Below, piece after piece: positions 1 through 64,000 of a DNA stretch of 64,000 nt. Under the pieces are notes generated by a model. It saw only the letters and a program-made list of their open reading frames with translations. It did no database searches and had not been told where the DNA came from. Position numbers and translations under genes: made by a program. Origin of the DNA: Leifsonia shinshuensis (GTDB lineage: Bacteria; Actinomycetota; Actinomycetes; Actinomycetales; Microbacteriaceae); NCBI RefSeq assembly GCF_013410375.1, contig NZ_JACCFL010000001.1, positions 1,736,001-1,800,000 of the forward strand, given 5' to 3'. The stretch's first letter is position 1; each line of letters begins with the position of its first letter.

Positions 1-346
1 CGCGCTCGCCGCGGTGTGGACGATCGTGGACGAGCTCAACGGCTACATCACGATCCAGGAGCCGTGGACGCTCGCGAAGGACGACGCCAAGCGCGAGCGC
101 CTGCAGACCGTGCTCTACACGGCGGCGGACGGCCTGCGCGCCCTCGCGGTGCTGCTCTCGCCGGTCATCCCGAAGGCGACGGCGAAGCTGTGGACGGCCC
201 TCGGCGCGACCGCAGAGCTCGGGCCGCTCGACGCGCAGCCGCTGCGGCAGGCCGGCGACTGGGGGCGGCTGCCCGCCGGCACCGAGGTGAACGGGCTCGA
301 GGCGCTCTTCCCGCGCATCGAGGCGGACGTGGTGCAGGGGGCATGA
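1..346 (+). CDS. metG: Methionyl-tRNA synthetase, C-terminal part (cut by window start)
   Basis: The reading frame is open from base 2 and ends at TGA 344-346, giving about 114 residues of the C-terminus. The helical stretch with NGYI, PW and LAKDD, then [20 protein letters not shown], matches the anticodon-binding helical domain of class I methionyl-tRNA synthetases. The catalytic Rossmann domain (HIGH, KMSKS) must lie upstream of the window. The gene overlaps tatD by four bases (ATGA), and metG-tatD-rsmA-ispE is a common actinobacterial order. That order supports metG over the related Ile/Val/Leu synthetases. The family assignment rests on this short tail plus the neighbourhood. Confidence 0.85.
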
Positions 347-1272
347 CCGACCCGGCGTTCATCCGGCAGCGGCACGTCACCGACGGTCGCGACCTCGCGT
401 ACCCGCCGCTGCCGGAGGCGCTCGTCGTCCCGGTCTACGACAACCACACGCACCTGGAGATCGCCGACGGCCACGAGCCGCTGGACTACCGCGAGCAGCT
501 CGACCGCGCCTCCAGCGTGGGCGTGCGCGGGGTCGTCCAGGTCGGCAACGACGTGGAGACCTCCCGCTGGTCGGCGGAGACGGCCGCGATCGAGCCGCGC
601 ATGCTGGCCGCCGTCGCCCTCCACCCCAACGACGCGCCGGACTACGCCGAGCGCGGCGAGCTCGACGACGCCCTCGCGGTCATCGCCGAGCTGGCCGGGC
701 GCCCGCGGGTGCGGGCCGTGGGGGAGACCGGGCTGGACTTCTTCCGCACCGAGGCCGGCCCGCGCCGCGACGCGCAGTTCGCCTCGTTCGAGGCGCATAT
801 CGAGATCGCCAAGCAGAACGGCATCGCGCTGCAGATCCACGACCGGGACGCGCACGCCGCGGTCGTGTCGACCCTGAAGCGCGTCGGCGCCCCGGAGCGG
901 ACGGTGTTCCACTGCTTCTCCGGCGACGTCGAGCTGGCGGAGATCTGCGCGGACAACGGCTGGTACATGTCGTTCGCCGGCAACGTCACCTTCAAGAACG
1001 CGCCGAACCTGCGGGCCGCGCTCCAGGCCGCGCCGCGCCACCTGATCATGGTCGAGACGGACGCGCCGTTCCTCACGCCCGCGCCGTTCCGGGGCCGGCC
1101 GAACGCGCCGTACCTCATCCCGCACACGCTGCGGGCGATGGCCGAGTACCTGGAGACCGACGCCTCCACGCTCGCCGCACAGATCAACTCCAACACCGAG
1201 CTCGTCTACGGCCGCTGGGACAGCGAGCCCGTCGGGCCGCCGCCGTCCGGACCGATCGGGACGATCGCGTGA
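343..1272 (+). CDS. tatD: TatD family metal-dependent deoxyribonuclease
   Basis: This 309-residue protein is a TatD-type amidohydrolase-fold hydrolase, a cytoplasmic 3'-5' exonuclease/DNase family. Visible metal-site motifs are HTHLE (His35, His37), VGETGLDFF, the His of QIHDRDAH, the His of VFHCFSG and the Asp of METDAPFL-like [10 protein letters not shown]. It ends in the usual [14 protein letters not shown] segment. The ATG at 343 overlaps the metG stop and is followed by about 30 residues before the fold, so a later start is unlikely. Its stop overlaps the rsmA GTG (GTGA), which suggests translational coupling across the operon. Confidence 0.93.
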
Positions 1273-2114
1273 GCGAGCTCCGGCTGCTCGGGCCCGCCGA
1301 GATCCGCGACCTGGCAGAGCTGCTCGACGTCACCCCGACCAAGAAGCTCGGCCAGAACTTCGTGATCGACGCGAACACCGTGCGCCGCATCGTCCGGGTC
1401 GCCGAGGTCGAGCCGGGTGACATCGTGGTGGAAGTGGGGCCGGGCCTCGGCTCGCTCACCCTCGGTCTGCTGGAGGCGGACGCCCGCGTGGTCGCGGTCG
1501 AGATCGACCGACGGCTCGCCGCGCAGCTGCCCATCACGGTCGAGCAGCTCGCCCCCTCCGCCGCCGGACGGCTGACGGTCGTCCACCAGGACGCCCTCGC
1601 CGTGACCGAGCTGCCGGAGCAGCCGGTGCGGCTGGTCGCCAACCTCCCGTACAACGTCTCGGTGCCGGTGCTGCTGCACTTCCTGGAGACCTTCCCCACG
1701 CTCCGCTCCGGTGTCGTGATGGTGCAGGCGGAGGTCGGCCACCGCATCGCCGCCGGGCCCGGCTCCAAGGTGTACGGCGCGCCGAGCGTGAAGGCCGCCT
1801 GGTACGGCGACTGGCGCACGGCCGGCAACGTCAGCAGGCAGATCTTCTGGCCGGTGCCCAACGTGGACTCGGTGCTGGTCGCCTTCGACCGTCGCGCGGA
1901 GCCGCGCGGCGACGAGGCCCTCCGCCGGCGCACGTTCACGCTGGTCGACGCCGCGTTCCAGCAGCGCAGGAAGACCCTCCGCCAGGCGCTCTCGGTCGTC
2001 TTCGGCGACCCCTCGTCGGCCGCCACGGCGCTGGAGGCCGCCGGGATCAGCCCGTCGCTCCGGGGCGAGCAGCTGCAGCTCGACGACTTCGTGAGACTCG
2101 CCGCCGTCGCCTGA
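1269..2114 (+). CDS. rsmA: 16S rRNA dimethyladenosine transferase
   Basis: This 281-residue KsgA/RsmA protein dimethylates two adjacent adenines near the 3' end of 16S rRNA using S-adenosylmethionine. It shows [11 protein letters not shown] at the N-terminus (the GQ-F-D motif of the family), the SAM-binding [23 protein letters not shown], and the catalytic [11 protein letters not shown] motif. The C-terminal helical domain contains [12 protein letters not shown]. The GTG start overlaps the tatD stop by four bases. Length is normal for the family and no defect is seen. Confidence 0.96.
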
Positions 2115-2159
2115 TCGCCGGTGGTCCTCCGCCGGTCCCGCGGTGTGTAGGTTTGAGGC

Positions 2160-3104
2160 ATGGTCGAGGCTGGTACGGGGTGGGACGCGGATGCGGTGCA
2201 TGTGCGCGCACCGGGCAAGATCAACGTGTTCATGCGTGTGGGCGCCGTCCGCGACGACGGCTACCACGACGTCGCGACCGCGTATCAGGCCGTGTCCCTG
2301 TACGAGGACGTCCGCGCCTCTCGGGCCGACGACTTCACGGTCAGCTTCTCGGGCAGCGTCGACACCAGCGGCCTCCCGACCGACGGCACCAACCTGGCGA
2401 TCAAGGCCGCCAGGCTGCTGGCCAAGAAGACCGGGTACACCGGCGGCGTCCGGCTGGAGATCGACAAGCACGTCCCGATCGCGGGCGGCATGGGCGGCGG
2501 CTCGGCCGACGCGGCCGCCACGCTGGTCGCCTGCGACGCCCTGTGGGGCACCGAACTCGGCCGCGAGGAGCTGCTGGCCCTGGCCGCGCGGCTGGGCGCC
2601 GACGTCCCGTTCGCGCTGATCGGCGGCACCGCGATCGGCACCGGCCGCGGCGACCGGCTCAGCCCGGCCCTGGCCACCGGTCAGTTCCAGTGGGTGCTCG
2701 CCCTCCCTGAGGGGGAGCTCAGCACCCCGGCCGTCTACAGCGAGCTGGACAGGCACCGGCAGCGCCACATCGGCGAGATCGCGCCCGCCGAGCGCAGCCC
2801 GAGCGTCGACGCGGCGATCCTGCAGGCGCTGCGCGCGGGCGACCCGGCGATGCTGGCGGAGGCGCTCACCAACGACCTCCAGGCGCCGGCGATCCACCTC
2901 GCCCCGAGCATCGCGGAGGTGCTGGAGCTCGGTGAGCTGAACGGCGCCCTCGCGGGGATCGTGTCGGGCTCCGGGCCGACCGTGGCGTTCCTGACCGCGG
3001 ACCTCGACAACGCGCTCGACCTGCAGATCGCGCTGAGCGCGTCCCGGATCCGCGCTGTGCGGGCCACGGGCCCCGTGCACGGCGCGCGCGTCATCGGCGA
3101 CTGA
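2160..3104 (+). CDS. ispE: 4-diphosphocytidyl-2-C-methyl-D-erythritol kinase
   Basis: This 314-residue GHMP-superfamily kinase phosphorylates CDP-methylerythritol in the non-mevalonate isoprenoid pathway. The substrate motif PGKIN is at residues 18-22. The glycine-rich ATP loop [15 protein letters not shown] is at about 106-120, and the third GHMP motif GSGPTVAFL at about 270. A -10-like TAGGTT (2148-2153) ends six bases before the ATG and no Shine-Dalgarno sequence is visible, so the message may be leaderless. It follows rsmA by 45 bp, a conserved pairing in actinobacteria. Confidence 0.96.
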
Positions 3105-3418
3105 GCCGGCCGGCAGCCACTCCGCGCGGCGCGAGCCGCCGGCCCGGCGCTGGACCGCCACCTGCCGAGTACCCCGGGTGCCGGGCCGTGTCGGGCCACA
3201 TCCCGGCGGTGCGGGCGCACTCGGCAGCTGGTGAGGCGGTCGGGCGCGCGCGGGAACGCGGGCGTCCGAGCCCGAGGATGCCCGATCCGCATCGCACGTC
3301 GGGTTGAGACGATTCGTCGGTTCTGAGTCGTTTCCGTGCGGGTGCGGGTCGGGCATCCCGGGTGATCTCAACGTTAGCGACGGTGCAGGGTGTCCTCAAA
3401 GTGGGGGACGCAAAACCG
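3105..3418. other. 314-bp convergent gap with nested palindromes
   Basis: This gap lies between the ends of ispE (+) and the LuxR-type gene (-). No coding frame here looks real. It holds an outer pair CTGCCGAGT (from about 3161) and ACTCGGCAG (to about 3226), and a separate long imperfect hairpin at 3276-3358. Both could end transcription from either side, but neither is followed by a clear T-run. Confidence 0.5.
3276..3358. terminator. Long imperfect hairpin between convergent genes
   Basis: GGATGCCCGATCCGCA (from 3276) pairs with TGCGGGTCGGGCATCC (to 3358) with one mismatch. The pairing continues inward through CGCACG/CGTGCG, and the loop holds the smaller repeat GACGATTCGTC. Its place between two converging genes suggests a bidirectional terminator. 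There is no poly-T tail, which is usual for actinobacterial terminators. Confidence 0.4.
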
Positions 3419-6340
3419 TCAACTCTTGACGGGTCGGTCGCCTCTGGCGGGCCGGCGGCGGGGGATCGCGAGGGTGCGCAGCTCGCGCCGGGAGCGCATC
3501 CCGAGCTTGGCGAGGATGTTGCGGACGTGGAAGTTGACGGTCGTCACCGACACGTACAGCCGTTCGGCGATCTCCTTGTTGGTCATCCCGGCGGCGAGCG
3601 CGTGGGCCACCTGACGCTCGCGCGTCGTGAGGGAGGCCAGCGGGTCCTCCACCCGCTCGCCGTCCGCCGCGCCGGCCTCGCTGGAGCGGATCGCGTCGAG
3701 GAGCTGCGCTGCGCGGGCCAGGTAGGTGCTGGCGCCGAGCCGGCGGAACGTCGCCGCGGCGCCCTCGAGGAGCGCCTCGGCCTCCTCGGCGCCGCCTGCC
3801 GCCGTCGGGCCGCTCGTGAGGAGGCGGCCCGCGTCGAGCGCGGCGACGGCCTCGGGGAACGGGAACCGGGACTCCTGCGCGGCCGACCGGTACGCGTCGA
3901 CGGCGGCGGCGTGCTCGCCCTCGGCCTCCAGCACCCTGCCCTCGAGCCAGCGCAGCGAGCCGTAGTACGGGCGCCAGAGCCCTGGCGCCGCGCAGCGCTC
4001 GTACGCCGCGCGGGCGTCGGCCGCGCGGCCGAGCGCCGCGAGCGCGTCGACGCGGTAGGTCAGCCAGCCGAGCGTGGAGGCCCGGGTGGCGGCGGCCTCG
4101 GCGTCGGCGGCGGCCTGCAACTGCTCCTCCGGCCGGCCGAGGGCGCGCGCGAGCTCGGCGCGGGCGAGGAACGGCAGGTCGCCGTCGTAGGAGCCGGTGA
4201 TCCGCGGGTCGGCCTTCGCCGCGGAGCGCAGCCGCTCCGCCACCGACTCGGCCCCGCCGCGCCCGGCGCGGACCAGCGACGACGTCCACAGCGCGATCGG
4301 CCAGCAGGACAGGTCGGTCTCGTCGAGCGCCAGCGCCACCGCGGTGTCGGCGAGGGTGACCGACTCGTCCCACTCGCCGACAAGGAACAGGATGTGCGCG
4401 TAGATCGTGCGGGCGAACCCGGCCGTCCAGCTCGACGGGAAGACGCGCACGAGCTCGTTCGCCCTGGCCAGGTCGGCGCGGGCGCGCTCGACGTCGCCGC
4501 CGAGGATGAACACCCGCGAGCGGGCGACCAGCGCGTCCACGGCGGCCGGCGACTCGTGGTGGGCGAGCAGCTCGTCCAGCTCGGCCGTCAGCGGAGCGAA
4601 CAGATCGGGTCGCCGGGCGTGCGCCGCGGAGTTGAGGGCCCAGCCGAGCAGGCGGACCAGGTGCTCGTCCGGCTCGGCGAGCCAGCGCAGCGCGGGGTCG
4701 GCGACCTCCTCGGGCAGCGGGCACTCCGCGATGTGGACGCGCCCGGTCTCCAGGTGGTCGAGGACGCCGCCGAAGTCGCCCATCGCCATCAGCACCTTCG
4801 GCAGGGCCTCCGCGACGTGGGTGCGGATGGCGCGCTCATCCGGGGTGACCGCCGGGGTGGCCTCCAGCCGGAGGGCGAGCTCCAGGGCGCCGGGGACGTC
4901 GCGCGACAGGGTGCGCAGCTCCAGCAGGACCGCGTCGCGGGTCGGCGACGCCGGCAGGGCCTCGATCGCCGGCCGCAGGTCGAGGATCTGCTCGTGCAGC
5001 CGGAAGCGCATGGCGAGGAGGCCGAGCTCGATCAGCGCGCGCTCCAGCTCGCCGTCCGTGGCGAGGTGCATGGCGGAGCGGGCGTAGCTCATCGCCTGCT
5101 CGGCGTGGCCCTGGTCCGCGGCGGCGAGGGCGGCGCCGAGCAGCTCGTCCACCAGCCGCGGGTCGGCGGTGTCGGCGGCCTCCACCCGGTGGCGGAGGGC
5201 GCGGTGCCCGTCCAGGACCTCCGCGGCGACCCGGTGGATGGCGACCCGGCGCTCGACCGTGAGCTCGGCGGAGAGGGCGTCGGCCAGCAGCGCGTGCGCC
5301 GGCTCCACCCACAGCACGCCGTCGCGCGGCCGGCCGAGGACCAGGCCGCGGGTGACCGCGCCGGGGAGGTCGACCTTCGCGCCGAGCCGCGCGGCGATCG
5401 TGCCGACGACCGGGGCCGGCAGCGGGTCGCGCAGCACGGCGACGAACTCGGCGGCGGTGCGCACCGACGGGTCGGCGCCCTCCAGCGCGGCGGAGATCGC
5501 GGACGCGAGGGGCATGATCGCGGTGTCCGGCAGGTCCCAGCCGGCGGGATGCAGGGCCTGCTCGAACGTGTCGCGCAGCCGGCCGAGCAGGACGCTCAGC
5601 AGCAGCGGGGAGCCCTGGGTGGCCTCGGTGAGCCGGCTGGCGGTGCGCCGGGAGATCGCGTGGCCGAGGAGGTGCTCCGCGAGCTCCTGGGTGTCGGAGA
5701 CCGTGAGCGGGGACAGGTCGATGCGCGCGTGGTTCACGGAGGTGGCGGCGAGGTCGTCGAAGAGGGCGCTGACGCTGTTCGGCTGCGGGCGGGACGCGGC
5801 GGTGAACAGGAAGCCCCGGTCGGACAGCCTCCGCACGACGAACCGCAAGGCCCGCGCGGACGGCTCGTCGACCCACTGCGCGTCGTCGACGATCAGGCAG
5901 ACCGGGCCGGTCAGCCCGTCGATCGCGTCGAGCAGCAGCCGCCCCACGGTGAGGGCGTCGTCCTCCGGCGCGGGAGGGCGGATCGCGCCGACCGCGGACC
6001 CGTCGGCGGCCCGCAGGGCGGCCAGCCCGCGCACCAGCGTCTCGACGGTGGCGTAGGCCAGGTCGGACTCGAAGGAGTCGGCGCTCACCCGGAGGACGGT
6101 CCAGCCCTCCAGCCGCTGTGCGATGTCGGCCAGCAGCGAGGTCTTGCCGAGCCCGGCCTCGCCGGTGACGAGCACGGCGCCGCCCCGGTCGATCGCCCGG
6201 TGCGCGACGAGCAGGATGGTCTCGCGAGCCCGGTCGCGTCCGAAGAGGGGGCGCAGCATCGCCAGCTCGTCGGTCACCATCCGCCCCCATCGACCGCGCG
6301 GGTCGGGAACGCGCGGTCCGGTCCGACGATCATCCCACAT
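3419..6340 (-). CDS. Large ATP-binding LuxR-family transcriptional regulator (LAL/MalT-like)
   Basis: This 973-residue regulator has an N-terminal AAA/STAND-type ATPase and a C-terminal LuxR DNA-binding domain. Walker A (GEAGLGKTSLL) is at residues 60-70 and Walker B (VCLIVDDAQW) at about 147-156. The middle is alanine-rich and TPR-like. The HTH is at about 901-957 (LTTRERQVAHALAAGMTNKEIAERL, then SVTTVNFHVRNILAKLG). No sensor domain is recognisable, so the inducer is unknown. The ATG at 6340 has GGAGG five bases upstream. A second ATG at 6280, with a GGGGGCGG tract before it, would remove 20 residues. It stands alone, divergent from the ABC-F gene. Confidence 0.88.
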   Translation of the reverse strand: MWDDRRTGPRVPDPRGRWGRMVTDELAMLRPLFGRDRARETILLVAHRAIDRGGAVLVTGEAGLGKTSLLADIAQRLEGWTVLRVSADSFESDLAYATVETLVRGLAALRAADGSAVGAIRPPAPEDDALTVGRLLLDAIDGLTGPVCLIVDDAQWVDEPSARALRFVVRRLSDRGFLFTAASRPQPNSVSALFDDLAATSVNHARIDLSPLTVSDTQELAEHLLGHAISRRTASRLTEATQGSPLLLSVLLGRLRDTFEQALHPAGWDLPDTAIMPLASAISAALEGADPSVRTAAEFVAVLRDPLPAPVVGTIAARLGAKVDLPGAVTRGLVLGRPRDGVLWVEPAHALLADALSAELTVERRVAIHRVAAEVLDGHRALRHRVEAADTADPRLVDELLGAALAAADQGHAEQAMSYARSAMHLATDGELERALIELGLLAMRFRLHEQILDLRPAIEALPASPTRDAVLLELRTLSRDVPGALELALRLEATPAVTPDERAIRTHVAEALPKVLMAMGDFGGVLDHLETGRVHIAECPLPEEVADPALRWLAEPDEHLVRLLGWALNSAAHARRPDLFAPLTAELDELLAHHESPAAVDALVARSRVFILGGDVERARADLARANELVRVFPSSWTAGFARTIYAHILFLVGEWDESVTLADTAVALALDETDLSCWPIALWTSSLVRAGRGGAESVAERLRSAAKADPRITGSYDGDLPFLARAELARALGRPEEQLQAAADAEAAATRASTLGWLTYRVDALAALGRAADARAAYERCAAPGLWRPYYGSLRWLEGRVLEAEGEHAAAVDAYRSAAQESRFPFPEAVAALDAGRLLTSGPTAAGGAEEAEALLEGAAATFRRLGASTYLARAAQLLDAIRSSEAGAADGERVEDPLASLTTRERQVAHALAAGMTNKEIAERLYVSVTTVNFHVRNILAKLGMRSRRELRTLAIPRRRPARGDRPVKS

Positions 6341-6432
6341 CGGGCCCTCCGGCCGGTTTCCCCCAAGGAGGGGGAGCGGGGCGGCAGAGCGGGCGGCCGC
6401 CTCTCGCCCGCGACGGTAGGCTGGAACACCGT

Positions 6433-8235
6433 ATGGCTCATCTCCTCGGCGCCGAGTCGCTGCACCTCGAACACCCGACGCGGGTCGTCTTCGACTCGGT
6501 GACGCTAGGCGTCTCCGAGGGCGACCGCATCGGCGTGGTCGGCCGCAACGGCGACGGCAAGTCCACCCTCCTCTCCTTGCTCGCCGGACGTCTCGAACCG
6601 GACTCGGGCCGGGTCACCCGCCGCCGTGACGTGACGGTCGGGATGCTCGACCAGCGCGACGAGCTGCCGGACGCGCTCACGGTCGGCCGCGCCATCGTCG
6701 GCGACCGCGACGAGCACACCTGGGCGGGCGACCCGAAGGTGCGGGACGTGCTGGCCGGGCTCGTCTCCGACGTGCCGTGGGACGCGACGATCGGCGAGCT
6801 CTCGGGAGGCCAGCGCCGCCGGGTCGCGCTCGCCGCCCTGCTGGTGCACGACCACGACATCCTGTTCCTGGACGAGCCGACCAACCACCTCGACATCGAG
6901 GGCGTCGCCTGGCTCGCCGCCCACCTGAAACGGCGCTGGCCGTCCGGCTCCGGCGCGCTGGTGGTCGTGACGCACGACCGCTGGTTCCTGGACGAGGTGT
7001 CGACCGCGACCTGGGAGGTCCACGACGGCATCGTGGAGCCGTTCGAGGGCGGCTACGCGGCGTACATCCTGCAGCGCGTCGAGCGCGACCGGATGGCGGC
7101 GGTCGCCGAGACCAAGCGGCAGAACCTGATGCGCAAGGAGCTCGCCTGGCTGCGCCGCGGGGCGCCCGCGCGCACCTCCAAGCCGAAGTTCCGGATGGAC
7201 GCGGCCGCGACGCTGATCGCCGACGAGCCGGCGCCGCGCGACACCGTCGAGCTCACGAAGCTCGCCACCGCCCGCCTCGGCAAGGATGTAGTCGACCTCA
7301 TCGACGTCACGGTCGAGTTCCCGCCCAAGACCGTCCTGCGCGACGTGGAGTGGCGGATCGCGCCGGGCGAGCGCACCGGCATCCTCGGCGTCAACGGCGC
7401 GGGCAAGTCCACGCTGCTCGGCCTCGTCGCGGGGACCGTCGAGCCCTCCGCCGGGCGCGTGAAGCGCGGCAAGACCGTGAAGATCGCCACGCTCACCCAG
7501 CAGCTGGACGAGCTGGACGCCGTCCGCGACCAGCGGGTCAGCGCGGTCGTCGCCGACAAGCGCACGACCTATCTGGCGGGCGGCAAGGAGGTCTCGCCCG
7601 GCCAGATGCTGGAACGGCTCGGCTTCACGAACGCGCAGCTGTCCACGCCGGTGAAGGACCTCTCCGGCGGCCAGAAGCGCCGCCTCCAGCTGCTGCTGAT
7701 CCTGCTGGACGAGCCGAACGTGCTCATCCTCGACGAGCCGACCAACGACCTGGACACCGACATGCTCGCCGCGATGGAGGACCTCCTCGACGGCTGGCCC
7801 GGCACCCTGCTCGTGGTCTCGCACGACCGGTACCTGGTGGAGCGGGTGACGGATCAGCAGTACGCGGTGCTGGACGGCGCGTTCCGGCACCTGCCGGGCG
7901 GGGTGGACGAGTACCTGCGGCTGCGGCGGGAGCGGAGTGCGGCGCCGACCGCGCCGGCCGCCCCGACCGCGTCCGCGGCTGCCCCCGCTGTGTTCGCTGC
8001 CCCCGCGCTCTCCGGCGCCGCCCTCCGCGCGGCCGAGAAGGAGCTCTCCGCGATCGACCGCCGCCTGGCGAAGCTGACCGGCCAGGTCGCCGCCCAGCAC
8101 GAGGCGATCGCCCGCCACGACCAGAACGACTACGTCGGCATCGGCCGCCTCACCGAGGAGCTGCGCACCCTGGAGGGCGAGATCGCCGACCAGGAGACCC
8201 GCTGGCTGGAGCTCAGCGAGCAACTGGAGGGCTGA
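6433..8235 (+). CDS. ABC-F family ATPase (Uup-like)
   Basis: This 600-residue protein has two ABC ATPase domains and no membrane segment, which defines the ABC-F family of ribosome- or nucleic-acid-associated ATPases. Walker A motifs are GRNGDGKST (37-45) and GVNGAGKST (319-327). Signature motifs are LSGGQ at about 123-127 and 410-414, and both Walker B motifs have the LDEPTN form. The C-terminal 75 residues, after an Ala/Pro-rich linker, form a charged coiled coil as in Uup, and less like EttA. A TAGGCT -10 box (6417-6422) lies ten bases before the ATG, so the 5' leader is very short. Antibiotic protection cannot be deduced from sequence alone. Confidence 0.9.
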   Translation: MAHLLGAESLHLEHPTRVVFDSVTLGVSEGDRIGVVGRNGDGKSTLLSLLAGRLEPDSGRVTRRRDVTVGMLDQRDELPDALTVGRAIVGDRDEHTWAGDPKVRDVLAGLVSDVPWDATIGELSGGQRRRVALAALLVHDHDILFLDEPTNHLDIEGVAWLAAHLKRRWPSGSGALVVVTHDRWFLDEVSTATWEVHDGIVEPFEGGYAAYILQRVERDRMAAVAETKRQNLMRKELAWLRRGAPARTSKPKFRMDAAATLIADEPAPRDTVELTKLATARLGKDVVDLIDVTVEFPPKTVLRDVEWRIAPGERTGILGVNGAGKSTLLGLVAGTVEPSAGRVKRGKTVKIATLTQQLDELDAVRDQRVSAVVADKRTTYLAGGKEVSPGQMLERLGFTNAQLSTPVKDLSGGQKRRLQLLLILLDEPNVLILDEPTNDLDTDMLAAMEDLLDGWPGTLLVVSHDRYLVERVTDQQYAVLDGAFRHLPGGVDEYLRLRRERSAAPTAPAAPTASAAAPAVFAAPALSGAALRAAEKELSAIDRRLAKLTGQVAAQHEAIARHDQNDYVGIGRLTEELRTLEGEIADQETRWLELSEQLEG

Positions 8236-8327
8236 CGGCGTCGGCATCGGAGGACATCCACCCCCACACGCCGCACCACCGCGGCCAACGGAGGAGATCC
8301 GGGGCAGGAGCGGGCGAAAGTCCTCCG

Positions 8328-8897
8328 CTAGCTGCCTTCCGGCGGCGTGTCGGGGCGGATCTCCTCCGCTGCCAGCGCCTCGAACAGCTCCATCCGCACG
8401 TTGTAGTACGCGTCGGAGGGCCCGAGCCGGCGCATCCCGATCCGCTCGCAGACGCGCTGCGATGCCGCGTTCTCCGGGTAGGTGACCGCGACCACCCGCG
8501 GCAGGTCGGCGAGCGCCGCCGTCAGGAGGGCGCGCGCCGCCTCCGCCGCGTAGACGTGGCCCCAGTGGTCCGGGTGGAAGTGCCAGCCGATCTCGGTGTC
8601 GCCGGACGGGCGCAGCGGCTCGGGCCCAGAAGCCGGGATCGGCTGCAGCATCACCGTGCCGACCGGCGTCCCGTCGGCGAGCTCGACCACGCGGAAGACC
8701 CGCAGGTCGTCCTCCAACGCCCGCAGCCGCGCGATCCGCCGCTCGGCCTCCGCCGGCTCCGTCATCACGGCCGGAGTGCGGCCGAGGTACCGTGCGACCT
8801 CCCACCGCGAGTAGAGGTCGAATGCGAAGTCCGCGTCGTCGTCGTGCCAGGGCCGCAGGACGAGGCGGTCGGTGGTGAGGGTGGTCGGGATGCGCAC
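8328..8897 (-). CDS. GNAT family N-acetyltransferase (RimJ/RimL type)
   Basis: This roughly 189-residue acetyltransferase begins with TDRLVLRPWHDDD, the usual start of the RimJ/RimL-like GNAT branch. It contains EIGWHFHPDHWGHVYAAEAARALL (the acetyl-CoA site region) and NAASQRVCERIGMRRLG. The substrate may be a protein N-terminus or a small molecule; sequence does not tell. I place the start at GTG 8897 because the domain begins directly after it. GTG 8930 would add 11 residues. It is divergent from the AidB-like gene. Confidence 0.85.
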   Translation of the reverse strand: MRIPTTLTTDRLVLRPWHDDDADFAFDLYSRWEVARYLGRTPAVMTEPAEAERRIARLRALEDDLRVFRVVELADGTPVGTVMLQPIPASGPEPLRPSGDTEIGWHFHPDHWGHVYAAEAARALLTAALADLPRVVAVTYPENAASQRVCERIGMRRLGPSDAYYNVRMELFEALAAEEIRPDTPPEGS

Positions 8898-8953
8898 CGA
8901 TTCAGCGTAATCGGGAGCGGCCCGCCGCACCGCGCCCGGATTAGACTCGCCGC

Positions 8954-10579
8954 ATGCCGACGCACACCGTTGTGACTCAGGCCGCCGCTCCCGTGCTGAA
9001 CCAGGCGCCGCCGCGCGTCGGGCTGGACGAGTTCGCCGCGAACCTCCCGCTGCGGGAGGCCGTGCAGCGTTACGACGGCGAGTGGGCGGTCTCCGACCTC
9101 GCGGCGGTCGGCCGGCTGGTCGGGTCGGCGGACTTCCAGGCCGACGCCGAGCGGGCGAACGTGCGGGAGCCGCAGCTGCGGACCTTCGACCGCTGGGGCG
9201 CCCGCGTCGACGAGGTCGACTACGACGAGAGCTACCACCGGATCATCCGCGAGGCCGTCGCCGCGGGCGCGCACACCGCGGCCTGGGCCGAGCCGCGGCC
9301 GGGCGCGAACGTCGCGCGCGCCGCGACCTTCATGCTGTTCGCGCAGGTGGAGCCCGGCCACGCCTGCCCCGTGTCGATGTCGCACGCGGCCGTCCCCGCG
9401 CTCGCCGCCTCCCCGGAGCTCGCCGCCGAGTGGGTGCCGCGGCTGCTGTCGCGGGAGTACGACGGCCGGCTGACCGCGGGCAAGCCGTCGGCGCTGTTCG
9501 GGATGGCGATGACCGAGAAGCAGGGCGGCTCGGATGTGCGCGCCAACACGACCAGGGCGCTCGCCGACGGCGACGGCGGCTGGCTGCTGACCGGCCACAA
9601 GTGGTTCTGCTCCGCGCCGATGTCCGACGCGTTCCTGGTGCTCGCGCAGACCGCGGGCGGCCTGAGCTGCTTCGTCGTGCCGCGGGTGCTGGAGGACGGC
9701 ACGCGCAATGTCTTCCTCATCCAGCGGCTGAAGGACAAGCTCGGCAACCGCTCCAACGCCTCCAGCGAGATCGAGCTGGCCGACACCGTCGGCTACCTCC
9801 TGGGCGAGGAGGGTCGCGGCGTGCGCACCATCCTGGAGATGGTGAACCGCACCCGGCTGGACTGCGTGCTCGGCAGCGCGGCCGGGATGCGGCAGGCCGT
9901 CGCGGAGGCGGCCTGGCACGTCCGGCACCGCGCCGCGTTCGGCCGCAGGCTGGTCGAGCAGCCCGCGATGACCGCGGTGGTCGCCGATCTGGCGCTGGAG
10001 TCGGAGGCCGCCACCGCGGTCGCGCTCCGGCTGGCGCGCGCGCACGACGACGACGCCACGGACGCCGAGGTCGCGTTCCGGCGGCTGGCTACCGCGGTGA
10101 GCAAGTACTGGGTCTGCAAGCGCGGCCCGGGCCACGCGTACGAGGCGATGGAGTGCCTGGGCGGCAACGGCTACACCGAGGCCTTCCCGCTGGCCCGGCG
10201 CTACCGGGAGCAGCCGGTGATGGCGATCTGGGAGGGCTCGGGCAACGTCATCGCGCTCGACGTGCTGCGTGCCCTCGGCCGGGAGCCCGCGAGCGTGGAG
10301 GCGTTCGACGCGGAGCTCGCGGCTGCCCGGGGGACCCACGCGGCGTTCGACACGCACCACGACCGGCTGCGCCGCGCGATCGCCTCGGCCGACGAGTCGA
10401 CGGCGCGCGGCCTGGTCGCGGGGCTCGCGCTGGCGCTGCAGGCGTCGCTGCTGATCCGGCACGCCCCGGCCGCCGTCGCGGACGCGTTCGTCGCAGGCCG
10501 CCTGGGACCGGACCGCGGCTCGCTCCACGGGGAGCTGCCGGCGGGGGTGGACGCGACCGCGATCGTGGCGCGCGCCTGA
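8954..10579 (+). CDS. AidB-like acyl-CoA dehydrogenase family flavoprotein
   Basis: This 541-residue FAD-dependent protein is of the AidB branch of the acyl-CoA dehydrogenase family. It shows GMAMTEKQGGSDVRANTT in the FAD-binding middle domain, a KWFCSAPMSDAFLVLAQ strand, and YEAMECLGGNGYTE and MAIWEGSGNVIALDVLRAL in the C-terminal helical domain. The last two are typical of AidB, a DNA-binding flavoprotein of the alkylation response, but its true substrate here is unknown. A TAGACT box (8942-8947) sits six bases before the ATG, suggesting a leaderless mRNA. It converges on the membrane protein gene 18 bp downstream. Confidence 0.88.
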   Translation: MPTHTVVTQAAAPVLNQAPPRVGLDEFAANLPLREAVQRYDGEWAVSDLAAVGRLVGSADFQADAERANVREPQLRTFDRWGARVDEVDYDESYHRIIREAVAAGAHTAAWAEPRPGANVARAATFMLFAQVEPGHACPVSMSHAAVPALAASPELAAEWVPRLLSREYDGRLTAGKPSALFGMAMTEKQGGSDVRANTTRALADGDGGWLLTGHKWFCSAPMSDAFLVLAQTAGGLSCFVVPRVLEDGTRNVFLIQRLKDKLGNRSNASSEIELADTVGYLLGEEGRGVRTILEMVNRTRLDCVLGSAAGMRQAVAEAAWHVRHRAAFGRRLVEQPAMTAVVADLALESEAATAVALRLARAHDDDATDAEVAFRRLATAVSKYWVCKRGPGHAYEAMECLGGNGYTEAFPLARRYREQPVMAIWEGSGNVIALDVLRALGREPASVEAFDAELAAARGTHAAFDTHHDRLRRAIASADESTARGLVAGLALALQASLLIRHAPAAVADAFVAGRLGPDRGSLHGELPAGVDATAIVARA

Positions 10580-10597
10580 GCGGTCGGCGCCGCGGCC

Positions 10598-11638
10598 TCA
10601 CGGCGACCAGTTGAACAGGTCCAGTGCTCCGAGGAGGTCGAAGGCCGATCCGGCGGAATCGACGACGCTGCCGATGGCGTCGACGACGCCCAGGATGTCA
10701 CCGAAGGCACCGGCCGCATGGAGAATGTCGGCGGCGGACTGCGCGACGCCCCCCAGCCCGGTGAGGGTGTCCGCGTCCAGCGCGCCGTAGTCGACGGCGA
10801 TCACCTTCGTCCACTCCCGTTCCATGCCGAAGATCACGGCGTACGGGAGCAGCCGCTCGTGCAGCTTCAAGCGCACCGCGTCGCCGTCCGGACCGGCGGG
10901 CAGTCCTTCGGCGCCGCGCGGCGACTGGAGCGTGCGGAGCCTGTCGGCCTCCGCCAGCCTCATGTACTGGCGGAGGCCGTCCAGGTGCATCCGCTGTGCC
11001 GTTGCCGCCGGGGTGAACCGCCGCGGGGTGATCCGCGCGGCCACGGCGATCTCGGCGACCAGGACCGCGACCGCGGCGGTCGCCAGGACGCCGAGGAGGA
11101 GACCGCCCGCGAGGTATGCGATAAGGGCGACGGCCACCGCGATCAGGAGGACGACCATCCCGGCCCGCAGCAGCAGCGGACCGGCGATACCGTCCGAGGC
11201 CAGCAGCCCGGCGCGGTGCAGGCGGGACACGCTCACCCGGACGAGGTCGCGCACCCGGAACGCGGTCTGATCCCTGTCCTTCGAGAGCCGGCGCCGCTTT
11301 CCACGGCTGGAGGCGAACAGCGCGTCGAGCAGCGCGAGGTCCTCGCGGCCGAGCGCCTCCGGCTGCGGGATTTCGATCGCGATCGTGGGTCGAGTCCGCT
11401 TGGGCGCCGGCTCGGTGATCAGCCTGACGCGCCCGCGGACGGTCAGGTCGAGGAGCGCGGCCGCAGCCGCCCGCTTCTCCCGCACGGCGAGCACCGCGTC
11501 GTCGACCACCCGGGCGCCCCGGAGCGGCAGGTACTCGACGACGAGCGAGCCCGGCAACCGTGAGGTGCGCCGTGCGATCAGGGTCGCGGTGAACAGCAGC
11601 GTCGCCGCCGCGACGAGCAGCAGTGCGCCGAGGACCAT
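10598..11638 (-). CDS. Uncharacterised membrane protein (DUF2207-like C-terminal region)
   Basis: This 346-residue protein is not assigned to a known function. It begins with a membrane segment (LGALLLVAAATLLFTATLIA) and then a cytoplasmic region with LPLRGARVVDDAVLAVREKRAAAAALLDLTVRG, which resembles a small winged-helix fold. Two closely spaced hydrophobic helices follow at about 170-210. The tail is soluble and contains RQYMRLAEADRL and LPYAVIFGMEREW. This pattern, with the ERLLPYAVxFG-type motif, is seen in DUF2207 proteins, although the large extracellular N-terminal domain is absent. I chose ATG 11638 because the in-frame extension upstream is antisense to the neighbouring gene. Confidence 0.72.
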   Translation of the reverse strand: MVLGALLLVAAATLLFTATLIARRTSRLPGSLVVEYLPLRGARVVDDAVLAVREKRAAAAALLDLTVRGRVRLITEPAPKRTRPTIAIEIPQPEALGREDLALLDALFASSRGKRRRLSKDRDQTAFRVRDLVRVSVSRLHRAGLLASDGIAGPLLLRAGMVVLLIAVAVALIAYLAGGLLLGVLATAAVAVLVAEIAVAARITPRRFTPAATAQRMHLDGLRQYMRLAEADRLRTLQSPRGAEGLPAGPDGDAVRLKLHERLLPYAVIFGMEREWTKVIAVDYGALDADTLTGLGGVAQSAADILHAAGAFGDILGVVDAIGSVVDSAGSAFDLLGALDLFNWSP

Positions 11639-11711
11639 CCCGTCAGCATAGGAGCAGGAGGGCAGTGTGCACCCGCCCCGGTTCTGGGGTGAGGTCGGGA
11701 GTGAGCCGGGG

Positions 11712-14327
11712 CTATTCCGCAGCTGCGCTCTCGGTCGCCGCCTCCCCGGGGGATGCGACGGGCACCGGCGCCGGCGCGTCCAGCGGCACCGCGGACGGCG
11801 CGACCGCTCGCACCTCCGGAGCGGCCGGCACGACGGGCTCCGCCCCGATCGCACGGTAGAACTCGCCGACCGCCTTGCGGTTGTAGGCCGCCCAGTCGAA
11901 CACGCTGTCGGGGACGTCGCCGCGCAGGTAGGCGCGCATCCCGTCGGCGACCCCGTCGACCGACTGCGGGACGACCAGGCCGCTTCCGGCCGGCAGCGCG
12001 TTCTTCGCCGACGCGAACTCCACGGTCACGATCGGGAGCCCCAGCACGAGGGCCTCGAGGATGACCATCGGCTGGCCCTCGTAGTCGCTCGACAGCACGA
12101 AGCAGTCGGCCTTCGCCATGATCGCGTGCGGGTTGCGCTGCATCCCGGTGAGGTACACCGAGCCCTGCAGGCCCAGCTCCGTCACCACGGCCGCCAGGTG
12201 ATCCTCGAGCGGCCCGGAGCCGACCAGGACCAGGCGGGTCTTCGGGTTCTCCGCGTGCACCTGCGCGAACGCGCGGATCAGCCGCTCCTGGTTCTTCTCC
12301 GGCGACAGCCGGCCCACGTTGACGAACGTCGTGACGTCCCCGGCGGGGGCGAGGAGCGCCTCGGCCCAGTCCGGGACGCTGCCGGTCTCCTCGTCGAACG
12401 TCAGCTCGCGGAGGTCGCCCTGCGCGTTCTCGAGGATGTGCTCGGCGTCGACGGTGTTGAGCGCGGAGAGGAACTTCTGCGGCGGGGCGAACTCCGCCAG
12501 CGACGCGCGGTTCACGTCGGAGAGTGTGGGGGAGACGGACACCAGGTGGTCGTACTGCGCGTACAGGGTGAAGAGCTGCGTGAGCGAGTGCAGCATCTTC
12601 TTCTCGCCGTTGACCTCGCGGTGGGCGTCCGAGGCGAGGTCGTTGTGCAGCCAGATCGCGCGCTGGGCGTCGGGCGAGTGCAGCAGCAGGATCGCCCAGA
12701 ACGGCCCGTAGCCGGAGAAGTCGACCACGTAGTCGAAGCGGCTGTCGCCGAAGCAGCGGTACCACTCGTCGTCCCAGAGCCGGTTCTGCGCCTCGGTCTC
12801 GGCGTGCTGAGCGGTGCGGCCGCGGCGGAAGTCGAGGTGGCGGGCGAGATGCCGGAGCTTGGCGCCGTTCATGCCCCCGACCCGCGGGAACTGGCGGACC
12901 GCGGGGTGGATCTGCTGCTGCTTGCCGATGATCGCGGGCACGGTGGACTGCGCGAAGAACGCCGAGACGTCGAAGCGCTCGTGGTCGAGGTTGTTGAGCA
13001 GGTTGAGCGCGGACGTCGTGATGCCGTTCGGGCGCATGCCGCCGACGTACAGCAGGATCTTCTCGCGGCCGTCGTCGTCCAGCCCGGTGCGCAGCCGGTA
13101 GCCGTCCCTGGCCCCGCGGAACACGATGTCGACGATGCGCGAGGCGGCCGAGCCGTCCTCGTACGCGGTGAACCGGCGCTGCAGGGCGAGGTAGCGCTCG
13201 CGCGCCTCGGCGGGGACGCGGTCGCCGTCCGCAGCGACAGCGGCCAGGGCGTCGCCCAGCTCGCGGGCGGACATCAGCACGGGACCCGGCCACTCGGTCG
13301 GCTCGAAGTAGAGCCCGCGGGTGCCGGCGTAGTCGGCGAGGTCGGGCGTGAAGAACAGGATGGGCCGGCCGGTGCGGAGGAAGTCGAAGAAGATGCTCGA
13401 GTAGTCGGTCACCAGGATGTCGGTCGCCCCGAGCACGAGGTTGGTCGGGATCTCGTTGGGCACGAGCATCCTGGCCAGCTCCGGCCGGCCGGCGGCGAGC
13501 GCGTGGACGCTCTGGTGGGTCTTGACGAGCACGGCGTACCTGCTCGTGTCGATGCGCTCCTCCACCTGGGCGATGTGGGCGAGGAGGGCGTCGAGGTCGT
13601 CCTCCGGACGTCCGAAGACCTGTCCCTTCCAGGTCGGCGCGTAGAGCACGATCTTGCGGTCGCCGAGCGGGATCCCGGACGCGGCCAGGCGCCTGCGCAC
13701 CTCGTCGCGCCCGGCGTCGTCGAGGAACTGGCGGTCGAGCCGTGGGTAGCCCTCCTCGACGATGGTGCCGCGGTACAGCCCGTCGAGCTTGTACGCGGTG
13801 CGGTACATCTGGTCGGTCATGAACTCGTTCGCCGACAGCAGGTAGTCGGCCTGGACGAAGTTGCGCACGATGTTCGCGGTCGCGAGCGCGCCGCCGTCGA
13901 TGTCGTAGCCCATCCGCTTCAGCGGGGTGCCGTGCCAGGTGTTGAGGTAGACCTGGCCCTGCCGCTTGGAGAAGTCGTACGGGAAGGTGGCGTTGTTGAC
14001 CAGGTACTGGCTGGTCGCCAGGGCCCGGTAGTAGGCCGCGGACCCGTAGCGGACGAAGCTGACGCGAGGGTCGTCGGCGAACTCCTCGACCGCCGCGCGG
14101 TACGTGTGCAGGTCGGACAGCGCCCAGATGTGGGTGAGATGCCTGAGGTCGGGCGCGGCGAGCAGCTCCCGGAACACGGCCTCCGGGTTGTCGAGCATGC
14201 CGTTGCCGGAGAACGACTCGTACAGCACGGAGCCGAGGACGATGGGCTGCCGGCGCCAGTGCGCGTGGATCTCGAAGCGGGCTGCGCGCTTCACTCGCGA
14301 GGGGAGGCGCTTCAGGGAAAGTCTCAT
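11712..14327 (-). CDS. Two-domain cell-wall polymer enzyme: CDP-glycerol glycerophosphotransferase fused to GT4 glycosyltransferase
   Basis: This 871-residue protein has two parts. Residues 1-400 resemble TagB/TagF-type polyol-phosphate transferases: YLVNNATFPYDFSKRQGQVYLNTWHGTPLKRMG holds the catalytic histidine region, followed by VLYAPTWKG and DILVTDYSSIFFDF. Residues 420-830 form a GT-B glycosyltransferase of family 4, with FVNVGRLSPEKNQERLIRAF and SDYEGQPMVILEALVLGLPIV. The last 40 residues are Pro/Ala-rich. No signal peptide or membrane helix is evident, so it probably acts at the inner membrane face in teichoic-acid-like glycopolymer synthesis. The donor and acceptor cannot be read from sequence. 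Confidence 0.85.
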   Translation of the reverse strand: MRLSLKRLPSRVKRAARFEIHAHWRRQPIVLGSVLYESFSGNGMLDNPEAVFRELLAAPDLRHLTHIWALSDLHTYRAAVEEFADDPRVSFVRYGSAAYYRALATSQYLVNNATFPYDFSKRQGQVYLNTWHGTPLKRMGYDIDGGALATANIVRNFVQADYLLSANEFMTDQMYRTAYKLDGLYRGTIVEEGYPRLDRQFLDDAGRDEVRRRLAASGIPLGDRKIVLYAPTWKGQVFGRPEDDLDALLAHIAQVEERIDTSRYAVLVKTHQSVHALAAGRPELARMLVPNEIPTNLVLGATDILVTDYSSIFFDFLRTGRPILFFTPDLADYAGTRGLYFEPTEWPGPVLMSARELGDALAAVAADGDRVPAEARERYLALQRRFTAYEDGSAASRIVDIVFRGARDGYRLRTGLDDDGREKILLYVGGMRPNGITTSALNLLNNLDHERFDVSAFFAQSTVPAIIGKQQQIHPAVRQFPRVGGMNGAKLRHLARHLDFRRGRTAQHAETEAQNRLWDDEWYRCFGDSRFDYVVDFSGYGPFWAILLLHSPDAQRAIWLHNDLASDAHREVNGEKKMLHSLTQLFTLYAQYDHLVSVSPTLSDVNRASLAEFAPPQKFLSALNTVDAEHILENAQGDLRELTFDEETGSVPDWAEALLAPAGDVTTFVNVGRLSPEKNQERLIRAFAQVHAENPKTRLVLVGSGPLEDHLAAVVTELGLQGSVYLTGMQRNPHAIMAKADCFVLSSDYEGQPMVILEALVLGLPIVTVEFASAKNALPAGSGLVVPQSVDGVADGMRAYLRGDVPDSVFDWAAYNRKAVGEFYRAIGAEPVVPAAPEVRAVAPSAVPLDAPAPVPVASPGEAATESAAAE

Positions 14328-14400
14328 CGGCGTCGAGTTTATGAGAGCGGGATAACAGTCACCTGAGAGGACGCGAAGCCTCCGCGGGGAGCGAGGCGGG

Positions 14401-14931
14401 TCACGCCCCGGCGTCGAAGCCGAGGCTGAGCTTGCGCAGCAGCCCGGCCAGGCGCTCCTGCTCGACCGGCGACAGCGCTTCCAGGAGGTCGGCCTCCGCG
14501 TCCACCAGGCGCGTGATCGCCGCGTCGACGCGGGCGAGGCCCTGGGCCGTCATCTGCACGAGGATGCCGCGGCCGTCGTTCGGGTCGGTCCGGCGTTCCA
14601 CCAGGCCGCGCGCGACGAGGCGGTCGATCCGGTTGGTCATCGTGCCGGACGACACCAGCGTCTGCTGCAGCAGCGACTTGGGGCTCAGCTGGAACGGCGA
14701 GCCGGCCCGGCGCAGGGCGGAGAGGACGTCGAACTCCCACGAGTCGAGGTCCGAGCGGTCGAACGCGCCGCGGCGGGCGCGGTCGAGGTGGCGGGACAGC
14801 CGGTCGACCCGGGAGAGCACCTGCAGCGGCGAGAAGTCGAGGTCGGGACGCTCGCGGAGCCAGGCGCCGACGATGCGGTCGACCTCGTCGCGCGCGCCCG
14901 CCCGCGCGCCAGGGTCCTGTGCCTCCGCCAT
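14401..14931 (-). CDS. MarR family transcriptional regulator
   Basis: This 176-residue winged-helix protein is of the MarR family. The DNA-binding region contains LDSWEFDVLSALRRAG, QTLVSSGTMTNRIDRLVARGLVERRTDPNDGRGILVQMT, and a C-terminal dimerisation helix with EADLLEALSPVEQERLAGLLRKL. The ligand is unknown. It lies 73 bp upstream of the glycopolymer transferase gene in the same direction, so it could share or control that transcript. No palindromic operator is obvious in the short gaps around it. Confidence 0.9.
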   Translation of the reverse strand: MAEAQDPGARAGARDEVDRIVGAWLRERPDLDFSPLQVLSRVDRLSRHLDRARRGAFDRSDLDSWEFDVLSALRRAGSPFQLSPKSLLQQTLVSSGTMTNRIDRLVARGLVERRTDPNDGRGILVQMTAQGLARVDAAITRLVDAEADLLEALSPVEQERLAGLLRKLSLGFDAGA

Positions 14932-15012
14932 CCCTCCATGCTATTCGGCCACGCCGCCGGCTCGGCGGCAGCACGGGCCGGGTCTGGCAGACTGTGTGTG
15001 CGCGTTGCGCGG

Positions 15013-15084
15013 TCCGCCTTGGTGTAATGGCAGCACGACAGCCTTTGGAGCTGTGAGGTCTAGGTTCGAGTCCTGGAGGCGGAG
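15013..15084 (+). tRNA. tRNA-Gln (anticodon TTG)
   Basis: The acceptor arms TCCGCCT (15013-15019) and AGGCGGA (15077-15083) pair, with discriminator G at 15084. The anticodon stem ACAGC/GCTGT encloses the loop CTTTGGA, which gives anticodon TTG. The T-arm contains GGTTCGAGTCC. The 72-base length and the G-G-T-G-T-A-A-T-G-G D-arm are normal for bacterial tRNA-Gln. CCA is not encoded. It precedes glmU by 51 bp. Confidence 0.95.
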
Positions 15085-15135
15085 CGGCCTCTGCACCTCG
15101 TCACCTCGCCCGACCTTCTCGCATCCGGGAGCATC

Positions 15136-16578
15136 ATGACCGATCAGAATCTCGCCATCGTCGTTCTCGCCGCAGGGCAGGGCACGCGGATGAAGTCCGC
15201 GACGCCCAAGCTGCTGCACCCGCTGGGCGGCATCCCGATCGTCGGCCACGTGCTGGCGACCGCGCGCGAGCTGGACGCCGCCCGCGTCGTCGCGGTCGTG
15301 CGGCACGAGCGCGACCGGCTGGCCGCGGTGATCTCCGAGGACCTCCCCGAGGCGGTCATCGTCGACCAGGACGAGGTCCCCGGCACCGGCCGCGCCGTCG
15401 AGCAGGCCGTCGCGGCGCTCCCCGAGGGCTTCGCGGGCGACGTGCTCGTGGTCAACGGCGACGTGCCGCTGCTGGACGCCGCGACGCTGCGCGAGCTCGT
15501 CGCCGCGCACCGCGCGGGCGGGGCCGCCGCCACCATCCTGTCGTCGTTCCCGGCCGACGCCACCGGCTACGGGCGGATCGTCCGGACCCCGGAGGGCCAC
15601 CTCGACCGCATCGTGGAGCACAAGGACGCCACGGAGGACGAGCGCGCCATCGGCGAGATCAACGCGGGCATCTACGCGTTCGGCGCCGCGGCGCTGCGCG
15701 ACATGCTCGCCAACGTCACCACCGACAACGCGCAGGGCGAGAAGTACATCACCGATGTCATCGGCCTGCTGCGGGAGGCCGGCTTCGACGTCGACGCCCT
15801 CCCGGTCTCGGAGTCCTGGCTGGTCGAGGGCATCAACGACCGCGCCCAGCTCAGCGAGGCCGCCGCCCGGCTCAACGCGCTCGTCGTGCGCACCTGGCAG
15901 CTCGCCGGCGTCACCGTGCAGGACCCGGCGACCACCTGGATCGACGTGAAGGTGACGCTCGAGCCCGACGTGACGATCCTCCCCGGCACCCAGCTGCGCG
16001 GGGCGACCGCGGTCCGCACCGGCGCGACGATCGGCCCGGACACCACGCTGCTGGACACCGAGGTCGGCGCCGGCGCGACGGTCACGCGCACCGACGCCAC
16101 CCTCGCCGTCATCGGCGACGGCGCGACGGTCGGCCCCTTCGCCTACCTGCGCCCGGGGACCGTCCTCGGCGAGAACGGCAAGATCGGCACTTTCACCGAG
16201 ACCAAGAACGCGGTCATCGGCGCCGGCACCAAGCTCGCCCACTTCAACTACGTCGGCGACGCCGAGGTGGGCGAGAAGGGCAACCTCGGGGCGGGGGTCA
16301 TCACCGCGAACTACGACGGCGTGAACAAGCACCGCACGATCATCGGCTCGCACGTGCGGATCAGCACGAACACGGTGCTCGTCGCGCCCGTTAGGATGGG
16401 TGACGGAGCGTACACCGGAGCGGGAACGGTCGTCCGGAAGGACGTTCCAGCTGGGGCGCTCGCCATCACCGTCGCGCCGCAGCGGAACATCGAAGGCTGG
16501 GTCGCCGAGAAGCGGCCGGGCACCGAAGCCGCGCGCGCCGCTGAACAGAGCGGGGCGGCGCAAGAGAGCGGAGAGTAA
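15136..16578 (+). CDS. glmU: Bifunctional UDP-N-acetylglucosamine pyrophosphorylase / glucosamine-1-phosphate N-acetyltransferase
   Basis: This 480-residue cytoplasmic enzyme makes UDP-GlcNAc for peptidoglycan. The N-terminal nucleotidyltransferase domain has LAAGQGTRMKSATPKLL, VNGDVPLL and EINAGIYAF. The C-terminal half is a left-handed beta-helix of hexapeptide repeats with FAYLRPGTVLGENGKIG and the acetyl-CoA site region LGAGVITANYDGVNKHRTIIG. A Glu/Ala-rich tail follows the last strand. It abuts prs with no gap (TAA then GTG), a pairing common in actinobacteria, since PRPP and UDP-GlcNAc synthesis are both housekeeping. Confidence 0.97.
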   Translation: MTDQNLAIVVLAAGQGTRMKSATPKLLHPLGGIPIVGHVLATARELDAARVVAVVRHERDRLAAVISEDLPEAVIVDQDEVPGTGRAVEQAVAALPEGFAGDVLVVNGDVPLLDAATLRELVAAHRAGGAAATILSSFPADATGYGRIVRTPEGHLDRIVEHKDATEDERAIGEINAGIYAFGAAALRDMLANVTTDNAQGEKYITDVIGLLREAGFDVDALPVSESWLVEGINDRAQLSEAAARLNALVVRTWQLAGVTVQDPATTWIDVKVTLEPDVTILPGTQLRGATAVRTGATIGPDTTLLDTEVGAGATVTRTDATLAVIGDGATVGPFAYLRPGTVLGENGKIGTFTETKNAVIGAGTKLAHFNYVGDAEVGEKGNLGAGVITANYDGVNKHRTIIGSHVRISTNTVLVAPVRMGDGAYTGAGTVVRKDVPAGALAITVAPQRNIEGWVAEKRPGTEAARAAEQSGAAQESGE

Positions 16579-17556
16579 GTGTCAGGGATCACTGCCACCG
16601 GCCAGAAACGACTCGTTCTGATCTCGGGGCGTGCGCATCCCGAGCTCGCCGAGCAGATCGCCGAGCACCTCGGCAGTGAGCTGGTGCCCACCGACGCCCG
16701 CACCTTCGCGAACGGCGAGATCTACGCCCGGTTCGACGAGAGCGTGCGCGGGTCGGACGCGTTCGTGATCCAGTCGCACACCTCTCCCATCAACGAATGG
16801 CTCATGGAGCAGCTCATCATGGTGGACGCACTCAAGCGCGCCTCTGCCAAGCGCATCACGGTTGTGGCCCCGTTCTACCCGTACGCCCGCCAGGACAAGA
16901 AGGGCCGCGGCCGCGAGCCGATCTCGGCCCGCCTGATCGCCGACCTGTTCAAGGCCGCCGGCGCCGACCGGATCATGTCGGTCGACCTCCACGCCGCCCA
17001 GATCCAGGGCTTCTTCGACGGCCCGGTCGACCACCTCTTCGCCATGCCGGTGCTGCTGGAGCACATGCAGCGCGAGCTCGACCCGTCGACCCTGACCGTC
17101 GTCTCGCCCGACATGGGCCGCGTGCGCGTCGCCGACATCTGGAGCGACAAGCTCGGCGTGCCGCTGGCGATCATCCACAAGCGCCGCGACCCGCTGGTGC
17201 CCAACCAGGTCTCGGTGCACGAGATCGTCGGCGATGTGAAGGGCCGCGTCTGCCTCCTGGTCGACGACCTCATCGACACCGGCCGCACCATCGTGAAGGC
17301 GGCGGAGGCGCTCAAGGCGAACGGCGCGATCGGCGTCGTGGTGGCCGCGACGCACGCCGTGTTCAGCGACCCGGCGGTCGAGCTGCTGCAGTCGGAGGCG
17401 ATCGACTCGGTCGTCGTCACAGACACGCTGCCGCTGCCGATGCACAAGCGCTGGGAGGGCCTCACCGTCCTGCCGATCGCGCCGCTGCTGGCGAACGCGA
17501 TCCGCGAGGTCTTCACCGACGGCTCGGTGACCTCGATGTTCGACGGCGCCGCCTGA
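16579..17556 (+). CDS. prs: Ribose-phosphate pyrophosphokinase (PRPP synthetase)
   Basis: This 325-residue class I PRPP synthetase transfers pyrophosphate from ATP to ribose-5-phosphate. It supplies nucleotide, histidine and tryptophan synthesis. The flexible catalytic loop region VVAPFYPYARQDKKGRGREPIS and the PRPP-binding CLLVDDLIDTGRT motif are intact, as is ANGEIYARFDESVRG near the N-terminus. The start is GTG directly after the glmU stop, so translation is probably coupled. Confidence 0.97.
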   Translation: MSGITATGQKRLVLISGRAHPELAEQIAEHLGSELVPTDARTFANGEIYARFDESVRGSDAFVIQSHTSPINEWLMEQLIMVDALKRASAKRITVVAPFYPYARQDKKGRGREPISARLIADLFKAAGADRIMSVDLHAAQIQGFFDGPVDHLFAMPVLLEHMQRELDPSTLTVVSPDMGRVRVADIWSDKLGVPLAIIHKRRDPLVPNQVSVHEIVGDVKGRVCLLVDDLIDTGRTIVKAAEALKANGAIGVVVAATHAVFSDPAVELLQSEAIDSVVVTDTLPLPMHKRWEGLTVLPIAPLLANAIREVFTDGSVTSMFDGAA

Positions 17557-17573
17557 GCCTGCGCCCGACCGTT

Positions 17574-17596
17574 CCGCCCTCCGCTACGGGAGGGCG
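17574..17596. terminator. Short hairpin between convergent prs and membrane gene
   Basis: CGCCCTCC (17575-17582) pairs with GGAGGGCG (17589-17596) around a six-base loop. It overlaps the last codons of the leftward gene. Its position between convergent stops makes it a possible bidirectional terminator, without a T-run. Confidence 0.4.
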
Positions 17597-17931
17597 TGCG
17601 GCGCCGACGGGATGAGCCCCAGCGGCGCCACGAAGGTCGTGTCGCCCTCGGTGTTGAGCGCGTAGCACTGCCAGCCCGGGCCGGCGGGCGCGAACAGCTC
17701 GAAGCGCGCCGACGAGCCCACCGAGTCCGGCTGGTAGTGCCGGGCGTACACCGAGCACGTGTACGACGCGGTGTCGGTCTGGATGCTGATCGTCAGCATG
17801 ATCCCGGGCAGCAGCAGCGCCGTGAGCGCGACGACGACGAAGACGCGGGTCGCGATGGTGCGCTTCCGGCCGCGCAGCGGACGGTCCGACGGGTCGTACT
17901 CCGTCAGCTCCGGGTGGTCCTCGAACGTCAC
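17584..17931 (-). CDS. Small single-pass membrane protein of unknown function
   Basis: This 115-residue protein has a charged N-terminal cytoplasmic stretch (DPSDRPLRGRKRTI), one strong membrane helix (VFVVVALTALLLPGIMLTISI) and an outside domain with two cysteines (YTCSVYARHY and WQCYALNTEG). The cysteines may form a disulphide. I do not recognise the family. The start is GTG 17931, just after a gnd-side terminator, so it is probably transcribed separately from gnd. Coding character is reasonable, because the hydrophobic segment and both cysteines sit in a coherent order. Confidence 0.65.
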   Translation of the reverse strand: MTFEDHPELTEYDPSDRPLRGRKRTIATRVFVVVALTALLLPGIMLTISIQTDTASYTCSVYARHYQPDSVGSSARFELFAPAGPGWQCYALNTEGDTTFVAPLGLIPSAPHALP

Positions 17932-17967
17932 GCCTACGAGTCTGCCTCGCGCGCAGCCCCGGAGTAC

Positions 17968-18004
17968 AGAAAAGTGCTCCGAATCGTGATGATTCGGAGC
18001 ACTT
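17968..18004 (-). terminator. Rho-independent terminator of gnd
   Basis: AAGTGCTCCGAATC (17972-17985) and GATTCGGAGCACTT (17991-18004) form a perfect 14-bp stem with a five-base loop. Read leftward, the stem is followed by TTTTCTGT, a T-run unusually clear for this genome. It sits 23 bp past the gnd stop. Confidence 0.85.
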
Positions 18005-18026
18005 CCTGAGCGGGGGCCGGAGCCGG

Positions 18027-19487
18027 CTAGTGCGACGAGCCCTCGGTCTCGATCTCGGTGCGATCGCCCGACCACAGCGTGTGGAAGGTGCCTTCCTTGT
18101 CGACGCGCTTGTAGGTGTGCGCGCCGAAGAAGTCGCGCTGGCCCTGCACGAGCGCGGCGGGGAGGCGCTTCGAGGCGAGCGAGTCGTAGTACGACAGCGC
18201 CGAGCCGAAGCCGGGAACCGGGACGCCGGAGAGCGCAGCGGTGGCGACGATGCGGCGCCAGGCGGCCTCGCCCTCGCGCACGGCGTCGGCGAAGTACGGC
18301 GCCTCCAGCAGGGTGGTGATGTCCGGGTTCTCGTCGTAGGCGTCGGCGATGCGGTTGAGGAACTGGGCGCGGATGATGCAGCCGCCGCGCCAGATCTTGG
18401 CGATCTTGTCCTTGTGGATGTCCCAGCCGTACTTCTCGGCGCCCGCGACGATCGCGTCGAAGCCCTGCGCGTAGGCGACGACCTTGGAGGCGTAGAGCGC
18501 CTTGGACACGTCGTCGGCGAACGCCTTCACGTCCTCGGCCTTCTGCACCTCCGGACGGGACTGGATCGTCGCCTGCACGGCCGCGCGCTGCGCCGGCTTG
18601 GACGACACGGCGCGGGCGAAGACGGCTTCCGCGATGCCGCCGACCGGGATGCCCAGGTCGAGCGCGTTCTGCACGGTCCAGACGCCGGTGCCCTTCGAGC
18701 CGGCCTGGTCGAGGACGATGTCCACGAACGGCTTGCCGGTCTCCGCGTCCACCTGGCGCAGAACCTCCGCGGTGATCTCGATCAGGTACGACTCCAGGTA
18801 GCCGTTGTTCCACTCGGCGAACACGTCCGCGATCTCCGCGGGCTCCAGGCCGCCGACCGTGCGGAGCAGGTCGTAGGCCTCGGCGATGAGCTGCATGTCG
18901 GCGTACTCGATGCCGTTGTGGATCATCTTCACGAAGTGGCCGGCGCCGTCGGTGCCGACGTGGGTCACGCAGGGCTCGCCCTCGGCGACCGCGGCGATGG
19001 AGGCCAGGATCGGGCCCAGGGTCTTGTACGACTCCTCCGAGCCGCCCGGCATGATCGAGGGGCCGTGCAGGGCGCCCTCCTCGCCGCCGGAGATGCCGGC
19101 GCCGACGAAGTGGATTCCGGTCGGCGCGATGCGCTTCTCGCGCTCGATGGTGTCGTGGAAGTTCGCGTTGCCGCCGTCGACGATGATGTCGCCCGGCTCG
19201 AACCGCTCCACCAGCTGGTCGATCACGGCGTCCGTGCCGCGGCCGGCCTGCACCATGATGATCGCGGTGCGCGGCTTGGAGAGCGAGGCGACGAAGTCGT
19301 CGATCTGCTCGGAGGAGACGAACCCGGCCTCCGGGTGCGCGTTCACCAGCTCCTCGGTGCGTGCGTAGGTCCGGTTGAAGACGGCGACGGTGTTGCCCTC
19401 GCGCGACGCGAGGTTGCGGGCCAGGTTCGACCCCATCACAGCCAGACCGACGACTCCGATGTTGGCCGTTGCGTGGTTCTCGGGCAC
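18027..19487 (-). CDS. gnd: 6-phosphogluconate dehydrogenase (decarboxylating)
   Basis: This 486-residue enzyme oxidises 6-phosphogluconate to ribulose-5-phosphate with NADP reduction. The nucleotide site is GLAVMGSNLARNLA at the N-terminus. The substrate and catalytic region includes GISGGEEGALHGPSIMPGG and FVKMIHNGIEYADMQLIAEAYDLL. It is the last gene of the leftward LacI-uxaC-gnd group, with a strong terminator behind it. With gluconokinase at the far end of the divergent operon it would complete a gluconate-to-pentose route. It lies 78 bp after uxaC. Confidence 0.96.
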   Translation of the reverse strand: MPENHATANIGVVGLAVMGSNLARNLASREGNTVAVFNRTYARTEELVNAHPEAGFVSSEQIDDFVASLSKPRTAIIMVQAGRGTDAVIDQLVERFEPGDIIVDGGNANFHDTIEREKRIAPTGIHFVGAGISGGEEGALHGPSIMPGGSEESYKTLGPILASIAAVAEGEPCVTHVGTDGAGHFVKMIHNGIEYADMQLIAEAYDLLRTVGGLEPAEIADVFAEWNNGYLESYLIEITAEVLRQVDAETGKPFVDIVLDQAGSKGTGVWTVQNALDLGIPVGGIAEAVFARAVSSKPAQRAAVQATIQSRPEVQKAEDVKAFADDVSKALYASKVVAYAQGFDAIVAGAEKYGWDIHKDKIAKIWRGGCIIRAQFLNRIADAYDENPDITTLLEAPYFADAVREGEAAWRRIVATAALSGVPVPGFGSALSYYDSLASKRLPAALVQGQRDFFGAHTYKRVDKEGTFHTLWSGDRTEIETEGSSH

Positions 19488-19565
19488 GGAGGACTCCTTC
19501 GTTGAGACGGTTTGCGTCCAGCGTAGCCGTCCGGCCGCGCTGTGGATCGTTGTGTGACGTCCTGC

Positions 19566-20981
19566 TCAGCCCAGCCGGAACGTCGCCCGCGGGATCTCGT
19601 CCACCAGCCGGCGCGCGATGGTGAACGCGTCCTCCTCGGCGAGCTGGTGCGTGACGACGAGGGAGGCCAGGAACGAGGCGTCCACCCGGCGCGACATGTC
19701 GTGCCGGGCCGGGATCGAGCAGAACGCCCGGGTGTCGTCGATGAAGCCGCTGGTCTTGGTGAAGCCCGCGCTGTCGGTGATCGCGCGCCGGTAGCGGAGG
19801 ATCGCCGCCGGGGTGTCGAGGAACCACCAGGGCGCGCCGGCGTACACCGACGGGTAGAACCCGGCCAGTGGCGCGATCTCCCGCGAGAACGTGGTCTCGT
19901 CCACCGTGAACAGCACGAGCCGGAAGGTCGGGTTCGTGCCGAAGTCGCGCAGGATCGGCGTGAGCGGCACGGTGAACGAGCCGACCGCCGGCAGGTCGTG
20001 CCCGGTGTCGGGGCCGTAGGCGTCGAAGGTCGGCCGGTGGTGGTTGCGGTGCACCCCGGGGTGCAGCTGCATGACGAGGCCGTCCTCGGCGGACATCTCG
20101 GCCAGTCGGTAGAGCAGATTGCGGCGGTAGGCGACGGCCTCCGCCGCGGTGACCGAGCCGTCGAGCGCCGCGCGGTGGATGCGGGAGGCCTCCGCCGCCT
20201 CCAGCGGCTCACTGCCCGCGTCGATCACGCCCGTGTCGGTCGCCGTCCCGCCCGCGGCGGCGAACGCGGCGCGGCGCGCGCGCAGGGCCGCCAGGAGGCC
20301 CGCGTAGCTCGCGGTGTCGATGTCGGCGCGGGCGGCGAGCCGGTCCAGCCGGGCCGCCCAGCCCGCCTCGTCGGGGTGCATGTAGCGGTCGGCGCGGAAG
20401 GTCGGCACGACCCGGCCGGTGAAGGAGGGGTCGGCGGCGAGCCTGGCGTGCGCCTCCAGGTCGTCGGCGGGGTCGTCGGTGGTCGCGAGGACCGCGATGC
20501 GGAACCGGTCGAACAGCGCGCGGGGCCGGAACTCCGGCGACGCGAGGGTGGCGGTGAGCTGGTCGTAGAGCGCGTCGGCGTTCTGCGCGGAGGGCTGCTC
20601 GGTCAGCCCGAACACCTCGCTGAACTCGGACTCGAACCAGAACCGCACCGGGGTGCCGAGGAAGGCGTCCCAGTTCTCGCAGAGCCGGCGCCAGATCGAG
20701 CGGCCGGTGGCGGGGGAGGGCACGCCGTCGCGTGCGAGGCCGAGGTCGCCGAGCGGCACGCCCACCGCGTGCAGCATCCGCGTCACGTAGTGGTCCGGCG
20801 TGATCAGGAGCGCCGCCGGGTCGGGGAACGGCTCGTCGTCGGCGAGCATCGACGCCGGGACGTGGCCGTGCGGCGAATAGATGGGCGCGTCGGCCACAGC
20901 CGCGTGCAGCCGTCTGGCCAGGTCGCGCTCGGCGGGGTCGGCGGGGAACAGGCGGTCCGGGTGCGGGGCGAGCGCGGTCAT
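19566..20981 (-). CDS. uxaC: Glucuronate isomerase
   Basis: This 471-residue member of the UxaC branch of the amidohydrolase superfamily interconverts glucuronate with fructuronate, or galacturonate with tagaturonate. It begins with HPDRLFPADPAERDLARRL. The metal/substrate motif PIYSPHGHVP follows at about 35-45, then FWFESEFSEVFGL, QLHPGVHRNHH and SRRVDASFLASLVVTHQL. The ATG at 20981 overlaps the LacI stop by four bases (ATGA), so regulator and enzyme are co-translated. Further upstream frame in this direction is shadow of the LacI gene. Confidence 0.95.
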   Translation of the reverse strand: MTALAPHPDRLFPADPAERDLARRLHAAVADAPIYSPHGHVPASMLADDEPFPDPAALLITPDHYVTRMLHAVGVPLGDLGLARDGVPSPATGRSIWRRLCENWDAFLGTPVRFWFESEFSEVFGLTEQPSAQNADALYDQLTATLASPEFRPRALFDRFRIAVLATTDDPADDLEAHARLAADPSFTGRVVPTFRADRYMHPDEAGWAARLDRLAARADIDTASYAGLLAALRARRAAFAAAGGTATDTGVIDAGSEPLEAAEASRIHRAALDGSVTAAEAVAYRRNLLYRLAEMSAEDGLVMQLHPGVHRNHHRPTFDAYGPDTGHDLPAVGSFTVPLTPILRDFGTNPTFRLVLFTVDETTFSREIAPLAGFYPSVYAGAPWWFLDTPAAILRYRRAITDSAGFTKTSGFIDDTRAFCSIPARHDMSRRVDASFLASLVVTHQLAEEDAFTIARRLVDEIPRATFRLG

Positions 20982-22036
20982 CCGCGTCCTTTCGTCGAGG
21001 TGGTCTGCGAGGCGGGCGCGGGCCCCGTGGAGGCCCGGACCGTCAGGTGGGTGGGGAGCGTCGCCGCCTGCCTGCCGACCGGCGTCGCGTTCTCGTCGAG
21101 GCGCGCGAGCAGCATCGACACCGCCGTGCGGCCGGCCTGCTCGATCGGCGCGGTGAGCGTGGTGAGCGGCGGGTTGCAGAAGTCGGCGCCGAAGATGTCG
21201 TCGCAGCCGACGAGGGAGACGTCGCCGGGGACGTCGACGCCGCGCTCGCGGAAGCGGGCCAGCATCCCGATCGCCAGGAGGTCGTTGAAGGCGATGCAGG
21301 CGGTGGCCCCCGCGTGGAGCACCGCGTCCGCGGCGGCCGCTCCGGCGTACTGCCGCGGCGCGAACGGGCCGACCCGCTGCGCCTCCACCTGGTAGTGCTC
21401 CGCGGAGCGGACCAGGGCGCGCCAGCGCCGCTCGTTCGACCAGGAGGTCTCCGGCCCCGACGCGTAGACGATGGTGCGGTGGCCGAGTGAGGCCAGGTGG
21501 CCGACCGCCTGCTCGACACCGGTGGGGGTGTCGATGAAGACGTTGGCGACCCCGCGCGTCTGCCGGTTGATCGCCACCAGCGGCACCTCCTCCGCGAGCG
21601 CGGTCAGGTGCCGGTCGGTGAGGCGGGAGGCCGCGAGGATCGCCCCGTCGAAGGATGGCCGCAGCTTGTGCAGCATGCCGTCCTCCAGTTCGTCCGACTC
21701 CTCGGTGTCGACCAGGAGCTGCGTGTAGCCCGCCGCCTTCAGCTGCAGCTGGGTGCCGCGGATGATGCCGAAGTAGAACGGGTTCGTGATGTCGGAGACC
21801 AGCACGGCGATGCACCGGGTCCGGCCGCTGGTGAGCGCCCTGGCCTGGGAGTTGGGGATGTAGTTGAGCTCGCGCGCCGCACGCTCGATGCGCTCGCGGG
21901 TGATCGCGTTGACCCGGCCCGGATTGGCGAGGGCGCGGGAGGCGGTCGAGGTGGCGACGCCGCTGGCGGCGGCCACGTCGGCGAGGGTGGCCGGGCGGTC
22001 CACACCGTCGGGATACCCGCGAAGCTGAGGGCTCAT
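20978..22036 (-). CDS. LacI family transcriptional repressor of the uronate cluster
   Basis: This 352-residue LacI/GalR regulator has an N-terminal HTH (ATLADVAAASGVATSTASRALANPG) and hinge helix (NSQARALTSGRTRC). The periplasmic-binding-protein-like sensor domain includes ILVSDITNPFYFGIIRG-like LVSDITNPFYFGIIRGTQ and FNDLLAIGMLARFRERGVDVPGDVSLVGCDDI. I chose ATG 22036, which places the HTH about 15 residues in; a TTG 12 codons earlier is less likely. It is divergent from the ABC importer, with a LacI-type operator between them. That implies control of both arms, probably relieved by a uronate or its breakdown product. Confidence 0.93.
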   Translation of the reverse strand: MSPQLRGYPDGVDRPATLADVAAASGVATSTASRALANPGRVNAITRERIERAARELNYIPNSQARALTSGRTRCIAVLVSDITNPFYFGIIRGTQLQLKAAGYTQLLVDTEESDELEDGMLHKLRPSFDGAILAASRLTDRHLTALAEEVPLVAINRQTRGVANVFIDTPTGVEQAVGHLASLGHRTIVYASGPETSWSNERRWRALVRSAEHYQVEAQRVGPFAPRQYAGAAAADAVLHAGATACIAFNDLLAIGMLARFRERGVDVPGDVSLVGCDDIFGADFCNPPLTTLTAPIEQAGRTAVSMLLARLDENATPVGRQAATLPTHLTVRASTGPAPASQTTSTKGRG

Positions 22037-22068
22037 GCGCCCATCACAGCACACGATGGCAATTTTTG

Positions 22069-22106
22069 GCAATCGGTTGCAGTCCTGTTGCCGTTCTGCC
22101 TAGGCT
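22069..22106 (+). promoter_or_regulatory. Promoter of sugar ABC operon with LacI-type operator
   Basis: GCAATCGGTTGC (22069-22080, with a G one base outside) is a near-perfect palindrome with a central CG, the usual form of LacI-family operators. It overlaps a -35-like TTGCAG (22077-22082). An 18-base spacer leads to a -10-like TAGGCT (22101-22106). A repressor bound there would block RNA polymerase. A direct repeat GGCAAT lies just upstream at 22058. Confidence 0.65.
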
Positions 22107-22182
22107 CGGCGGCAGTCCCTCGGTGCGCACCTCGTCCGGGGGGCATGATCCACCGGATCCCGTCCTCAAAGGAGAGTCACGA

Positions 22183-23550
22183 ATGAGATCACGTTTCGCG
22201 CTCGGCGCGATCGCCGGCCTGGCCGCCCTCGGCCTCGCACTGACCGGATGCTCGTCCTCCGGCAGCGGCTCGAACCCCAGTTCCACGTCCACCGCGGTCG
22301 ACGGCAAGGGGCGCACCCTGTCCGTCTACGTCGGAGCGAGCGGGCTCTACCCGCAGCAGCAGAAGGAGTGGTTCGCGGAGCTTCAGGCGCAGTTCAAGAA
22401 GGAGACCGGCGCGGACCTCGCCTTCGACACCTTCGCGAGCTCCAACGACGAGCTCACCAAGATCCAGACCTCGGTCGTCTCCGGGCAGGGCCCCGACGTC
22501 TACGCACTCGGCACGACCTTCACCCCGACCGCCTACGCGACCGGCGCGTTCGTCAACCTGACCGACGCCGACTGGGCGAAGATCGGCGGCCGCGACCGCT
22601 TCGTCCCGGCCGCACTCGGCATGTCCGGCCCGGACGCCAAGAACCAGATCGGCGTTCCGCTCGCGCAGCGCCCGTTCGTGATGGCGTACAACAAGGACCT
22701 GCTGAAGGCCGCGGGCATCGACAAGCCCGCCACCACCTGGGACGACTTCGCCAGCCAGGCCAAGAAGCTCACGACCGGCGACACCTACGGCGTCGCGGTC
22801 GGCTACGCCGACAACTACGACCCGTGGAAGTTCATCTGGGCGATGTCGACGCAGGCGGGCAACCCGATCCTCGACCTGAAGTCCGGCAAGGCGCGGCTCG
22901 ACGACCCCACCACCGAGAAGGCCTACCAGACCTACTTCGGCTGGCTCACCCAGCAGAAGGCGGTCGACCCGGCGGCCGTCGGCTGGAAGAACCCGCAGGC
23001 CGTCGCCGCGTTCGCGGCGGGCAAGGCCGCGTACCTCCCGATGGTGTCGGCCAGCTCGATCGAGGCGCTGGACAAGTCCGCCGTGGCCGGCAAGTACGCT
23101 TACGCTCTGATGCCGACCGTGGCGCCGGGCAAGACGTCCAATCCGTCCAGCGGTAAGCCTGCGGCGAGCATCGTCTCCGGTGACAACATCGTCGTCGCCA
23201 AGTACTCGAAGAACCAGGACCTGGCCTTCGCCTACATCAACATGGTCACCCGCGCCGACATGCAGACCAAGGAGTTCTCGCTCCTGGGCGACCTGCCGTC
23301 GAACGCGCAGGCCGCGGCCGACCTGCAGAAGTCGAAGCCGATCATCGCCCCGATCGTCGACGCCATCGGCAAGTCGGTGGCCACGCCGTTCTCCGGCGCC
23401 TGGGGCGACACCCAGCTCGCGCTGACCAACGTCGTCGTCCAGTCGATCCCCAACCTGTCGAACGGCTCGGTCAGCAGCTCGGAGCTGTCGCAGCTCCTCA
23501 AGACCGCGCAGTCCACGGCGCAGAGCTCGCTGGACAAGGCCAAGAAGTAA
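22183..23550 (+). CDS. Sugar ABC transporter substrate-binding lipoprotein
   Basis: This 455-residue extracellular solute-binding protein (family 1, MalE/UgpB-like) has a lipoprotein signal ending in LALTGCSSS, so Cys is lipidated. The mature part has the cluster-B pattern: FKKETGADLAFDTF, TSVVSGQGPDVYAL, RPFVMAYNKDLLKAAGI and FAAGKAAYLPMVSASS. The ATG at 22183 has AAAGGAGAG eight bases upstream. It heads the importer operon of the uronate cluster. The ligand is probably a uronate or oligo-uronide, but that is inferred from the neighbours. Confidence 0.92.
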   Translation: MRSRFALGAIAGLAALGLALTGCSSSGSGSNPSSTSTAVDGKGRTLSVYVGASGLYPQQQKEWFAELQAQFKKETGADLAFDTFASSNDELTKIQTSVVSGQGPDVYALGTTFTPTAYATGAFVNLTDADWAKIGGRDRFVPAALGMSGPDAKNQIGVPLAQRPFVMAYNKDLLKAAGIDKPATTWDDFASQAKKLTTGDTYGVAVGYADNYDPWKFIWAMSTQAGNPILDLKSGKARLDDPTTEKAYQTYFGWLTQQKAVDPAAVGWKNPQAVAAFAAGKAAYLPMVSASSIEALDKSAVAGKYAYALMPTVAPGKTSNPSSGKPAASIVSGDNIVVAKYSKNQDLAFAYINMVTRADMQTKEFSLLGDLPSNAQAAADLQKSKPIIAPIVDAIGKSVATPFSGAWGDTQLALTNVVVQSIPNLSNGSVSSSELSQLLKTAQSTAQSSLDKAKK

Positions 23551-23563
23551 CGGGCTGATCGTC

Positions 23564-24553
23564 ATGTCCACCGAAACCGCGACTCCGGTCGCGACCGCCC
23601 GCTCGTCCGCGGAGGCGACCCCTCCGCGGGCGGGCGGGGCGCCCCGCCGGGGCCGCCGGACTGTGCAGCAGCGCAACCGGCCGCTCTGGCTGCTCCTTCC
23701 CGGCGGCATCCTCATGCTGCTGGTCATCGTCGTCCCGTTCGTGTTCGCGCTCGTCATCTCGACGCTCGACCTCGACATGTACACGCTGCGCGACTGGGTG
23801 TCGGCGCCGTTCATCGGGCTCGGGAACTACATCGAGGCGCTGACCTCGTCGTCCCTGCTCCAGTCGATCTGGATCAGCGTCTCGTTCGCCGTCATCGCGG
23901 CCGTCGTGACCCTGCCGATCGGCGTGGCAGCGGCCCTGGCGACGCAGAACGCCTTCCGGGGCCGGGCGCTGGTGCGCTCGCTGTTCCTGGTGCCGTACGT
24001 GCTGCCCGGCTTCGTCGTCGGCACGTTCTGGCACACCATGCTGCAGCCGCACGGGATCGTGGACACGGTCCTCGGCAACCTCGGCATCCACACCGGGCTG
24101 TGGCTCAACGGGCCGCTCAGCTACTGGACCCTCGTGATGGTCCAGATCTGGTCGTCGTGGCCGTTCTTCTACCTGCTGGTGCTCGCCGGCCTGCAGTCGA
24201 TCGAGAACGAGGTCCATGAGGCCGCCGCCATCGACGGCGCGGGCTGGTGGGCGAAGCTGCGCTACGTCATCCTGCCCGCCCTGCGCGGACCGATCGCGCT
24301 GGCACTGATCATCTCGCTGCTCCACAACATCAACGGCTTCACGCTGCCGTTCGTGCTCTTCGGAGTCCCGGCGCCGCAGGCGGTCAACGTGCTGCCGGTG
24401 CTGACCTACGTGACCAGCTTCCAGAGCTTCCGCTTCGGGCTGAGCGCGGCGATGGCGGTGTTCTCGCTGATCCTGATCGCGATCCCGCTGTTCGTCTACC
24501 TGCGCGCGGTACGGCTCGACACCGGCGACGACCGCAAGGAGAAGACGGCATGA
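23564..24553 (+). CDS. Sugar ABC transporter permease (MalF-like)
   Basis: This 329-residue membrane permease has six membrane segments, after a charged N-terminus of about 40 residues. The EAA loop that contacts the ATPase is VHEAAAIDGAGWWAKLRYVILPALRGPI. It pairs with the following MalG-like permease, whose ATG overlaps this stop by four bases. No ATPase gene is in the cluster, so a shared MsmK/UgpC-type ATPase encoded elsewhere is probably used, as in many actinobacterial CUT1 systems. Confidence 0.93.
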   Translation: MSTETATPVATARSSAEATPPRAGGAPRRGRRTVQQRNRPLWLLLPGGILMLLVIVVPFVFALVISTLDLDMYTLRDWVSAPFIGLGNYIEALTSSSLLQSIWISVSFAVIAAVVTLPIGVAAALATQNAFRGRALVRSLFLVPYVLPGFVVGTFWHTMLQPHGIVDTVLGNLGIHTGLWLNGPLSYWTLVMVQIWSSWPFFYLLVLAGLQSIENEVHEAAAIDGAGWWAKLRYVILPALRGPIALALIISLLHNINGFTLPFVLFGVPAPQAVNVLPVLTYVTSFQSFRFGLSAAMAVFSLILIAIPLFVYLRAVRLDTGDDRKEKTA

Positions 24554-25467
24554 CCACTTCAGCCCCTCCCATCACCGTCGCCCCCACCGGCCGCTCCGCG
24601 CGCCGCCGCGGCACGGGAGACGTCTACCGGCTGCTGCCGCGTCCGCTGCAGGCCGTCATCATCACGATCCTGCTCTGCGTGGCGCTGCTGCCCATCCTCT
24701 ACGTGCTGCTGTCGTCGGTGAACTCCGACATCGGCGTCGCGAGCGGCGAGTTCTTCCCGAGCTCGCTGCACTTCGACAACTACATCAAGGTGTGGTCGAC
24801 GGTCGCGCTCGGCAACGGCCTGATGAACAGCGTCATCGTCGCCGGCGGCGTCGCGATCGTCTGCGCCTTCCTCTCGGTGGCGACCGCGTATGTGCTGGTG
24901 CGGTTCGCGTTCCGCGGCCGGCTGACCTTCCTGCGCGGCCTGCTCGGTCTGCAGTCGATCCCGGGGACGCTCATGCTGCTGCCGGTGTTCGTGCTGTTCT
25001 CGTCGGCGTCGAGCGCGCTCGGCATCCCGATCATCGGCACCAGGTGGTCGCTGTTCGTCACCTACCTGACGTTCGCGCTGCCGTTCTCGACCTGGGTCAT
25101 GGTGACCTACCTGCGCGGGCTGCCGCGCGAGCTGGAGGAGGCCGCCCGGATCGACGGGGCGTCGTCGTGGCGCATCCTGACCAGGATCGTGCTGCCGCTC
25201 AGCTGGCCGGGCGTGGTGGTGGCGGGCATCTTCGCCTTCCTGCTCGGCTGGAACGACGTGCTGTTCGCCTCGGTGATGACCAACCCGGACACCCGCACGG
25301 CGGCCGTCGCTCTCCAGGTGTTCACGGTGGCGCAGGAGGGTGGAGCCCTGCCCCTCTACGGGCAGATGATGGCGGCGTCGCTGATCTGCGCCGTCCCGGT
25401 CGTGGCCCTCTACCTGGTGTTCCAGCGCTACCTCGTCGGCGGGCTGACCGCGGGCGGGGTCAAGTGA
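24550..25467 (+). CDS. Carbohydrate ABC transporter permease (MalG-like)
   Basis: This 305-residue inner-membrane permease has six predicted membrane segments, starting at AVIITILLCVALLPILYVLLSS. The EAA motif is LEEAARIDGASSWRILTRIVLPLSWPG, and the C-terminal segment is FQRYLVGGLTAGGVK, which is typical of MalG-like proteins. It is translationally coupled to the MalF-like gene. Together with the upstream lipoprotein it forms a CUT1-class importer lacking its own ATPase. Confidence 0.94.
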   Translation: MTTSAPPITVAPTGRSARRRGTGDVYRLLPRPLQAVIITILLCVALLPILYVLLSSVNSDIGVASGEFFPSSLHFDNYIKVWSTVALGNGLMNSVIVAGGVAIVCAFLSVATAYVLVRFAFRGRLTFLRGLLGLQSIPGTLMLLPVFVLFSSASSALGIPIIGTRWSLFVTYLTFALPFSTWVMVTYLRGLPRELEEAARIDGASSWRILTRIVLPLSWPGVVVAGIFAFLLGWNDVLFASVMTNPDTRTAAVALQVFTVAQEGGALPLYGQMMAASLICAVPVVALYLVFQRYLVGGLTAGGVK

Positions 25468-25499
25468 AGAAGATGACGACACGAGTGAAGTGTGAGAGA

Positions 25500-26351
25500 G
25501 TGACTGACACAATCCGACCCACCTGGGCACTGTCCGGCTTCGGCGACGAGATCGATCCCGACCCCGCCGTCCAGATCGCGGTCCTGCAGGCCCTCGGCGC
25601 GAACCACATCGAGGTGCGCAGCGCGTGGGGCGTCAACATCGTCGACCTCGACGACGAGCAGCTCGACCGGCTCGCGGGGATCCTCGCGGAGCGCGGGATG
25701 CGCGTCTCCGCGATCGCCTCGCCGATCGGCAAGGTCGACGTGGCCCTGCCCGTCGAGCACGAAGTCGAGCGGCTGGGCCGGGCGATCGCCGCGGCGAAGC
25801 GCCTGGACTCCGGGTACATCCGGCTGTTCTCCTTCTACCGCGCCGAGGGCGTGCCGGTGGAGGACATCCGCGACGACGTGCTGACCCGCATGCGCGCCCT
25901 CGCCGACGCGGCCGAGGCCGCCGGGGTGGTGCTGCTGCACGAGAACGAGAAGGACATCTACGGCGACACCCCCGAGCGCTGCCTCGACATCGTGGAGTCG
26001 GTCGGCTCCCCGGCGCTGAAGCTCGCCTGGGACAGCGCGAACTTCGTGCAGGTCGGCGTGGCGCACCCCTTCGACGACGGCTACGCGCTGCTGCGCCCGC
26101 ACCTGGAGTACCTGCAGGTGAAGGACGCGCTGTCCGCGACCTCCGAGGTCACGCCTGCCGGGGAGGGCGACGGCCAGGTGCTGGAGACCCTCACCGCACT
26201 CCGGGACGACGGCTACACCGGCTTCGCCTCCCTCGAACCCCACCTCACCGACGTCAACGCCCTCGGCGGCTTCTCGGGACCCGCGGCCTTCGGCGTCGCC
26301 GGCCGCGCCCTCCGCCGCCTCACCGACCAGATCGGAGTCACCCTCGCATGA
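25500..26351 (+). CDS. Sugar phosphate isomerase/epimerase family protein (TIM barrel)
   Basis: This roughly 283-residue AP-endonuclease-2-like TIM-barrel protein opens with WALSGFGDEIDPDPAVQIAVLQALGANHIEVRSAWG. It carries HENEKDIYGDTPERC, AWDSANFVQVG and LQVKDA, which hold the usual metal ligands (Glu, Asp, His) of xylose-isomerase-like isomerases. The exact sugar is unknown. The start is uncertain: GTG 25500 begins just before the conserved fold. ATG 25473 and the overlapping GTG 25464 are alternatives, because the preceding stop is at 25465. It is linked to the next gene by an ATGA overlap. Confidence 0.85.
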   Translation: MTDTIRPTWALSGFGDEIDPDPAVQIAVLQALGANHIEVRSAWGVNIVDLDDEQLDRLAGILAERGMRVSAIASPIGKVDVALPVEHEVERLGRAIAAAKRLDSGYIRLFSFYRAEGVPVEDIRDDVLTRMRALADAAEAAGVVLLHENEKDIYGDTPERCLDIVESVGSPALKLAWDSANFVQVGVAHPFDDGYALLRPHLEYLQVKDALSATSEVTPAGEGDGQVLETLTALRDDGYTGFASLEPHLTDVNALGGFSGPAAFGVAGRALRRLTDQIGVTLA

Positions 26352-27490
26352 GCACAGAAACACCCCTGAACGTGGCCCCCTTGAATGTGGCCATCGTCGG
26401 CTGCGGCATCATCGGCCTCAACCACGCCCGCGCCATCCTGCGCCACCCCGGCCTCCGCCTCGCGGCACTGGTCGACGCGGTTCCGGCCGCCGCGACGGCG
26501 CTCGCCGACCAGCTGGTCTCCGAGTACGGGGCCGACCGCCTCCCGGAGTTCGCGTCGCTGACCGCGGCGCTCGCCGGGACCGACCTGGACGTCGTCGTCA
26601 TCTGCACGCCGAGCGGCCTGCACGTCGTGCTGGCCGAGGAGGCGCTCGCCGCGGGCACGCACGTCGTGATCGAGAAGCCGCTCGACGTGTCGCTGCCGCG
26701 CGCCAGGGAGATCCTGGAGCTGTCCCGCCGCGCGGAGCAGAACGGGCTCGTTGTCTCGGTGATCAGCCAGCACCGCTTCGACCCTGCCTCCGTGGTCGTC
26801 GCCGACGCCGCGCACTCCGGCGCCTTCGGCCGCCTGACCAGCGGACTCGCCTCGGTCGCCTGGTGGCGCAGCCAGGAGTACTACGACTCCGGACAGTGGC
26901 GCGGCACCTGGGAGCTCGACGGCGGGGGAGCGGTGATGAACCAGGGCGTCCACACCGTCGACCTGCTGGTCTGGTTCCTCGGCCGTCCCGTCGAGATCGA
27001 CGCCCGCACCGCCCTCCTCGCGCACGAGCGCGTGGAGGTCGAGGACATCGCGGTCGCGACGATCCGCTTCGAGTCGGGCGCCCTCGCTGTGCTCCACGCG
27101 ACGACCGCCGCCTACCCCGGACTGTCGGTCCGACTGCAGGTCCACGGCGACCGCGGCTCCGCGATCATCGACGACGACCAGCTCGAGTACTTCGGCACCG
27201 TCGACTCCGACGGCAACCGCGCCGCCGACCTGGTGCCGGCGAGCGAGCTGCGCGGCGGCGACCGCGGACCCGACCAGTTCGTGGTCGGTCACTTCCGCCA
27301 GTACGAGGACATCGTCGACGCCATCCGCGAGCACCGCGCCCCCGGCGTGACGGTCGCGGACGCCTTCCTGTCGCTCGCGGTCGTGCGCGCCGTCTACCTG
27401 TCGGCCACGCTCGGCCGGCCGGTGCTGCTGGACGACGTGCTCGACGGCTCGCTCGACGACGTCGAGGTCACGACGGGGGTGCGCGCATGA
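26348..27490 (+). CDS. Gfo/Idh/MocA family oxidoreductase
   Basis: This 380-residue NAD(P)-dependent sugar or inositol dehydrogenase family protein has an N-terminal Rossmann site VAIVGCGIIGLNHARAI and the motif EKPLDVSLPRA, where the Lys of EKP is the usual catalytic lysine. The C-terminal substrate domain contains GTWELDGGGAVMNQGVHTVDLLVWFLG. ATGA overlaps join it to the isomerase-like genes on both sides, so the three probably act on the same sugar. Its exact substrate cannot be called. Confidence 0.92.
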   Translation: MSTETPLNVAPLNVAIVGCGIIGLNHARAILRHPGLRLAALVDAVPAAATALADQLVSEYGADRLPEFASLTAALAGTDLDVVVICTPSGLHVVLAEEALAAGTHVVIEKPLDVSLPRAREILELSRRAEQNGLVVSVISQHRFDPASVVVADAAHSGAFGRLTSGLASVAWWRSQEYYDSGQWRGTWELDGGGAVMNQGVHTVDLLVWFLGRPVEIDARTALLAHERVEVEDIAVATIRFESGALAVLHATTAAYPGLSVRLQVHGDRGSAIIDDDQLEYFGTVDSDGNRAADLVPASELRGGDRGPDQFVVGHFRQYEDIVDAIREHRAPGVTVADAFLSLAVVRAVYLSATLGRPVLLDDVLDGSLDDVEVTTGVRA

Positions 27491-28350
27491 AGTTCTCCGT
27501 GTTCACCGCCTCCACGCCGGACTGGACGCCAGCGGAGGCCGCCCGCACCATCGCGGCCCAGGGCTGGGACGGCATCGAGTGGCGCGTCGTCGACCAGCAG
27601 CCGGCCGCCGAGCCGGGCTTCTGGGCCGGCAACCGCGCGACCTGGCCGCTGACCGGGCTGGAGGAGTCGCTGCCCGAGATCGCCCGGCTGACCCGGGAGG
27701 CCGGGCTGGAGTTCTCCGGGATCGGCGGCTACGCCGGCTGCGGCGACCACGCGAACGTCGACCGGATGCTCGCCGCGACCGCCGAGCTCGGCGCCCGCCA
27801 GGTGCGCGTCACCATGCCGCGCTCCGACCTCGGCGACTACCGCGAGCTGTTCGCGGGCGCGCGCGCCGACATGGAGCGGGCGGCCGCGGTCGCGGCGTCC
27901 CTCGGCGTCAAGGCGCTGGTCGAGCTGCACCACGAGACGATCACGCCCTCCGCCTCAGCGGCGCTCCGGCTGCTCGACGGGCTCGACCCGGAGGCGGTCG
28001 GCGTCATCCACGACCTCGGCAACCTGCTGATCGAGGGCCAGGAGCGCACGCTCTCCGCCCTCCAGCTGCTCGGCCCGTACCTCGCGCACGTGCACGTCAA
28101 GAACGTCGCCTGGCTGCCGGGCGAGCCGGAGGCCGACGGCACGGTCCGCTGGCGGCACGACTGGGCGCCGCTGCGCTCCGGCGCGGGTGACGTGGACGCC
28201 TACTTCCGCGCACTGCACGAGTTCGGCTATGACGGGTGGGTGACCTGCGAGGACTTCTCCACCGCGGTTCCGCTCGAGCAGCGCACCCGCGAGAACCTGG
28301 CCTACCTCCGCGAGGTGGAGGCGCGCACCCGCGCCGCGGTGCCCGCATGA
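27487..28350 (+). CDS. Sugar phosphate isomerase/epimerase family protein (second copy)
   Basis: This 287-residue TIM-barrel protein is of the same superfamily as the gene at 25500 but clearly divergent from it. It opens with KFSVFTASTPDWTPAEAARTIAAQGWDGIEWRV. Metal-site motifs are VELHHETITPS, VIHDLGNLLIEG and HVHVKNVAW. The tail DGWVTCEDFSTAVPLEQRTRENLAYL is typical of the family. Four-base overlaps on both sides place it in the middle of the operon. Product and substrate are unknown; a ketose or aldose isomerase or epimerase is expected. Confidence 0.88.
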   Translation: MKFSVFTASTPDWTPAEAARTIAAQGWDGIEWRVVDQQPAAEPGFWAGNRATWPLTGLEESLPEIARLTREAGLEFSGIGGYAGCGDHANVDRMLAATAELGARQVRVTMPRSDLGDYRELFAGARADMERAAAVAASLGVKALVELHHETITPSASAALRLLDGLDPEAVGVIHDLGNLLIEGQERTLSALQLLGPYLAHVHVKNVAWLPGEPEADGTVRWRHDWAPLRSGAGDVDAYFRALHEFGYDGWVTCEDFSTAVPLEQRTRENLAYLREVEARTRAAVPA

Positions 28351-29657
28351 CCCAGCCCTCCATCGCCTCGGCCCGTCAGGTGCGCCACCCCGTGCGGGTG
28401 GCGCACCTGGGGCTGGGGGCGTTCCATCGCGCGCACCAGGCCTGGTACACGCAGCGCGCGAACGAGGCTTCCGACGGCGACGGCTGGGGGATCGCGGCCT
28501 TCACCGGCCGCAGCCCCGACGCCGCGCGCGTGCTGGCCGCGCAGGACGCCGTCTACACCCTCATCGAGCGCGGCCCCGACGGCGACAGCGCGTCGGTCGT
28601 GGAGGCCCTCAGCAGCGTCCACGACGGCGGCGACGCGGACGCCTGGCGGCGCGTCCTCGCCGACCCCCGAGTCGGCGTGCTGACCCTCACCGTCACCGAG
28701 GCCGGCTACCGACCGGGCTCGACGGCGCCGGCGCGCGTGCTCGACGGCCTGCGTGCCCGCTTCGAGGCCGGCGCGGGCGGCATCGCCGTCGTCAGCTGCG
28801 ACAACCTGCCGGACAACGGCGCCGTGATCCGCGACGCCGTGCTCGCCCTGGTCGAACCCGGCTCGGAGCTGGACGCCTGGATCCGCGCCGAGGTCTCCTT
28901 CGTCTCCTCGATGGTCGACCGCATCACCCCGGCGACCACCGACGCCGACCGGGAGGCCGCCCTCCGCCTCACCGGACAGGAGGACGCCGCCCCGGTCGTC
29001 ACCGAGCCGTTCGCCGAGTGGGTGCTGTCCGGGGATTTCCCGGCGGGCCGCCCGGCCTGGGAGGCCGGCGGCGCGCGGTTCGTGGACGACATCGCCCCCT
29101 ACGAGCGTCGCAAGCTCTGGCTCCTCAACGCCGGGCACTCCCTGCTCGCCTACCACGGCCTCGCCGCGGGCCTCCGGACGGTTGCGGAGGCCGTCGCCGA
29201 CCCCGCGCTGGCGGCCGAGCTGGAGCGCCTCTGGGACGAGCAGCGCACCGAGCTGCCGTTCGACGACGCGACGGTGGACGACGCGCTTGCCGCGCTTCGC
29301 TCCCGCTTCGGCAACGCGCGCATCGAGCACCGCCTCGCGCAGATCGCGTCGGACGGCTCGCAGAAGCTCGGCCCGCGCATCGTGGACCCGCTGCGCGCCC
29401 GGCTGGCCTCCGGACGCGAGCCCGGCGCCGCGCAGCTCGGCGTCCTCGCCGCCTGGAGCCGGCACCTCGCCGGACCCGACGTCCGTGACGCCGGCGCGGA
29501 CGCCCTCGTCGCCGCCCTGCGCGACGCCCGCACCCCTCGCGACCGCGCCGCCGCCGTCCTGGCCGCGCTCGCCCCCGACCTCACCGACCTGATCGAACCG
29601 CTCGCCGAGCGCATCGCCGCGAGCGAGCCGGCCACCCCTCAAGGAGCACACGCATGA
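28347..29657 (+). CDS. uxuB: Mannitol dehydrogenase family protein, probable fructuronate reductase
   Basis: This 436-residue polyol-specific long-chain dehydrogenase has an N-terminal dinucleotide site [17 protein letters not shown] and the substrate/catalytic segment [24 protein letters not shown]. The Lys of ERRKLWLLN corresponds to the family's catalytic lysine. Between uxaC and a mannonate dehydratase in one regulon, the best role is reduction of D-fructuronate to D-mannonate (UxuB), with mannitol dehydrogenase as the alternative. It overlaps its neighbours by ATGA on both sides. Confidence 0.88.
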
Positions 29658-30904
29658 GAATCACCGCAGCCGACGTCCTGGTCGCGAGCCCCGGCCGCAA
29701 CTTCGTGACGTTGCGGATCACGACGGAGGACGGCGTCACCGGCCTCGGCGACGCGACGCTGAACGGGCGCGAGCTCGCGGTCGCCGCCTACCTGAGCGAG
29801 CACGTGGTGCCGCTGCTGATCGGCCGGGACGCCCACCGGATCGAGGACACCTGGCAGTACCTGTACCGCGGCGCCTACTGGCGGCGCGGCCCGGTGACGA
29901 TGGCCTCCATCGCCGCGGTCGACACCGCGCTGTGGGACATCAAGGCGAAGGTCGCCGGCCTCCCGCTGTACCAGCTGCTCGGCGGCCGCAGCCGCGACGG
30001 CCTTCTGGTCTACGGCCACGCGTCCGGCGCCGAGCTGCCGGAGCTGTTCGATTCGATCAACGAGCATCTGGAGGAGGGCTACCGCGCCGTCCGCGTGCAG
30101 ACCGGCATCCCCGGCCTGCCGTCGGTCTACGGCGTCGCCTCCAGCAAGAACGCCGCCGCGGGGGCCGGCTCCGGCTCGGACGCCCGCTACGACTACGAGC
30201 CCGCCCGCCGCAGCGCGGTCCCGGTGGAGGAGAGCTGGGACACCCGCGCCTACCTCCGGCACGCGCCGACGGTGTTCGAGGCGGTCCGCAACGAGTTCGG
30301 CCCCGAGCTGCCGCTGCTGCACGACGCGCACCACCGGCTCACGCCCATCCAGGCGGCGAAGCTCGGCAAGTCGCTGGAGCCGTACGACCTGTTCTGGCTG
30401 GAGGACGTCACGCCGGCCGAGAACCAGGCGGTGCTGCGGCGGGTTCGGGAGCACACGACGACCCCGCTGGCGATCGGCGAGGTGTTCAACACGATCTGGG
30501 ACTACCGGGAGCTGTTCGAGGAGCAGCTGATCGACTACGTCCGCAGCCCAGTCACCCATGCCGGCGGCATCACAGGCCTGCGACGGATCTTCGACTACGC
30601 CGCCGTGTACCAGATCAAGTCCGGCGTGCACGGCCCCACGGACGTGTCGCCGGTCGGACTCGCCGCGGCCATCCACCTCGGCATCGCGATCCCGAACTTC
30701 GGCATCCAGGAGTACATGAAGCACAGCCCGGCGACCCACGAGGTGTTCCGGACGACGTACACGTTCGAGCAGGGCATGCTGAAGCCCGGCGAGCAGCCCG
30801 GCCTCGGCGTCGACTACGACGACCTCGTCGCGCAGTCCTTCCCCTACGAGGCCGCCTACCTCCCCGTGAACCGCCTCCTCGACGGCTCCATGCACGACTG
30901 GTGA
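29654..30904 (+). CDS. manD: D-mannonate dehydratase family protein (ManD/RspA, enolase superfamily)
   Basis: This 416-residue protein belongs to the RspA/ManD branch of the enolase superfamily and not to the unrelated UxuA fold. Diagnostic pieces are GHASG, the loop [33 protein letters not shown] and [11 protein letters not shown] (metal ligands Asp, Glu, Glu), and the C-terminal [29 protein letters not shown]. In this cluster it most likely dehydrates D-mannonate to 2-keto-3-deoxygluconate. Low-activity members of the family exist, so activity is inferred from context. The ATGA overlap with uxuB indicates coupling. Confidence 0.9.
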
Positions 30905-30925
30905 CGCCCCACGCCATCGCTTCCA

Positions 30926-30967
30926 CACTTTCTCCCGCCTCCGCACGGCGTGTTGCGGGAGAAAGTG
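30926..30967 (+). terminator. 13-bp perfect inverted repeat after manD
   Basis: CACTTTCTCCCGC (30926-30938) and GCGGGAGAAAGTG (30955-30967) are perfect complements around a 16-base loop, 22 bp past the manD stop. It is a candidate terminator or processing hairpin between manD and gntK. There is no T-run after it, so it may only attenuate. Confidence 0.5.
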
Positions 30968-31017
30968 AGGAACGGATGGCTGCGGGACAATGGGAGGACG
31001 GGACGGGAGAAGCGCGC

Positions 31018-31521
31018 GTGAGTGGTGTCAGGGTCGTGGTGATGGGCGTGTCCGGGTCGGGGAAGTCGACGGTGGGACAGCTCGTCGCCGAGGCGCTCGG
31101 GGCGGGGTTCGTGGACGGCGACGACCTCCATCCGGCCGCGAACGTCGAGAAGATGAGACAGGGCATCCCGCTCACCGACGAGGACCGCGAGCCCTGGCTC
31201 CGCGCCGTCGGACGCACGCTCGCGGACGCCGGCCCCGCCGGGATGGTGGTCGCCTGCTCGGCGCTCAAGCGCGCGTACCGCGACCTGATCCGGTCGGAGG
31301 CCCCCGGCACGTTCTTCGCCGAGCTCGACGGCGGCCGCGACCTCCTCGCCCAGCGGATGATCCGCCCCGGCCACTTCATGCCCGCGTCCCTGCTGGACTC
31401 GCAGCTGGCGACGCTGGAGCCCCTGCAGCCGGACGAGGAGGGCGTCCGGCTCGACGTCGCGGAGCCGCCCGCCGACCTCGTGACGGCGATCGTGGCGGAC
31501 GTGCGCTCCGCCGTCCGGTAG
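31018..31521 (+). CDS. gntK: Gluconokinase
   Basis: This 167-residue P-loop kinase phosphorylates gluconate to 6-phosphogluconate. It shows GVSGSGKSTVGQLVAEAL (Walker A), DGDDLHPAANVEKM, CSALKRAYRDLIR and the family motif RPGHFMPASLLDSQLATLEPL. GTG 31018 is preceded by GGGAG at suitable spacing. ATG 30976, also with a GAGG ahead, would add 14 residues. It lies downstream of the palindrome after manD. Its product is the substrate of Gnd, encoded in the divergent arm of the same cluster. Confidence 0.93.
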   Translation: MSGVRVVVMGVSGSGKSTVGQLVAEALGAGFVDGDDLHPAANVEKMRQGIPLTDEDREPWLRAVGRTLADAGPAGMVVACSALKRAYRDLIRSEAPGTFFAELDGGRDLLAQRMIRPGHFMPASLLDSQLATLEPLQPDEEGVRLDVAEPPADLVTAIVADVRSAVR

Positions 31522-31547
31522 TATGGGTCACTGAACTTCGGCGAGGG

Positions 31548-31661
31548 ATGCGTCAGGCATCCGTTATCGACGCGGTGGAGCAGGCTACGCAGTCTTTCCT
31601 CGCGCACCTCGATGCGCTCGAGTCGACACCCCCCATACTGCGAGCCCTCCGGCTCGCCTGA
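31548..31661 (+). CDS. Possible 37-residue small protein or leader peptide upstream of rplY
   Basis: ATG 31548 opens a frame of 37 residues ending at TGA 31659-31661. It begins MRQASVIDAVEQATQSF and ends ILRALRLA, and looks like an amphipathic helix. A GAGGG tract lies immediately before the ATG, closer than ideal. It occupies most of the 168-bp gap between gntK and rplY. I know no homolog, and the frame may be chance in GC-rich DNA. Confidence 0.25.
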   Translation: MRQASVIDAVEQATQSFLAHLDALESTPPILRALRLA

Positions 31662-31689
31662 CAGCCGGCACCGCCGGCAAGGAGACATC

Positions 31690-32319
31690 ATGGCTGACGA
31701 GTCCAACAAGGTCGTCGCGGAGGTCCGCGACAGCTTCGGCAAGGGCGCCGCCCGCAAGATCCGCGCCGCGGGCAAGATCCCCGCCGTCATCTACGGCCAC
31801 GGCACCGAGCCCGTGCACATCACCGTCCCGGCCCACCAGGTCGGCCTCCTGCTCCGCAAGGCCAACGCGGTGCTCGACCTCGACATCGACGGGAAGAGCC
31901 AGCTCACCCTGGTGAAGGACGTCCAGAAGGACCCGGTGCTGCAGATCATCGAGCACCTCGACCTTCTCATCGTCCGCCGTGGCGAGAAGGTCACCGTCGA
32001 GGTCCCCGTGCACGTCGAGGGCGAGCCGTTCTCCGGCACCATCGCGGTGCTGGACATCCCGACCATCAAGCTCGAGGTCGAGGCCACCCACATCCCGGAG
32101 CGCATCGTCATCGACGTGACCGACGCCGAGGAGGGCACCCAGTACCACGCCAAGGACTTCGCCCTCCCGACGGGCGCCGTGCTCGCCGAGGACGAGGACC
32201 TGCTGATCCTCAACGTCGTCGTCCCCGCCGCCGCGCGCGCCGAGGAGGAGGAAGAGGCCGAGGCCGCCGCCGCCGAGGAGGCCGCCGAGACGGCTGCCGC
32301 CGAAGAGTCCGCGGAGTAA
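31690..32319 (+). CDS. rplY: 50S ribosomal protein L25/general stress protein Ctc
   Basis: This 209-residue protein is the long CTC form of L25, which binds 5S rRNA. It has the N-terminal L25 fold (FGKGAARKIRAAGKIPAVIYGHG) and the C-terminal TL5-type beta domain (VPVHVEGEPFSGTIAVLD). An acidic Glu/Ala tail of about 30 residues follows, as is common in actinobacteria. AAGGAGA precedes ATG 31690. It sits nine bases upstream of pth, a widely conserved pair. Confidence 0.96.
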   Translation: MADESNKVVAEVRDSFGKGAARKIRAAGKIPAVIYGHGTEPVHITVPAHQVGLLLRKANAVLDLDIDGKSQLTLVKDVQKDPVLQIIEHLDLLIVRRGEKVTVEVPVHVEGEPFSGTIAVLDIPTIKLEVEATHIPERIVIDVTDAEEGTQYHAKDFALPTGAVLAEDEDLLILNVVVPAAARAEEEEEAEAAAAEEAAETAAAEESAE

Positions 32320-32328
32320 CACCCTCCG

Positions 32329-32928
32329 ATGGCCAGTCCTCTCTCTTCAGAGGGCCCCTGGCTCGTGGTCGGGCTCGGCAACCCCGGGCCCGGCTACGCG
32401 GCCACGCGTCACAACGTGGGTCAGATGGTGCTCGACGAGCTCGCCTCGCGCGGCCGGCTCACCTTCAAGACCCACAAGACGAACGCCACGGTCGCCGAGG
32501 GGCGTCTCGCCCCCGGCGGGCCGCGGTTCATCCTGGCCAAGCCGAACACGTTCATGAACGTGTCCGGCGGCCCGGTGTCGCAGCTGCTCCGGTTCTACTC
32601 GCTCGACCCGTCGCACCTGATCGTGGTGCAGGACGAGCTGGACATCCCGTTCGACACCCTCAAGCTCAAGTTCGGCGGCGGCCACGGCGGCCACAACGGC
32701 GTCCGCGACGTCATCGCCGCCACCGGTACCGGCGACTTCACCCGGGTGCGCGTCGGCGTCGGCCGGCCGCCCGGCTCCCGCGCCGCGGCGGACCACGTGC
32801 TCGCCGGGTTCAGCGCCGAGGAGCGCAAGAACCTCCCGATCCTGGTCTCCGACGCCGCCGACGCCGTGGAGCAGATCGCGTCGGACGGCCTGACCGCCGC
32901 GCAGAACCGCTTCCACACCGAGCGCTGA
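32329..32928 (+). CDS. pth: Peptidyl-tRNA hydrolase
   Basis: This 199-residue cytoplasmic enzyme frees tRNAs from drop-off peptidyl-tRNA. It has VVGLGNPGPGYAATRHNVGQMVLDEL with the catalytic His in RHNVG, KPNTFMNVSGGPV with the substrate Asn, and the HGGHNGVRDV loop. Length is normal. It follows rplY by nine bases and is probably co-transcribed with it. Confidence 0.96.
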   Translation: MASPLSSEGPWLVVGLGNPGPGYAATRHNVGQMVLDELASRGRLTFKTHKTNATVAEGRLAPGGPRFILAKPNTFMNVSGGPVSQLLRFYSLDPSHLIVVQDELDIPFDTLKLKFGGGHGGHNGVRDVIAATGTGDFTRVRVGVGRPPGSRAAADHVLAGFSAEERKNLPILVSDAADAVEQIASDGLTAAQNRFHTER

Positions 32929-32953
32929 GCCGCCGCGCGGCACCCCGCGCCGA

Positions 32954-33520
32954 TCAGGCGGGCGGGAGGGTCGCGATGATCATCCCGGTGTAGAGCGCGA
33001 ACGACAGGATCGGCGCCGCCGCTGCGGCGATGATCCCGACGATGCCGAACGGGCGGCCGCGCTTGGTCGCGACGGCGACGATCCCGAGCACCAGGGCGAG
33101 GATGCCGAGCACCGTGCCCAGCAGCACCTGGACGACGAGCAGGATTCCGATCGGCGCGAACGCCGCGGCCTGCGCCGGGGTGAGGTTCGCCGAGTTGAAG
33201 GTGAACGAGGTCGCCGTCCGCTCCGAGTAGGGGCCGGAGCTCGCGCCGATGTAGGCCGACGCGACCAGCGACAGCACGAACACCGCCAGGGCGATCGCCA
33301 TCGAGACGGCGCCGAGGGTGCGCGGGCGGGGCGGCGCCGGCGGCGCGGCGTAGTACGCCGGCGGGGCGTACGACGGCTGCGGAGCATAGGACGGCTGTGC
33401 GGCGTAGGGCGGCTGCGGCTGTAGCGGCTGCGCGACGGGCTGCTGCGGCGGCTGCGCGACGGGCTGCTGGGCCGGGAAGACCGGCGTGGACTCGGGTCCG
33501 ACGGGCGGGATCGTGCTCAT
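32954..33520 (-). CDS. Pro/Tyr/Gln-rich DUF4190-like membrane protein
   Basis: This 188-residue protein starts with about 70 residues of low-complexity QPVAQP, PSYAP and PPAYY repeats. A helix (LGAVSMAIALAVFVLSLVASAYIG), a short outside loop and two more membrane helices follow. The last part (VLGILALVLGIVAVATKRGRPFGIVGIIAAA) resembles DUF4190 domains. Function is unknown. ATG 33520 has GGGAGGAG eight bases upstream, so I prefer it to the ATG nine codons earlier. The gene converges on pth and stands alone. Confidence 0.8.
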   Translation of the reverse strand: MSTIPPVGPESTPVFPAQQPVAQPPQQPVAQPLQPQPPYAAQPSYAPQPSYAPPAYYAAPPAPPRPRTLGAVSMAIALAVFVLSLVASAYIGASSGPYSERTATSFTFNSANLTPAQAAAFAPIGILLVVQVLLGTVLGILALVLGIVAVATKRGRPFGIVGIIAAAAAPILSFALYTGMIIATLPPA

Positions 33521-33616
33521 TCTGCTGGCTCCTCCCCGGCGACTCACGCCGGACGCTCAGCCAGAGTGTAGCTGGTGTGGGGCGTCGCCCCAGGCCGACA
33601 CCGTACCGTCCTTATC

Positions 33617-34321
33617 ATGAAGTTGTACACGCGCGAGTGGGGCGCAGGAGACCGCTACGCGGTCCTCGTCCACGGCGTCATGTCGGATTCGCGCAACTGG
33701 CGGCGCGTCGGACCGGTCCTCGCGGACCGCGGCTACCACGTCGTCGCCGTCGATCTCCGCGGGCACGGTCACAGCCCGCGCACCTCCGAGTACACCGCGG
33801 AGCTGATGGCCGAGGACATCGTGGACACCGTGCCGTACGCGCCCGAGCTCGTGATGGGCCACTCGCTGGGCGGCCTCACGGTCAGCCTGGCGGTCGACCG
33901 GCTGCACCCCGAGCGCGCCGTCTACGTCGACCCCGCCTTCTCCTGCCCGGCCGCCAACTGGTTCCAGCTCATGCTCGCGCCGGCCTTCCTCAAGACGCTG
34001 GCGCGCCAGTCCGCCGCCCGCATCGCCAAGCGGAACCCGCGCTGGGACCCCGCCGACGTCGCCATCGAGGTCGAGACGTTCAAGTCGTTCGACCGCGCGG
34101 CGATCCCCGCCGTGCTCGCGCCGAGCGTCATGCGCGCTCCGGAGCACATGGCAGTGCCGTCGATGGTGATGCTGGCCGACAACTCGTACCTGGTGAAACC
34201 GCACATCGCGGAACGGCTCCGGGAGACGGGCTTCGACGTGCGCGTGGTCAAGGGCAGCGGTCACGTCATCAACCGCGACGACCACGACGGCTTCATGGAT
34301 GCCCTCGAGGGCTGGATCTGA
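33617..34321 (+). CDS. Alpha/beta hydrolase
   Basis: This 234-residue alpha/beta-hydrolase-fold protein has VLVHGVMSDSRNW (oxyanion region) and the nucleophile elbow MGHSLGGLTVSLAV (Ser of GHSLGG). A late GSGHVINRDDHDGF supplies the catalytic His, and the acid residue is probably in the MLADNSYLV region. The substrate is unknown. No Shine-Dalgarno sequence precedes the ATG. It reads into the phosphopantetheinyl transferase gene 31 bp later. Confidence 0.88.
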   Translation: MKLYTREWGAGDRYAVLVHGVMSDSRNWRRVGPVLADRGYHVVAVDLRGHGHSPRTSEYTAELMAEDIVDTVPYAPELVMGHSLGGLTVSLAVDRLHPERAVYVDPAFSCPAANWFQLMLAPAFLKTLARQSAARIAKRNPRWDPADVAIEVETFKSFDRAAIPAVLAPSVMRAPEHMAVPSMVMLADNSYLVKPHIAERLRETGFDVRVVKGSGHVINRDDHDGFMDALEGWI

Positions 34322-34352
34322 CGCGTCGGCCTGACGCGGCTAGCCTGAGCGG

Positions 34353-35027
34353 ATGGAGCTGAGCACGGTCGTCGTCGCGCCGACGCGGCGCGTCCTCGCC
34401 GTCCTGCCGCGCGCGCCGCTCGGCGCCGCTGCGGAGACGCGCCTGCGAAGGCTGCGGTCGGCGGCGGACCGCGACGACGTCACGGCCGCGCGCCTGCTCG
34501 CCGCGCACGTACTGAGCGCGGTGACGGGCGGGGAGGTCGCCCCGGCGGAACTGCGGCAACGGTGCGAGGTCTGCGGCGGCGAGCACGGCCTCCCGCTGCC
34601 GGTGGCGGGGCTCCAGGTGAGCTGGTCGCACGCCCACGGCTGGGTGGCCGCCGGAGCGTCCGGCTCCCGGCTCGGCGTCGACGTCGAGGCGGACGGCGAG
34701 GTGAATCTCGCCGACGCGCTGACGCCCACGGAACGGACGCTCGTGGGCGCCGCTTCGGACTCCGCGCGAGCCTTCCGGCTGGCGTGGACCGCGAAGGAGG
34801 CGTGTGTGAAGGCGGGCGTCGCCCGGCTGGACGGCTTCGCCGGGCTGGACGTGCTCGCGGCTCCCGACGCGCTGCGTCCGTCGCACGGCGACCTCCTGCT
34901 GAGTCGCCGGCTCCTGTCCGGCGCCGTCGCGTCCGCCGCGACCGCCGAGCCCGCGCGCTGGGCGACCCTCGGCGACGGCGGAGAGCTCGTCCCGGCGCCC
35001 GACCGGGTTGTCGGAACCCCCGCGTAG
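34353..35027 (+). CDS. 4'-phosphopantetheinyl transferase superfamily protein
   Basis: This 224-residue Sfp-type protein should move phosphopantetheine from CoA to carrier proteins. The magnesium-site motif LGVDVEADGE and the WTAKEACVKA motif with its catalytic Glu/Lys are present, and SWSHAHGWVAAG corresponds to the family's VSHSG region. The N-terminal CEVCGGEHG matches the CxxCGxxHG-like element. TAGCCT (34341-34346) lies six bases before the ATG, so the message may be leaderless. No polyketide or peptide synthetase is nearby, so the target carrier is unknown. Confidence 0.88.
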   Translation: MELSTVVVAPTRRVLAVLPRAPLGAAAETRLRRLRSAADRDDVTAARLLAAHVLSAVTGGEVAPAELRQRCEVCGGEHGLPLPVAGLQVSWSHAHGWVAAGASGSRLGVDVEADGEVNLADALTPTERTLVGAASDSARAFRLAWTAKEACVKAGVARLDGFAGLDVLAAPDALRPSHGDLLLSRRLLSGAVASAATAEPARWATLGDGGELVPAPDRVVGTPA

Positions 35028-35037
35028 ACTTTGGCGA

Positions 35038-38000
35038 GTGATACTGCAGGGCTTGATCGCGGCGCTTCAGCGCGCCTCCACGTTCGCCGACGCTCTGGCC
35101 TATGCGGGTCGTGACGCCGATTTCTCGCTCACCGACGGCCTCCGGGTGCCGCTCCTGGCCGGCCTCGTCGGCAAGCGCGCCGCGGCCGGCTCCTCCGAGG
35201 CGGTGCTCGTCATCACGGCGACCGGCCGCGAGTCCGAGTCGGTGCGCGCCGCGCTCCCGTGCGTGCTCCCCGACGCCGAGATCGTCGAGTTCCCGGCGTG
35301 GGAGACGCTGCCGCACGAGCGCCTGAGCCCGAGCCCCGAGATCGTCGGCAAGCGGCTCCTCGCCCTGCGCCGGCTCGCCGACTGGGCGGCCGCGCGGGAG
35401 GCCGGGGAGGCCTCGCACCCGTTCGTACTCGTCGCCTCGGTGCGCGCGGCGCTGCAGCCGCTGGCCGACAACCTGACCGACTACGCCACGATCGAGCTGA
35501 CCGCCGGAGGCCGCGGCTTCGACCTCGGCGGACTCGCGCTCCAGCTGGTCGACCTCGCCTATGCGCGGGTCGACATGGTCACCCGGCGCGGCGAGTTCGC
35601 GGTGCGCGGCGGCATCCTCGACGTGTTCCCGCCGACCGCGGAGCACCCGTACCGCGTCGACTTCTTCGGCGACGAGGTCGAGCAGATCCGCGCGTTCTCG
35701 GTCGCCGACCAGCGTTCCCTGCCCGAGCCGATCCCCGCCGTGATCCTCCCGCCGAGCCGCGAGCTGCTGCTCAGCGAGCCGGTGCGGCAGCGCGCCCGCG
35801 AGATGGAGCACGAGTTCCCGAGCCTGTCCGCGATGCTCGCCAAGATCGGCGAGGGCATCCCGGTGGAGGGCATGGAGTCGCTGGCGCCCGCGCTCGTGGA
35901 CCGGCTGGTTCCCCTCACGCACTATCTCCCGGACGGCGCCGCCGTCGCCGTGCTCTCGCCGGAGCGCGTCGCCTCCCGCGCGGTGAGCCTCGCCGAGACG
36001 AACCGCGAGTTCCTCTCTGCGGCGTGGAGCGCCGCGACCGTCGGAGCCGCGGCCCCGATCGACCTCGCGGCCGGCGACTTCCTCACCCTCCAGAAGCTCA
36101 AGGACTCGGTGAAGTTCAGCCGGCCGGGGCAGTCCGCCCCCGAGCATCCGTGGTGGACGTTCTCCGGCTTCCAGTCCGACCCCGCAGACGAACCGGTGCT
36201 GGAGCGCGAGGTCGAGGAGTACCTCCAGGTGCGCGTCAACGCGGAGGCCGTGCCCAGCTTCGCGGGCAACGTCACCGGCGCCGTCGAGCACGTGGCCCAG
36301 CGGCTCCGCGAGGGCTGGCGGGTCGCCATCGTCGCCGAGGGCGTCGGCCTGGTCGAGCGCGCCGCACAGGTGCTCTCCGAGGCCGAGCTGCCCGCGCGGC
36401 CAGTGGACTCCTTCCCGGAGGACCCCGAGCCCGGCGTCGCCTACCTGCTGCGGGCGAACGTCGAGCACGGCTTCGAGTTCCCCGAGGAGAAGCTCGCGCT
36501 GATCGGCGAGAGCGAGTTCTACGGCCGCTCGGTCGGCTACGAGTCGCGGCAGGTCAAGAAGCTCGCCACCCGGCGCAAGAACGTCGTCGACCCGCTGGCG
36601 CTCAAGCCCGGCGACTACGTCGTGCACGAGACGCACGGCATCGGCAAGTTCGTGGAGCTGACCCAGCGCGAGGTCTCCAGCGGAGGCCGCAACGCGGTGA
36701 AGTCCAAGCGCGAGTACCTGGTGCTGGAGTACGCGCCCTCCAAGCGCGGCTACCCCGGCGACAAGCTGTTCGTCCCGACCGACCAGCTCGACCTGCTCAC
36801 CCGCTACGTCGGCGGCGAGGCGCCGCAGCTGTCCAAGATGGGCGGCAGCGACTGGTCGGCCGCCAAGGGCCGGGCGCGCCGGGCGGTGCGCGACATCGCG
36901 GTCGAGCTGGTCAAGCTCTACTCGGCGCGGATGGCGAGCAAGGGCCACGCCTTCGGGCCGGACACCCCCTGGCAGCGCGAACTGGAGGAGGCGTTCCCGT
37001 TCGCGGAGACGCACGACCAGCTGCAGACCATCGACGAGGTGAAGGCCGACATGGAGCGGCCCATCCCGATGGACCGGCTCATCTCGGGCGACGTCGGCTT
37101 CGGCAAGACCGAGATCGCGGTCCGTGCCGCGTTCAAGGCGATCCAGGACGGCAAGCAGGTCGCCATGCTCGTGCCGACGACCCTGCTGGTCAAGCAGCAC
37201 GCCGAGACGTTCCAGGAACGGTTCGCCGGGTTCCCGATCCACCTGCGCCAGCTCAGCCGGTTCCAGACCGACAAGGAGGCCCGCGAGACGTTGCGCGGCC
37301 TCGCCGACGGCACCGTGGACGTCGTGATCGGCACGCACCGCATCCTCGCCGACGGCGTCACCTTCAAGGATCTGGGCCTGGTGATCATCGACGAGGAGCA
37401 GCGCTTCGGCGTCGAGCACAAGGACCAGCTGAAGAAGCTCAAGACCAACGTCGACATCCTGGCGATGAGCGCCACGCCGATCCCGCGCACGCTGGAGATG
37501 GCGGTCACCGGCATCCGCGAGATGTCGACCCTCGCCACGCCGCCGGAGGACCGGCACCCGATCCTCACCTTCGTCGGGCCGTACTCGGAGCGGCAGGTCG
37601 CCGCGGCGATCCGGCGCGAGCTGCTGCGCGAGGGCCAGGTGTTCTTCGTCCACAACCGGGTCGGCTCCATCTCGGCGACCGCGGCCAAGCTGGCGGAGCT
37701 GGTGCCGGAGGCCCGCATCGCCGTCGCCCACGGCCGGATGAACGAGCACGCCCTGGAGCAGGTCGTGGTCGACTTCTGGGAGCGGAAGTTCGACGTGCTG
37801 GTGTCCACGACGATCATCGAGACCGGCCTGGACATCTCCAACGCCAACACGATCATCATCGATCGCGCGGACAAGTACGGGCTCAGCCAGCTCCACCAGC
37901 TCCGCGGGCGGGTCGGCCGTGGCCGCGAGCGCGCGTACGCGTACTTCCTCTGGGACGAGGACAAGCCGCTCAGCGAGACGGCGCACGACCGGCTCTCCAC

Positions 38001-38673
38001 GATCGCGGCGAACAACGACCTCGGCAGCGGCATGCAGGTCGCACTCAAGGACCTGGAGATCCGCGGCGCGGGCAACCTCCTCGGCGGCGAGCAGTCCGGC
38101 CACATCGCCGGCGTCGGCTTCGACCTCTACCTGCGGATGATCGGCGAGGCGGTGTCGACCTTCCGCGGGGAGGTGGCCGAGGGCCAGACCGAGCTGCGCC
38201 TGGAGCTGCCGGTCGACGCGCACATCCCCGAGGAGTACGTCGACAGCGAGCGGCTGCGGCTGGAGGCCTACCAGAAGCTCTCCACCGCGAGCGCGCCCGC
38301 CGCGAAGGACGGCCAGATCGACCTGGTGCTGGAGGAGCTGACCGACCGGTACGGCGAGCCGCCGCAGCCGGTGGTGAACCTGATCGCGGTGTCGCGGCTG
38401 CGCCGTGCGGCCCAGAAGGCCGGGCTGGGGGAGGTCGTGGCGATGGGCTCGAACCTCCGGCTGGCGCCCGCGCAGCTCCCGGACTCCCTGCAGGTGCGCC
38501 TGCAGCGCATGTACCCGGGGTCGAAGTACCACGCCGCGCCCAAGGTCGCTACGGTGCCGCTGCCGCGGGTGAACGGCGAGGCGCTCGACGACGCGGACCT
38601 GATCGACTGGGTGGCGACCCTGCTCGGGGCCCTGTTCCCGACGCCGGAGCCGGCCTCCGAGCCCGCGGCCTGA
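35038..38673 (+). CDS. mfd: Transcription-repair coupling factor Mfd
   Basis: This 1211-residue DNA translocase removes stalled RNA polymerase and recruits UvrA. The N-terminal UvrB-like module has VRGGILDVFPPTAEHPYRVDFFGDEVE. The RNA-polymerase-interaction domain (GDYVVHETHGIGKFV) is near residues 520-540. The superfamily 2 motor has Walker A (GDVGFGKTE, about 685-693) and DEEQRFG (about 785), followed by the TRG and C-terminal domains. The start is GTG 35038. TAGACT (35025-35030) sits seven bases before it and overlaps the preceding stop, so mfd is probably transcribed leaderless from its own promoter. Confidence 0.96.
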   Translation: MILQGLIAALQRASTFADALAYAGRDADFSLTDGLRVPLLAGLVGKRAAAGSSEAVLVITATGRESESVRAALPCVLPDAEIVEFPAWETLPHERLSPSPEIVGKRLLALRRLADWAAAREAGEASHPFVLVASVRAALQPLADNLTDYATIELTAGGRGFDLGGLALQLVDLAYARVDMVTRRGEFAVRGGILDVFPPTAEHPYRVDFFGDEVEQIRAFSVADQRSLPEPIPAVILPPSRELLLSEPVRQRAREMEHEFPSLSAMLAKIGEGIPVEGMESLAPALVDRLVPLTHYLPDGAAVAVLSPERVASRAVSLAETNREFLSAAWSAATVGAAAPIDLAAGDFLTLQKLKDSVKFSRPGQSAPEHPWWTFSGFQSDPADEPVLEREVEEYLQVRVNAEAVPSFAGNVTGAVEHVAQRLREGWRVAIVAEGVGLVERAAQVLSEAELPARPVDSFPEDPEPGVAYLLRANVEHGFEFPEEKLALIGESEFYGRSVGYESRQVKKLATRRKNVVDPLALKPGDYVVHETHGIGKFVELTQREVSSGGRNAVKSKREYLVLEYAPSKRGYPGDKLFVPTDQLDLLTRYVGGEAPQLSKMGGSDWSAAKGRARRAVRDIAVELVKLYSARMASKGHAFGPDTPWQRELEEAFPFAETHDQLQTIDEVKADMERPIPMDRLISGDVGFGKTEIAVRAAFKAIQDGKQVAMLVPTTLLVKQHAETFQERFAGFPIHLRQLSRFQTDKEARETLRGLADGTVDVVIGTHRILADGVTFKDLGLVIIDEEQRFGVEHKDQLKKLKTNVDILAMSATPIPRTLEMAVTGIREMSTLATPPEDRHPILTFVGPYSERQVAAAIRRELLREGQVFFVHNRVGSISATAAKLAELVPEARIAVAHGRMNEHALEQVVVDFWERKFDVLVSTTIIETGLDISNANTIIIDRADKYGLSQLHQLRGRVGRGRERAYAYFLWDEDKPLSETAHDRLSTIAANNDLGSGMQVALKDLEIRGAGNLLGGEQSGHIAGVGFDLYLRMIGEAVSTFRGEVAEGQTELRLELPVDAHIPEEYVDSERLRLEAYQKLSTASAPAAKDGQIDLVLEELTDRYGEPPQPVVNLIAVSRLRRAAQKAGLGEVVAMGSNLRLAPAQLPDSLQVRLQRMYPGSKYHAAPKVATVPLPRVNGEALDDADLIDWVATLLGALFPTPEPASEPAA

Positions 38674-38696
38674 TCTCGCACGTCGCTCCACCGCTC

Positions 38697-38747
38697 CCGT
38701 AACTCCGGAGATCGAGCCCCTCCGGGCCGCGATCTCCGGAGTTACGG
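38697..38747 (+). terminator. 18-bp perfect hairpin after mfd
   Basis: CCGTAACTCCGGAGATCG (38697-38714) and CGATCTCCGGAGTTACGG (38730-38747) are perfect complements around a 15-base loop, followed by TCGTTTCC. It lies 23 bp past the mfd stop and is the likely terminator. Its TCCGGAGTT word recurs several times in the rest of the gap. Confidence 0.7.
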
Positions 38748-38899
38748 TCGTTTCCGGCCCCTTTCGGGGCGGGATTCCGGAGTTGCCGACAATTCCGGAG
38801 CCTCCTCCTGACACGCCGCACGGATGTCCGTTCCTACGGAGTCCACGGCGCGGGCGGGTCGAATCTCCGGAATTGCGGATCCCGCGGGCGCGCGGCGGC

Positions 38900-38929
38900 T
38901 GTATCGGTTGTACTATAAGTACCGATACA
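38900..38929 (+). promoter_or_regulatory. YtrA-type GntR operator and promoter
   Basis: TGTATCGGT (38900-38908) and ACCGATACA (38921-38929) form a 30-bp dyad. Its AT-rich centre holds TACTAT/TATAAG, a plausible -10 box. Operators with TGTA/TACA-like ends over the promoter are known for the YtrA subfamily of GntR regulators. The GntR gene starts 16 bp downstream, so autoregulation is likely. Confidence 0.65.
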
Positions 38930-38945
38930 GATGGGAGGCCGCGCG

Positions 38946-39392
38946 GTGCGCATCGAACTCGACCCGACGGCGGAGACGCCGCTCTACCAGCAGCTGCACG
39001 ATCGGGTGATCGACGCGATCGCCCGCGGCGAGCTGCGGGAGGGCGACGCGCTCGTGTCGGTGCGGCAGCTCGCCGTGCGGTTCGGGATCAACGCCGCCAC
39101 CGTGGTCAAGGCGTACGACGCGCTCCGCCAGGAGGGCATCGTGCGGACCAGCCGCCGCTCCGGCTCCGTGGTCGCGCGCGATCCCGAGAGCGGACCGCCG
39201 GAGGAGCGCTTCCTCGCCGACTGGTCCGAGCGGCTGAGCGCGCTGGTCGCCGAGGGCATCGCGCACGGCGTCCCGCCCGCCGAGCTGGAGGCCCGGACAG
39301 CCGCCATCGCGTCCTCGTTCGCCCGCGTCCGCGAGCAGAACCGTGCAGAGGGCCGGCCTCTCGCCGGCGACCCGAAAGGAAACACCCCATGA
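38946..39392 (+). CDS. GntR family regulator, YtrA subfamily
   Basis: This 148-residue protein is a short GntR regulator with an N-terminal winged helix (TPLYQQLHDRVIDAIARGELREGD, then FGINAATVVKAYDALRQEGIVRTSRRSGSVV). Only a small helical tail follows and there is no effector domain, as in YtrA-like proteins. GTG 38946 is preceded by GGGAGG seven bases upstream. It overlaps the DUF1648 membrane gene by ATGA. It probably represses its own operon through the dyad just upstream. Confidence 0.9.
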   Translation: MRIELDPTAETPLYQQLHDRVIDAIARGELREGDALVSVRQLAVRFGINAATVVKAYDALRQEGIVRTSRRSGSVVARDPESGPPEERFLADWSERLSALVAEGIAHGVPPAELEARTAAIASSFARVREQNRAEGRPLAGDPKGNTP

Positions 39393-40534
39393 CCGCCGTC
39401 CTGGTGAGCACCTTCGCGGTGACGACGCTGATCGCCGCGATCCTCCTGATGCTGCCGGCGATGAGCCGCACCACCCTGCCGCTCGGCGTCCTGGTGCCGC
39501 GCAGCCGCGCGGCCGACCCGGTCGTGGTCGCCGCGGTCCGGCGCTTCCGCGTCGTCGTCGTGGCCTGCTACGTCGTGGCCCTGGTCGCCGCGGTCCTCGT
39601 CATCCCGGTCGGTCCCGCCGCGCCAGCGCTGGTCGCGACGCTGGTCCTCCTGGCCGGCTCCATCGCCGGCTACGTGCTGACGCGCCGCAGCATCCAGGCG
39701 GCCAAGAGGGCAGGCGGCTGGCTGGACGACGTGCCGGTGCGGATCTCGGGCAGCGTCACGCCGGACTCCGGCGCCCGCCCGCGGCCCGCGTACGGCTGGT
39801 ACGCGGCCGCCCTCGTGCTGCTGCTGGCGGCCGCGGCGGTCGGAATCGCGCTGTACGACCGGCTCCCGGCCTCCATCGCGGTGCACTGGGACGCGAGCGG
39901 CCAGCCGAACCGCTTCGCCGAGAAGACGGTGCTCTCGGTGTTCGGCCCGCTCCTGATCGCGTTCGGGGTGCTCGCGCTGATGGTGGGCATCGCGTTCGTG
40001 GTCCGCTCCGTCCCGTGGCGGCGCGGCGGGGCAGACGCGCCGGAGGTCGCCGAGCGGATCGCCGCGCTGCAGGCCGAGCTGACCCAGTCGCTGCTCGGCT
40101 GGATGGCGCTGGTCGTGTCGGCCGCGTTCGCCGTGCTGTCCGTGATCGGCTGGCTGCACGACGGTTCCAGCAGCGCGAGCGCGGGGATCGGCATCGTGAC
40201 GGTGGCTCTGCTCGTGGTGATCTTCGTGGTGATCGGCGTCTACGCGGTGCGCCTGGTCAGCGGGACCCGCGCCGCCCGGGCGGCCGTGCCGGTCGGGGGA
40301 GGTGCGGCGACCGCACCTGGCGCGGGCCGCGACGCCGTCGACCCGCGCGACGACGACCGGCACTGGAAGGGCGGCCTGATCTACGTCAACCCCGCCGACC
40401 CGGCCCTGTTCGTCCCGAAGCGGTTCGGGGTGGGGCTGACGATCAACCTCGGCCACCCCGGAGGCATGGCCATCGGGATCGGCACGCTCCTGCTCCTGGT
40501 GGCCGCGATCGCGCTCCCGGCGCTGCTGCGCTGA
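39389..40534 (+). CDS. DUF1648/DUF5808 multi-pass membrane protein
   Basis: This 381-residue protein has about nine membrane helices. The middle region carries the DUF1648 signature YDRLPASIAVHWDASGQPNRFAEKT. The C-terminus has WKGGLIYVNPADPALFVPKRFGVGLTINLGHP, the DUF5808 pattern. Function is unknown; such proteins (SdpI-like) are often paired with YtrA/GntR or ArsR regulators and may sense envelope stress. The ATGA overlap with the regulator gene shows co-translation. A palindrome array follows the stop. Confidence 0.88.
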   Translation: MTAVLVSTFAVTTLIAAILLMLPAMSRTTLPLGVLVPRSRAADPVVVAAVRRFRVVVVACYVVALVAAVLVIPVGPAAPALVATLVLLAGSIAGYVLTRRSIQAAKRAGGWLDDVPVRISGSVTPDSGARPRPAYGWYAAALVLLLAAAAVGIALYDRLPASIAVHWDASGQPNRFAEKTVLSVFGPLLIAFGVLALMVGIAFVVRSVPWRRGGADAPEVAERIAALQAELTQSLLGWMALVVSAAFAVLSVIGWLHDGSSSASAGIGIVTVALLVVIFVVIGVYAVRLVSGTRAARAAVPVGGGAATAPGAGRDAVDPRDDDRHWKGGLIYVNPADPALFVPKRFGVGLTINLGHPGGMAIGIGTLLLLVAAIALPALLR

Positions 40535-40545
40535 CACCGCGCCGC

Positions 40546-40725
40546 ACATTCGTTCCGAATGTCGCGATTCGCGCCCGTATTCTCGCGATTCGTCACGAAT
40601 GTCGCTGACTGTGTCCATCGCGATTCGTGCCGAATCGCACGAATGGCGCGCGTTATCGCGACGTTCGTCACGAATGTCGCTGGGGGCGCCGCGGTGCGGC
40701 GCCGCGGCGATTCGTCACGAATCGC
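40546..40725. repeat. Cluster of five short palindromic elements (GCGATTCGTnACGAATCGC-like)
   Basis: Five related palindromes lie at 40546-40562, 40585-40605, 40620-40638, 40658-40680 and 40707-40725. Each has ATTCG/CGTTC-type arms around a centre such as TCA or TGC. The last is perfect: nine-base arms around a single C. They fill the gap between the convergent DUF1648 and nhaA genes and run into the nhaA stop. They may act as a terminator cluster or a protein-binding array. Confidence 0.75.
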
Positions 40726-41905
40726 GCGCTTCGGGCGCGCTTTCGCGCGATTCGGCGCGAGTCGGGTGCGGGTGCTGCCGGCGGTTGCGGCGCGCGAGCG
40801 TCGTCACCAGCGCGCCCGCGACCACGATGGACACCGCCGAGCCGAGCAGCACCGCCAGGGTGCCCTCCGCCCGCACGGTCGCCGAGCCGGCGAAGGCCAG
40901 CTCGTTCATCAGCAGCGACACGGTGAAGCCGATGCCGCCGAGCGCCCCGATCGTCAGGAGACTGAGCAGGGAGATGCGCGAGCGCTCAGGCTTCGGCCGG
41001 GTGAACGAACCCAGCCAGCCGCCCAACCCGATCCCGACGACCTTGCCGACCGGCAGCGCGACGAGGATGCCCCAGAACGCCGGCGACAGCTCGGCGGGGG
41101 AGACCGACGGGATGACCACCAGCGCGGCCGAGAACGCGAACAGCGGCAGAATCAGCCCGTTCGACCACGGCTCCAAGGCGTGCGCGGTGCGGCGGCCCGG
41201 CGCACGTGACATCACCAGCCCGAGCGCGACTCCCGCGATCGTCGCGTGCACGCCGGAGTCGTAGACGAGCCACCAGGTCAGCACGGCGAGCAGCGCCATG
41301 AGCACCCCGATGGGCCAGCGCAGCCTCCCGTGCAGCAGGCGGCTGAGCAGGCCGAACGCCACGACCACCACCGCGGCGGCGCCCAGCTCGAGCAGGTTCG
41401 GGTTCGTGGTGAAGAAGATCGCGATGATGAGGATCGCGACCAGGTCGTCCAGCACGGCGAGCGCCAGCAGGAACACCCGCAGCCGGTTCGGCAGCCCGCG
41501 CCCGAACACGGCGAGGACGCCGAGCGCGAAGGCGATGTCGGTCGCGGTCGGAATCGGCCAGCCGTCGGCCAGGCCGGAACCCGCGGTGATCGCGAGGTAG
41601 ATCAGCGCGGGCACCGCCACCCCGCACGCCGCCGCGATCGCCGGGTGGATGGCCTTGGCGAACGAGTTCAGCTCCCCGGCGACGAGCTCGTGCTTGAGCT
41701 CGACGGCCACGATGAAGAAGAAGATCGCGAGGAGCCCGTCGCTGATCCAGTGCCCGACGCTCAGGTCCACGAGCTCGCCGCCGAAGTGGGCGTGCTGGAG
41801 GTCGAGCAGGGCGGGCCCGACCGCCGTGTTGGCGAGCAGGAGGCCGAGCGCCGCGGCGCCCAGGAGGAGCCCGGCGGCGGTGCGCTCGGAGCGGATGATG
41901 CTCAT
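40715..41905 (-). CDS. nhaA: Na+/H+ antiporter NhaA
   Basis: This 396-residue protein has 11-12 membrane segments. The ion-binding region contains PTATDIAFALGVLAVFG and LAVLDDLVAILIIAIFF, which hold the essential aspartates of NhaA (the Asp-Asp pair is intact). It exports sodium in exchange for protons at the cytoplasmic membrane. The C-terminal 20 residues (RAESRESAPEARDS and the residues before it) are encoded by part of the adjacent palindrome array and look added by it. It is divergent from mazG. Confidence 0.95.
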   Translation of the reverse strand: MSIIRSERTAAGLLLGAAALGLLLANTAVGPALLDLQHAHFGGELVDLSVGHWISDGLLAIFFFIVAVELKHELVAGELNSFAKAIHPAIAAACGVAVPALIYLAITAGSGLADGWPIPTATDIAFALGVLAVFGRGLPNRLRVFLLALAVLDDLVAILIIAIFFTTNPNLLELGAAAVVVVAFGLLSRLLHGRLRWPIGVLMALLAVLTWWLVYDSGVHATIAGVALGLVMSRAPGRRTAHALEPWSNGLILPLFAFSAALVVIPSVSPAELSPAFWGILVALPVGKVVGIGLGGWLGSFTRPKPERSRISLLSLLTIGALGGIGFTVSLLMNELAFAGSATVRAEGTLAVLLGSAVSIVVAGALVTTLARRNRRQHPHPTRAESRESAPEARDS

Positions 41906-42034
41906 CGGTGGCCAATCTCGCGCCGACGCGCGGTACGGGAAACGACTTCGCCGACCAGACTTCCCGGCACACCGGGATCGAGTCTACCGATCGCGGTGAG
42001 AGGATGAACCTGTCCCTGACGGGAGGAGCATCCC

Positions 42035-42694
42035 ATGACCGACGCGGCGCCCACCAGACTCGACGAGCTCGTCGCCGTGATGGCGCAGCTCCGTGCTCCC
42101 GGCGGCTGTCCGTGGGACGCCGCCCAGACGCACGAGTCGCTGGTGCAGTACCTCATCGAGGAGACCTACGAGCTGATCGAGGCGATCGAGACGGGCAACC
42201 GCGACGAGATGCTGGAGGAGCTCGGCGACGTGCTCTACCAGGTGCTGTTCCACGCGGACATCGCCGCGCACACCCCGGGCGAGGACTTCGACATCCAGGA
42301 CGTCGCCGAGCACATGACCCGCAAGATGGTCGGCCGGCACCCGCACGTCTTCGGCGGCGACCGCACGGCCGAGACCGCGGACGACGTCGTCGGGTTCTGG
42401 GACGACCTCAAGAAGGCGGAGAAGCCGGGCCGCACCAGCGTGCTGGACGGCATCCCGCAGGCCATGCCCTCGCTCGCCCTGGCGGACAAGCTGCTTGGCC
42501 GGGCCGAGAAGGTCGGCTTGATCGACCTGAGCGAGTCGGGCGGCGTGCAGGTGGAGAGCGAGGACGAGCTCGGTCCGCTGCTGCTGGCGATCGTCGCGTC
42601 GGCGAAGGCGCAGGGCCTGGACGCCGAGCGCGCGCTGCGCTCGACGCTGCGGGAGCTGCAGGGGGAGATCCGCGAGCAGGAAGCGTCGGTTTAG
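42035..42694 (+). CDS. mazG: MazG family nucleoside triphosphate pyrophosphohydrolase
   Basis: This 219-residue house-cleaning enzyme hydrolyses non-canonical NTPs to NMPs. It has GGCPWDAAQTHESLVQYLIEETYELIEAIETG and EELGDVLYQVLFHADIA, which supply the EExxE/ExxD magnesium ligands. A second, weaker helical repeat follows. GGGAGGAG precedes the ATG. The mfd-nhaA-mazG-eno neighbourhood is normal for actinobacteria. Its stop lies inside the iron box of the next operon. Confidence 0.93.
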   Translation: MTDAAPTRLDELVAVMAQLRAPGGCPWDAAQTHESLVQYLIEETYELIEAIETGNRDEMLEELGDVLYQVLFHADIAAHTPGEDFDIQDVAEHMTRKMVGRHPHVFGGDRTAETADDVVGFWDDLKKAEKPGRTSVLDGIPQAMPSLALADKLLGRAEKVGLIDLSESGGVQVESEDELGPLLLAIVASAKAQGLDAERALRSTLRELQGEIREQEASV

Positions 42695-42709
42695 GTTAGG
42701 CTTACCTAA
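42691..42709 (+). promoter_or_regulatory. DtxR/IdeR-type iron box
   Basis: TTAGGTTAGGCTTACCTAA matches the 19-bp DtxR/IdeR consensus TTAGGTTAGSCTAACCTAA at all but one or two positions. It includes a possible -10 (TAGGCT, 42696-42701). It lies 59 bp before the siderophore-binding lipoprotein gene, so an iron-loaded regulator should repress the importer. Confidence 0.9.
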
Positions 42710-42767
42710 CGTGCCACGTCGGCACGCTTCCCACCTTCGTGCCTTCGGCACCTTCGCGAGGAGAGTC

Positions 42768-43838
42768 ATGCCTGTTTCCGCACGCCCCGGCGCCCGCCGG
42801 CCGCGCTCCGCCCGCTCACGCCTGGTCCTGTCGTTCGCCGCCGTCGCTTCGGCGGCCGCCCTCGCCCTCACCGGCTGTTCCGCCAGCGGGCAGGCCGAGG
42901 AGACCCCGTCGTCGGGCTCGGGCGGCGGCTTCCCGGTGACGATCGACAGCGCGCTCGGGAAGGCGAGAATCGACTCCCAGCCGAAGCGCGTCGCCACCTG
43001 GGGCTGGGGCGCGCAGGACATCGCGCTCGCGCTCGGGATCGTCCCGGTCGCGATGCCGAAGTTCACCTACGGCGGCGACGCGCACGGCGTCCTCCCGTGG
43101 GACGCCGAGAAGATCACGGAACTCAAGGGCAGCACGCCGCAGCTCCTCGACGCCGACTCGGGCGAGGTGCCGTTCGAGCAGTTCGTGAAGGCGAAGCCGG
43201 ACGTCATCCTGGCCCCGTACTCCGGCCTCACGAAGACCGAGTTCGCCACCCTCAGCAAGATCGCACCCGTCGTGGCGTACCCGGAGAAGCCGTGGGCGAC
43301 CAGCTGGCGCGACCAGACCGCGATCATCGGGAAGGCTCTCGGGATGACCGCCCAGGCCGACGCGCTCGTGAAGAAGACCGAGTCCTCCGTCGCCGCGCTG
43401 GCCGACAAGCACCCGGTCCTGAAGGACAAGACCTTCTTCTACGCCGCCGCCAACCAGCCCAGCGTCCTCAACGTCTACCGCGCGGAGGACCCGCGCGTGC
43501 AGCTCCTGAACGACCTGGGGATGAAGAACTCGCCGAGCATCGCCTCCCTCGACGCCTCGAAGGGCGACGGCAGCTTCTTCTACCAGCTCAGCTACGAGAA
43601 CCTCTCGAAGATCGACACCGACCTGCTGGTCATGTACTTCGACAAGCAGTCCTCGGTGGACGCGTTCACGGCCGACCCGCTGGTCGCCGCGATGCCGGCC
43701 ATCACGGAGGGCCGGTTCGCGCCGATCGTCGGCGAGTCGTTCGTCGCCGCGACCAGCGCTCCCAGCGTGCTGAGCATCCCGTGGATGCTCGACCGCTACG
43801 TGCCGCAGCTCGCCGCCGCGGCCGAGAAGGTCAAGTAG
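42768..43838 (+). CDS. Iron-siderophore ABC transporter substrate-binding lipoprotein (FecB/FhuD-like)
   Basis: This 356-residue protein has a lipoprotein signal (charged start, then LSFAAVASAAALALTGCSAS) and a periplasmic-binding fold of the TroA/FecB class. It shows RIDSQPKRVATWGWGAQDIALALG, FEQFVKAKPDVILAPYSGLT, SWRDQTAIIGKALG and LSIPWMLDRYVPQL. The ATG at 42768 has GAGGAGAG upstream; an in-frame GTG at 42711 is less likely. The ligand is a ferric siderophore by family and by the iron box; which siderophore is unknown. Confidence 0.93.
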   Translation: MPVSARPGARRPRSARSRLVLSFAAVASAAALALTGCSASGQAEETPSSGSGGGFPVTIDSALGKARIDSQPKRVATWGWGAQDIALALGIVPVAMPKFTYGGDAHGVLPWDAEKITELKGSTPQLLDADSGEVPFEQFVKAKPDVILAPYSGLTKTEFATLSKIAPVVAYPEKPWATSWRDQTAIIGKALGMTAQADALVKKTESSVAALADKHPVLKDKTFFYAAANQPSVLNVYRAEDPRVQLLNDLGMKNSPSIASLDASKGDGSFFYQLSYENLSKIDTDLLVMYFDKQSSVDAFTADPLVAAMPAITEGRFAPIVGESFVAATSAPSVLSIPWMLDRYVPQLAAAAEKVK

Positions 43839-43845
43839 CGCTCCG

Positions 43846-44907
43846 ATGCCCACCGGTGTCGTCACCGCGCCCGCCGGGCGTGCCGGGGAGGTCCCCGCGC
43901 ACGCCCGGCGGCGCCGGCGCACGCTCCTGGGCTTCCTGCTCGCGGTCGTCGTCCTCCTGACGGCGTGCGTGCTCAGCCTGATGGTCGGGGCCCGGACGAT
44001 CGCGCCCGCCGACGTCCTGCACGCGCTGACGCACTACTCGGCGAGCGACCCGGACGCCCTGGTGGTCGTCGGCAGCCGCCTCCCGCGCACCCTGCTCGGC
44101 CTCGCGGCGGGGCTGGCGCTGGGGCTGGCCGGCACGGTCATGCAGGGGCTCTCCCGGAACCCGCTCGCCGATCCCGGCCTCCTCGGGGTGAACTTCGGCG
44201 CGTCGCTCGCCGTCGTCGTCGCGATCGCGTTCCTCGGCGTCACGACCGTGTCCGGCTACGTCTGGTTCGCCTTCGCGGGCGCCGCGCTCGCCGCCGGCCT
44301 GGTCTACGCCGTATCGGCGGTCGGCCGGGAGGGCGCGACGCCGGTCAAGCTGGCCCTCGCCGGGGCTGCCGTCTCCGCCGCGCTCGGCTCGCTCATCACG
44401 GCGGTGATGCTGACCAGCCGGGTCTCGCTCGACCGGATGCGGTTCTGGCAGGTCGGCTCGCTCGCCGGGCGGGGCTTCGACGTGCTCTGGCAGGTGCTTC
44501 CCACGCTCGTCGCCGGTGCGATCCTCGCCCTGGCGCTCGGGAGGCTGCTCAACGGCCTCGCCCTGGGCGACGACGTCGCACGCGGGCTCGGCCAGCGGGT
44601 CGGGCTCGCGCGGGCGCTGTCCGCCGTCGCCGTCGTGCTGCTCTGCGGCTCGGCGACCGCCGCCGTCGGCCCCATCGCGTTCGTCGGGCTGGTCGTGCCG
44701 CACGCCGCCCGCTGGGTGGTCGGCGCGGATTACCGCCGCATCCTGGCGTTCTCCGCGGTGATCGCTCCGGCGCTGCTCATCGCCTGCGACGTGATCGGCC
44801 GCGTCGTCGCGCCGCCGGGGGAGCTGCAGGTCGGGATCGTCATGGCGTTCGTCGGGGCGCCGCTGTTCATCGCGCTCGTGCGGCGCAGGAAGCCGGTGGG
44901 ACTGTGA
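43846..44907 (+). CDS. FecCD family iron-siderophore ABC permease
   Basis: This 353-residue permease has about ten membrane segments. FecCD-family landmarks are SRLPRTLLGLAAGLALGLAGTVMQGLSRNPLADPGLLGVNFGA, FWQVGSLAGRGFDVL and GPIAFVGLVVPHAARWVVGADYR. It starts seven bases after the lipoprotein gene and overlaps the second permease by four bases (GTGA). It forms a heterodimeric channel with the next gene. Confidence 0.95.
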   Translation: MPTGVVTAPAGRAGEVPAHARRRRRTLLGFLLAVVVLLTACVLSLMVGARTIAPADVLHALTHYSASDPDALVVVGSRLPRTLLGLAAGLALGLAGTVMQGLSRNPLADPGLLGVNFGASLAVVVAIAFLGVTTVSGYVWFAFAGAALAAGLVYAVSAVGREGATPVKLALAGAAVSAALGSLITAVMLTSRVSLDRMRFWQVGSLAGRGFDVLWQVLPTLVAGAILALALGRLLNGLALGDDVARGLGQRVGLARALSAVAVVLLCGSATAAVGPIAFVGLVVPHAARWVVGADYRRILAFSAVIAPALLIACDVIGRVVAPPGELQVGIVMAFVGAPLFIALVRRRKPVGL

Positions 44908-45965
44908 GCGCGCAGACCGTCGCGGCCGGGGCGTCCCGGGCCGTGTCGACCGTCGCCCTGGACCGGCGCCGCCGGAACGCCCGGGCGATCGGGGTGTCGC
45001 TCGTGCTCGCCGTGCTCGTCGCGCTGGTCTCTGCCGTCTCGTTGACCCTCGGCGACGCCGGCGTCGCCCCCTCGGACGTGCTCGCCGCCCTGGTGGGGCG
45101 GGCCGACCGGCTGACCTCCTTCGTCATCCTCGACCTGCGGCTGCCGCGGCTGCTCGCAGCCGTGCTGGTCGGCGGGTGCCTCGGCCTGTCCGGCGCCCTC
45201 TTCCAGTCGGTCGCCCGCAACCCGCTCGCGAGCCCCGACATCATCGGCATCACGACCAGCGCGAGCGCCACCGGCGCCCTCGCCCTGGTCTGGTTCGGGA
45301 TCGGCGGCCTCGCCCTGTCCGGCGTCGTCCTCGTGGGCACGCTGGTGGCGGCGGTGCTGATCTACCTGCTCGCCTGGCGGAACGGCGTGAGCGGCTACCG
45401 GTTCGTCCTCGTCGGGATCGGCTTCGCCGCGATCTGCGCCGGGATCGTCTCCTATGTGCTCACCCGGGCCGACCTGCGCGACGTGCAGCAGGCCCTGGTC
45501 TGGATCACCGGCAGCCTCAACAGCGTCGACGGCACCTCGCTCGCGGTGCTCGCCGTCTCCGCTGTCGTGCTGGTGCCGGCCGCGCTGCTGGTCGGCCGGC
45601 CGCTCGCGGCCCTCGGCCTCGGCGACGACGTGGCCGCAGGCATCGGCGTGCGGCCCGAGCGGACCCGCATCCTCAGCGTGGGCGTGGGAGTGGCGCTCGC
45701 CGCGGTCGCTGTCTCGGTCGCGGGGCCGATCGCGTTCGTCGCGCTGCTGGCGGCGCCGGTCGCCCGCCGCCTCGTCGGCCGCGGGACGCTCGCGCTCGTG
45801 CCCGCCGCGCTCGTCGGCGCGCTCGTGCTCGTGCTCTCCGACGTCGTCGCCCAGTTCGCCGTCCCCGGCGTGGTCTTCCCGGTCGGCGTCGTCACCGGGA
45901 TCGTCGGGGCGCCCTATCTGCTCTGGCAGCTCACCAGGACCAACCGCGTCGGCCGGGGAGGCTGA
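44904..45965 (+). CDS. FecCD family iron-siderophore ABC permease (second subunit)
   Basis: This 353-residue permease opens with a short charged stretch and then about ten membrane segments. Family motifs are LRLPRLLAAVLVGGCLGLSGALFQSVARNPLASPDIIG, WITGSLNSVDGTSL and GPIAFVALLAAPVARRLVGRG. The GTG start overlaps the first permease's stop, so translation is coupled. The ATPase follows three bases later. Confidence 0.94.
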   Translation: MSAQTVAAGASRAVSTVALDRRRRNARAIGVSLVLAVLVALVSAVSLTLGDAGVAPSDVLAALVGRADRLTSFVILDLRLPRLLAAVLVGGCLGLSGALFQSVARNPLASPDIIGITTSASATGALALVWFGIGGLALSGVVLVGTLVAAVLIYLLAWRNGVSGYRFVLVGIGFAAICAGIVSYVLTRADLRDVQQALVWITGSLNSVDGTSLAVLAVSAVVLVPAALLVGRPLAALGLGDDVAAGIGVRPERTRILSVGVGVALAAVAVSVAGPIAFVALLAAPVARRLVGRGTLALVPAALVGALVLVLSDVVAQFAVPGVVFPVGVVTGIVGAPYLLWQLTRTNRVGRGG

Positions 45966-45968
45966 GAG

Positions 45969-46832
45969 ATGGACACCCGCATGACCGAACAGACCCGCAT
46001 GACCGAACAGACCCGCATGACCGAACAGACCCGCATGACCGAACAGACACTGACCGCCCGCGACCTGACCCTCGCCTACGAGGGCAGAATCGTGGTCGAC
46101 GGCCTCGACCTGGACATCCCGCCCGGCCGCGTGACCGCGATCGTCGGACCCAACGCCTGCGGCAAGTCGACGCTCCTGCGCGGGCTGTCCCGCCTGCTCG
46201 CCCCGGTCTCCGGGAGTGTGCTGCTCGACGGCGCGGACATCCGGTCGCTGCCCACCAGGGAGGTCGCGACGCGGCTCGGCCTGCTGCCGCAGACGCCCAC
46301 CGCGCCCGACGGGATCACCGTCGCCGACCTCGTCTCGCGCGGCCGCTACCCGCACCAGGGCTGGTTCCGGCGCTGGACGGCCGAGGACGACGCGGCGGTC
46401 GAGGAGGCGATGACCGCCACGGGCGTCGCCGGGCTGGCCGACCGCCCGATCGACGAGCTCTCCGGCGGCCAGCGCCAGCGGGTGTGGATCGCGATGGCGC
46501 TCGCGCAGCAGACCGGCATTCTGCTCCTGGACGAGCCGACGACCTTCCTCGACCTCAGCCACCAGCTCGACGTGCTCGACGTGCTGCTCGACCTGAACGC
46601 GGCGCGCGGCACGACGGTGGTCATGGTCCTGCACGACCTCAACCTGGCCGCGCGCTACGCCGACCACCTGATCGCGATGCGGGCGGGCGCGGTCGTCGCC
46701 GCCGGCGATCCGGCGGAGGTCGTGACCGCGGACCTCGTCCGCGACGTCTTCGGTGTGGAGTCCGTCATCGCGCCCGACCCGGTCGCGGGGACCCCGCTCG
46801 TGGTGCCGCTGGGGCGCCACCACGCGCTCTGA
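45969..46832 (+). CDS. Iron-siderophore ABC transporter ATPase (FepC/FhuC-like)
   Basis: This 287-residue ATPase energises the importer. The conserved domain starts near residue 27 ([26 protein letters not shown]). It has Walker [55 protein letters not shown] and [15 protein letters not shown]. Upstream of the domain the protein begins with a short repeat, MTEQTR in tandem, made by an 18-bp DNA repeat. Several Met codons there could serve as starts. A hairpin downstream may end the operon. Confidence 0.94.
45981..46046 (+). repeat. 18-bp tandem repeat encoding MTEQTR at the start of the ABC ATPase
   Basis: ATGACCGAACAGACCCGC occurs three times head to tail (45981, 45999, 46017), with a fourth partial copy at 46035. 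The unit preserves the reading frame, and each copy offers an in-frame ATG. The perfect identity suggests recent slippage. Confidence 0.9.
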
Positions 46833-47278
46833 GCCGAAGGAAGACGCGTCTGGATCTCCTGCCGGACGGTGTTCGGAAGGAGGGCGGCCGGCGCGGCGCA
46901 CGGAATCTCCTGCGGGAGGCGGCGCCGCGCCGGAGCGCGGGGCCGGCAGCGCGCCCGCCGGGGGCCCTGGCCGCCGATCGGGTCTGACGGGCGCCGACCG
47001 GCGGCGCATTCATCCCGGTCCGAGGCGGACGCGTTGTCGTGTGTCTGGCAACGCGGCCGAGGTGGTCGGACGGTCGCGGCTCATGCCAGGTCCTCACTGG
47101 GACACCACCGCATCGCGCGGGGTCGGCACGACATCAGGGTGGCAACGCCAGCAGTCTACGACTGGGTCGGGCCTGTCCGCGATCCCCCCGGGCGGCATTG
47201 AAGTGGTGTTCTCTCCGGCAGCGATGCGGTTCCTTCGGCGGGCGGCATCGGAGGGCCTCCATCTGGAAGAATCGTCGC
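46833..47278. other. 446-bp gap between the siderophore operon and hisS
   Basis: I see no convincing gene or RNA in this stretch. It holds a 12-bp perfect hairpin at 46888-46933 near its left end. The right part is less GC-rich (TTGAAGTGGTGTTCTC at about 47199) and probably carries the hisS promoter, but no clear -35/-10 pair stands out. Short frames in all directions lack protein character. Confidence 0.4.
46888..46933 (+). terminator. 12-bp hairpin downstream of the iron importer
   Basis: CCGGCGCGGCGC (46888-46899) pairs perfectly with GCGCCGCGCCGG (46922-46933) around a 22-base loop, 56 bp after the ATPase stop. It is a possible terminator without a T-run. In such GC-rich DNA chance pairing is not negligible. 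Confidence 0.35.
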
Positions 47279-48571
47279 ATGGCTTCCCCGATCACACCGC
47301 CCCGCGGCATGCGCGACTTCCTCCCCGCCGAGAAGGCCCGCCGGGAGCACGCGCTCGGGGTGATCCGGCGGAGCTTCGCCGCGCACGGCTTCGACGAGAT
47401 CGAGACCCCGGTCGCCGAGGACGTCGCGCGCCTGCACTCCGGGCTCGGCGGCGACAACGAGAAGCTCGCCTTCAGCGTGCTCAAGCGCGGCCTCGGCGGC
47501 GACGACCTGCGTGCCGCGATCGAGTCGGGGGACACCCTCGCGCTCTGCGACCTGGGCCTGCGCTTCGACCTCACCGTCCCGCTGGCCCGCTTCTACGCGA
47601 CGCACCGCGCCGAGCTGCCTCCGGTGTTCCGCAGCATCCAGATCGCGCCGGTCTGGCGGGCCGAGCGTCCGCAGAAGGGCCGCTACCGCCAGTTCGTGCA
47701 ATGCGACATCGACATCATCGGCGAAGGCTCCCAGCTGGCGGAGGTCGAGCTCATCACCGCGACCGCGGCGGCGCTGGAGGCGCTCGGCCTGGCCGGCTGC
47801 ACCATCCGGATCAACGACCGCCGCATCCTGAACGGCCTGCTCGAGTACTGCGGCTTCGCGGAGTCGCGCTGGCCGCAGGTGCTGATCTCGATCGACAAGC
47901 TCGACAAGATCGGCGCGGAGGGTGTCGTGGCCGAGCTGAGCGAGGGCGGCGCGGACTCCGCGGCCGTGCTCGGCGGCATCCTCGCCGGGCTGGAGCCGCA
48001 CCTCGCCGAGGGCGGCGTCGAGCTCACCGTGGAGGCGATCTCCGGCATCCTCCCCGAGGGGATGGACACCGACGCCATCGCCGACCTGGAGTCGCTCGCG
48101 CACGCGCTCGACACCCTCCCGGAGGGCGTGGCGCTGCGCTTCGACCCCACGCTGGTGCGCGGCATGGGCTACTACACCGGCACGATCTTCGAGATCGCCC
48201 ACCCCGGCTCCGGCAGCTCGGTCGGCGGCGGCGGCCGCTACGACGGCATGATCGGGCGCTTCCTCGGCACCGACGTCCCGGCGTGCGGCTTCTCGATCGG
48301 CTTCGAGCGCGTGGTCGACCTGATCGAGGTGCCGGAGGACGCCGCGACGGACACCGTGGTGCTGGTCCACGATCCGAGCGTCCCGCTCGACCGGCTGATG
48401 GCGATCAAGTCCGAGCTGATCGCCACCGGCCGCCGGGTGCGCCTCGACCGGCGCGCCAAGAACCTCAAGGCCGTGCTGGACCGCGCGGCGGCGGCCGGGT
48501 ACCGGTCGTTCGCGTTCGTCGGTCCGGAGACCGCGGACGCCGCCGCGCTGGAGTTCAAGCCGCTGGCGTGA
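47279..48571 (+). CDS. hisS: Histidyl-tRNA synthetase
   Basis: This 430-residue class II aminoacyl-tRNA synthetase has motif 1 region RGMRDFLPAEKARREHAL, substrate motifs LRFDLTVPLARFYATHRA and IAPVWRAERPQKGRYRQFVQCDIDIIG, then VRGMGYYTGTIFEI, GGGGRYDGMIG and FSIGFERV. The C-terminal anticodon domain follows (VVLVHDPSVPLD onward). It charges tRNA-His. ATG 47279 gives the normal length. It converges on the phosphatase gene. Confidence 0.95.
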   Translation: MASPITPPRGMRDFLPAEKARREHALGVIRRSFAAHGFDEIETPVAEDVARLHSGLGGDNEKLAFSVLKRGLGGDDLRAAIESGDTLALCDLGLRFDLTVPLARFYATHRAELPPVFRSIQIAPVWRAERPQKGRYRQFVQCDIDIIGEGSQLAEVELITATAAALEALGLAGCTIRINDRRILNGLLEYCGFAESRWPQVLISIDKLDKIGAEGVVAELSEGGADSAAVLGGILAGLEPHLAEGGVELTVEAISGILPEGMDTDAIADLESLAHALDTLPEGVALRFDPTLVRGMGYYTGTIFEIAHPGSGSSVGGGGRYDGMIGRFLGTDVPACGFSIGFERVVDLIEVPEDAATDTVVLVHDPSVPLDRLMAIKSELIATGRRVRLDRRAKNLKAVLDRAAAAGYRSFAFVGPETADAAALEFKPLA

Positions 48572-48587
48572 GCCGCCGGCCGGGCCC

Positions 48588-49481
48588 TCAGGCGGTGAGC
48601 TTGGTCCGGAGCTTCTCGATGGTGTCCTTCGACAACCCGAGACCCTCCGTCAGGTAGGCGTCGACCGAGCCGTAGTGCTCGCCGACGGCGGTGTAGGAGG
48701 CGTCGAGGAACGACTGCTGCACGCCCAGCAGGGGAGCGTACGCGGCGGCAGTGGCCTCCCCGCTCGTCTCGGTCATCCCCTTCAGTGCGGCGGAGATGCT
48801 CGCGCGCGAGTACTGGTTGGTCAGCAGGTAGTTCTGGTCGATGGTCTGCTGGTCCGCCCCGGCGATGTGCAGCAGCAGGGCGCTGGTCCAGCCGGTGCGG
48901 TCCTTGCCCGCGGTGCAGTGCACGATCACCGCGCCCTTCGCCTCGGCGATGGTGGTGAGCGCGGCGCCGATCGCCTTCCGCGCGTCTGCCGAGGTGACCA
49001 TCGACTCGTAGGCGCCGTCCATCAGGGCCTCGGCCTCGGCGGCGGTCTCGAAGGTCGGGGTCGCCAGCGAGGCGACGCTGCCGAGGACGTCGTCGTGCAC
49101 CCAGGTCGCACCGGGGATCTCGGTGTCCGGCTTGGCCTCGATCTCCGGGGTCGTGCGCAGGTCGATGACGTCCGTGACGTCGAGCTTCGCGAGCGCGGCG
49201 AGATCGGCGTCGGTCAGCGTGAGCGCGTTGGAGCGGTAGACGACGCCGCGCGCGACGTGCCCGCCGTCCGTCGTCCGGTAGCCCTCCCCGAGACCGCCGA
49301 CGTCGCGGAAGTTGTCGGCGCCCTCCAGGCGGGGCGTGGTCGCGGGCTGGACGTGCGCGACCGGCGTGGGGTCGGCGGTCCCGGTGGCGGTGCAGCCGGT
49401 GGTCGCGACGACGCCGGCGAGGGCGGCGGCGACCAGGGCGGCGGCGAACAAATGACGAGTGTGAAATGAAGCGTGTATCAT
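48588..49481 (-). CDS. Secreted tyrosine phosphatase-like lipoprotein
   Basis: This 297-residue protein has an N-terminal signal ending ALAGVVATTGCTATG, so it is probably a lipoprotein. The body is a protein-tyrosine-phosphatase fold of the MptpB/Y_phosphatase3 type. It has NFRDVGGLGEGYRT near the start of the domain and the catalytic P-loop HCTAGKDRTGWTSALLL (Cys nucleophile, Arg). This family acts on phosphotyrosine, phosphoserine/threonine or phosphoinositides. An outside location is unusual for a signalling phosphatase. ATG 49481 precedes the signal; the frame further upstream is not coding. Confidence 0.88.
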   Translation of the reverse strand: MIHASFHTRHLFAAALVAAALAGVVATTGCTATGTADPTPVAHVQPATTPRLEGADNFRDVGGLGEGYRTTDGGHVARGVVYRSNALTLTDADLAALAKLDVTDVIDLRTTPEIEAKPDTEIPGATWVHDDVLGSVASLATPTFETAAEAEALMDGAYESMVTSADARKAIGAALTTIAEAKGAVIVHCTAGKDRTGWTSALLLHIAGADQQTIDQNYLLTNQYSRASISAALKGMTETSGEATAAAYAPLLGVQQSFLDASYTAVGEHYGSVDAYLTEGLGLSKDTIEKLRTKLTA

Positions 49482-49663
49482 GATGCCTCGGAAGCTACGG
49501 ACGCCGGACGGCCGGGAGGCGGCCGGGAGACGGCGGTCCGGTGACCGCGAAGTGAACGGACGGGGACGCCGGAGCATCGTGTCCCGCGGGCGGCCCGGCG
49601 CGCAGTCGCGCCATTCACCGCAAGCATCGAGCCACACCGTTCCGGGCGTGAACACGGCGTCAC

Positions 49664-50986
<1,323 letters not shown>

Positions 50987-50991
50987 GCCGC

Positions 50992-51053
50992 CGCCGAAGG
51001 GTGAGTAGTCGCGGTTATCCGCCCCGGATTTCCGCGACTACTCACCCTTCGGC
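50992..51053 (+). terminator. Long near-perfect hairpin after eno
   Basis: The arms at 50992-51014 and 51032-51053 pair over about 22 bp with a single bulged G. They contain TGAGTAGTCGCGG and its complement, around a 17-base loop. It begins six bases past the eno stop. It is the probable eno terminator, although no T-run follows. Confidence 0.65.
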
Positions 51054-51067
51054 GTAGCTGGGAGGAT

Positions 51068-51319
51068 GTGGGGGTGGGGGTTTCCGGGGAGCTGGTGCCG
51101 CTGGGGGCGTTTCTGCTGCTGGCGGCGCTGTTCGCCGTGTTCGGCGGCTACCTGCTGCGCCGGCCGGAGCGGGCGGCTGCGCTGTTCGCCGACCGGGACG
51201 CGCGTGAGACGTTCCGGCCGCGGGACGCCCGCGCGATCGGGCTGGTGTTCACGCTCGGCGGGCTGGCGCTCCTCGCCGTGGGCGCGGTGCGGCTGGTCGT
51301 CACGCTGACAGCCGGCTGA
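51068..51319 (+). CDS. Small two-helix membrane protein
   Basis: This 83-residue protein (about 81 if GTG 51074 is used) has two membrane helices, PLGAFLLLAALFAVFGGYLL and IGLVFTLGGLALLAVGAVRLVV. They are joined by a charged loop RRPERAAALFADRDARETFRPRDAR. I do not recognise the family. GGAGG at 51060-51064 fits GTG 51074 best by spacing. The overlapping frame from 51066 lacks the helix-loop-helix logic and is rejected. It lies between eno and divIC. Confidence 0.65.
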   Translation: MGVGVSGELVPLGAFLLLAALFAVFGGYLLRRPERAAALFADRDARETFRPRDARAIGLVFTLGGLALLAVGAVRLVVTLTAG

Positions 51320-51427
51320 GCGCGCCGCGACACCCCGCCCGCGCGGCCGCCGCTCAGGAGCGATCGCCTACGATTGGGAGCGGGGACGCCCGGTCCTCCA
51401 CGTCCGCCGAGATCCGCAGGAGGGGCC

Positions 51428-51955
51428 ATGCCGAAGCCGCGCACGCAGCGCGTCGCCCCCTCCTTCGAGGAGCCGACCGGGACCGGCCGCTGGCTGCGCG
51501 GGCTGCACTTCTCGGCCTTCTCCCTCGTCATGATGGGGGCCGTCGTGCTCGCCGTCGTCATCCTCGCGCCGTCGCTGCAGGCCTTCCTCGCGCAGCGCCA
51601 GCAGATCGCCGACCAGCAGAAGGCGGTCCAGGAGCTCTCCGCGCAGGTGGACGCCCTCAAGGAGCAGCGCGCCCGCTGGAACGACCCCAGCTACATCCGC
51701 GCCCAGGCGCGCGACCGGCTCTATTACGTGATGCCGGGCGAGGTCAGCTACCTCGTCATCGACGACCGCGCCCCCGCGGCGAAGGCCGACACGACGCCGG
51801 TCAGCTCGAAACTGCAGAAGACCAAGACCGACTGGGTGGACTCCCTGTTCGGCTCGCTCATGGGCGCCGGCCTCACCGACGCCACCCCGGCGCAGCTGGG
51901 CGGAACGCCCGCGCCGTCCCCGACTCCCACCCCCGGCGCTCCCGCCGGCAAGTGA
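51428..51955 (+). CDS. Septum formation initiator family protein (DivIC/FtsB-like)
   Basis: This 175-residue single-pass cell-division protein has a cytoplasmic N-terminus of about 30 residues and a membrane helix (FSLVMMGAVVLAVVILAP). A coiled coil follows (FLAQRQQIADQQKAVQELSAQVDALKEQ), then YIRAQARDRLYYVMPGEVSYLVID, the family's hallmark RLyyv-GE segment. The C-terminus is Pro/Thr-rich. AGGAGGGG precedes the ATG. Eno-divIC-DUF501 is a conserved actinobacterial order. Confidence 0.92.
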   Translation: MPKPRTQRVAPSFEEPTGTGRWLRGLHFSAFSLVMMGAVVLAVVILAPSLQAFLAQRQQIADQQKAVQELSAQVDALKEQRARWNDPSYIRAQARDRLYYVMPGEVSYLVIDDRAPAAKADTTPVSSKLQKTKTDWVDSLFGSLMGAGLTDATPAQLGGTPAPSPTPTPGAPAGK

Positions 51956-51981
51956 CCACCATCGCAGAACCAAGGCACGAC

Positions 51982-52494
51982 ATGACCAGACCCCCGTTCG
52001 ACCCCGTGACCGACGCGGACATCGCCGCGGTGAGCGAGCAGCTCGGCCGCCCGGCGCGCAACGTCGTCGGGATCGCCGCGCGCTGCGTGTGCGGCCGCCC
52101 GACCGTCGTCTCCACCGCGCCGCGGCTCGACGACGGCACGCCGTTCCCGACCTTCTACTACCTCAGCCACCCCGCCGCGACGGCCGCCATGTCGCACCTG
52201 GAGGCTACGCAGGTCATGAACGAGTACAACGAGCTCCTCGCCACCGACGAGGACGTGCGCGAGCAGTACCGCGCCGCCCACGAGCAGTACCTCGCCGACC
52301 GCGAGTCCATCGCGGTCGTCGCCGAGCTCGACGGCGTCTCCGCCGGCGGGATGCCGACCCGCGTCAAGTGCCTGCACGCCCTCGCCGCCCACGCGCTCGC
52401 GGCCGGCCCCGGCGTCAACCCGATCGGCGACCTGGCCCTGGCGCGCGGCGGGTGGTCGCCCGAGGTGTGCGAGTGCCGCATCCAGGCCGGCTGA
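51982..52494 (+). CDS. DUF501 domain-containing protein
   Basis: This roughly 170-residue cytoplasmic protein has the DUF501 pattern: VTDADIAAVSEQLGRPARNVVGIAARCVCGRPTVV, PFPTFYYLSHPAATAAMSHLEA and PTRVKCLHALAAHALAAGPGVNPIGD. Conserved Cys and His residues (RCVCG, VKCLH, CECR) suggest metal binding. Function is unknown. ATG 51982 has AAGG six bases upstream; GTG 51952, overlapping the divIC stop, is an alternative. Its end overlaps the subtilase start by 22 bp. Confidence 0.9.
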   Translation: MTRPPFDPVTDADIAAVSEQLGRPARNVVGIAARCVCGRPTVVSTAPRLDDGTPFPTFYYLSHPAATAAMSHLEATQVMNEYNELLATDEDVREQYRAAHEQYLADRESIAVVAELDGVSAGGMPTRVKCLHALAAHALAAGPGVNPIGDLALARGGWSPEVCECRIQAG

Positions 52495-53768
52495 CCCGGC
52501 TCCGCCGCACCCTCGCGGCCGGCGCGACGGCGCTCGCCGCGGCGCTGGTCGTCGGCATCGCGCCCGCCACCGCCGCGCACGCCGATCAGGTGCGCGACCT
52601 GGAGTACTGGCTGACCGAGTACGGCTTCGCGCAGGCGTGGCAGACGACCAAGGGCGCGGGCGTGAAGGTCGCGATCATCGACACCGGCGTCGACGGGACC
52701 GTCCCCGACCTCGCCGGCGCCGTCACCGGCGGCACGGACGTGTCCGGCGTCGGCGCGGCGAACGGGCAGAAGCCGCTCGGCGACGGCGATGCGGCGGACC
52801 ACGGCACCTGGGTGGCCTCCCTGCTCGCCGGGCGCGGCACGGGCCCCGACTCCGGCGTGCTCGGCGCCGCGCCGCAGGCGAGCGTCCTCACCGCCTCCGT
52901 CGCGCTCGGGAAGTCGACGGGCGCCGTGAACAGCGACGACCAGATCGCGCAGGCCGTGCGCTGGGCCGTGGACGCCGGAGCGTCCGTCATCAACATCTCG
53001 CTCACCCGGAACACCCTGGACTGGCCGACGAGCTGGGACGACGCCTTCCAGTACGCGTTCTCGCACGACGTGGTGGTGGTGGCCGCGGCGGGCAACCGCG
53101 GGAGCGGGACGACCGAGGTCGGCGCGCCGGCGACCATCCCCGGCGTGCTCACCGTCGCCGGAGTGGACCGTGCCGGCCAGGCCTCCTTCGACGCGTCGTC
53201 GCAGGGCATCACGATCGGCGTCTCCGCGCCGAGCGAGCAGCTGGTCGGGGCGAACCCGGGCGGAGGCTACGTGCAGTGGGCGGGCACCAGCGGCGCGGCG
53301 CCGCTCGTCGCTGGGGCGGTCGCCCTGGTGCGCGCGGCGCATCCCGAGCTGAAGGCGCCGGACGTCATCAACCGCATCATCCGCACCGCGCGGCCGGCCG
53401 GCGGGGGAGCGGTGCCGAGCCCGGTCTACGGCTACGGGCTGCTGGACGCGGCGGCCGCTGTGACGGCCACCGTCCCGCACGTCAGCGCCAACCCGATGGG
53501 CGACCTGACCGAGTGGATCCACATCCACCGCCGCGCCCAGGCCCCGGCGACCGCGGTCCCGCAAACCCCCGGCGCGCAGGCGGCCCCGGCCCCGGCGAAG
53601 CTCAGCCCCGAACGCCCTGTAGAATGGGAGTCGTTCTTCTGGCCGCGATGGAGCGTCCTCACGACCCTCTGGCTTCCCTTCGCTCTGATCGCCGGTTTCG
53701 TCACACTCCTCGCCCTCGGCGGGGTCGGTGCGTGGCTGCATTTCAGACGAGCGGACGGCAGGGGGTAG
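52473..53768 (+). CDS. Membrane-anchored subtilisin-like (mycosin-type) serine protease
   Basis: This 431-residue S8 peptidase has a signal peptide (RTLAAGATALAAALVVGIAPATAAHA), then a protease domain with the catalytic triad Asp70 (VAIIDTGVD), His110 (DHGTWVASLLAGRGTG) and Ser273 (GTSGAAPLVAGAVALV). The oxyanion Asn is in AAAGNRGSG. A Pro/Ala linker and a C-terminal membrane helix (LWLPFALIAGFVTLLALGGVGAWL) with a short basic tail anchor it, as in mycosins of type VII secretion. No ESX genes are in the window. GTG 52473 has GAGG seven bases upstream and lies inside the DUF501 gene. Confidence 0.92.
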   Translation: MPHPGRLTRLRRTLAAGATALAAALVVGIAPATAAHADQVRDLEYWLTEYGFAQAWQTTKGAGVKVAIIDTGVDGTVPDLAGAVTGGTDVSGVGAANGQKPLGDGDAADHGTWVASLLAGRGTGPDSGVLGAAPQASVLTASVALGKSTGAVNSDDQIAQAVRWAVDAGASVINISLTRNTLDWPTSWDDAFQYAFSHDVVVVAAAGNRGSGTTEVGAPATIPGVLTVAGVDRAGQASFDASSQGITIGVSAPSEQLVGANPGGGYVQWAGTSGAAPLVAGAVALVRAAHPELKAPDVINRIIRTARPAGGGAVPSPVYGYGLLDAAAAVTATVPHVSANPMGDLTEWIHIHRRAQAPATAVPQTPGAQAAPAPAKLSPERPVEWESFFWPRWSVLTTLWLPFALIAGFVTLLALGGVGAWLHFRRADGRG

Positions 53769-53807
53769 ATTAACACCCATACTTTCGTGTTGAGGAGACG
53801 CATTACT

Positions 53808-55214
53808 GTGCCCAAAATCCTGATCGTCGGCGGAGGCTACGCCGGTTTCTACACCGCGTGGAAGCTCGAGAAGCAGCTCCGCTCGGGCGAAGCCGAGGTC
53901 ACCATGGTCGACCCGCTGCCGTACATGACGTACCAGCCGTTCCTCCCCGAGGTGGCCGTGGGCTCCATCGAGCCGCGTCACGCGGTGGTCTCCCACCGCC
54001 GCCACCTCAAGACCACGAACATCGTCAGCGGCAAGGTCACCTACATCGACCACGCCAGCAAGACCGCGACGATCGCGCCGGCGGCGGGCGAGCCGTACGA
54101 GTTCGAGTACGACATCGTGGTGGTCACCGCGGGCGCCGTGTCGCGCACGTTCCCGATCCCGGGCATCGCGGACCAGGCCGTCGGCCTCAAGACGATCGAA
54201 GAGGCCGTCTACATCCGCGACCGGATGCTCACCAACTTCGACAAGGCGTCGACCCTCCCGGCCGGCCCGGAGCGCGACCGCCTGCTGACCGTCACGGTCG
54301 TCGGCGGCGGCTTCGCCGGCATCGAGATCTTCGCCGAGCTGCGCTCGTTCGCCAGCGCCCTGCTCAAGAAGTACCCGGAGCTGTCGTTCGAGGACACGCA
54401 CTTCCACCTGATCGAGGCGATGGGCCGGATCATGCCGGAGGTGTCGCTCCCGACCAGCCACTGGGTCATCAAGAACCTCGCGGAGCGCGGCGCCGAGATC
54501 CACCTGGAGACCCAGCTCAGCAGCGCCGTCGACGGCCGCATCGAGCTCTCCACCGGTGAGAGCTTCGAGTCCGACCTCATCGTCTGGACCGCCGGCGTCA
54601 TGGCGAACCCGACCGTGGTCCGCCACACCGACCTCCCGATCGAGGAGCGCGGCCGCCTGCGCGTCCGCGCCGACCTGCGCGTCGGCACCGACGAGGAGAT
54701 CGTCGAGGGCGCCTGGGGCGCCGGCGACGTCTCGGCCGTCCCCGACCTGACCGGCGCCGGCGTCGGCGGCTACTGCGTGCCGAACGCCCAGCACGCCGTT
54801 CGCCAGGGCAAGCTGCTCGCGAAGAACATCATCGCCGACCTGCGCGGCGAGCTGCCGCGCCAGTACTACCACAAGAGCCTCGGCGCCGTCGCCGGCCTCG
54901 GCCTCGGCATCGGCGTGCTGCAGTCCGGCAAGATCGCCGTCAAGGGCGTCCTCGGCTGGTTCGCCCACCGCGGCTACCACGGCCTGGCGATGCCGAGCTG
55001 GGAGCGCAAGTGGCGCGTGCTGTGGGGCTGGTGGAACAACTTCTGGCTCGGCCGCGACATCGTGTCGCTGGAGGCCGTCCAGGCCCCGCGCGCCGCGTTC
55101 GAGGAGTTCGCCGCCCGCCCGAAGCCGGCCGTCGAGGCCGCCCCGGCGGAGGAGCCCAAGAAGCCCGTCCGTGCGAAGGCCGCGAAGGAGCCCGCGGAGG
55201 TCACGGCCAAGTAG
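53808..55214 (+). CDS. ndh: Type II NADH dehydrogenase (NDH-2)
   Basis: This 468-residue FAD protein passes electrons from NADH to the quinone pool without proton pumping, on the inner face of the membrane. The FAD site KILIVGGGYAGFYTAWKLEK, the NADH site VTVVGGGFAGIEIFAELR, and WTAGVMANP and WGAGDVSAVPDLT are clear. The C-terminal membrane-binding region includes WRVLWGWWNNFWLGRDIVS, and a Lys/Ala/Pro-rich tail follows. GTG 53808 has GAGGAGA upstream. A strong hairpin ends the gene. Confidence 0.95.
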   Translation: MPKILIVGGGYAGFYTAWKLEKQLRSGEAEVTMVDPLPYMTYQPFLPEVAVGSIEPRHAVVSHRRHLKTTNIVSGKVTYIDHASKTATIAPAAGEPYEFEYDIVVVTAGAVSRTFPIPGIADQAVGLKTIEEAVYIRDRMLTNFDKASTLPAGPERDRLLTVTVVGGGFAGIEIFAELRSFASALLKKYPELSFEDTHFHLIEAMGRIMPEVSLPTSHWVIKNLAERGAEIHLETQLSSAVDGRIELSTGESFESDLIVWTAGVMANPTVVRHTDLPIEERGRLRVRADLRVGTDEEIVEGAWGAGDVSAVPDLTGAGVGGYCVPNAQHAVRQGKLLAKNIIADLRGELPRQYYHKSLGAVAGLGLGIGVLQSGKIAVKGVLGWFAHRGYHGLAMPSWERKWRVLWGWWNNFWLGRDIVSLEAVQAPRAAFEEFAARPKPAVEAAPAEEPKKPVRAKAAKEPAEVTAK

Positions 55215-55228
55215 CCGTCGCCGTGCGA

Positions 55229-55271
55229 GAAGGCCCGGTCCCCGAGAGGGGGCCGGGCCTTCCGCGTTTCT
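55229..55271. terminator. Strong hairpin between convergent ndh and YigZ-family gene
   Basis: GAAGGCCCGG plus CCCC (55229-55243) pairs with GGGG plus CCGGGCCTTC (to 55262) around GAGA. On the + strand it is followed by CGCGTTTCTG. It ends two bases before the stop of the leftward gene, so it may serve both. Confidence 0.85.
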
Positions 55272-55272
55272 G

Positions 55273-55857
55273 TCAGTCGGCGATCCGCACCCGGCCGTTG
55301 CTGAGGTCGGCGAGCGCGATCGCCGTCGCGTCTCTTGCCATGGCGGGCACCCGGAGGAGCAGCAGCACGGCCTCCCCGTATTCGGCCTCCGGCTCGGCGT
55401 AGCCCTCCGCCTCCGCCCAGCGGCGGACCCGCTCCGCGTCGGCGTAGTCGGCCTCCACGCGCAGGACGGTCTCCGGGATGCGCTCCACCTTCTCCGCCCC
55501 GGCCACCGCCAGAGCCACCGCGTCGGTGTACGCGCGCACCAGCCCGCCCGCGCCGAGCTTCACGCCGCCGAAGTAGCGGACCACCGCCCCGAGCACCCCG
55601 TCCAGGTCGTGGTGCCGCAGCACCTCCAGGATCGGGCGCCCGGCCGTCCCGGACGGCTCCCCGTCGTCCGACATTCCGGAGTGGCCGCCCGCGAGCAGCG
55701 CCCAGCAGACGTGCGCGGCCGCCGGATGCTCCGCGCGCAGCCGCGCCACCTCGGCCAGCGCCGCCTCCCGGTCTTCGACCGGGGTGACGAGCGCGAGGAA
55801 GCGACTGCGCCGGACCTCCAGCTCGGCGGTGGCGGGGGAGGCGAGGGTGTGGGTCAT
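55273..55857 (-). CDS. YigZ/IMPACT family protein
   Basis: This 194-residue protein has the IMPACT/YigZ N-terminal domain: VRRSRFLALVTPVEDREAALAEVARL, HVCWALLAG, DDGEPSGTAGRPILEVL and VVRYFGGVKLGAGGLVRAY. A smaller ferredoxin-like C-terminal domain of the DUF1949 type follows. Members bind nucleic acids or ribosome-linked factors; the exact role is not settled. ATG 55857 starts directly before the domain; the upstream frame is not coding. Confidence 0.92.
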   Translation of the reverse strand: MTHTLASPATAELEVRRSRFLALVTPVEDREAALAEVARLRAEHPAAAHVCWALLAGGHSGMSDDGEPSGTAGRPILEVLRHHDLDGVLGAVVRYFGGVKLGAGGLVRAYTDAVALAVAGAEKVERIPETVLRVEADYADAERVRRWAEAEGYAEPEAEYGEAVLLLLRVPAMARDATAIALADLSNGRVRIAD

Positions 55858-56031
55858 GGGGTGGCTCGGGAGTGGCTGACGGATGGAGGTCGTGGACCAG
55901 GATATGGCGGGGAGCAGCCGGGCGGCGCACAGCCGCGTCGGGCAGGGGGTCGAGTCCCGCCCACCGGAGGTCCACCCGCGCTCCACCCGCGGGAGGAGCC
56001 GCTTCGTGCCCGGCCTGCGTAGACAGGAGGG

Positions 56032-57246
56032 GTGACCCCGAATCCTCGCTCCCCTCGTTCATCGCACCCCGTCCTCCGCGCCGCCGGCGGGGTGGTCCTC
56101 GCGCTCTGCGGCGTGCTGCTGCTCCTGCGCGGCGTCATCGGCTTCGGGCCCGACGCTCCGCAGGGGACCGGCCCGCACCTTCTCGCTGTCGCGCTGATGG
56201 TCGTCGGCGCCGCCGCGATCCTCGGCGCGGTCCTCCTCGGCCGCACGGCCCGGGCGGCGATGGTCGCGGTCGTCGTCTCCCTCGGGGTGCTCACGGTCGG
56301 GCTCGGTGCGGGCGTCGCAACCGCCCTTGCACCGTGCTCCTTCCCGGCGGCGTCCCGGAGCGGACTGACCACCGACGACACACAGGCGACCGGCAGTGCG
56401 CCGGCGCCGTCGGGCGTGTTCCGGGCGACCGACGGCACCCGCCTCGCCTACTACGCCTTCGTCCCGGCGCACCCCGTCGCGAGCCTGGTGTTCTCCCACG
56501 GCTCGGGCGCGAACAGCGCCGCAGGCTATCTCCCGCTCGCGCGCGAACTGGACCGGGAGTACGGGATTGCGACGTACCTGGTGGACCTCCGCGGTCACGG
56601 CGCATCCGGCGGCCCGCGCGGCGATACCCCGAGCGTGGCCCAGCTGCAGCGGGACGAGCAGACCGCCGTCGACGGCGTCCGACGCGCGCTGCCCGGCCTC
56701 CCCGTATTCGTGGGCGGCCATTCGGCCGGCGCCGGCGTCGTGCTGAACTCGGTCCCGCGGATCGCGCGCGAGGTCGCCGGCTACGTCTTCGTCGCGCCCG
56801 ACTTCGGTCTGCACTCCGGAACCGAACTCGCCACGGACGCGTCGAACTTCGCGACGGTGTGCCAGCGCCCGCTCGTCGCCGCGACCGTCACGGACGGCCT
56901 CCTGGATGCGCACGCCCCGGCCGTCGGCTTCGCCTACACCGCGGCCCAGATCACCGACGCGCACCTCGTCGACCGCTACACCGCCGACATGGCGATCGGG
57001 CAGAACCCCGCCGACGCGGCCGGGACGCTCGCCGCCATCCGCCGGCCGGTCGGCGTCTGGGTGGGAGCGGACGACGAGGTGTTCGCCGCGGCACGCGTGG
57101 TCGCCTACGCCGGGCACGCTCCCTACGTGACGACGGAGATCGTCCCGGGGGCGACGCACCTGGGCGTCCTGGACACGGTCGCGTCGGACATCGGTCCGTG
57201 GGTCGATCGGGTCGCCCAGACCGGCAACGCGTCCGGTACGCGTTGA
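56032..57246 (+). CDS. Membrane-anchored alpha/beta hydrolase (lysophospholipase-like)
   Basis: This 404-residue protein has three N-terminal membrane helices (residues about 15-95) and a C-terminal alpha/beta-hydrolase. The hydrolase shows LVFSHGSGANSAAGYLPLARELD, YLVDLRGHGASGG, the nucleophile elbow VGGHSAGAGVVLNSV and a late GATHLGVLD with the catalytic His. It resembles monoacylglycerol or lysophospholipase-type enzymes; the substrate is unknown. TAGACA (56020-56025) lies six bases before the GTG start, so the transcript may be leaderless. It is the last host gene before the inserted element. Confidence 0.85.
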   Translation: MTPNPRSPRSSHPVLRAAGGVVLALCGVLLLLRGVIGFGPDAPQGTGPHLLAVALMVVGAAAILGAVLLGRTARAAMVAVVVSLGVLTVGLGAGVATALAPCSFPAASRSGLTTDDTQATGSAPAPSGVFRATDGTRLAYYAFVPAHPVASLVFSHGSGANSAAGYLPLARELDREYGIATYLVDLRGHGASGGPRGDTPSVAQLQRDEQTAVDGVRRALPGLPVFVGGHSAGAGVVLNSVPRIAREVAGYVFVAPDFGLHSGTELATDASNFATVCQRPLVAATVTDGLLDAHAPAVGFAYTAAQITDAHLVDRYTADMAIGQNPADAAGTLAAIRRPVGVWVGADDEVFAAARVVAYAGHAPYVTTEIVPGATHLGVLDTVASDIGPWVDRVAQTGNASGTR

Positions 57247-57272
57247 TGTCCATCCATCGACGGAAAGGCCAG

Positions 57273-57295
57273 TGCCCCCAGTGGGACTCGAACCC
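57273..57295 (-). other. Attachment-site remnant: 3' end of a tRNA gene
   Basis: Read leftward, this is GGGTTCGAGTCCCACTGGGGGCA, the T-loop, 3' T-stem, acceptor strand and discriminator of a tRNA. The 5' three quarters of a tRNA are missing to its right. Such 3' fragments are left when an element integrates into a tRNA gene. Phage-like genes start directly beyond it. The tRNA species cannot be named from the fragment. Confidence 0.75.
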
Positions 57296-57298
57296 GAA

Positions 57299-57439
57299 TG
57301 AAGCCCCTTGAAACGACTGAATCTGACGCGAATTCCGCATAATCACGCGGATTTTCAGGCGGTTACGATGCGTTTGGATTATCCAGTTGTGGGGGATTTG
57401 TGGGCGATTTGTGGGCGCTAGCGATGTCAGGATGCTTCC
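57299..57439. other. AT-richer attachment-region DNA with short direct repeats
   Basis: This stretch between the tRNA fragment and the excisionase-like gene is clearly lower in GC than the host DNA. GATTTGTGGG occurs twice 13 bases apart (in GGGGGATTTGTGGGCGATTTGTGGGCGC, about 57395-57418). Such repeats are typical of integrase arm or Xis sites. No gene is seen here. Confidence 0.45.
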
Positions 57440-57658
57440 ATGAGCGATTTGAGGCCCGCGCCGAGGCCGCTTGCGTACTCGATCGAGGATGCGGCGAGAG
57501 CGTCCGGCTATTCGATCTCAGTGCTCCAGCGGGCAATCGCAAGAGGTGAGCTCTCGAAGCGTTACGCGAACCGAAAGGGCGTCATCCTCGCCGACGAGCT
57601 CGATGAGTGGCTGCACTCACTGCCTACCGAACCGCCAGGTGGGGCGTCCGTCGAATGA
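57440..57658 (+). CDS. Excisionase-family / MerR-like helix-turn-helix protein
   Basis: This 72-residue protein has the compact winged-helix pattern of excisionases: LAYSIEDAARASGYSISVLQRAIARGELSKRYANRKGVILADELDEWLHSLP. The segment contains the two helices and the turn (R-A-G-S) that precedes a wing. Located 145 bp from the tRNA-fragment attachment site, it probably directs excision of the element. No integrase gene is seen nearby. It converges on the next small gene with no space between stops. Confidence 0.8.
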   Translation: MSDLRPAPRPLAYSIEDAARASGYSISVLQRAIARGELSKRYANRKGVILADELDEWLHSLPTEPPGGASVE

Positions 57659-57898
57659 CTAGTCGGAGAGTTCGACCACTCGAGCTGTGGTGTCGATCAT
57701 TTCGGCCCCTGCGTACTCCGGCTTCACCGCGATCTCCGCGTGCAGCTTCTGCCGGCCCTCGGGGGAGTTGAGCGCCGCGGAGATCTGCTCCGCACGCTCG
57801 CGATTGTCAACTGTGATGTACGTGACTTCGGCGTTAGACGTCAGGCTTGCGAGCGGTCCCACCAAGAGACTGTAAACGACTGCATATCTGGTTGCCAT
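57659..57898 (-). CDS. Hypothetical element protein
   Basis: This 79-residue protein is of unknown function. It begins ATRYAVVYSLLVGPLASLTSNAEVTYITVDNRERAEQISAALNS and ends EMIDTTARVVELSD. The alternation of strands and one helix suggests a small alpha/beta fold. It has no signal and only weak hydrophobicity. Its ATG at 57898 is preferred over one eight codons earlier. GC is lower than in host genes, consistent with the element. Confidence 0.6.
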   Translation of the reverse strand: MATRYAVVYSLLVGPLASLTSNAEVTYITVDNRERAEQISAALNSPEGRQKLHAEIAVKPEYAGAEMIDTTARVVELSD

Positions 57899-58033
57899 GC
57901 TTCGCACGCTAGCGCACACCATCTGCAGGAGGTCCCGAAGATGGTGCTCCGTGTGGAAAAAAAATGCCGGGGAGAGATCGCGTGGACTGGCGGGTCATCG
58001 GTCCTCAAAGGCCCTGAAGAATCGACAGGGCCA

Positions 58034-58063
58034 CCCCGGGCAGTCGTTGGATGCCGCCCGGGG
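58034..58063 (-). terminator. Hairpin after the minor tail protein gene
   Basis: CCCCGGGC (58034-58041) pairs with GCCCGGGG (58056-58063). Beyond it lies a second stem, GGCCCTG/CAGGGCC (about 58010-58032). Both are just past the leftward tail gene's stop at 58083, so they probably end the capsid-tail transcript. Confidence 0.55.
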
Positions 58064-58082
58064 TTCGTGTCGCTGTGTCAGG

Positions 58083-60128
58083 TCAGAAGGCGTAGATGCC
58101 GGGCTGGGCGACGTCTACGAGCGCTCCTGTGGCGTGTGCCGCTGGCGTGGTGCCGTTGGCGCCGCGGGTGATGGTGGCTGTCTGTGTGCTGCCGCTGAGC
58201 GCTGTGCAGGCGGTGACGGTGACCTGCTCGGAATCGACCTGGAGTGTGTAGGGCACCTGTACCGTCTCGAGGAACGTGAGCGGGCTCGCCGTGGCCACGA
58301 CCATGCTGGTCGCGCCGGCGGTGAGCGCGCTGGACAGGGTGAGGTCCGTGCCGGCTGAGAAGACGTCCGTGTCGAAGACCGCTGTGCTGGGCAGCACGGG
58401 TGCGAGGTACAGGGTGAAGACGTCGCCGCTCAGAGTGTTGTGGACTTCGGTCGCACCGAGGAACCAGCCGTCCCATTGAGTGAATCCGAGCGCGGCCGTG
58501 GGCAGGTTCGTCAGGCGCACCCGGTCGCCGAGGTTCAGGCCCAGTAGCTGCGCGAGCGTGACCGCGGAGGTGGTCGTGTTGATATCGACCTTGGAGACCT
58601 TCAGCGCGACGTTCTCGCCGCGCTGCAGGCGGTCTTGGGCGTATCCGAGCAGATCGGTCGGGTTGGCGAGGGTGACTGTTTCTGACGTCGCTGCGGCGCC
58701 CACGCGGGCGACTGCGGCGCGGTCGGTGGCGGCGGCGCTGTTGCTGGGTCCAGAGGCGGTGATAGTGGCGTAGAGGTTCGTGACGTCGCGGTCGATCTGG
58801 GGCAAGCCTTCGATGTCGGCTGCTGCGTCGAGGGTCAGCGTGACCGCGGTCGGTCGGGTGCGTGCCCGCATGTTGACGGTCGTGGTCGGCGCGAGCAGGG
58901 TCCCGGTCGTGGCGGCGTAGAGGTGGCCCTGCTCGGTGCGGACCGCGTCGCACATCAGCGACCAGGCTGTGACGTTGGATGCGGTGGGTGGTCCGATGGG
59001 TGCGGTAGAGATGTTCGGGTCGAGGGTGCCGATGGTCATGCCGGGCACCGTCTGCGCGAGCGCGCGAACCCGGTTCGCAGTTGTCGTCGGTGAGGCCGCG
59101 TATTCCTCATGGATCAGGACCGGGGAGTGCGAGAAGTGCGAGAACGACGGTGAGTAGCTCCCGGTGCCGTCTCCCGCGAAGAGGCGCACGTACTTGGGCT
59201 GTGCGAGCGCGTTGGTGAGCGTGCCCGCGACGGTGCCCGTGCTGGTGCCGGCGGCGACACCGTCGATGTAGAGCGTCGCGGTGAATGTCGTGCCGGCGTA
59301 GGTGGTCCCGAGCGCGAAGTAGTGGGTGAGCCCGTCGAAGGCCACCGTTGTGCCTCCGCTGGTCCATCCTGGCGCGCCGAACGAGACGCTCGATCCCTGG
59401 AAGCGCCAGAACCCGGCGTAGCTGCCGGAAGGCCCGGAGTCGATCTCGACGAATGATGCAGCGTTGGGCGTGTACCAGAGACCCCAGAACCCGAGGGAGC
59501 CGGCCGGGTAGTTGATGACGGGGAACGGGCCGGTTGCCTGCATCGCCGCTGCGGCTGCGGCGGTCGCCGGGAGTGCCATCTGAGTGTCGGTCGTAGCGGG
59601 GACGCCTGGCAGCCCGAACACGCCCGGGTTGCCGGGCGGCTGCGTCGTGAGGCTCGGGCCGCCGTTGCCGGACGTTTCGGCGGCCTGGCCGCTGCTGGCG
59701 GCGTCGTTCAGAGACCAGTACAGCCACGCATTCGTGCTGGCCATTGTGGCAGCGATATCGCCGACGAGCGTGCGGTTAGCGAAGTAGAAGATGTCGCCGC
59801 AGGTGATCGTCACGCGGCCCCATTCCGTCTCCGACGACGCGAAACCGATCGCGGACACCATCCCGCTCACGAGACGACCGCCGATCGACCAGCACACCGC
59901 AGTGCCCTCGGTCAGCGGCGACGCGTAGGGGGTGCTGAGGTTGCCCGGCGTGAAGCGACCGTCGTAGTTGTCGAGGATGAACGTCACCTGGCCCGGGTTC
60001 GGGTCGCGGAACTCCGACTGACGACCGTAGCTGTACGCGACGCCCTCAGGGCCGGTGCAGTACGCCGAGACGTCGACCAGAGCGCCGGCGGCGCCGACTC
60101 CGAGAGCGATCTGCTGCGTGGTACTCAT
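58083..60128 (-). CDS. Phage minor tail protein with concanavalin/LamG-like domain
   Basis: This 681-residue structural protein is phage-like. The N-terminal 130 residues (VDVSAYCTGPEGVAYSYGRQSEFRDPNPGQVTFILDNYDGRFTPGN) match baseplate or minor-tail proteins of actinophages. Residues about 185-340 form a jelly-roll lectin-like domain (WFWGLWYTPN-like LGFWGLWYTPNAASFVEID, then YFALGTTYAGTTFTATLYIDGV). The C-terminal half is beta-rich (RVRLTNLP, FLGATEVHNTLSGDVFTLYLAPV). It is probably for host recognition. AGGAG precedes the ATG. It is the last gene of the leftward operon. Confidence 0.82.
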   Translation of the reverse strand: MSTTQQIALGVGAAGALVDVSAYCTGPEGVAYSYGRQSEFRDPNPGQVTFILDNYDGRFTPGNLSTPYASPLTEGTAVCWSIGGRLVSGMVSAIGFASSETEWGRVTITCGDIFYFANRTLVGDIAATMASTNAWLYWSLNDAASSGQAAETSGNGGPSLTTQPPGNPGVFGLPGVPATTDTQMALPATAAAAAAMQATGPFPVINYPAGSLGFWGLWYTPNAASFVEIDSGPSGSYAGFWRFQGSSVSFGAPGWTSGGTTVAFDGLTHYFALGTTYAGTTFTATLYIDGVAAGTSTGTVAGTLTNALAQPKYVRLFAGDGTGSYSPSFSHFSHSPVLIHEEYAASPTTTANRVRALAQTVPGMTIGTLDPNISTAPIGPPTASNVTAWSLMCDAVRTEQGHLYAATTGTLLAPTTTVNMRARTRPTAVTLTLDAAADIEGLPQIDRDVTNLYATITASGPSNSAAATDRAAVARVGAAATSETVTLANPTDLLGYAQDRLQRGENVALKVSKVDINTTTSAVTLAQLLGLNLGDRVRLTNLPTAALGFTQWDGWFLGATEVHNTLSGDVFTLYLAPVLPSTAVFDTDVFSAGTDLTLSSALTAGATSMVVATASPLTFLETVQVPYTLQVDSEQVTVTACTALSGSTQTATITRGANGTTPAAHATGALVDVAQPGIYAF

Positions 60129-60342
60129 TCGTGGACTCCTAGCGTGACAAGCGGGACAATGCGTGACCGGTCAAAAGCCCCGGAAACTCGCGGAAGTGAG
60201 GGGGTTAGCGTGACAAATGTCCCGTGACTTCAAAACCGGACTGTGCGATTTCGTCGGCTGGCGGGTCATCTGGCTCGGAACCTTTCAGAGATTTCGACGG
60301 CCCACCGGGGGTGTGCTGTCGGGGTGTGGGGCGGTCGTTGTT

Positions 60343-60383
60343 GCCGCGCCCCGTCCGGAGGAGAGGACGGGACGGGGCGCGGC
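60343..60383. terminator. 13-bp perfect hairpin in the capsid-tail gap
   Basis: GCCGCGCCCCGTC (60343-60355) pairs perfectly with GACGGGGCGCGGC (60371-60383) around a 15-base loop. With the hairpin at 60475-60507 it makes a tandem terminator-like arrangement after the capsid gene. Confidence 0.5.
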
Positions 60384-60474
60384 TTGGTGTGCGCAGGCGG
60401 TGTCTCTGCTCGCTGAAAGGGACGAGCTCTTCCGCCTTCGGTCGGGTACCAGCCGGTGCCGTTGACGCACTGGC

Positions 60475-60507
60475 CCGCAGGGTGTCGATCTGGCCGACAC
60501 CCTGCGG
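60475..60507 (-). terminator. Terminator hairpin of the capsid gene
   Basis: CCGCAGGGTGTCG (60475-60487) and CGACACCCTGCGG (60495-60507) form a perfect 13-bp stem with a seven-base loop, eight bases past the capsid stop. There is no T-run. Confidence 0.65.
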
Positions 60508-60514
60508 CCGTGGG

Positions 60515-61900
60515 TTAGAAGGTCGGTGCGACCAGGCCGGTGCCGGTGATGGTCACGATCGACTGCGGGAGGCGGTGTGCCAGCGCCATGTAGTTGTAGA
60601 CGCGGGCGAACAGGCTGAGCTGGTTCGCGTAGGTCTGCTGGAACACCTCCGCGCGGATGGTGCCCTCGTACAGCCACGAGTCGTCGGCCTTCAGCACGAG
60701 GATGACATCCTGGTTCGTGCCGGTGCCAACGTTGATCGGGATGTTCGGGTCGACGATCACGGGCAGGCCGAACATCTTGCCGACGACGCCCTGCGCGTTG
60801 CCGTTGACCTGGATACCGGACGCGTTGAGCGGGCCGTTGGCGTCGGGCAGGATCACGGCGCGGTTCGACGCGTCGACCTGGACGGCTGCCCACGCCCAGC
60901 GCCGCGGGTGCATGATGATCGCGGACGCGGCGGCGAACCGGCTGGTCTGGACCGTCTGCACGGCCTTGCCGATCTGAGCGTAGATCTTCCCGGCGCCCAT
61001 GAACGCGGGGCTCGCGTCGGTGTAGGTCTGCACGGTGCCGGCGGCTGTGATGAGGCCGGTGGGCTGTCCGCCGGTGCCGGTGCCGTTGAGGACGAGAGAT
61101 CCGACCTGGCGGGCGTAGTCGGCCATGAGGTCCTGGAGGATCACCTTGTCCATGTGTCCGGCGATCGGGGACTGGTCGAAGAGCTGCTGGGCGACGGTCT
61201 GGCCACCTGCGATCGTGATGACCGACGCGGCAACGGTCCCGGTCGTGATGTCGGTCTGCTGGATGCCGGTGTTCTGTGTGGCCTGGATCGCGGCCGCGGT
61301 TCCGGTGACGACCTTGGGCACGTTGATGACGTCGGTGCCGGCGGGCAGATCGAGGTTGGTCAGAGCGTCCGCGGTGGCGCGTGCTGGGCGCAGCGCTTCG
61401 ATGTAGTTGTCGACCAGCCACAGCGGCGGCACGAATTCGCCGCCGGTTCCGTTGGACGTGGAGATCGCGCGGATCTCGTTCGCCTTGGAATCGCTGAGGT
61501 CGCGGATGCCGTCGCTGAACTCGCTGCGGTGGCGGTCGAGGCGCTCACGGGCGCCGGAGTCGCCCCGGCTGGCCTCGAGCATGTCGCGGAAGTACGAGTG
61601 CCGCGACTCCGGGTTGTACGTTCCGCCGACCGTCGAGGTGCGTCCCGGCGTGCCGGCCAGTCCGAGCCTGCGGAACTCACGACCGAGGCGTTCGCGGGTG
61701 GCGTCCTCGACCTCCAGGTCGCGGATCTTCGCATCGATGCTTCGGATGTCGCTCTTGTGCTCTTCGATCTTGGCGTTCTCGCCGGTGGAGATCGAACGCT
61801 TGAAGGTTTCGGCCCTGGTGACGATCGTGTCGATCTCACCGAGGGCTTTGTCGCGGGCCTCGTTGAGGATGTCGAGGCGGGAACGGGTGTCGAGTTCCAT
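60515..61900 (-). CDS. HK97-type major capsid protein
   Basis: This 461-residue protein has an N-terminal coiled-coil delta region of about 110 residues (RLDILNEARDKALGEIDTIVTRAETFKRSI, then IEEHKSDIRSIDAKIRDLE). The HK97 capsid fold follows: GTGGEFVPPLWLVDNYIEAL, VILQDLMADYARQVGSLVLNGTGTGGQPTG, RFAAASAIIMHPRRWAWAA and FGLPVIVDPNIP. The delta region is normally removed by a prohead protease, and no protease gene is seen beside it. GGGAG precedes the ATG. A hairpin separates it from the tail gene. Confidence 0.9.
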   Translation of the reverse strand: MELDTRSRLDILNEARDKALGEIDTIVTRAETFKRSISTGENAKIEEHKSDIRSIDAKIRDLEVEDATRERLGREFRRLGLAGTPGRTSTVGGTYNPESRHSYFRDMLEASRGDSGARERLDRHRSEFSDGIRDLSDSKANEIRAISTSNGTGGEFVPPLWLVDNYIEALRPARATADALTNLDLPAGTDVINVPKVVTGTAAAIQATQNTGIQQTDITTGTVAASVITIAGGQTVAQQLFDQSPIAGHMDKVILQDLMADYARQVGSLVLNGTGTGGQPTGLITAAGTVQTYTDASPAFMGAGKIYAQIGKAVQTVQTSRFAAASAIIMHPRRWAWAAVQVDASNRAVILPDANGPLNASGIQVNGNAQGVVGKMFGLPVIVDPNIPINVGTGTNQDVILVLKADDSWLYEGTIRAEVFQQTYANQLSLFARVYNYMALAHRLPQSIVTITGTGLVAPTF

Positions 61901-61964
61901 GGGTTCACTCCCTGGGGATTCAGCCGGTCAGACACCGGCGCGTGGATGAGAGGTAATCGGCGAG

Positions 61965-62366
61965 CTACATGCCGTCCGGCTGCTCGTCGTACCCGGTGAC
62001 CGAATCCACGGAATCTCGGGGTGAAAGCCTGGTCTGTTGCGGTGCCCCTCCAGGCTCTTGCCACTCTTGTCCAGCTACGACGACGGTAGCACCGTCCACC
62101 GACAGGGGCGGCGCGGCCGGCGGCGTGCCGTACACGAATTCGGCGCGGTGCAGCTCGTCCCGCCATGACCCGGTGAGCCACCAGTCGAGCATGTCGACGT
62201 GCTGCTGGATGAGGTCGTTGCGTAGGTGCGGGGACAGGGCATTCATGTCCTCGACTGCGAGGCCACGGATGACGCCGTGAATCTGGAGCTCGCGAGCATT
62301 GGTCTGAACGATGGTGAGGATGCGGTCGAGGACGATTTCCGCGAGGACTGGGTTGTGTCCGAGCAT
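61965..62366 (-). CDS. Hypothetical phage-element protein upstream of the capsid gene
   Basis: This 133-residue protein has no recognised domain. The N-terminal half is helical (NPVLAEIVLDRILTIVQTNARELQIHGVIRGLAVEDMNALSPHLRNDLIQQHVDMLDWWLTG). The C-terminal half is Pro/Gln-rich and disordered. AAGGA precedes ATG 62366 at good spacing. The slot immediately before a capsid gene often holds a scaffold, protease or portal-related protein, but this sequence lacks such motifs, so I assign no function. Confidence 0.7.
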   Translation of the reverse strand: MLGHNPVLAEIVLDRILTIVQTNARELQIHGVIRGLAVEDMNALSPHLRNDLIQQHVDMLDWWLTGSWRDELHRAEFVYGTPPAAPPLSVDGATVVVAGQEWQEPGGAPQQTRLSPRDSVDSVTGYDEQPDGM

Positions 62367-62380
62367 GGGGTTCCTTCGGG

Positions 62381-62587
62381 TCAGCGGCGGCGCGTGAAGC
62401 GACGTCGCGGGGTGGGGCGGTTCGGGGTGATGCCGAGGGCGGCGTTGCGTTCGATCGCGCGCTGGTGGCGTTCCTGGGCTCGTTCCTGCTCGAGCTCGCG
62501 GTTGGCGTTGTCACAGTCGGAGCAGCGAGGCTGGAAGGCTTCGCCAACGTGGCGGTCGCACCGTGCGCCGAGATCTTGGATCGTCAT
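62381..62587 (-). CDS. Small zinc-finger-like, highly charged protein
   Basis: This 68-residue protein has a possible metal-binding site C-x2-H near residues 10-13 and C-x2-C at 22-25 (CDRHVGEAF, CSDCDNAN). A charged helix (ANRELEQERAQERHQRAIERN) and a basic tail (RPTPRRRFTRRR) follow. Its ATG overlaps the initiator gene's stop (ATGA), so the two are translated together. A nucleic-acid-binding accessory role in replication is plausible but unproven. Confidence 0.65.
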   Translation of the reverse strand: MTIQDLGARCDRHVGEAFQPRCSDCDNANRELEQERAQERHQRAIERNAALGITPNRPTPRRRFTRRR

Positions 62588-63114
62588 GCTGACTGCCTCT
62601 CGTCGGAGTTATCCACAGGCTGCAAGTGAGATGCCTCCGTAAATCGAGGTGTTCGTCGCTGTAGTTCTTCCTGTGGTTCCTCAGTGGTTCCTTGGGGGGT
62701 GGAATTGCCAACCCCTTCAAGGTGAGAATCCCCACCCCATCCCGGGTGGGATTCCCCACCTTTCTGGTGGTGGGATTGCCCACCCCTGAACGTGAGGACG
62801 AACTCAGCTCGCCGCCCGTTCCGACCCCGTTGCTTGCGCTCAATCGCACCGGACTTCACGAGCCCTTGCACAGCCGTTTTGACTGCCCAGAAGGCCGCGT
62901 CGCGAGCACCTATCGCACGAGGGTCGAGAGTGGTCTTGTCCTCCACCATGCGGCCGAGGCCGTAGGCGGATTCCTCGCGTGACGCGAAGTAGCGGGGCGG
63001 CTGGTCGGAATCGAGCGCAGTGAGCGCCATGAAGATCAACAGCCGGAACTCGTTCGGCTTGAGATCATTCGCGGCGGCGAACGCGAACGCCTTTCCGACC
63101 AGATGCGCCCCCAC
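62584..63114 (-). CDS. Replication initiator-like winged-helix protein with origin iterons inside its gene
   Basis: This 176-residue protein has an N-terminal winged-helix domain (LKPNEFRLLIFMALTALDSDQP, YFASREESAYGLGRMV, FWAVKTAVQGLVKSGAIERKQRGRNGRRAEFVLTF), as in phage replication proteins. Its C-terminal third is a low-complexity repeat, GGQSHHQKGGESHPGWGGDSH and onward. This is the translation of four 16-bp DNA iterons, with a DnaA box near the gene end. That layout copies lambda O. GTG 63114, directly after the upstream stop and preceded by GAGG, is the better start; ATG 63135 would overlap the upstream gene. Confidence 0.78.
   Translation of the reverse strand: MGAHLVGKAFAFAAANDLKPNEFRLLIFMALTALDSDQPPRYFASREESAYGLGRMVEDKTTLDPRAIGARDAAFWAVKTAVQGLVKSGAIERKQRGRNGRRAEFVLTFRGGQSHHQKGGESHPGWGGDSHLEGVGNSTPQGTTEEPQEELQRRTPRFTEASHLQPVDNSDERQSA
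62609..62784. other. Probable replication origin: four iterons and a DnaA box
   Basis: Four near-palindromic 16-mers of the form GGTGGGATTSCCCACC lie at 62698-62713, 62721-62736, 62745-62760 and 62769-62784, so they start 23, 24 and 24 bp apart. TTATCCACA (62609-62617) is a perfect DnaA box. The 80 bp between box and iterons is AT-richer and has GTGGTTCCT twice. All of this lies inside the initiator gene. Confidence 0.75.
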
Positions 63115-63115
63115 G

Positions 63116-63691
63116 TCAGCCGTCCTCGCCCTCATCGGTGACGATCGGGGTGTTGTCCGGCTGGTGAACGTCTGCGACGAGCAGCCGCAGGCTCGTGCCG
63201 CTCAGCTCCGCGTCGAGGACGTCGAACCTGCCGATAAGGTTGCAGTCGTATCGGGTGTCTCCGCTGCCCCACCCGGCGCCCGGGGTGAGGTGGTCCAGGT
63301 GCGGCATGGTCTCGGCTGCGTGGGCTCTAACCTTCCCTTCCTGCCGGTACAGGTACACCTGACCGCCGGCGACCGGGTTGGTACGCGAGTTGTCGGCGTC
63401 GACCTCGAAGACGCGACCGTGAGCGTTCAGAATCCGCACCTGATTGGCAACGAGCGCCAACGACTGTGCGGCCTTGCGAGCCGCCGCAGCGTCCTCGACG
63501 TCCCCAAGATCGGCGTACACTTCCCAGGTGCCGGATTCGCCGCCGCGGTCGCTCCAGGCATACACCGACAGGTCGGGGTCCGTGGACTGAAGACGCCGGT
63601 ACGTCTGCTCGGGGTAGTCCTCCGGCTCGGTATCGTTGAACGCCTGCTTCAGCAGTTCCGCTCGAAGGTCAATGAGTGTAGAATTTTGCAT
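63116..63691 (-). CDS. Hypothetical phage-element protein
   Basis: This 191-residue protein has no domain I recognise. It starts QNSTLIDLRAELLKQAFNDTEPEDYPEQTYRRLQSTD and has a beta-rich middle with many aromatic residues (VYAWSDRGGESGTWEVYADLGDVEDAAAARKAAQSLALVANQVRILNAHGRVFEVDAD). It has no signal or membrane segment. ATG 63691 has AGGAG eight bases upstream, so I prefer it to an ATG 25 codons earlier. Its stop touches the GTG start of the initiator, so the two are probably coupled. Confidence 0.7.
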   Translation of the reverse strand: MQNSTLIDLRAELLKQAFNDTEPEDYPEQTYRRLQSTDPDLSVYAWSDRGGESGTWEVYADLGDVEDAAAARKAAQSLALVANQVRILNAHGRVFEVDADNSRTNPVAGGQVYLYRQEGKVRAHAAETMPHLDHLTPGAGWGSGDTRYDCNLIGRFDVLDAELSGTSLRLLVADVHQPDNTPIVTDEGEDG

Positions 63692-63762
63692 GGTTAGTTC
63701 TCCTAGATCTGACTCCCGCCCGCTGTTCCCGCAGCGGGCATTTTCTTTTGCGCCTGCCGACC

Positions 63763-63999
63763 TCACGACCCGGCCGCTGTGCTCGTGCGCTCCTGAGCGC
63801 GCTCATACTCGGCCAGTGCAGCCTCTGAGTAGACGATCTTCTTCGGGCTCAAGCGCACGTATCGCGGGCCGGTGCCCGCGTATCGCAACTGCGCGAGAAC
63901 CTCGACCGTCATGCCGGGCCAGCGTTCGTCGCAGACCTGCTTGGGCGAATAGAAGCGCATTCGTTGCGACTCTGTGATGTCTGGGTGGGTGACCGCCAT
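63763..63999 (-). CDS. AlpA-like helix-turn-helix protein
   Basis: This 78-residue protein contains a short helix-turn-helix of the excisionase/AlpA type: MRFYSPKQVCDERWPGMTVEVLAQLRYAGTGPRYVRLSPKKIVYSEAALAEYERAQERT. Such proteins regulate integrase or phage genes, or bind near the attachment site. It is the most upstream leftward gene visible and its promoter would lie beyond the window. It probably controls the leftward operon. The start at ATG 63999 has no visible upstream context, so a longer form cannot be excluded. Confidence 0.75.
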   Translation of the reverse strand: MAVTHPDITESQRMRFYSPKQVCDERWPGMTVEVLAQLRYAGTGPRYVRLSPKKIVYSEAALAEYERAQERTSTAAGS

Positions 64000-64000
64000 A

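Follow-up and report, generated by a model that had tools for sequence, protein, structure and literature searches.

The placement of origin iterons inside the gene of the replication initiator has been stated for lambdoid phages (PMC7466680). The PICI rep-ori, known from SaPIs and E. coli PICIs, belongs to an integrated satellite with an integrase, a regulator, an initiator and iterons beside an AT-rich region; there, the origin lies 3' to the initiator gene, two iteron sets flank the AT-rich region and a primase homolog is described (PMC6092414). For the RepA proteins of mycobacteriophage extrachromosomal prophages (320-350 aa), an origin has been suggested just upstream of or within repA, as in lambda, and the region examined there yielded no repeated motifs (PMC7157519). 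Finally, a satellite-encoded capsid protein, Ccm, is described for SaPIbov5 (PMC8569155), and the Streptomyces satellites Mulch and Flayer have a capsid gene and are said to be without key replication genes (PMC10690885).

Here, we analysed a stretch of 64,000 nucleotides of the Leifsonia shinshuensis genome, called the window below. We consider it quite likely that a region near its right end is the DnaA-assisted replication origin of a tRNA-integrated element, the initiator of which would bind iterons located in its own gene, and that the excised circle replicates. What appears to be new here is that iterons placed in the initiator gene, an arrangement known from lambda, are accompanied by a DnaA box of the host type, and that this occurs in Microbacteriaceae on satellite-type and other integrated elements. 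The features are collected in Table 1.

Table 1. Features of the replication region and of the surrounding element, in window positions
Feature	Position	Strand	Basis
Iteron 4 (gene direction) GGTGGAATTGCCAACC	62698-62713	+	sequence
Iteron 3 (gene direction) GGTGAGAATCCCCACC	62721-62736	+	sequence
Iteron 2 (gene direction) GGTGGGATTCCCCACC	62745-62760	+	sequence
Iteron 1 (gene direction) GGTGGGATTGCCCACC	62769-62784	+	sequence
DnaA box TTATCCACA	62609-62617	+	translated as PVDN in initiator
Tract, relatively AT-rich, AGGAAC-type repeats; candidate unwinding element	62618..62697		composition
Candidate replication initiator of 176 aa with a putative winged helix at the N-terminus, array from codon 111	62584..63114	-	homologs and replication-initiator PHROG matches
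Trp76-Ala77 codons, putative recognition helix, pair that appears to track iteron sequence	62884..62889	-	sequence
attL, 25-bp direct repeat of tRNA-Leu(taa) 3' end; other copy at window-equivalent 65805	57271..57295		exact repeat; also BLAST, genome 1793261-1793295
72-aa HTH_17/excisionase-like protein	57440..57658	+	PF12728 E=8e-5 (below its cut-off); phrog_66, phrog_1840
87-aa open reading frame	57659..57922	-	no convincing family (Pfam, PHROG, PADLOC)
681-aa tail-like protein	58083..60128	-	phrog_5313 (unknown function) E=1e-29; phrog_1101 (tail) E=6e-9
HK97-type major capsid protein	60515..61900	-	PF05065 E=6e-17; phrog_2263 E=5e-42; TIGR01554
133-aa protein	61965..62366	-	no Pfam/PHROG family; also in second element L043
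68-aa CxxH...CxxC protein, overlaps initiator stop codon	62381..62587	-	same gene cluster in L043, L045; phrog_50 (DnaC-like loader) E=0.066
216-aa protein upstream of initiator	63116..63766	-	no family; L045 relative 67.5% identical
78-aa HTH/excisionase-like regulator	63763..63999	-	gene cluster only, with HTH_17 protein L055:9780-9995; no family of its own

The four 16-bp near-palindromes and the perfect DnaA box, both reported in a preliminary description of the locus, were confirmed: the repeats follow one another at steps of 23, 24 and 24 bp, all within the leftward initiator gene, and the box stands 79 bp past them. TTATCCACA occurs once in the window (0.02 expected), and two perfect copies together with seven one-mismatch boxes were found in the 8 kb around the host dnaA gene. 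A scan with the iteron consensus, allowing up to three mismatches, returned exactly these four sites in the 64 kb (1.27 expected). Since 6 of 100 shuffles reached at least four matches in the same scan, the unusual feature is the tandem arrangement; scored as a tandem palindrome with an allowed spacing of 21-26, a range chosen after the window had been seen, the array gave z = 11.1 and was equalled by none of 200 dinucleotide shuffles. The exact consensus is present at only two sites in the 4.42-Mb genome, both among the four iterons. The tract between array and box is only modestly AT-rich (0.45 against 0.34 for the part of the element lying in the window, where 5.3% of the 80-nt stretches reach 0.45). 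The preliminary description also noted a GGxSH-like peptide run over the repeats, and this holds for three of the four iterons only, because the 23-bp step shifts the reading frame at the last copy.

As a control, the same tandem-palindrome scoring was applied to lambda with the spacing widened to 19-26, and it recovered the four annotated iterons (spacing 20/24/23, z = 11.4). The layout proposed as lambda-O-like is supported: in both cases four near-palindromic iterons lie inside the initiator gene (20/24/23 in lambda, 24/24/23 here), the array starts at codon 117 in lambda O and at codon 111 here, and a more AT-rich tract follows, the one here being rich in AT only to a modest degree. However, 154 aa remain after the array in lambda and about 37 aa in the window protein, and the window origin, unlike that of lambda, holds a DnaA box, and no convincing helicase-loader gene was recognised. 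Sequence homology to lambda O itself was not borne out by direct hhalign comparisons, which were not significant (probability about 0.4% and 0.1-0.2%); the matches of family members to phrog_270 and phrog_391, given below, lend it weaker and indirect support. We therefore propose a mode of action like that of lambda O and make no claim of common descent.

The initiator probably starts at GTG 63114 rather than at ATG 63135, because its homologs begin with M/V-G-A. Its assignment to the winged-helix proteins is a prediction for the N-terminal domain, with no Pfam match and weak PHROG matches only. The window protein has no NCBIfam entry either, and Pfam returned nothing convincing for 36 members of the family. 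Searched against the PHROG profiles, it matches replication initiators weakly (E 0.026 and 0.043), and also phrog_2030, a transcription regulator (E 0.088). Its relatives fare better: phrog_270 (replication initiation protein) is matched by 16 of the 36 members at E<=0.1 (best 1.8e-6) and phrog_391 (O-like replication initiation) by 6 of the 36 (best 4.8e-4); the PHROG matches are mainly to replication initiators. A PDB sequence search provided no lead (best E 0.38), tblastn at E 1e-3 found no match to the window initiator among 50,697 records of phages and 72,556 of plasmids, and neither L028 in the plasmid records nor L008 in the phage records gave anything (L numbers designate loci). PADLOC returned nothing. 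Among those listed, the named family members are annotated only as 'hypothetical' or 'uncharacterized', and we recognised no description of this initiator family in the literature searched. The family is best read as an unclassified actinobacterial one with a lambda-O-like, DnaA-assisted origin.

The conservation of the array was examined at 37 loci. This set excludes copies at the same place (L001, L002 and L014, which are the window; L004, which is L016; L005, which is L019; and regions of greater extent, L003 and L043 among them), the close copies L022 and L024 (like L040) and L038 (like L036), and the weak matches L013 and L042. Outside it stand the later identified L062 and L063, whose arrays were scored, L065 and L099, as well as L100 and L101, contigs of L010 and L011. 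At 31 of the 37 loci, none of 200 shuffles equalled the highest-scoring array of four palindromes, and at 28 of these the array lies just past the putative winged-helix part; the significant arrays of L029, L035 and L036 lie a long way from the gene and are not counted among the 28. No significant array was found at L027, L034 and L037 (cut by a contig end) or at L009, L058 and L061. Therefore, homologs that keep the protein without iterons, which the preliminary description had named as an observation against it, account for at most nine loci, those without a significant array close to the gene, and the iterons sought in relatives are kept near the conserved domain at the other 28. Spacings are of 21-25 bp, mostly 23-24, within the allowed range of 21-26, and the half-sites, like the iteron sequence as a whole, vary between loci.

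It is at the level of DNA, not of peptide, that the array is conserved, because none of the 16 arrays wholly inside the gene has all its spacings in multiples of three, and four of the 28 lie wholly past the stop codon (eight more partly so). In L018 and L019 the initiator frame ends before or just inside the array and the iterons are wholly non-coding; in L020 it ends likewise and they are mostly so. The repeat in the peptide is thus best explained as a by-product of conservation at the DNA level. At 14 of the 37 loci, a DnaA box with no more than one mismatch stands 59-79 bp past the last iteron, perfect at 11 and always in a single orientation, and there is none at this place in the other 23; elsewhere in the same stretches (up to 450 nt), only four such boxes occur. 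The PVDN motif near the C-terminal end of many members is the translated box. Between array and box, the tract is moderately AT-rich and carries AGGAAC-type repeats, with 50 occurrences of AGGAA over 28 tracts where base shuffles give 5.6. The layout of array, tract and box therefore recurs in relatives.

The element that carries this region is about 8.5 kb long, as given by the pair of 25-bp repeats of the tRNA end. The window ends inside it, and repressor-like and tyrosine integrase genes continue beyond, the integrase gene adjoining tRNA-Leu(taa). In the relative L069, a host flank like that of the window up to 55856 is followed by the tRNA within about 25 bases, which makes it an unoccupied site. 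Window positions 55857-57270, 1.4 kb beside attL that include a hydrolase-like open reading frame of 404 aa, are also absent from L069 and are perhaps a separate insertion. With its size, its integrase, its att repeats and an incomplete set of phage structural genes (a capsid and a tail-like gene, and no match to PF04860 (portal) or PF03354 (terminase) in the genome, as far as these two families go), the element has PICI-type traits and is probably a phage satellite. Like the PICIs, it is small and integrated, with an integrase, a regulator and an initiator with iterons; unlike them, it has one iteron set inside the gene and a small initiator without a primase family, and no primase family was found among the element proteins scanned. 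The origins of mycobacteriophage RepA are actinobacterial as well, but the window initiator has 176 aa and iterons, whereas RepA is larger and no repeats were identified there. As in SaPIbov5, Mulch and Flayer a capsid protein is encoded, and unlike Mulch and Flayer the element carries an initiator candidate. No helicase-loader gene was convincingly recognised in the element; the 68-aa CxxH...CxxC protein may be regarded as a weak candidate for an accessory factor or loader.

A second, related element of 8.4 kb sits at tRNA-Val elsewhere in this genome and has a repeat of 29 bp (L043; G000:C1:2168000-2187000, 5081-13535). Its tail-like protein is 99.4% identical to that of the window element and its capsid protein 78.5%, whereas the initiators share 32% and the integrases 29%, and its iterons are of a different type, GGGACGCTCACCGTCCC. 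In L045, a Leifsonia element at tRNA-Leu, the integrase is 93%, the initiator 56% and the capsid protein 45% identical to those of the window element. Judging from these identities, the elements look like mosaics that swap origins, integrases and structural genes.

Within the genus, 5 of 28 genomes carry the initiator, and it was detected in at least 26 of 398 sampled genomes of the family, in at least 7 of 396 of the order and in at least 2 of 396 of the phylum, the own genome being included; for family, order and phylum, at most eight candidates were scored per genome, and absences there are consequently weak. Distant relatives are named from Micrococcus flavus and Micromonospora (proteins P0036, P0055 and P0060). 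Three types of context can be distinguished. In the first, the initiator is accompanied by a single phage structural gene or by two: capsid in L054, capsid and a tail-like protein in the window and L043, capsid and a short tape measure in L045, capsid and portal in L048, and a tape measure in L005 and L044. In L005, L044, L045, L048 and L054 the structural genes stand single or in pairs, and the combinations differ. It is as if those of each relative redirected a different part of a helper virion. Boundary repeats derived from tRNA genes were shown for the window, L043, L045, L047 and L048. The second type consists of contigs with terminase and capsid genes, recognised by profile matches in L010 and by gene cluster in L006, L007 and L011; the portal gene cluster is present in L006, L010 and L011. 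Conjugative-type elements, which carry genes for a T4SS pilin and for ParA, make up the third type (profile matches in L055, gene cluster in L052 and L056).

This third context bears on another reading, in which the array is a parS centromere and the winged-helix protein a partition protein: a ParA gene follows closely in L055, and L050, L052 and L056 have genes of the same cluster. However, no gene of the ParA cluster is among the predictions listed for the window element and its small relatives, and an origin agrees better with the fixed distance of the DnaA box, with the conservation of the tract next to the array and with PHROG matches that are mainly to replication initiators. We hold a centromere to be very improbable. 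The repeats could also be operators for autorepression of the operon, with an incidental DnaA box, given that a winged-helix protein binding near-palindromes would also suit a repressor and that phrog_2030 is among the weak matches. This we hold to be very improbable, since in the relatives examined the array occupies the 3' part of the gene or lies past its end, not at its 5' end, the box recurs at a fixed distance at 14 of 37 loci, and four copies about two helical turns apart match the origin of lambda.

A prophage remnant in decay, with an origin that has lost its function, would account for the capsid and tail-like genes being the only structural genes and for the genome-wide lack of PF04860 and PF03354 matches. 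It appears unlikely in view of the relatives, because four of five further elements tested (none in the case of L005) have tRNA-derived boundary repeats giving lengths of 6.6-8.9 kb. In addition, four accessory or structural genes common to both resident elements show dN/dS of 0.11-0.49, and the integrase shared with the Leifsonia element at tRNA-Leu shows 0.15. For the initiator, dN/dS between the two resident elements is 0.72 at dS 1.15, a value with which selection is neither supported nor excluded.

On the preferred reading, a DnaA-assisted origin with iterons in the initiator gene, the initiator would bind as dimers to the four near-palindromic iterons through its putative N-terminal winged helix. 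The complex would open the adjacent AGGAAC-rich, relatively AT-rich tract, and host DnaA, bound at its box beyond the tract, may help to recruit or load the host helicase. The excised circle would then replicate, probably by theta replication.

The variation of the half-sites can be compared with that of the protein. Within the clade to which the window protein belongs, the half-site of the iterons varies together with two residues of the putative recognition helix (motif AAFxxVK). QR is paired with GGTACG (four loci), KA with GGGACG (two), QA with GGTAGG (two) and, at one locus each, WA with GGTGGG, AR with GGGTCG and EL with GGAAAG; of the two loci with EA, one has GGAAGG and the other differs in the outer half. 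Loci with the same pair differ less in their half-sites (distance 0.20 versus 0.41), and the rest of the domain is no more alike (56% versus 56%). This pair, residues 76-77, was noticed first and tested afterwards, and the analysis leaves out L020, L031 and L060, which had passed the array test. A permutation over the 13 loci of the closest clade gave 1/20,000, and the pair ranks third among 2,658 column pairs. When all column pairs are taken into account, the best permuted pair attains its value in 1,355 of 3,000 permutations, and attains that of the top-ranking pair in 370 of 3,000; over single columns, the value of the best one, also residue 76, was reached in 9,825 of 20,000. With either correction, the association is not significant. 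In Mantel tests over 27 loci, the helix correlates with the iterons (r=0.30, p=0.0085; 0.28, p=0.0115 allowing for the rest of the domain), against 0.12 (p=0.077) for the rest of the domain; within the 13-locus clade the test was not significant (p=0.113).

Predictions were then scored for proteins absent from the DNA set, with good success. The model predicted by the residue pair came first of seven for 8 of 12 proteins, out of a batch of 24 in which P0001, P0005, P0008 and P0013 were uncounted as identical to DNA loci and 8 were unscorable, and for 5 of 6 in a second batch of 40 (P0025 uncounted, 33 unscorable); some of the predicted sites are in another reading frame. Among the misses, it came second for P0012, P0015 and P0016, where QR was confused with KA, one base apart, third for P0032 and last of seven for P0018. 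A nearest-relative control cannot separate code from kinship for 12 of the 18, which share the pair with their nearest DNA locus. Of the six informative proteins, four (P0021, P0026, P0028 and P0029) agree with the residue pair instead of the nearest relative, P0018 nominally follows the nearest relative with a low score, and P0032 follows neither. We therefore take the two-residue recognition code as a lead, not as proof.

A broader proposal, to which we give somewhat less than even credence, is that the region is an exchangeable replicon cassette common to satellite-type, phage-like and conjugative-type elements of the Microbacteriaceae. Two adjacent residues of the recognition helix would specify the half-site, the iterons could lie in any frame, and protein and origin would evolve together, thereby defining compatibility groups; two elements with different origins do co-reside in this genome. 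How an initiator and its origin change specificity jointly is an old question for iteron replicons, and here a single stretch of DNA is both. Natural variants are numerous, so that the two-residue code is open to test with native proteins and native sites. If true, small actinobacterial elements would gain a recognisable replication gene.
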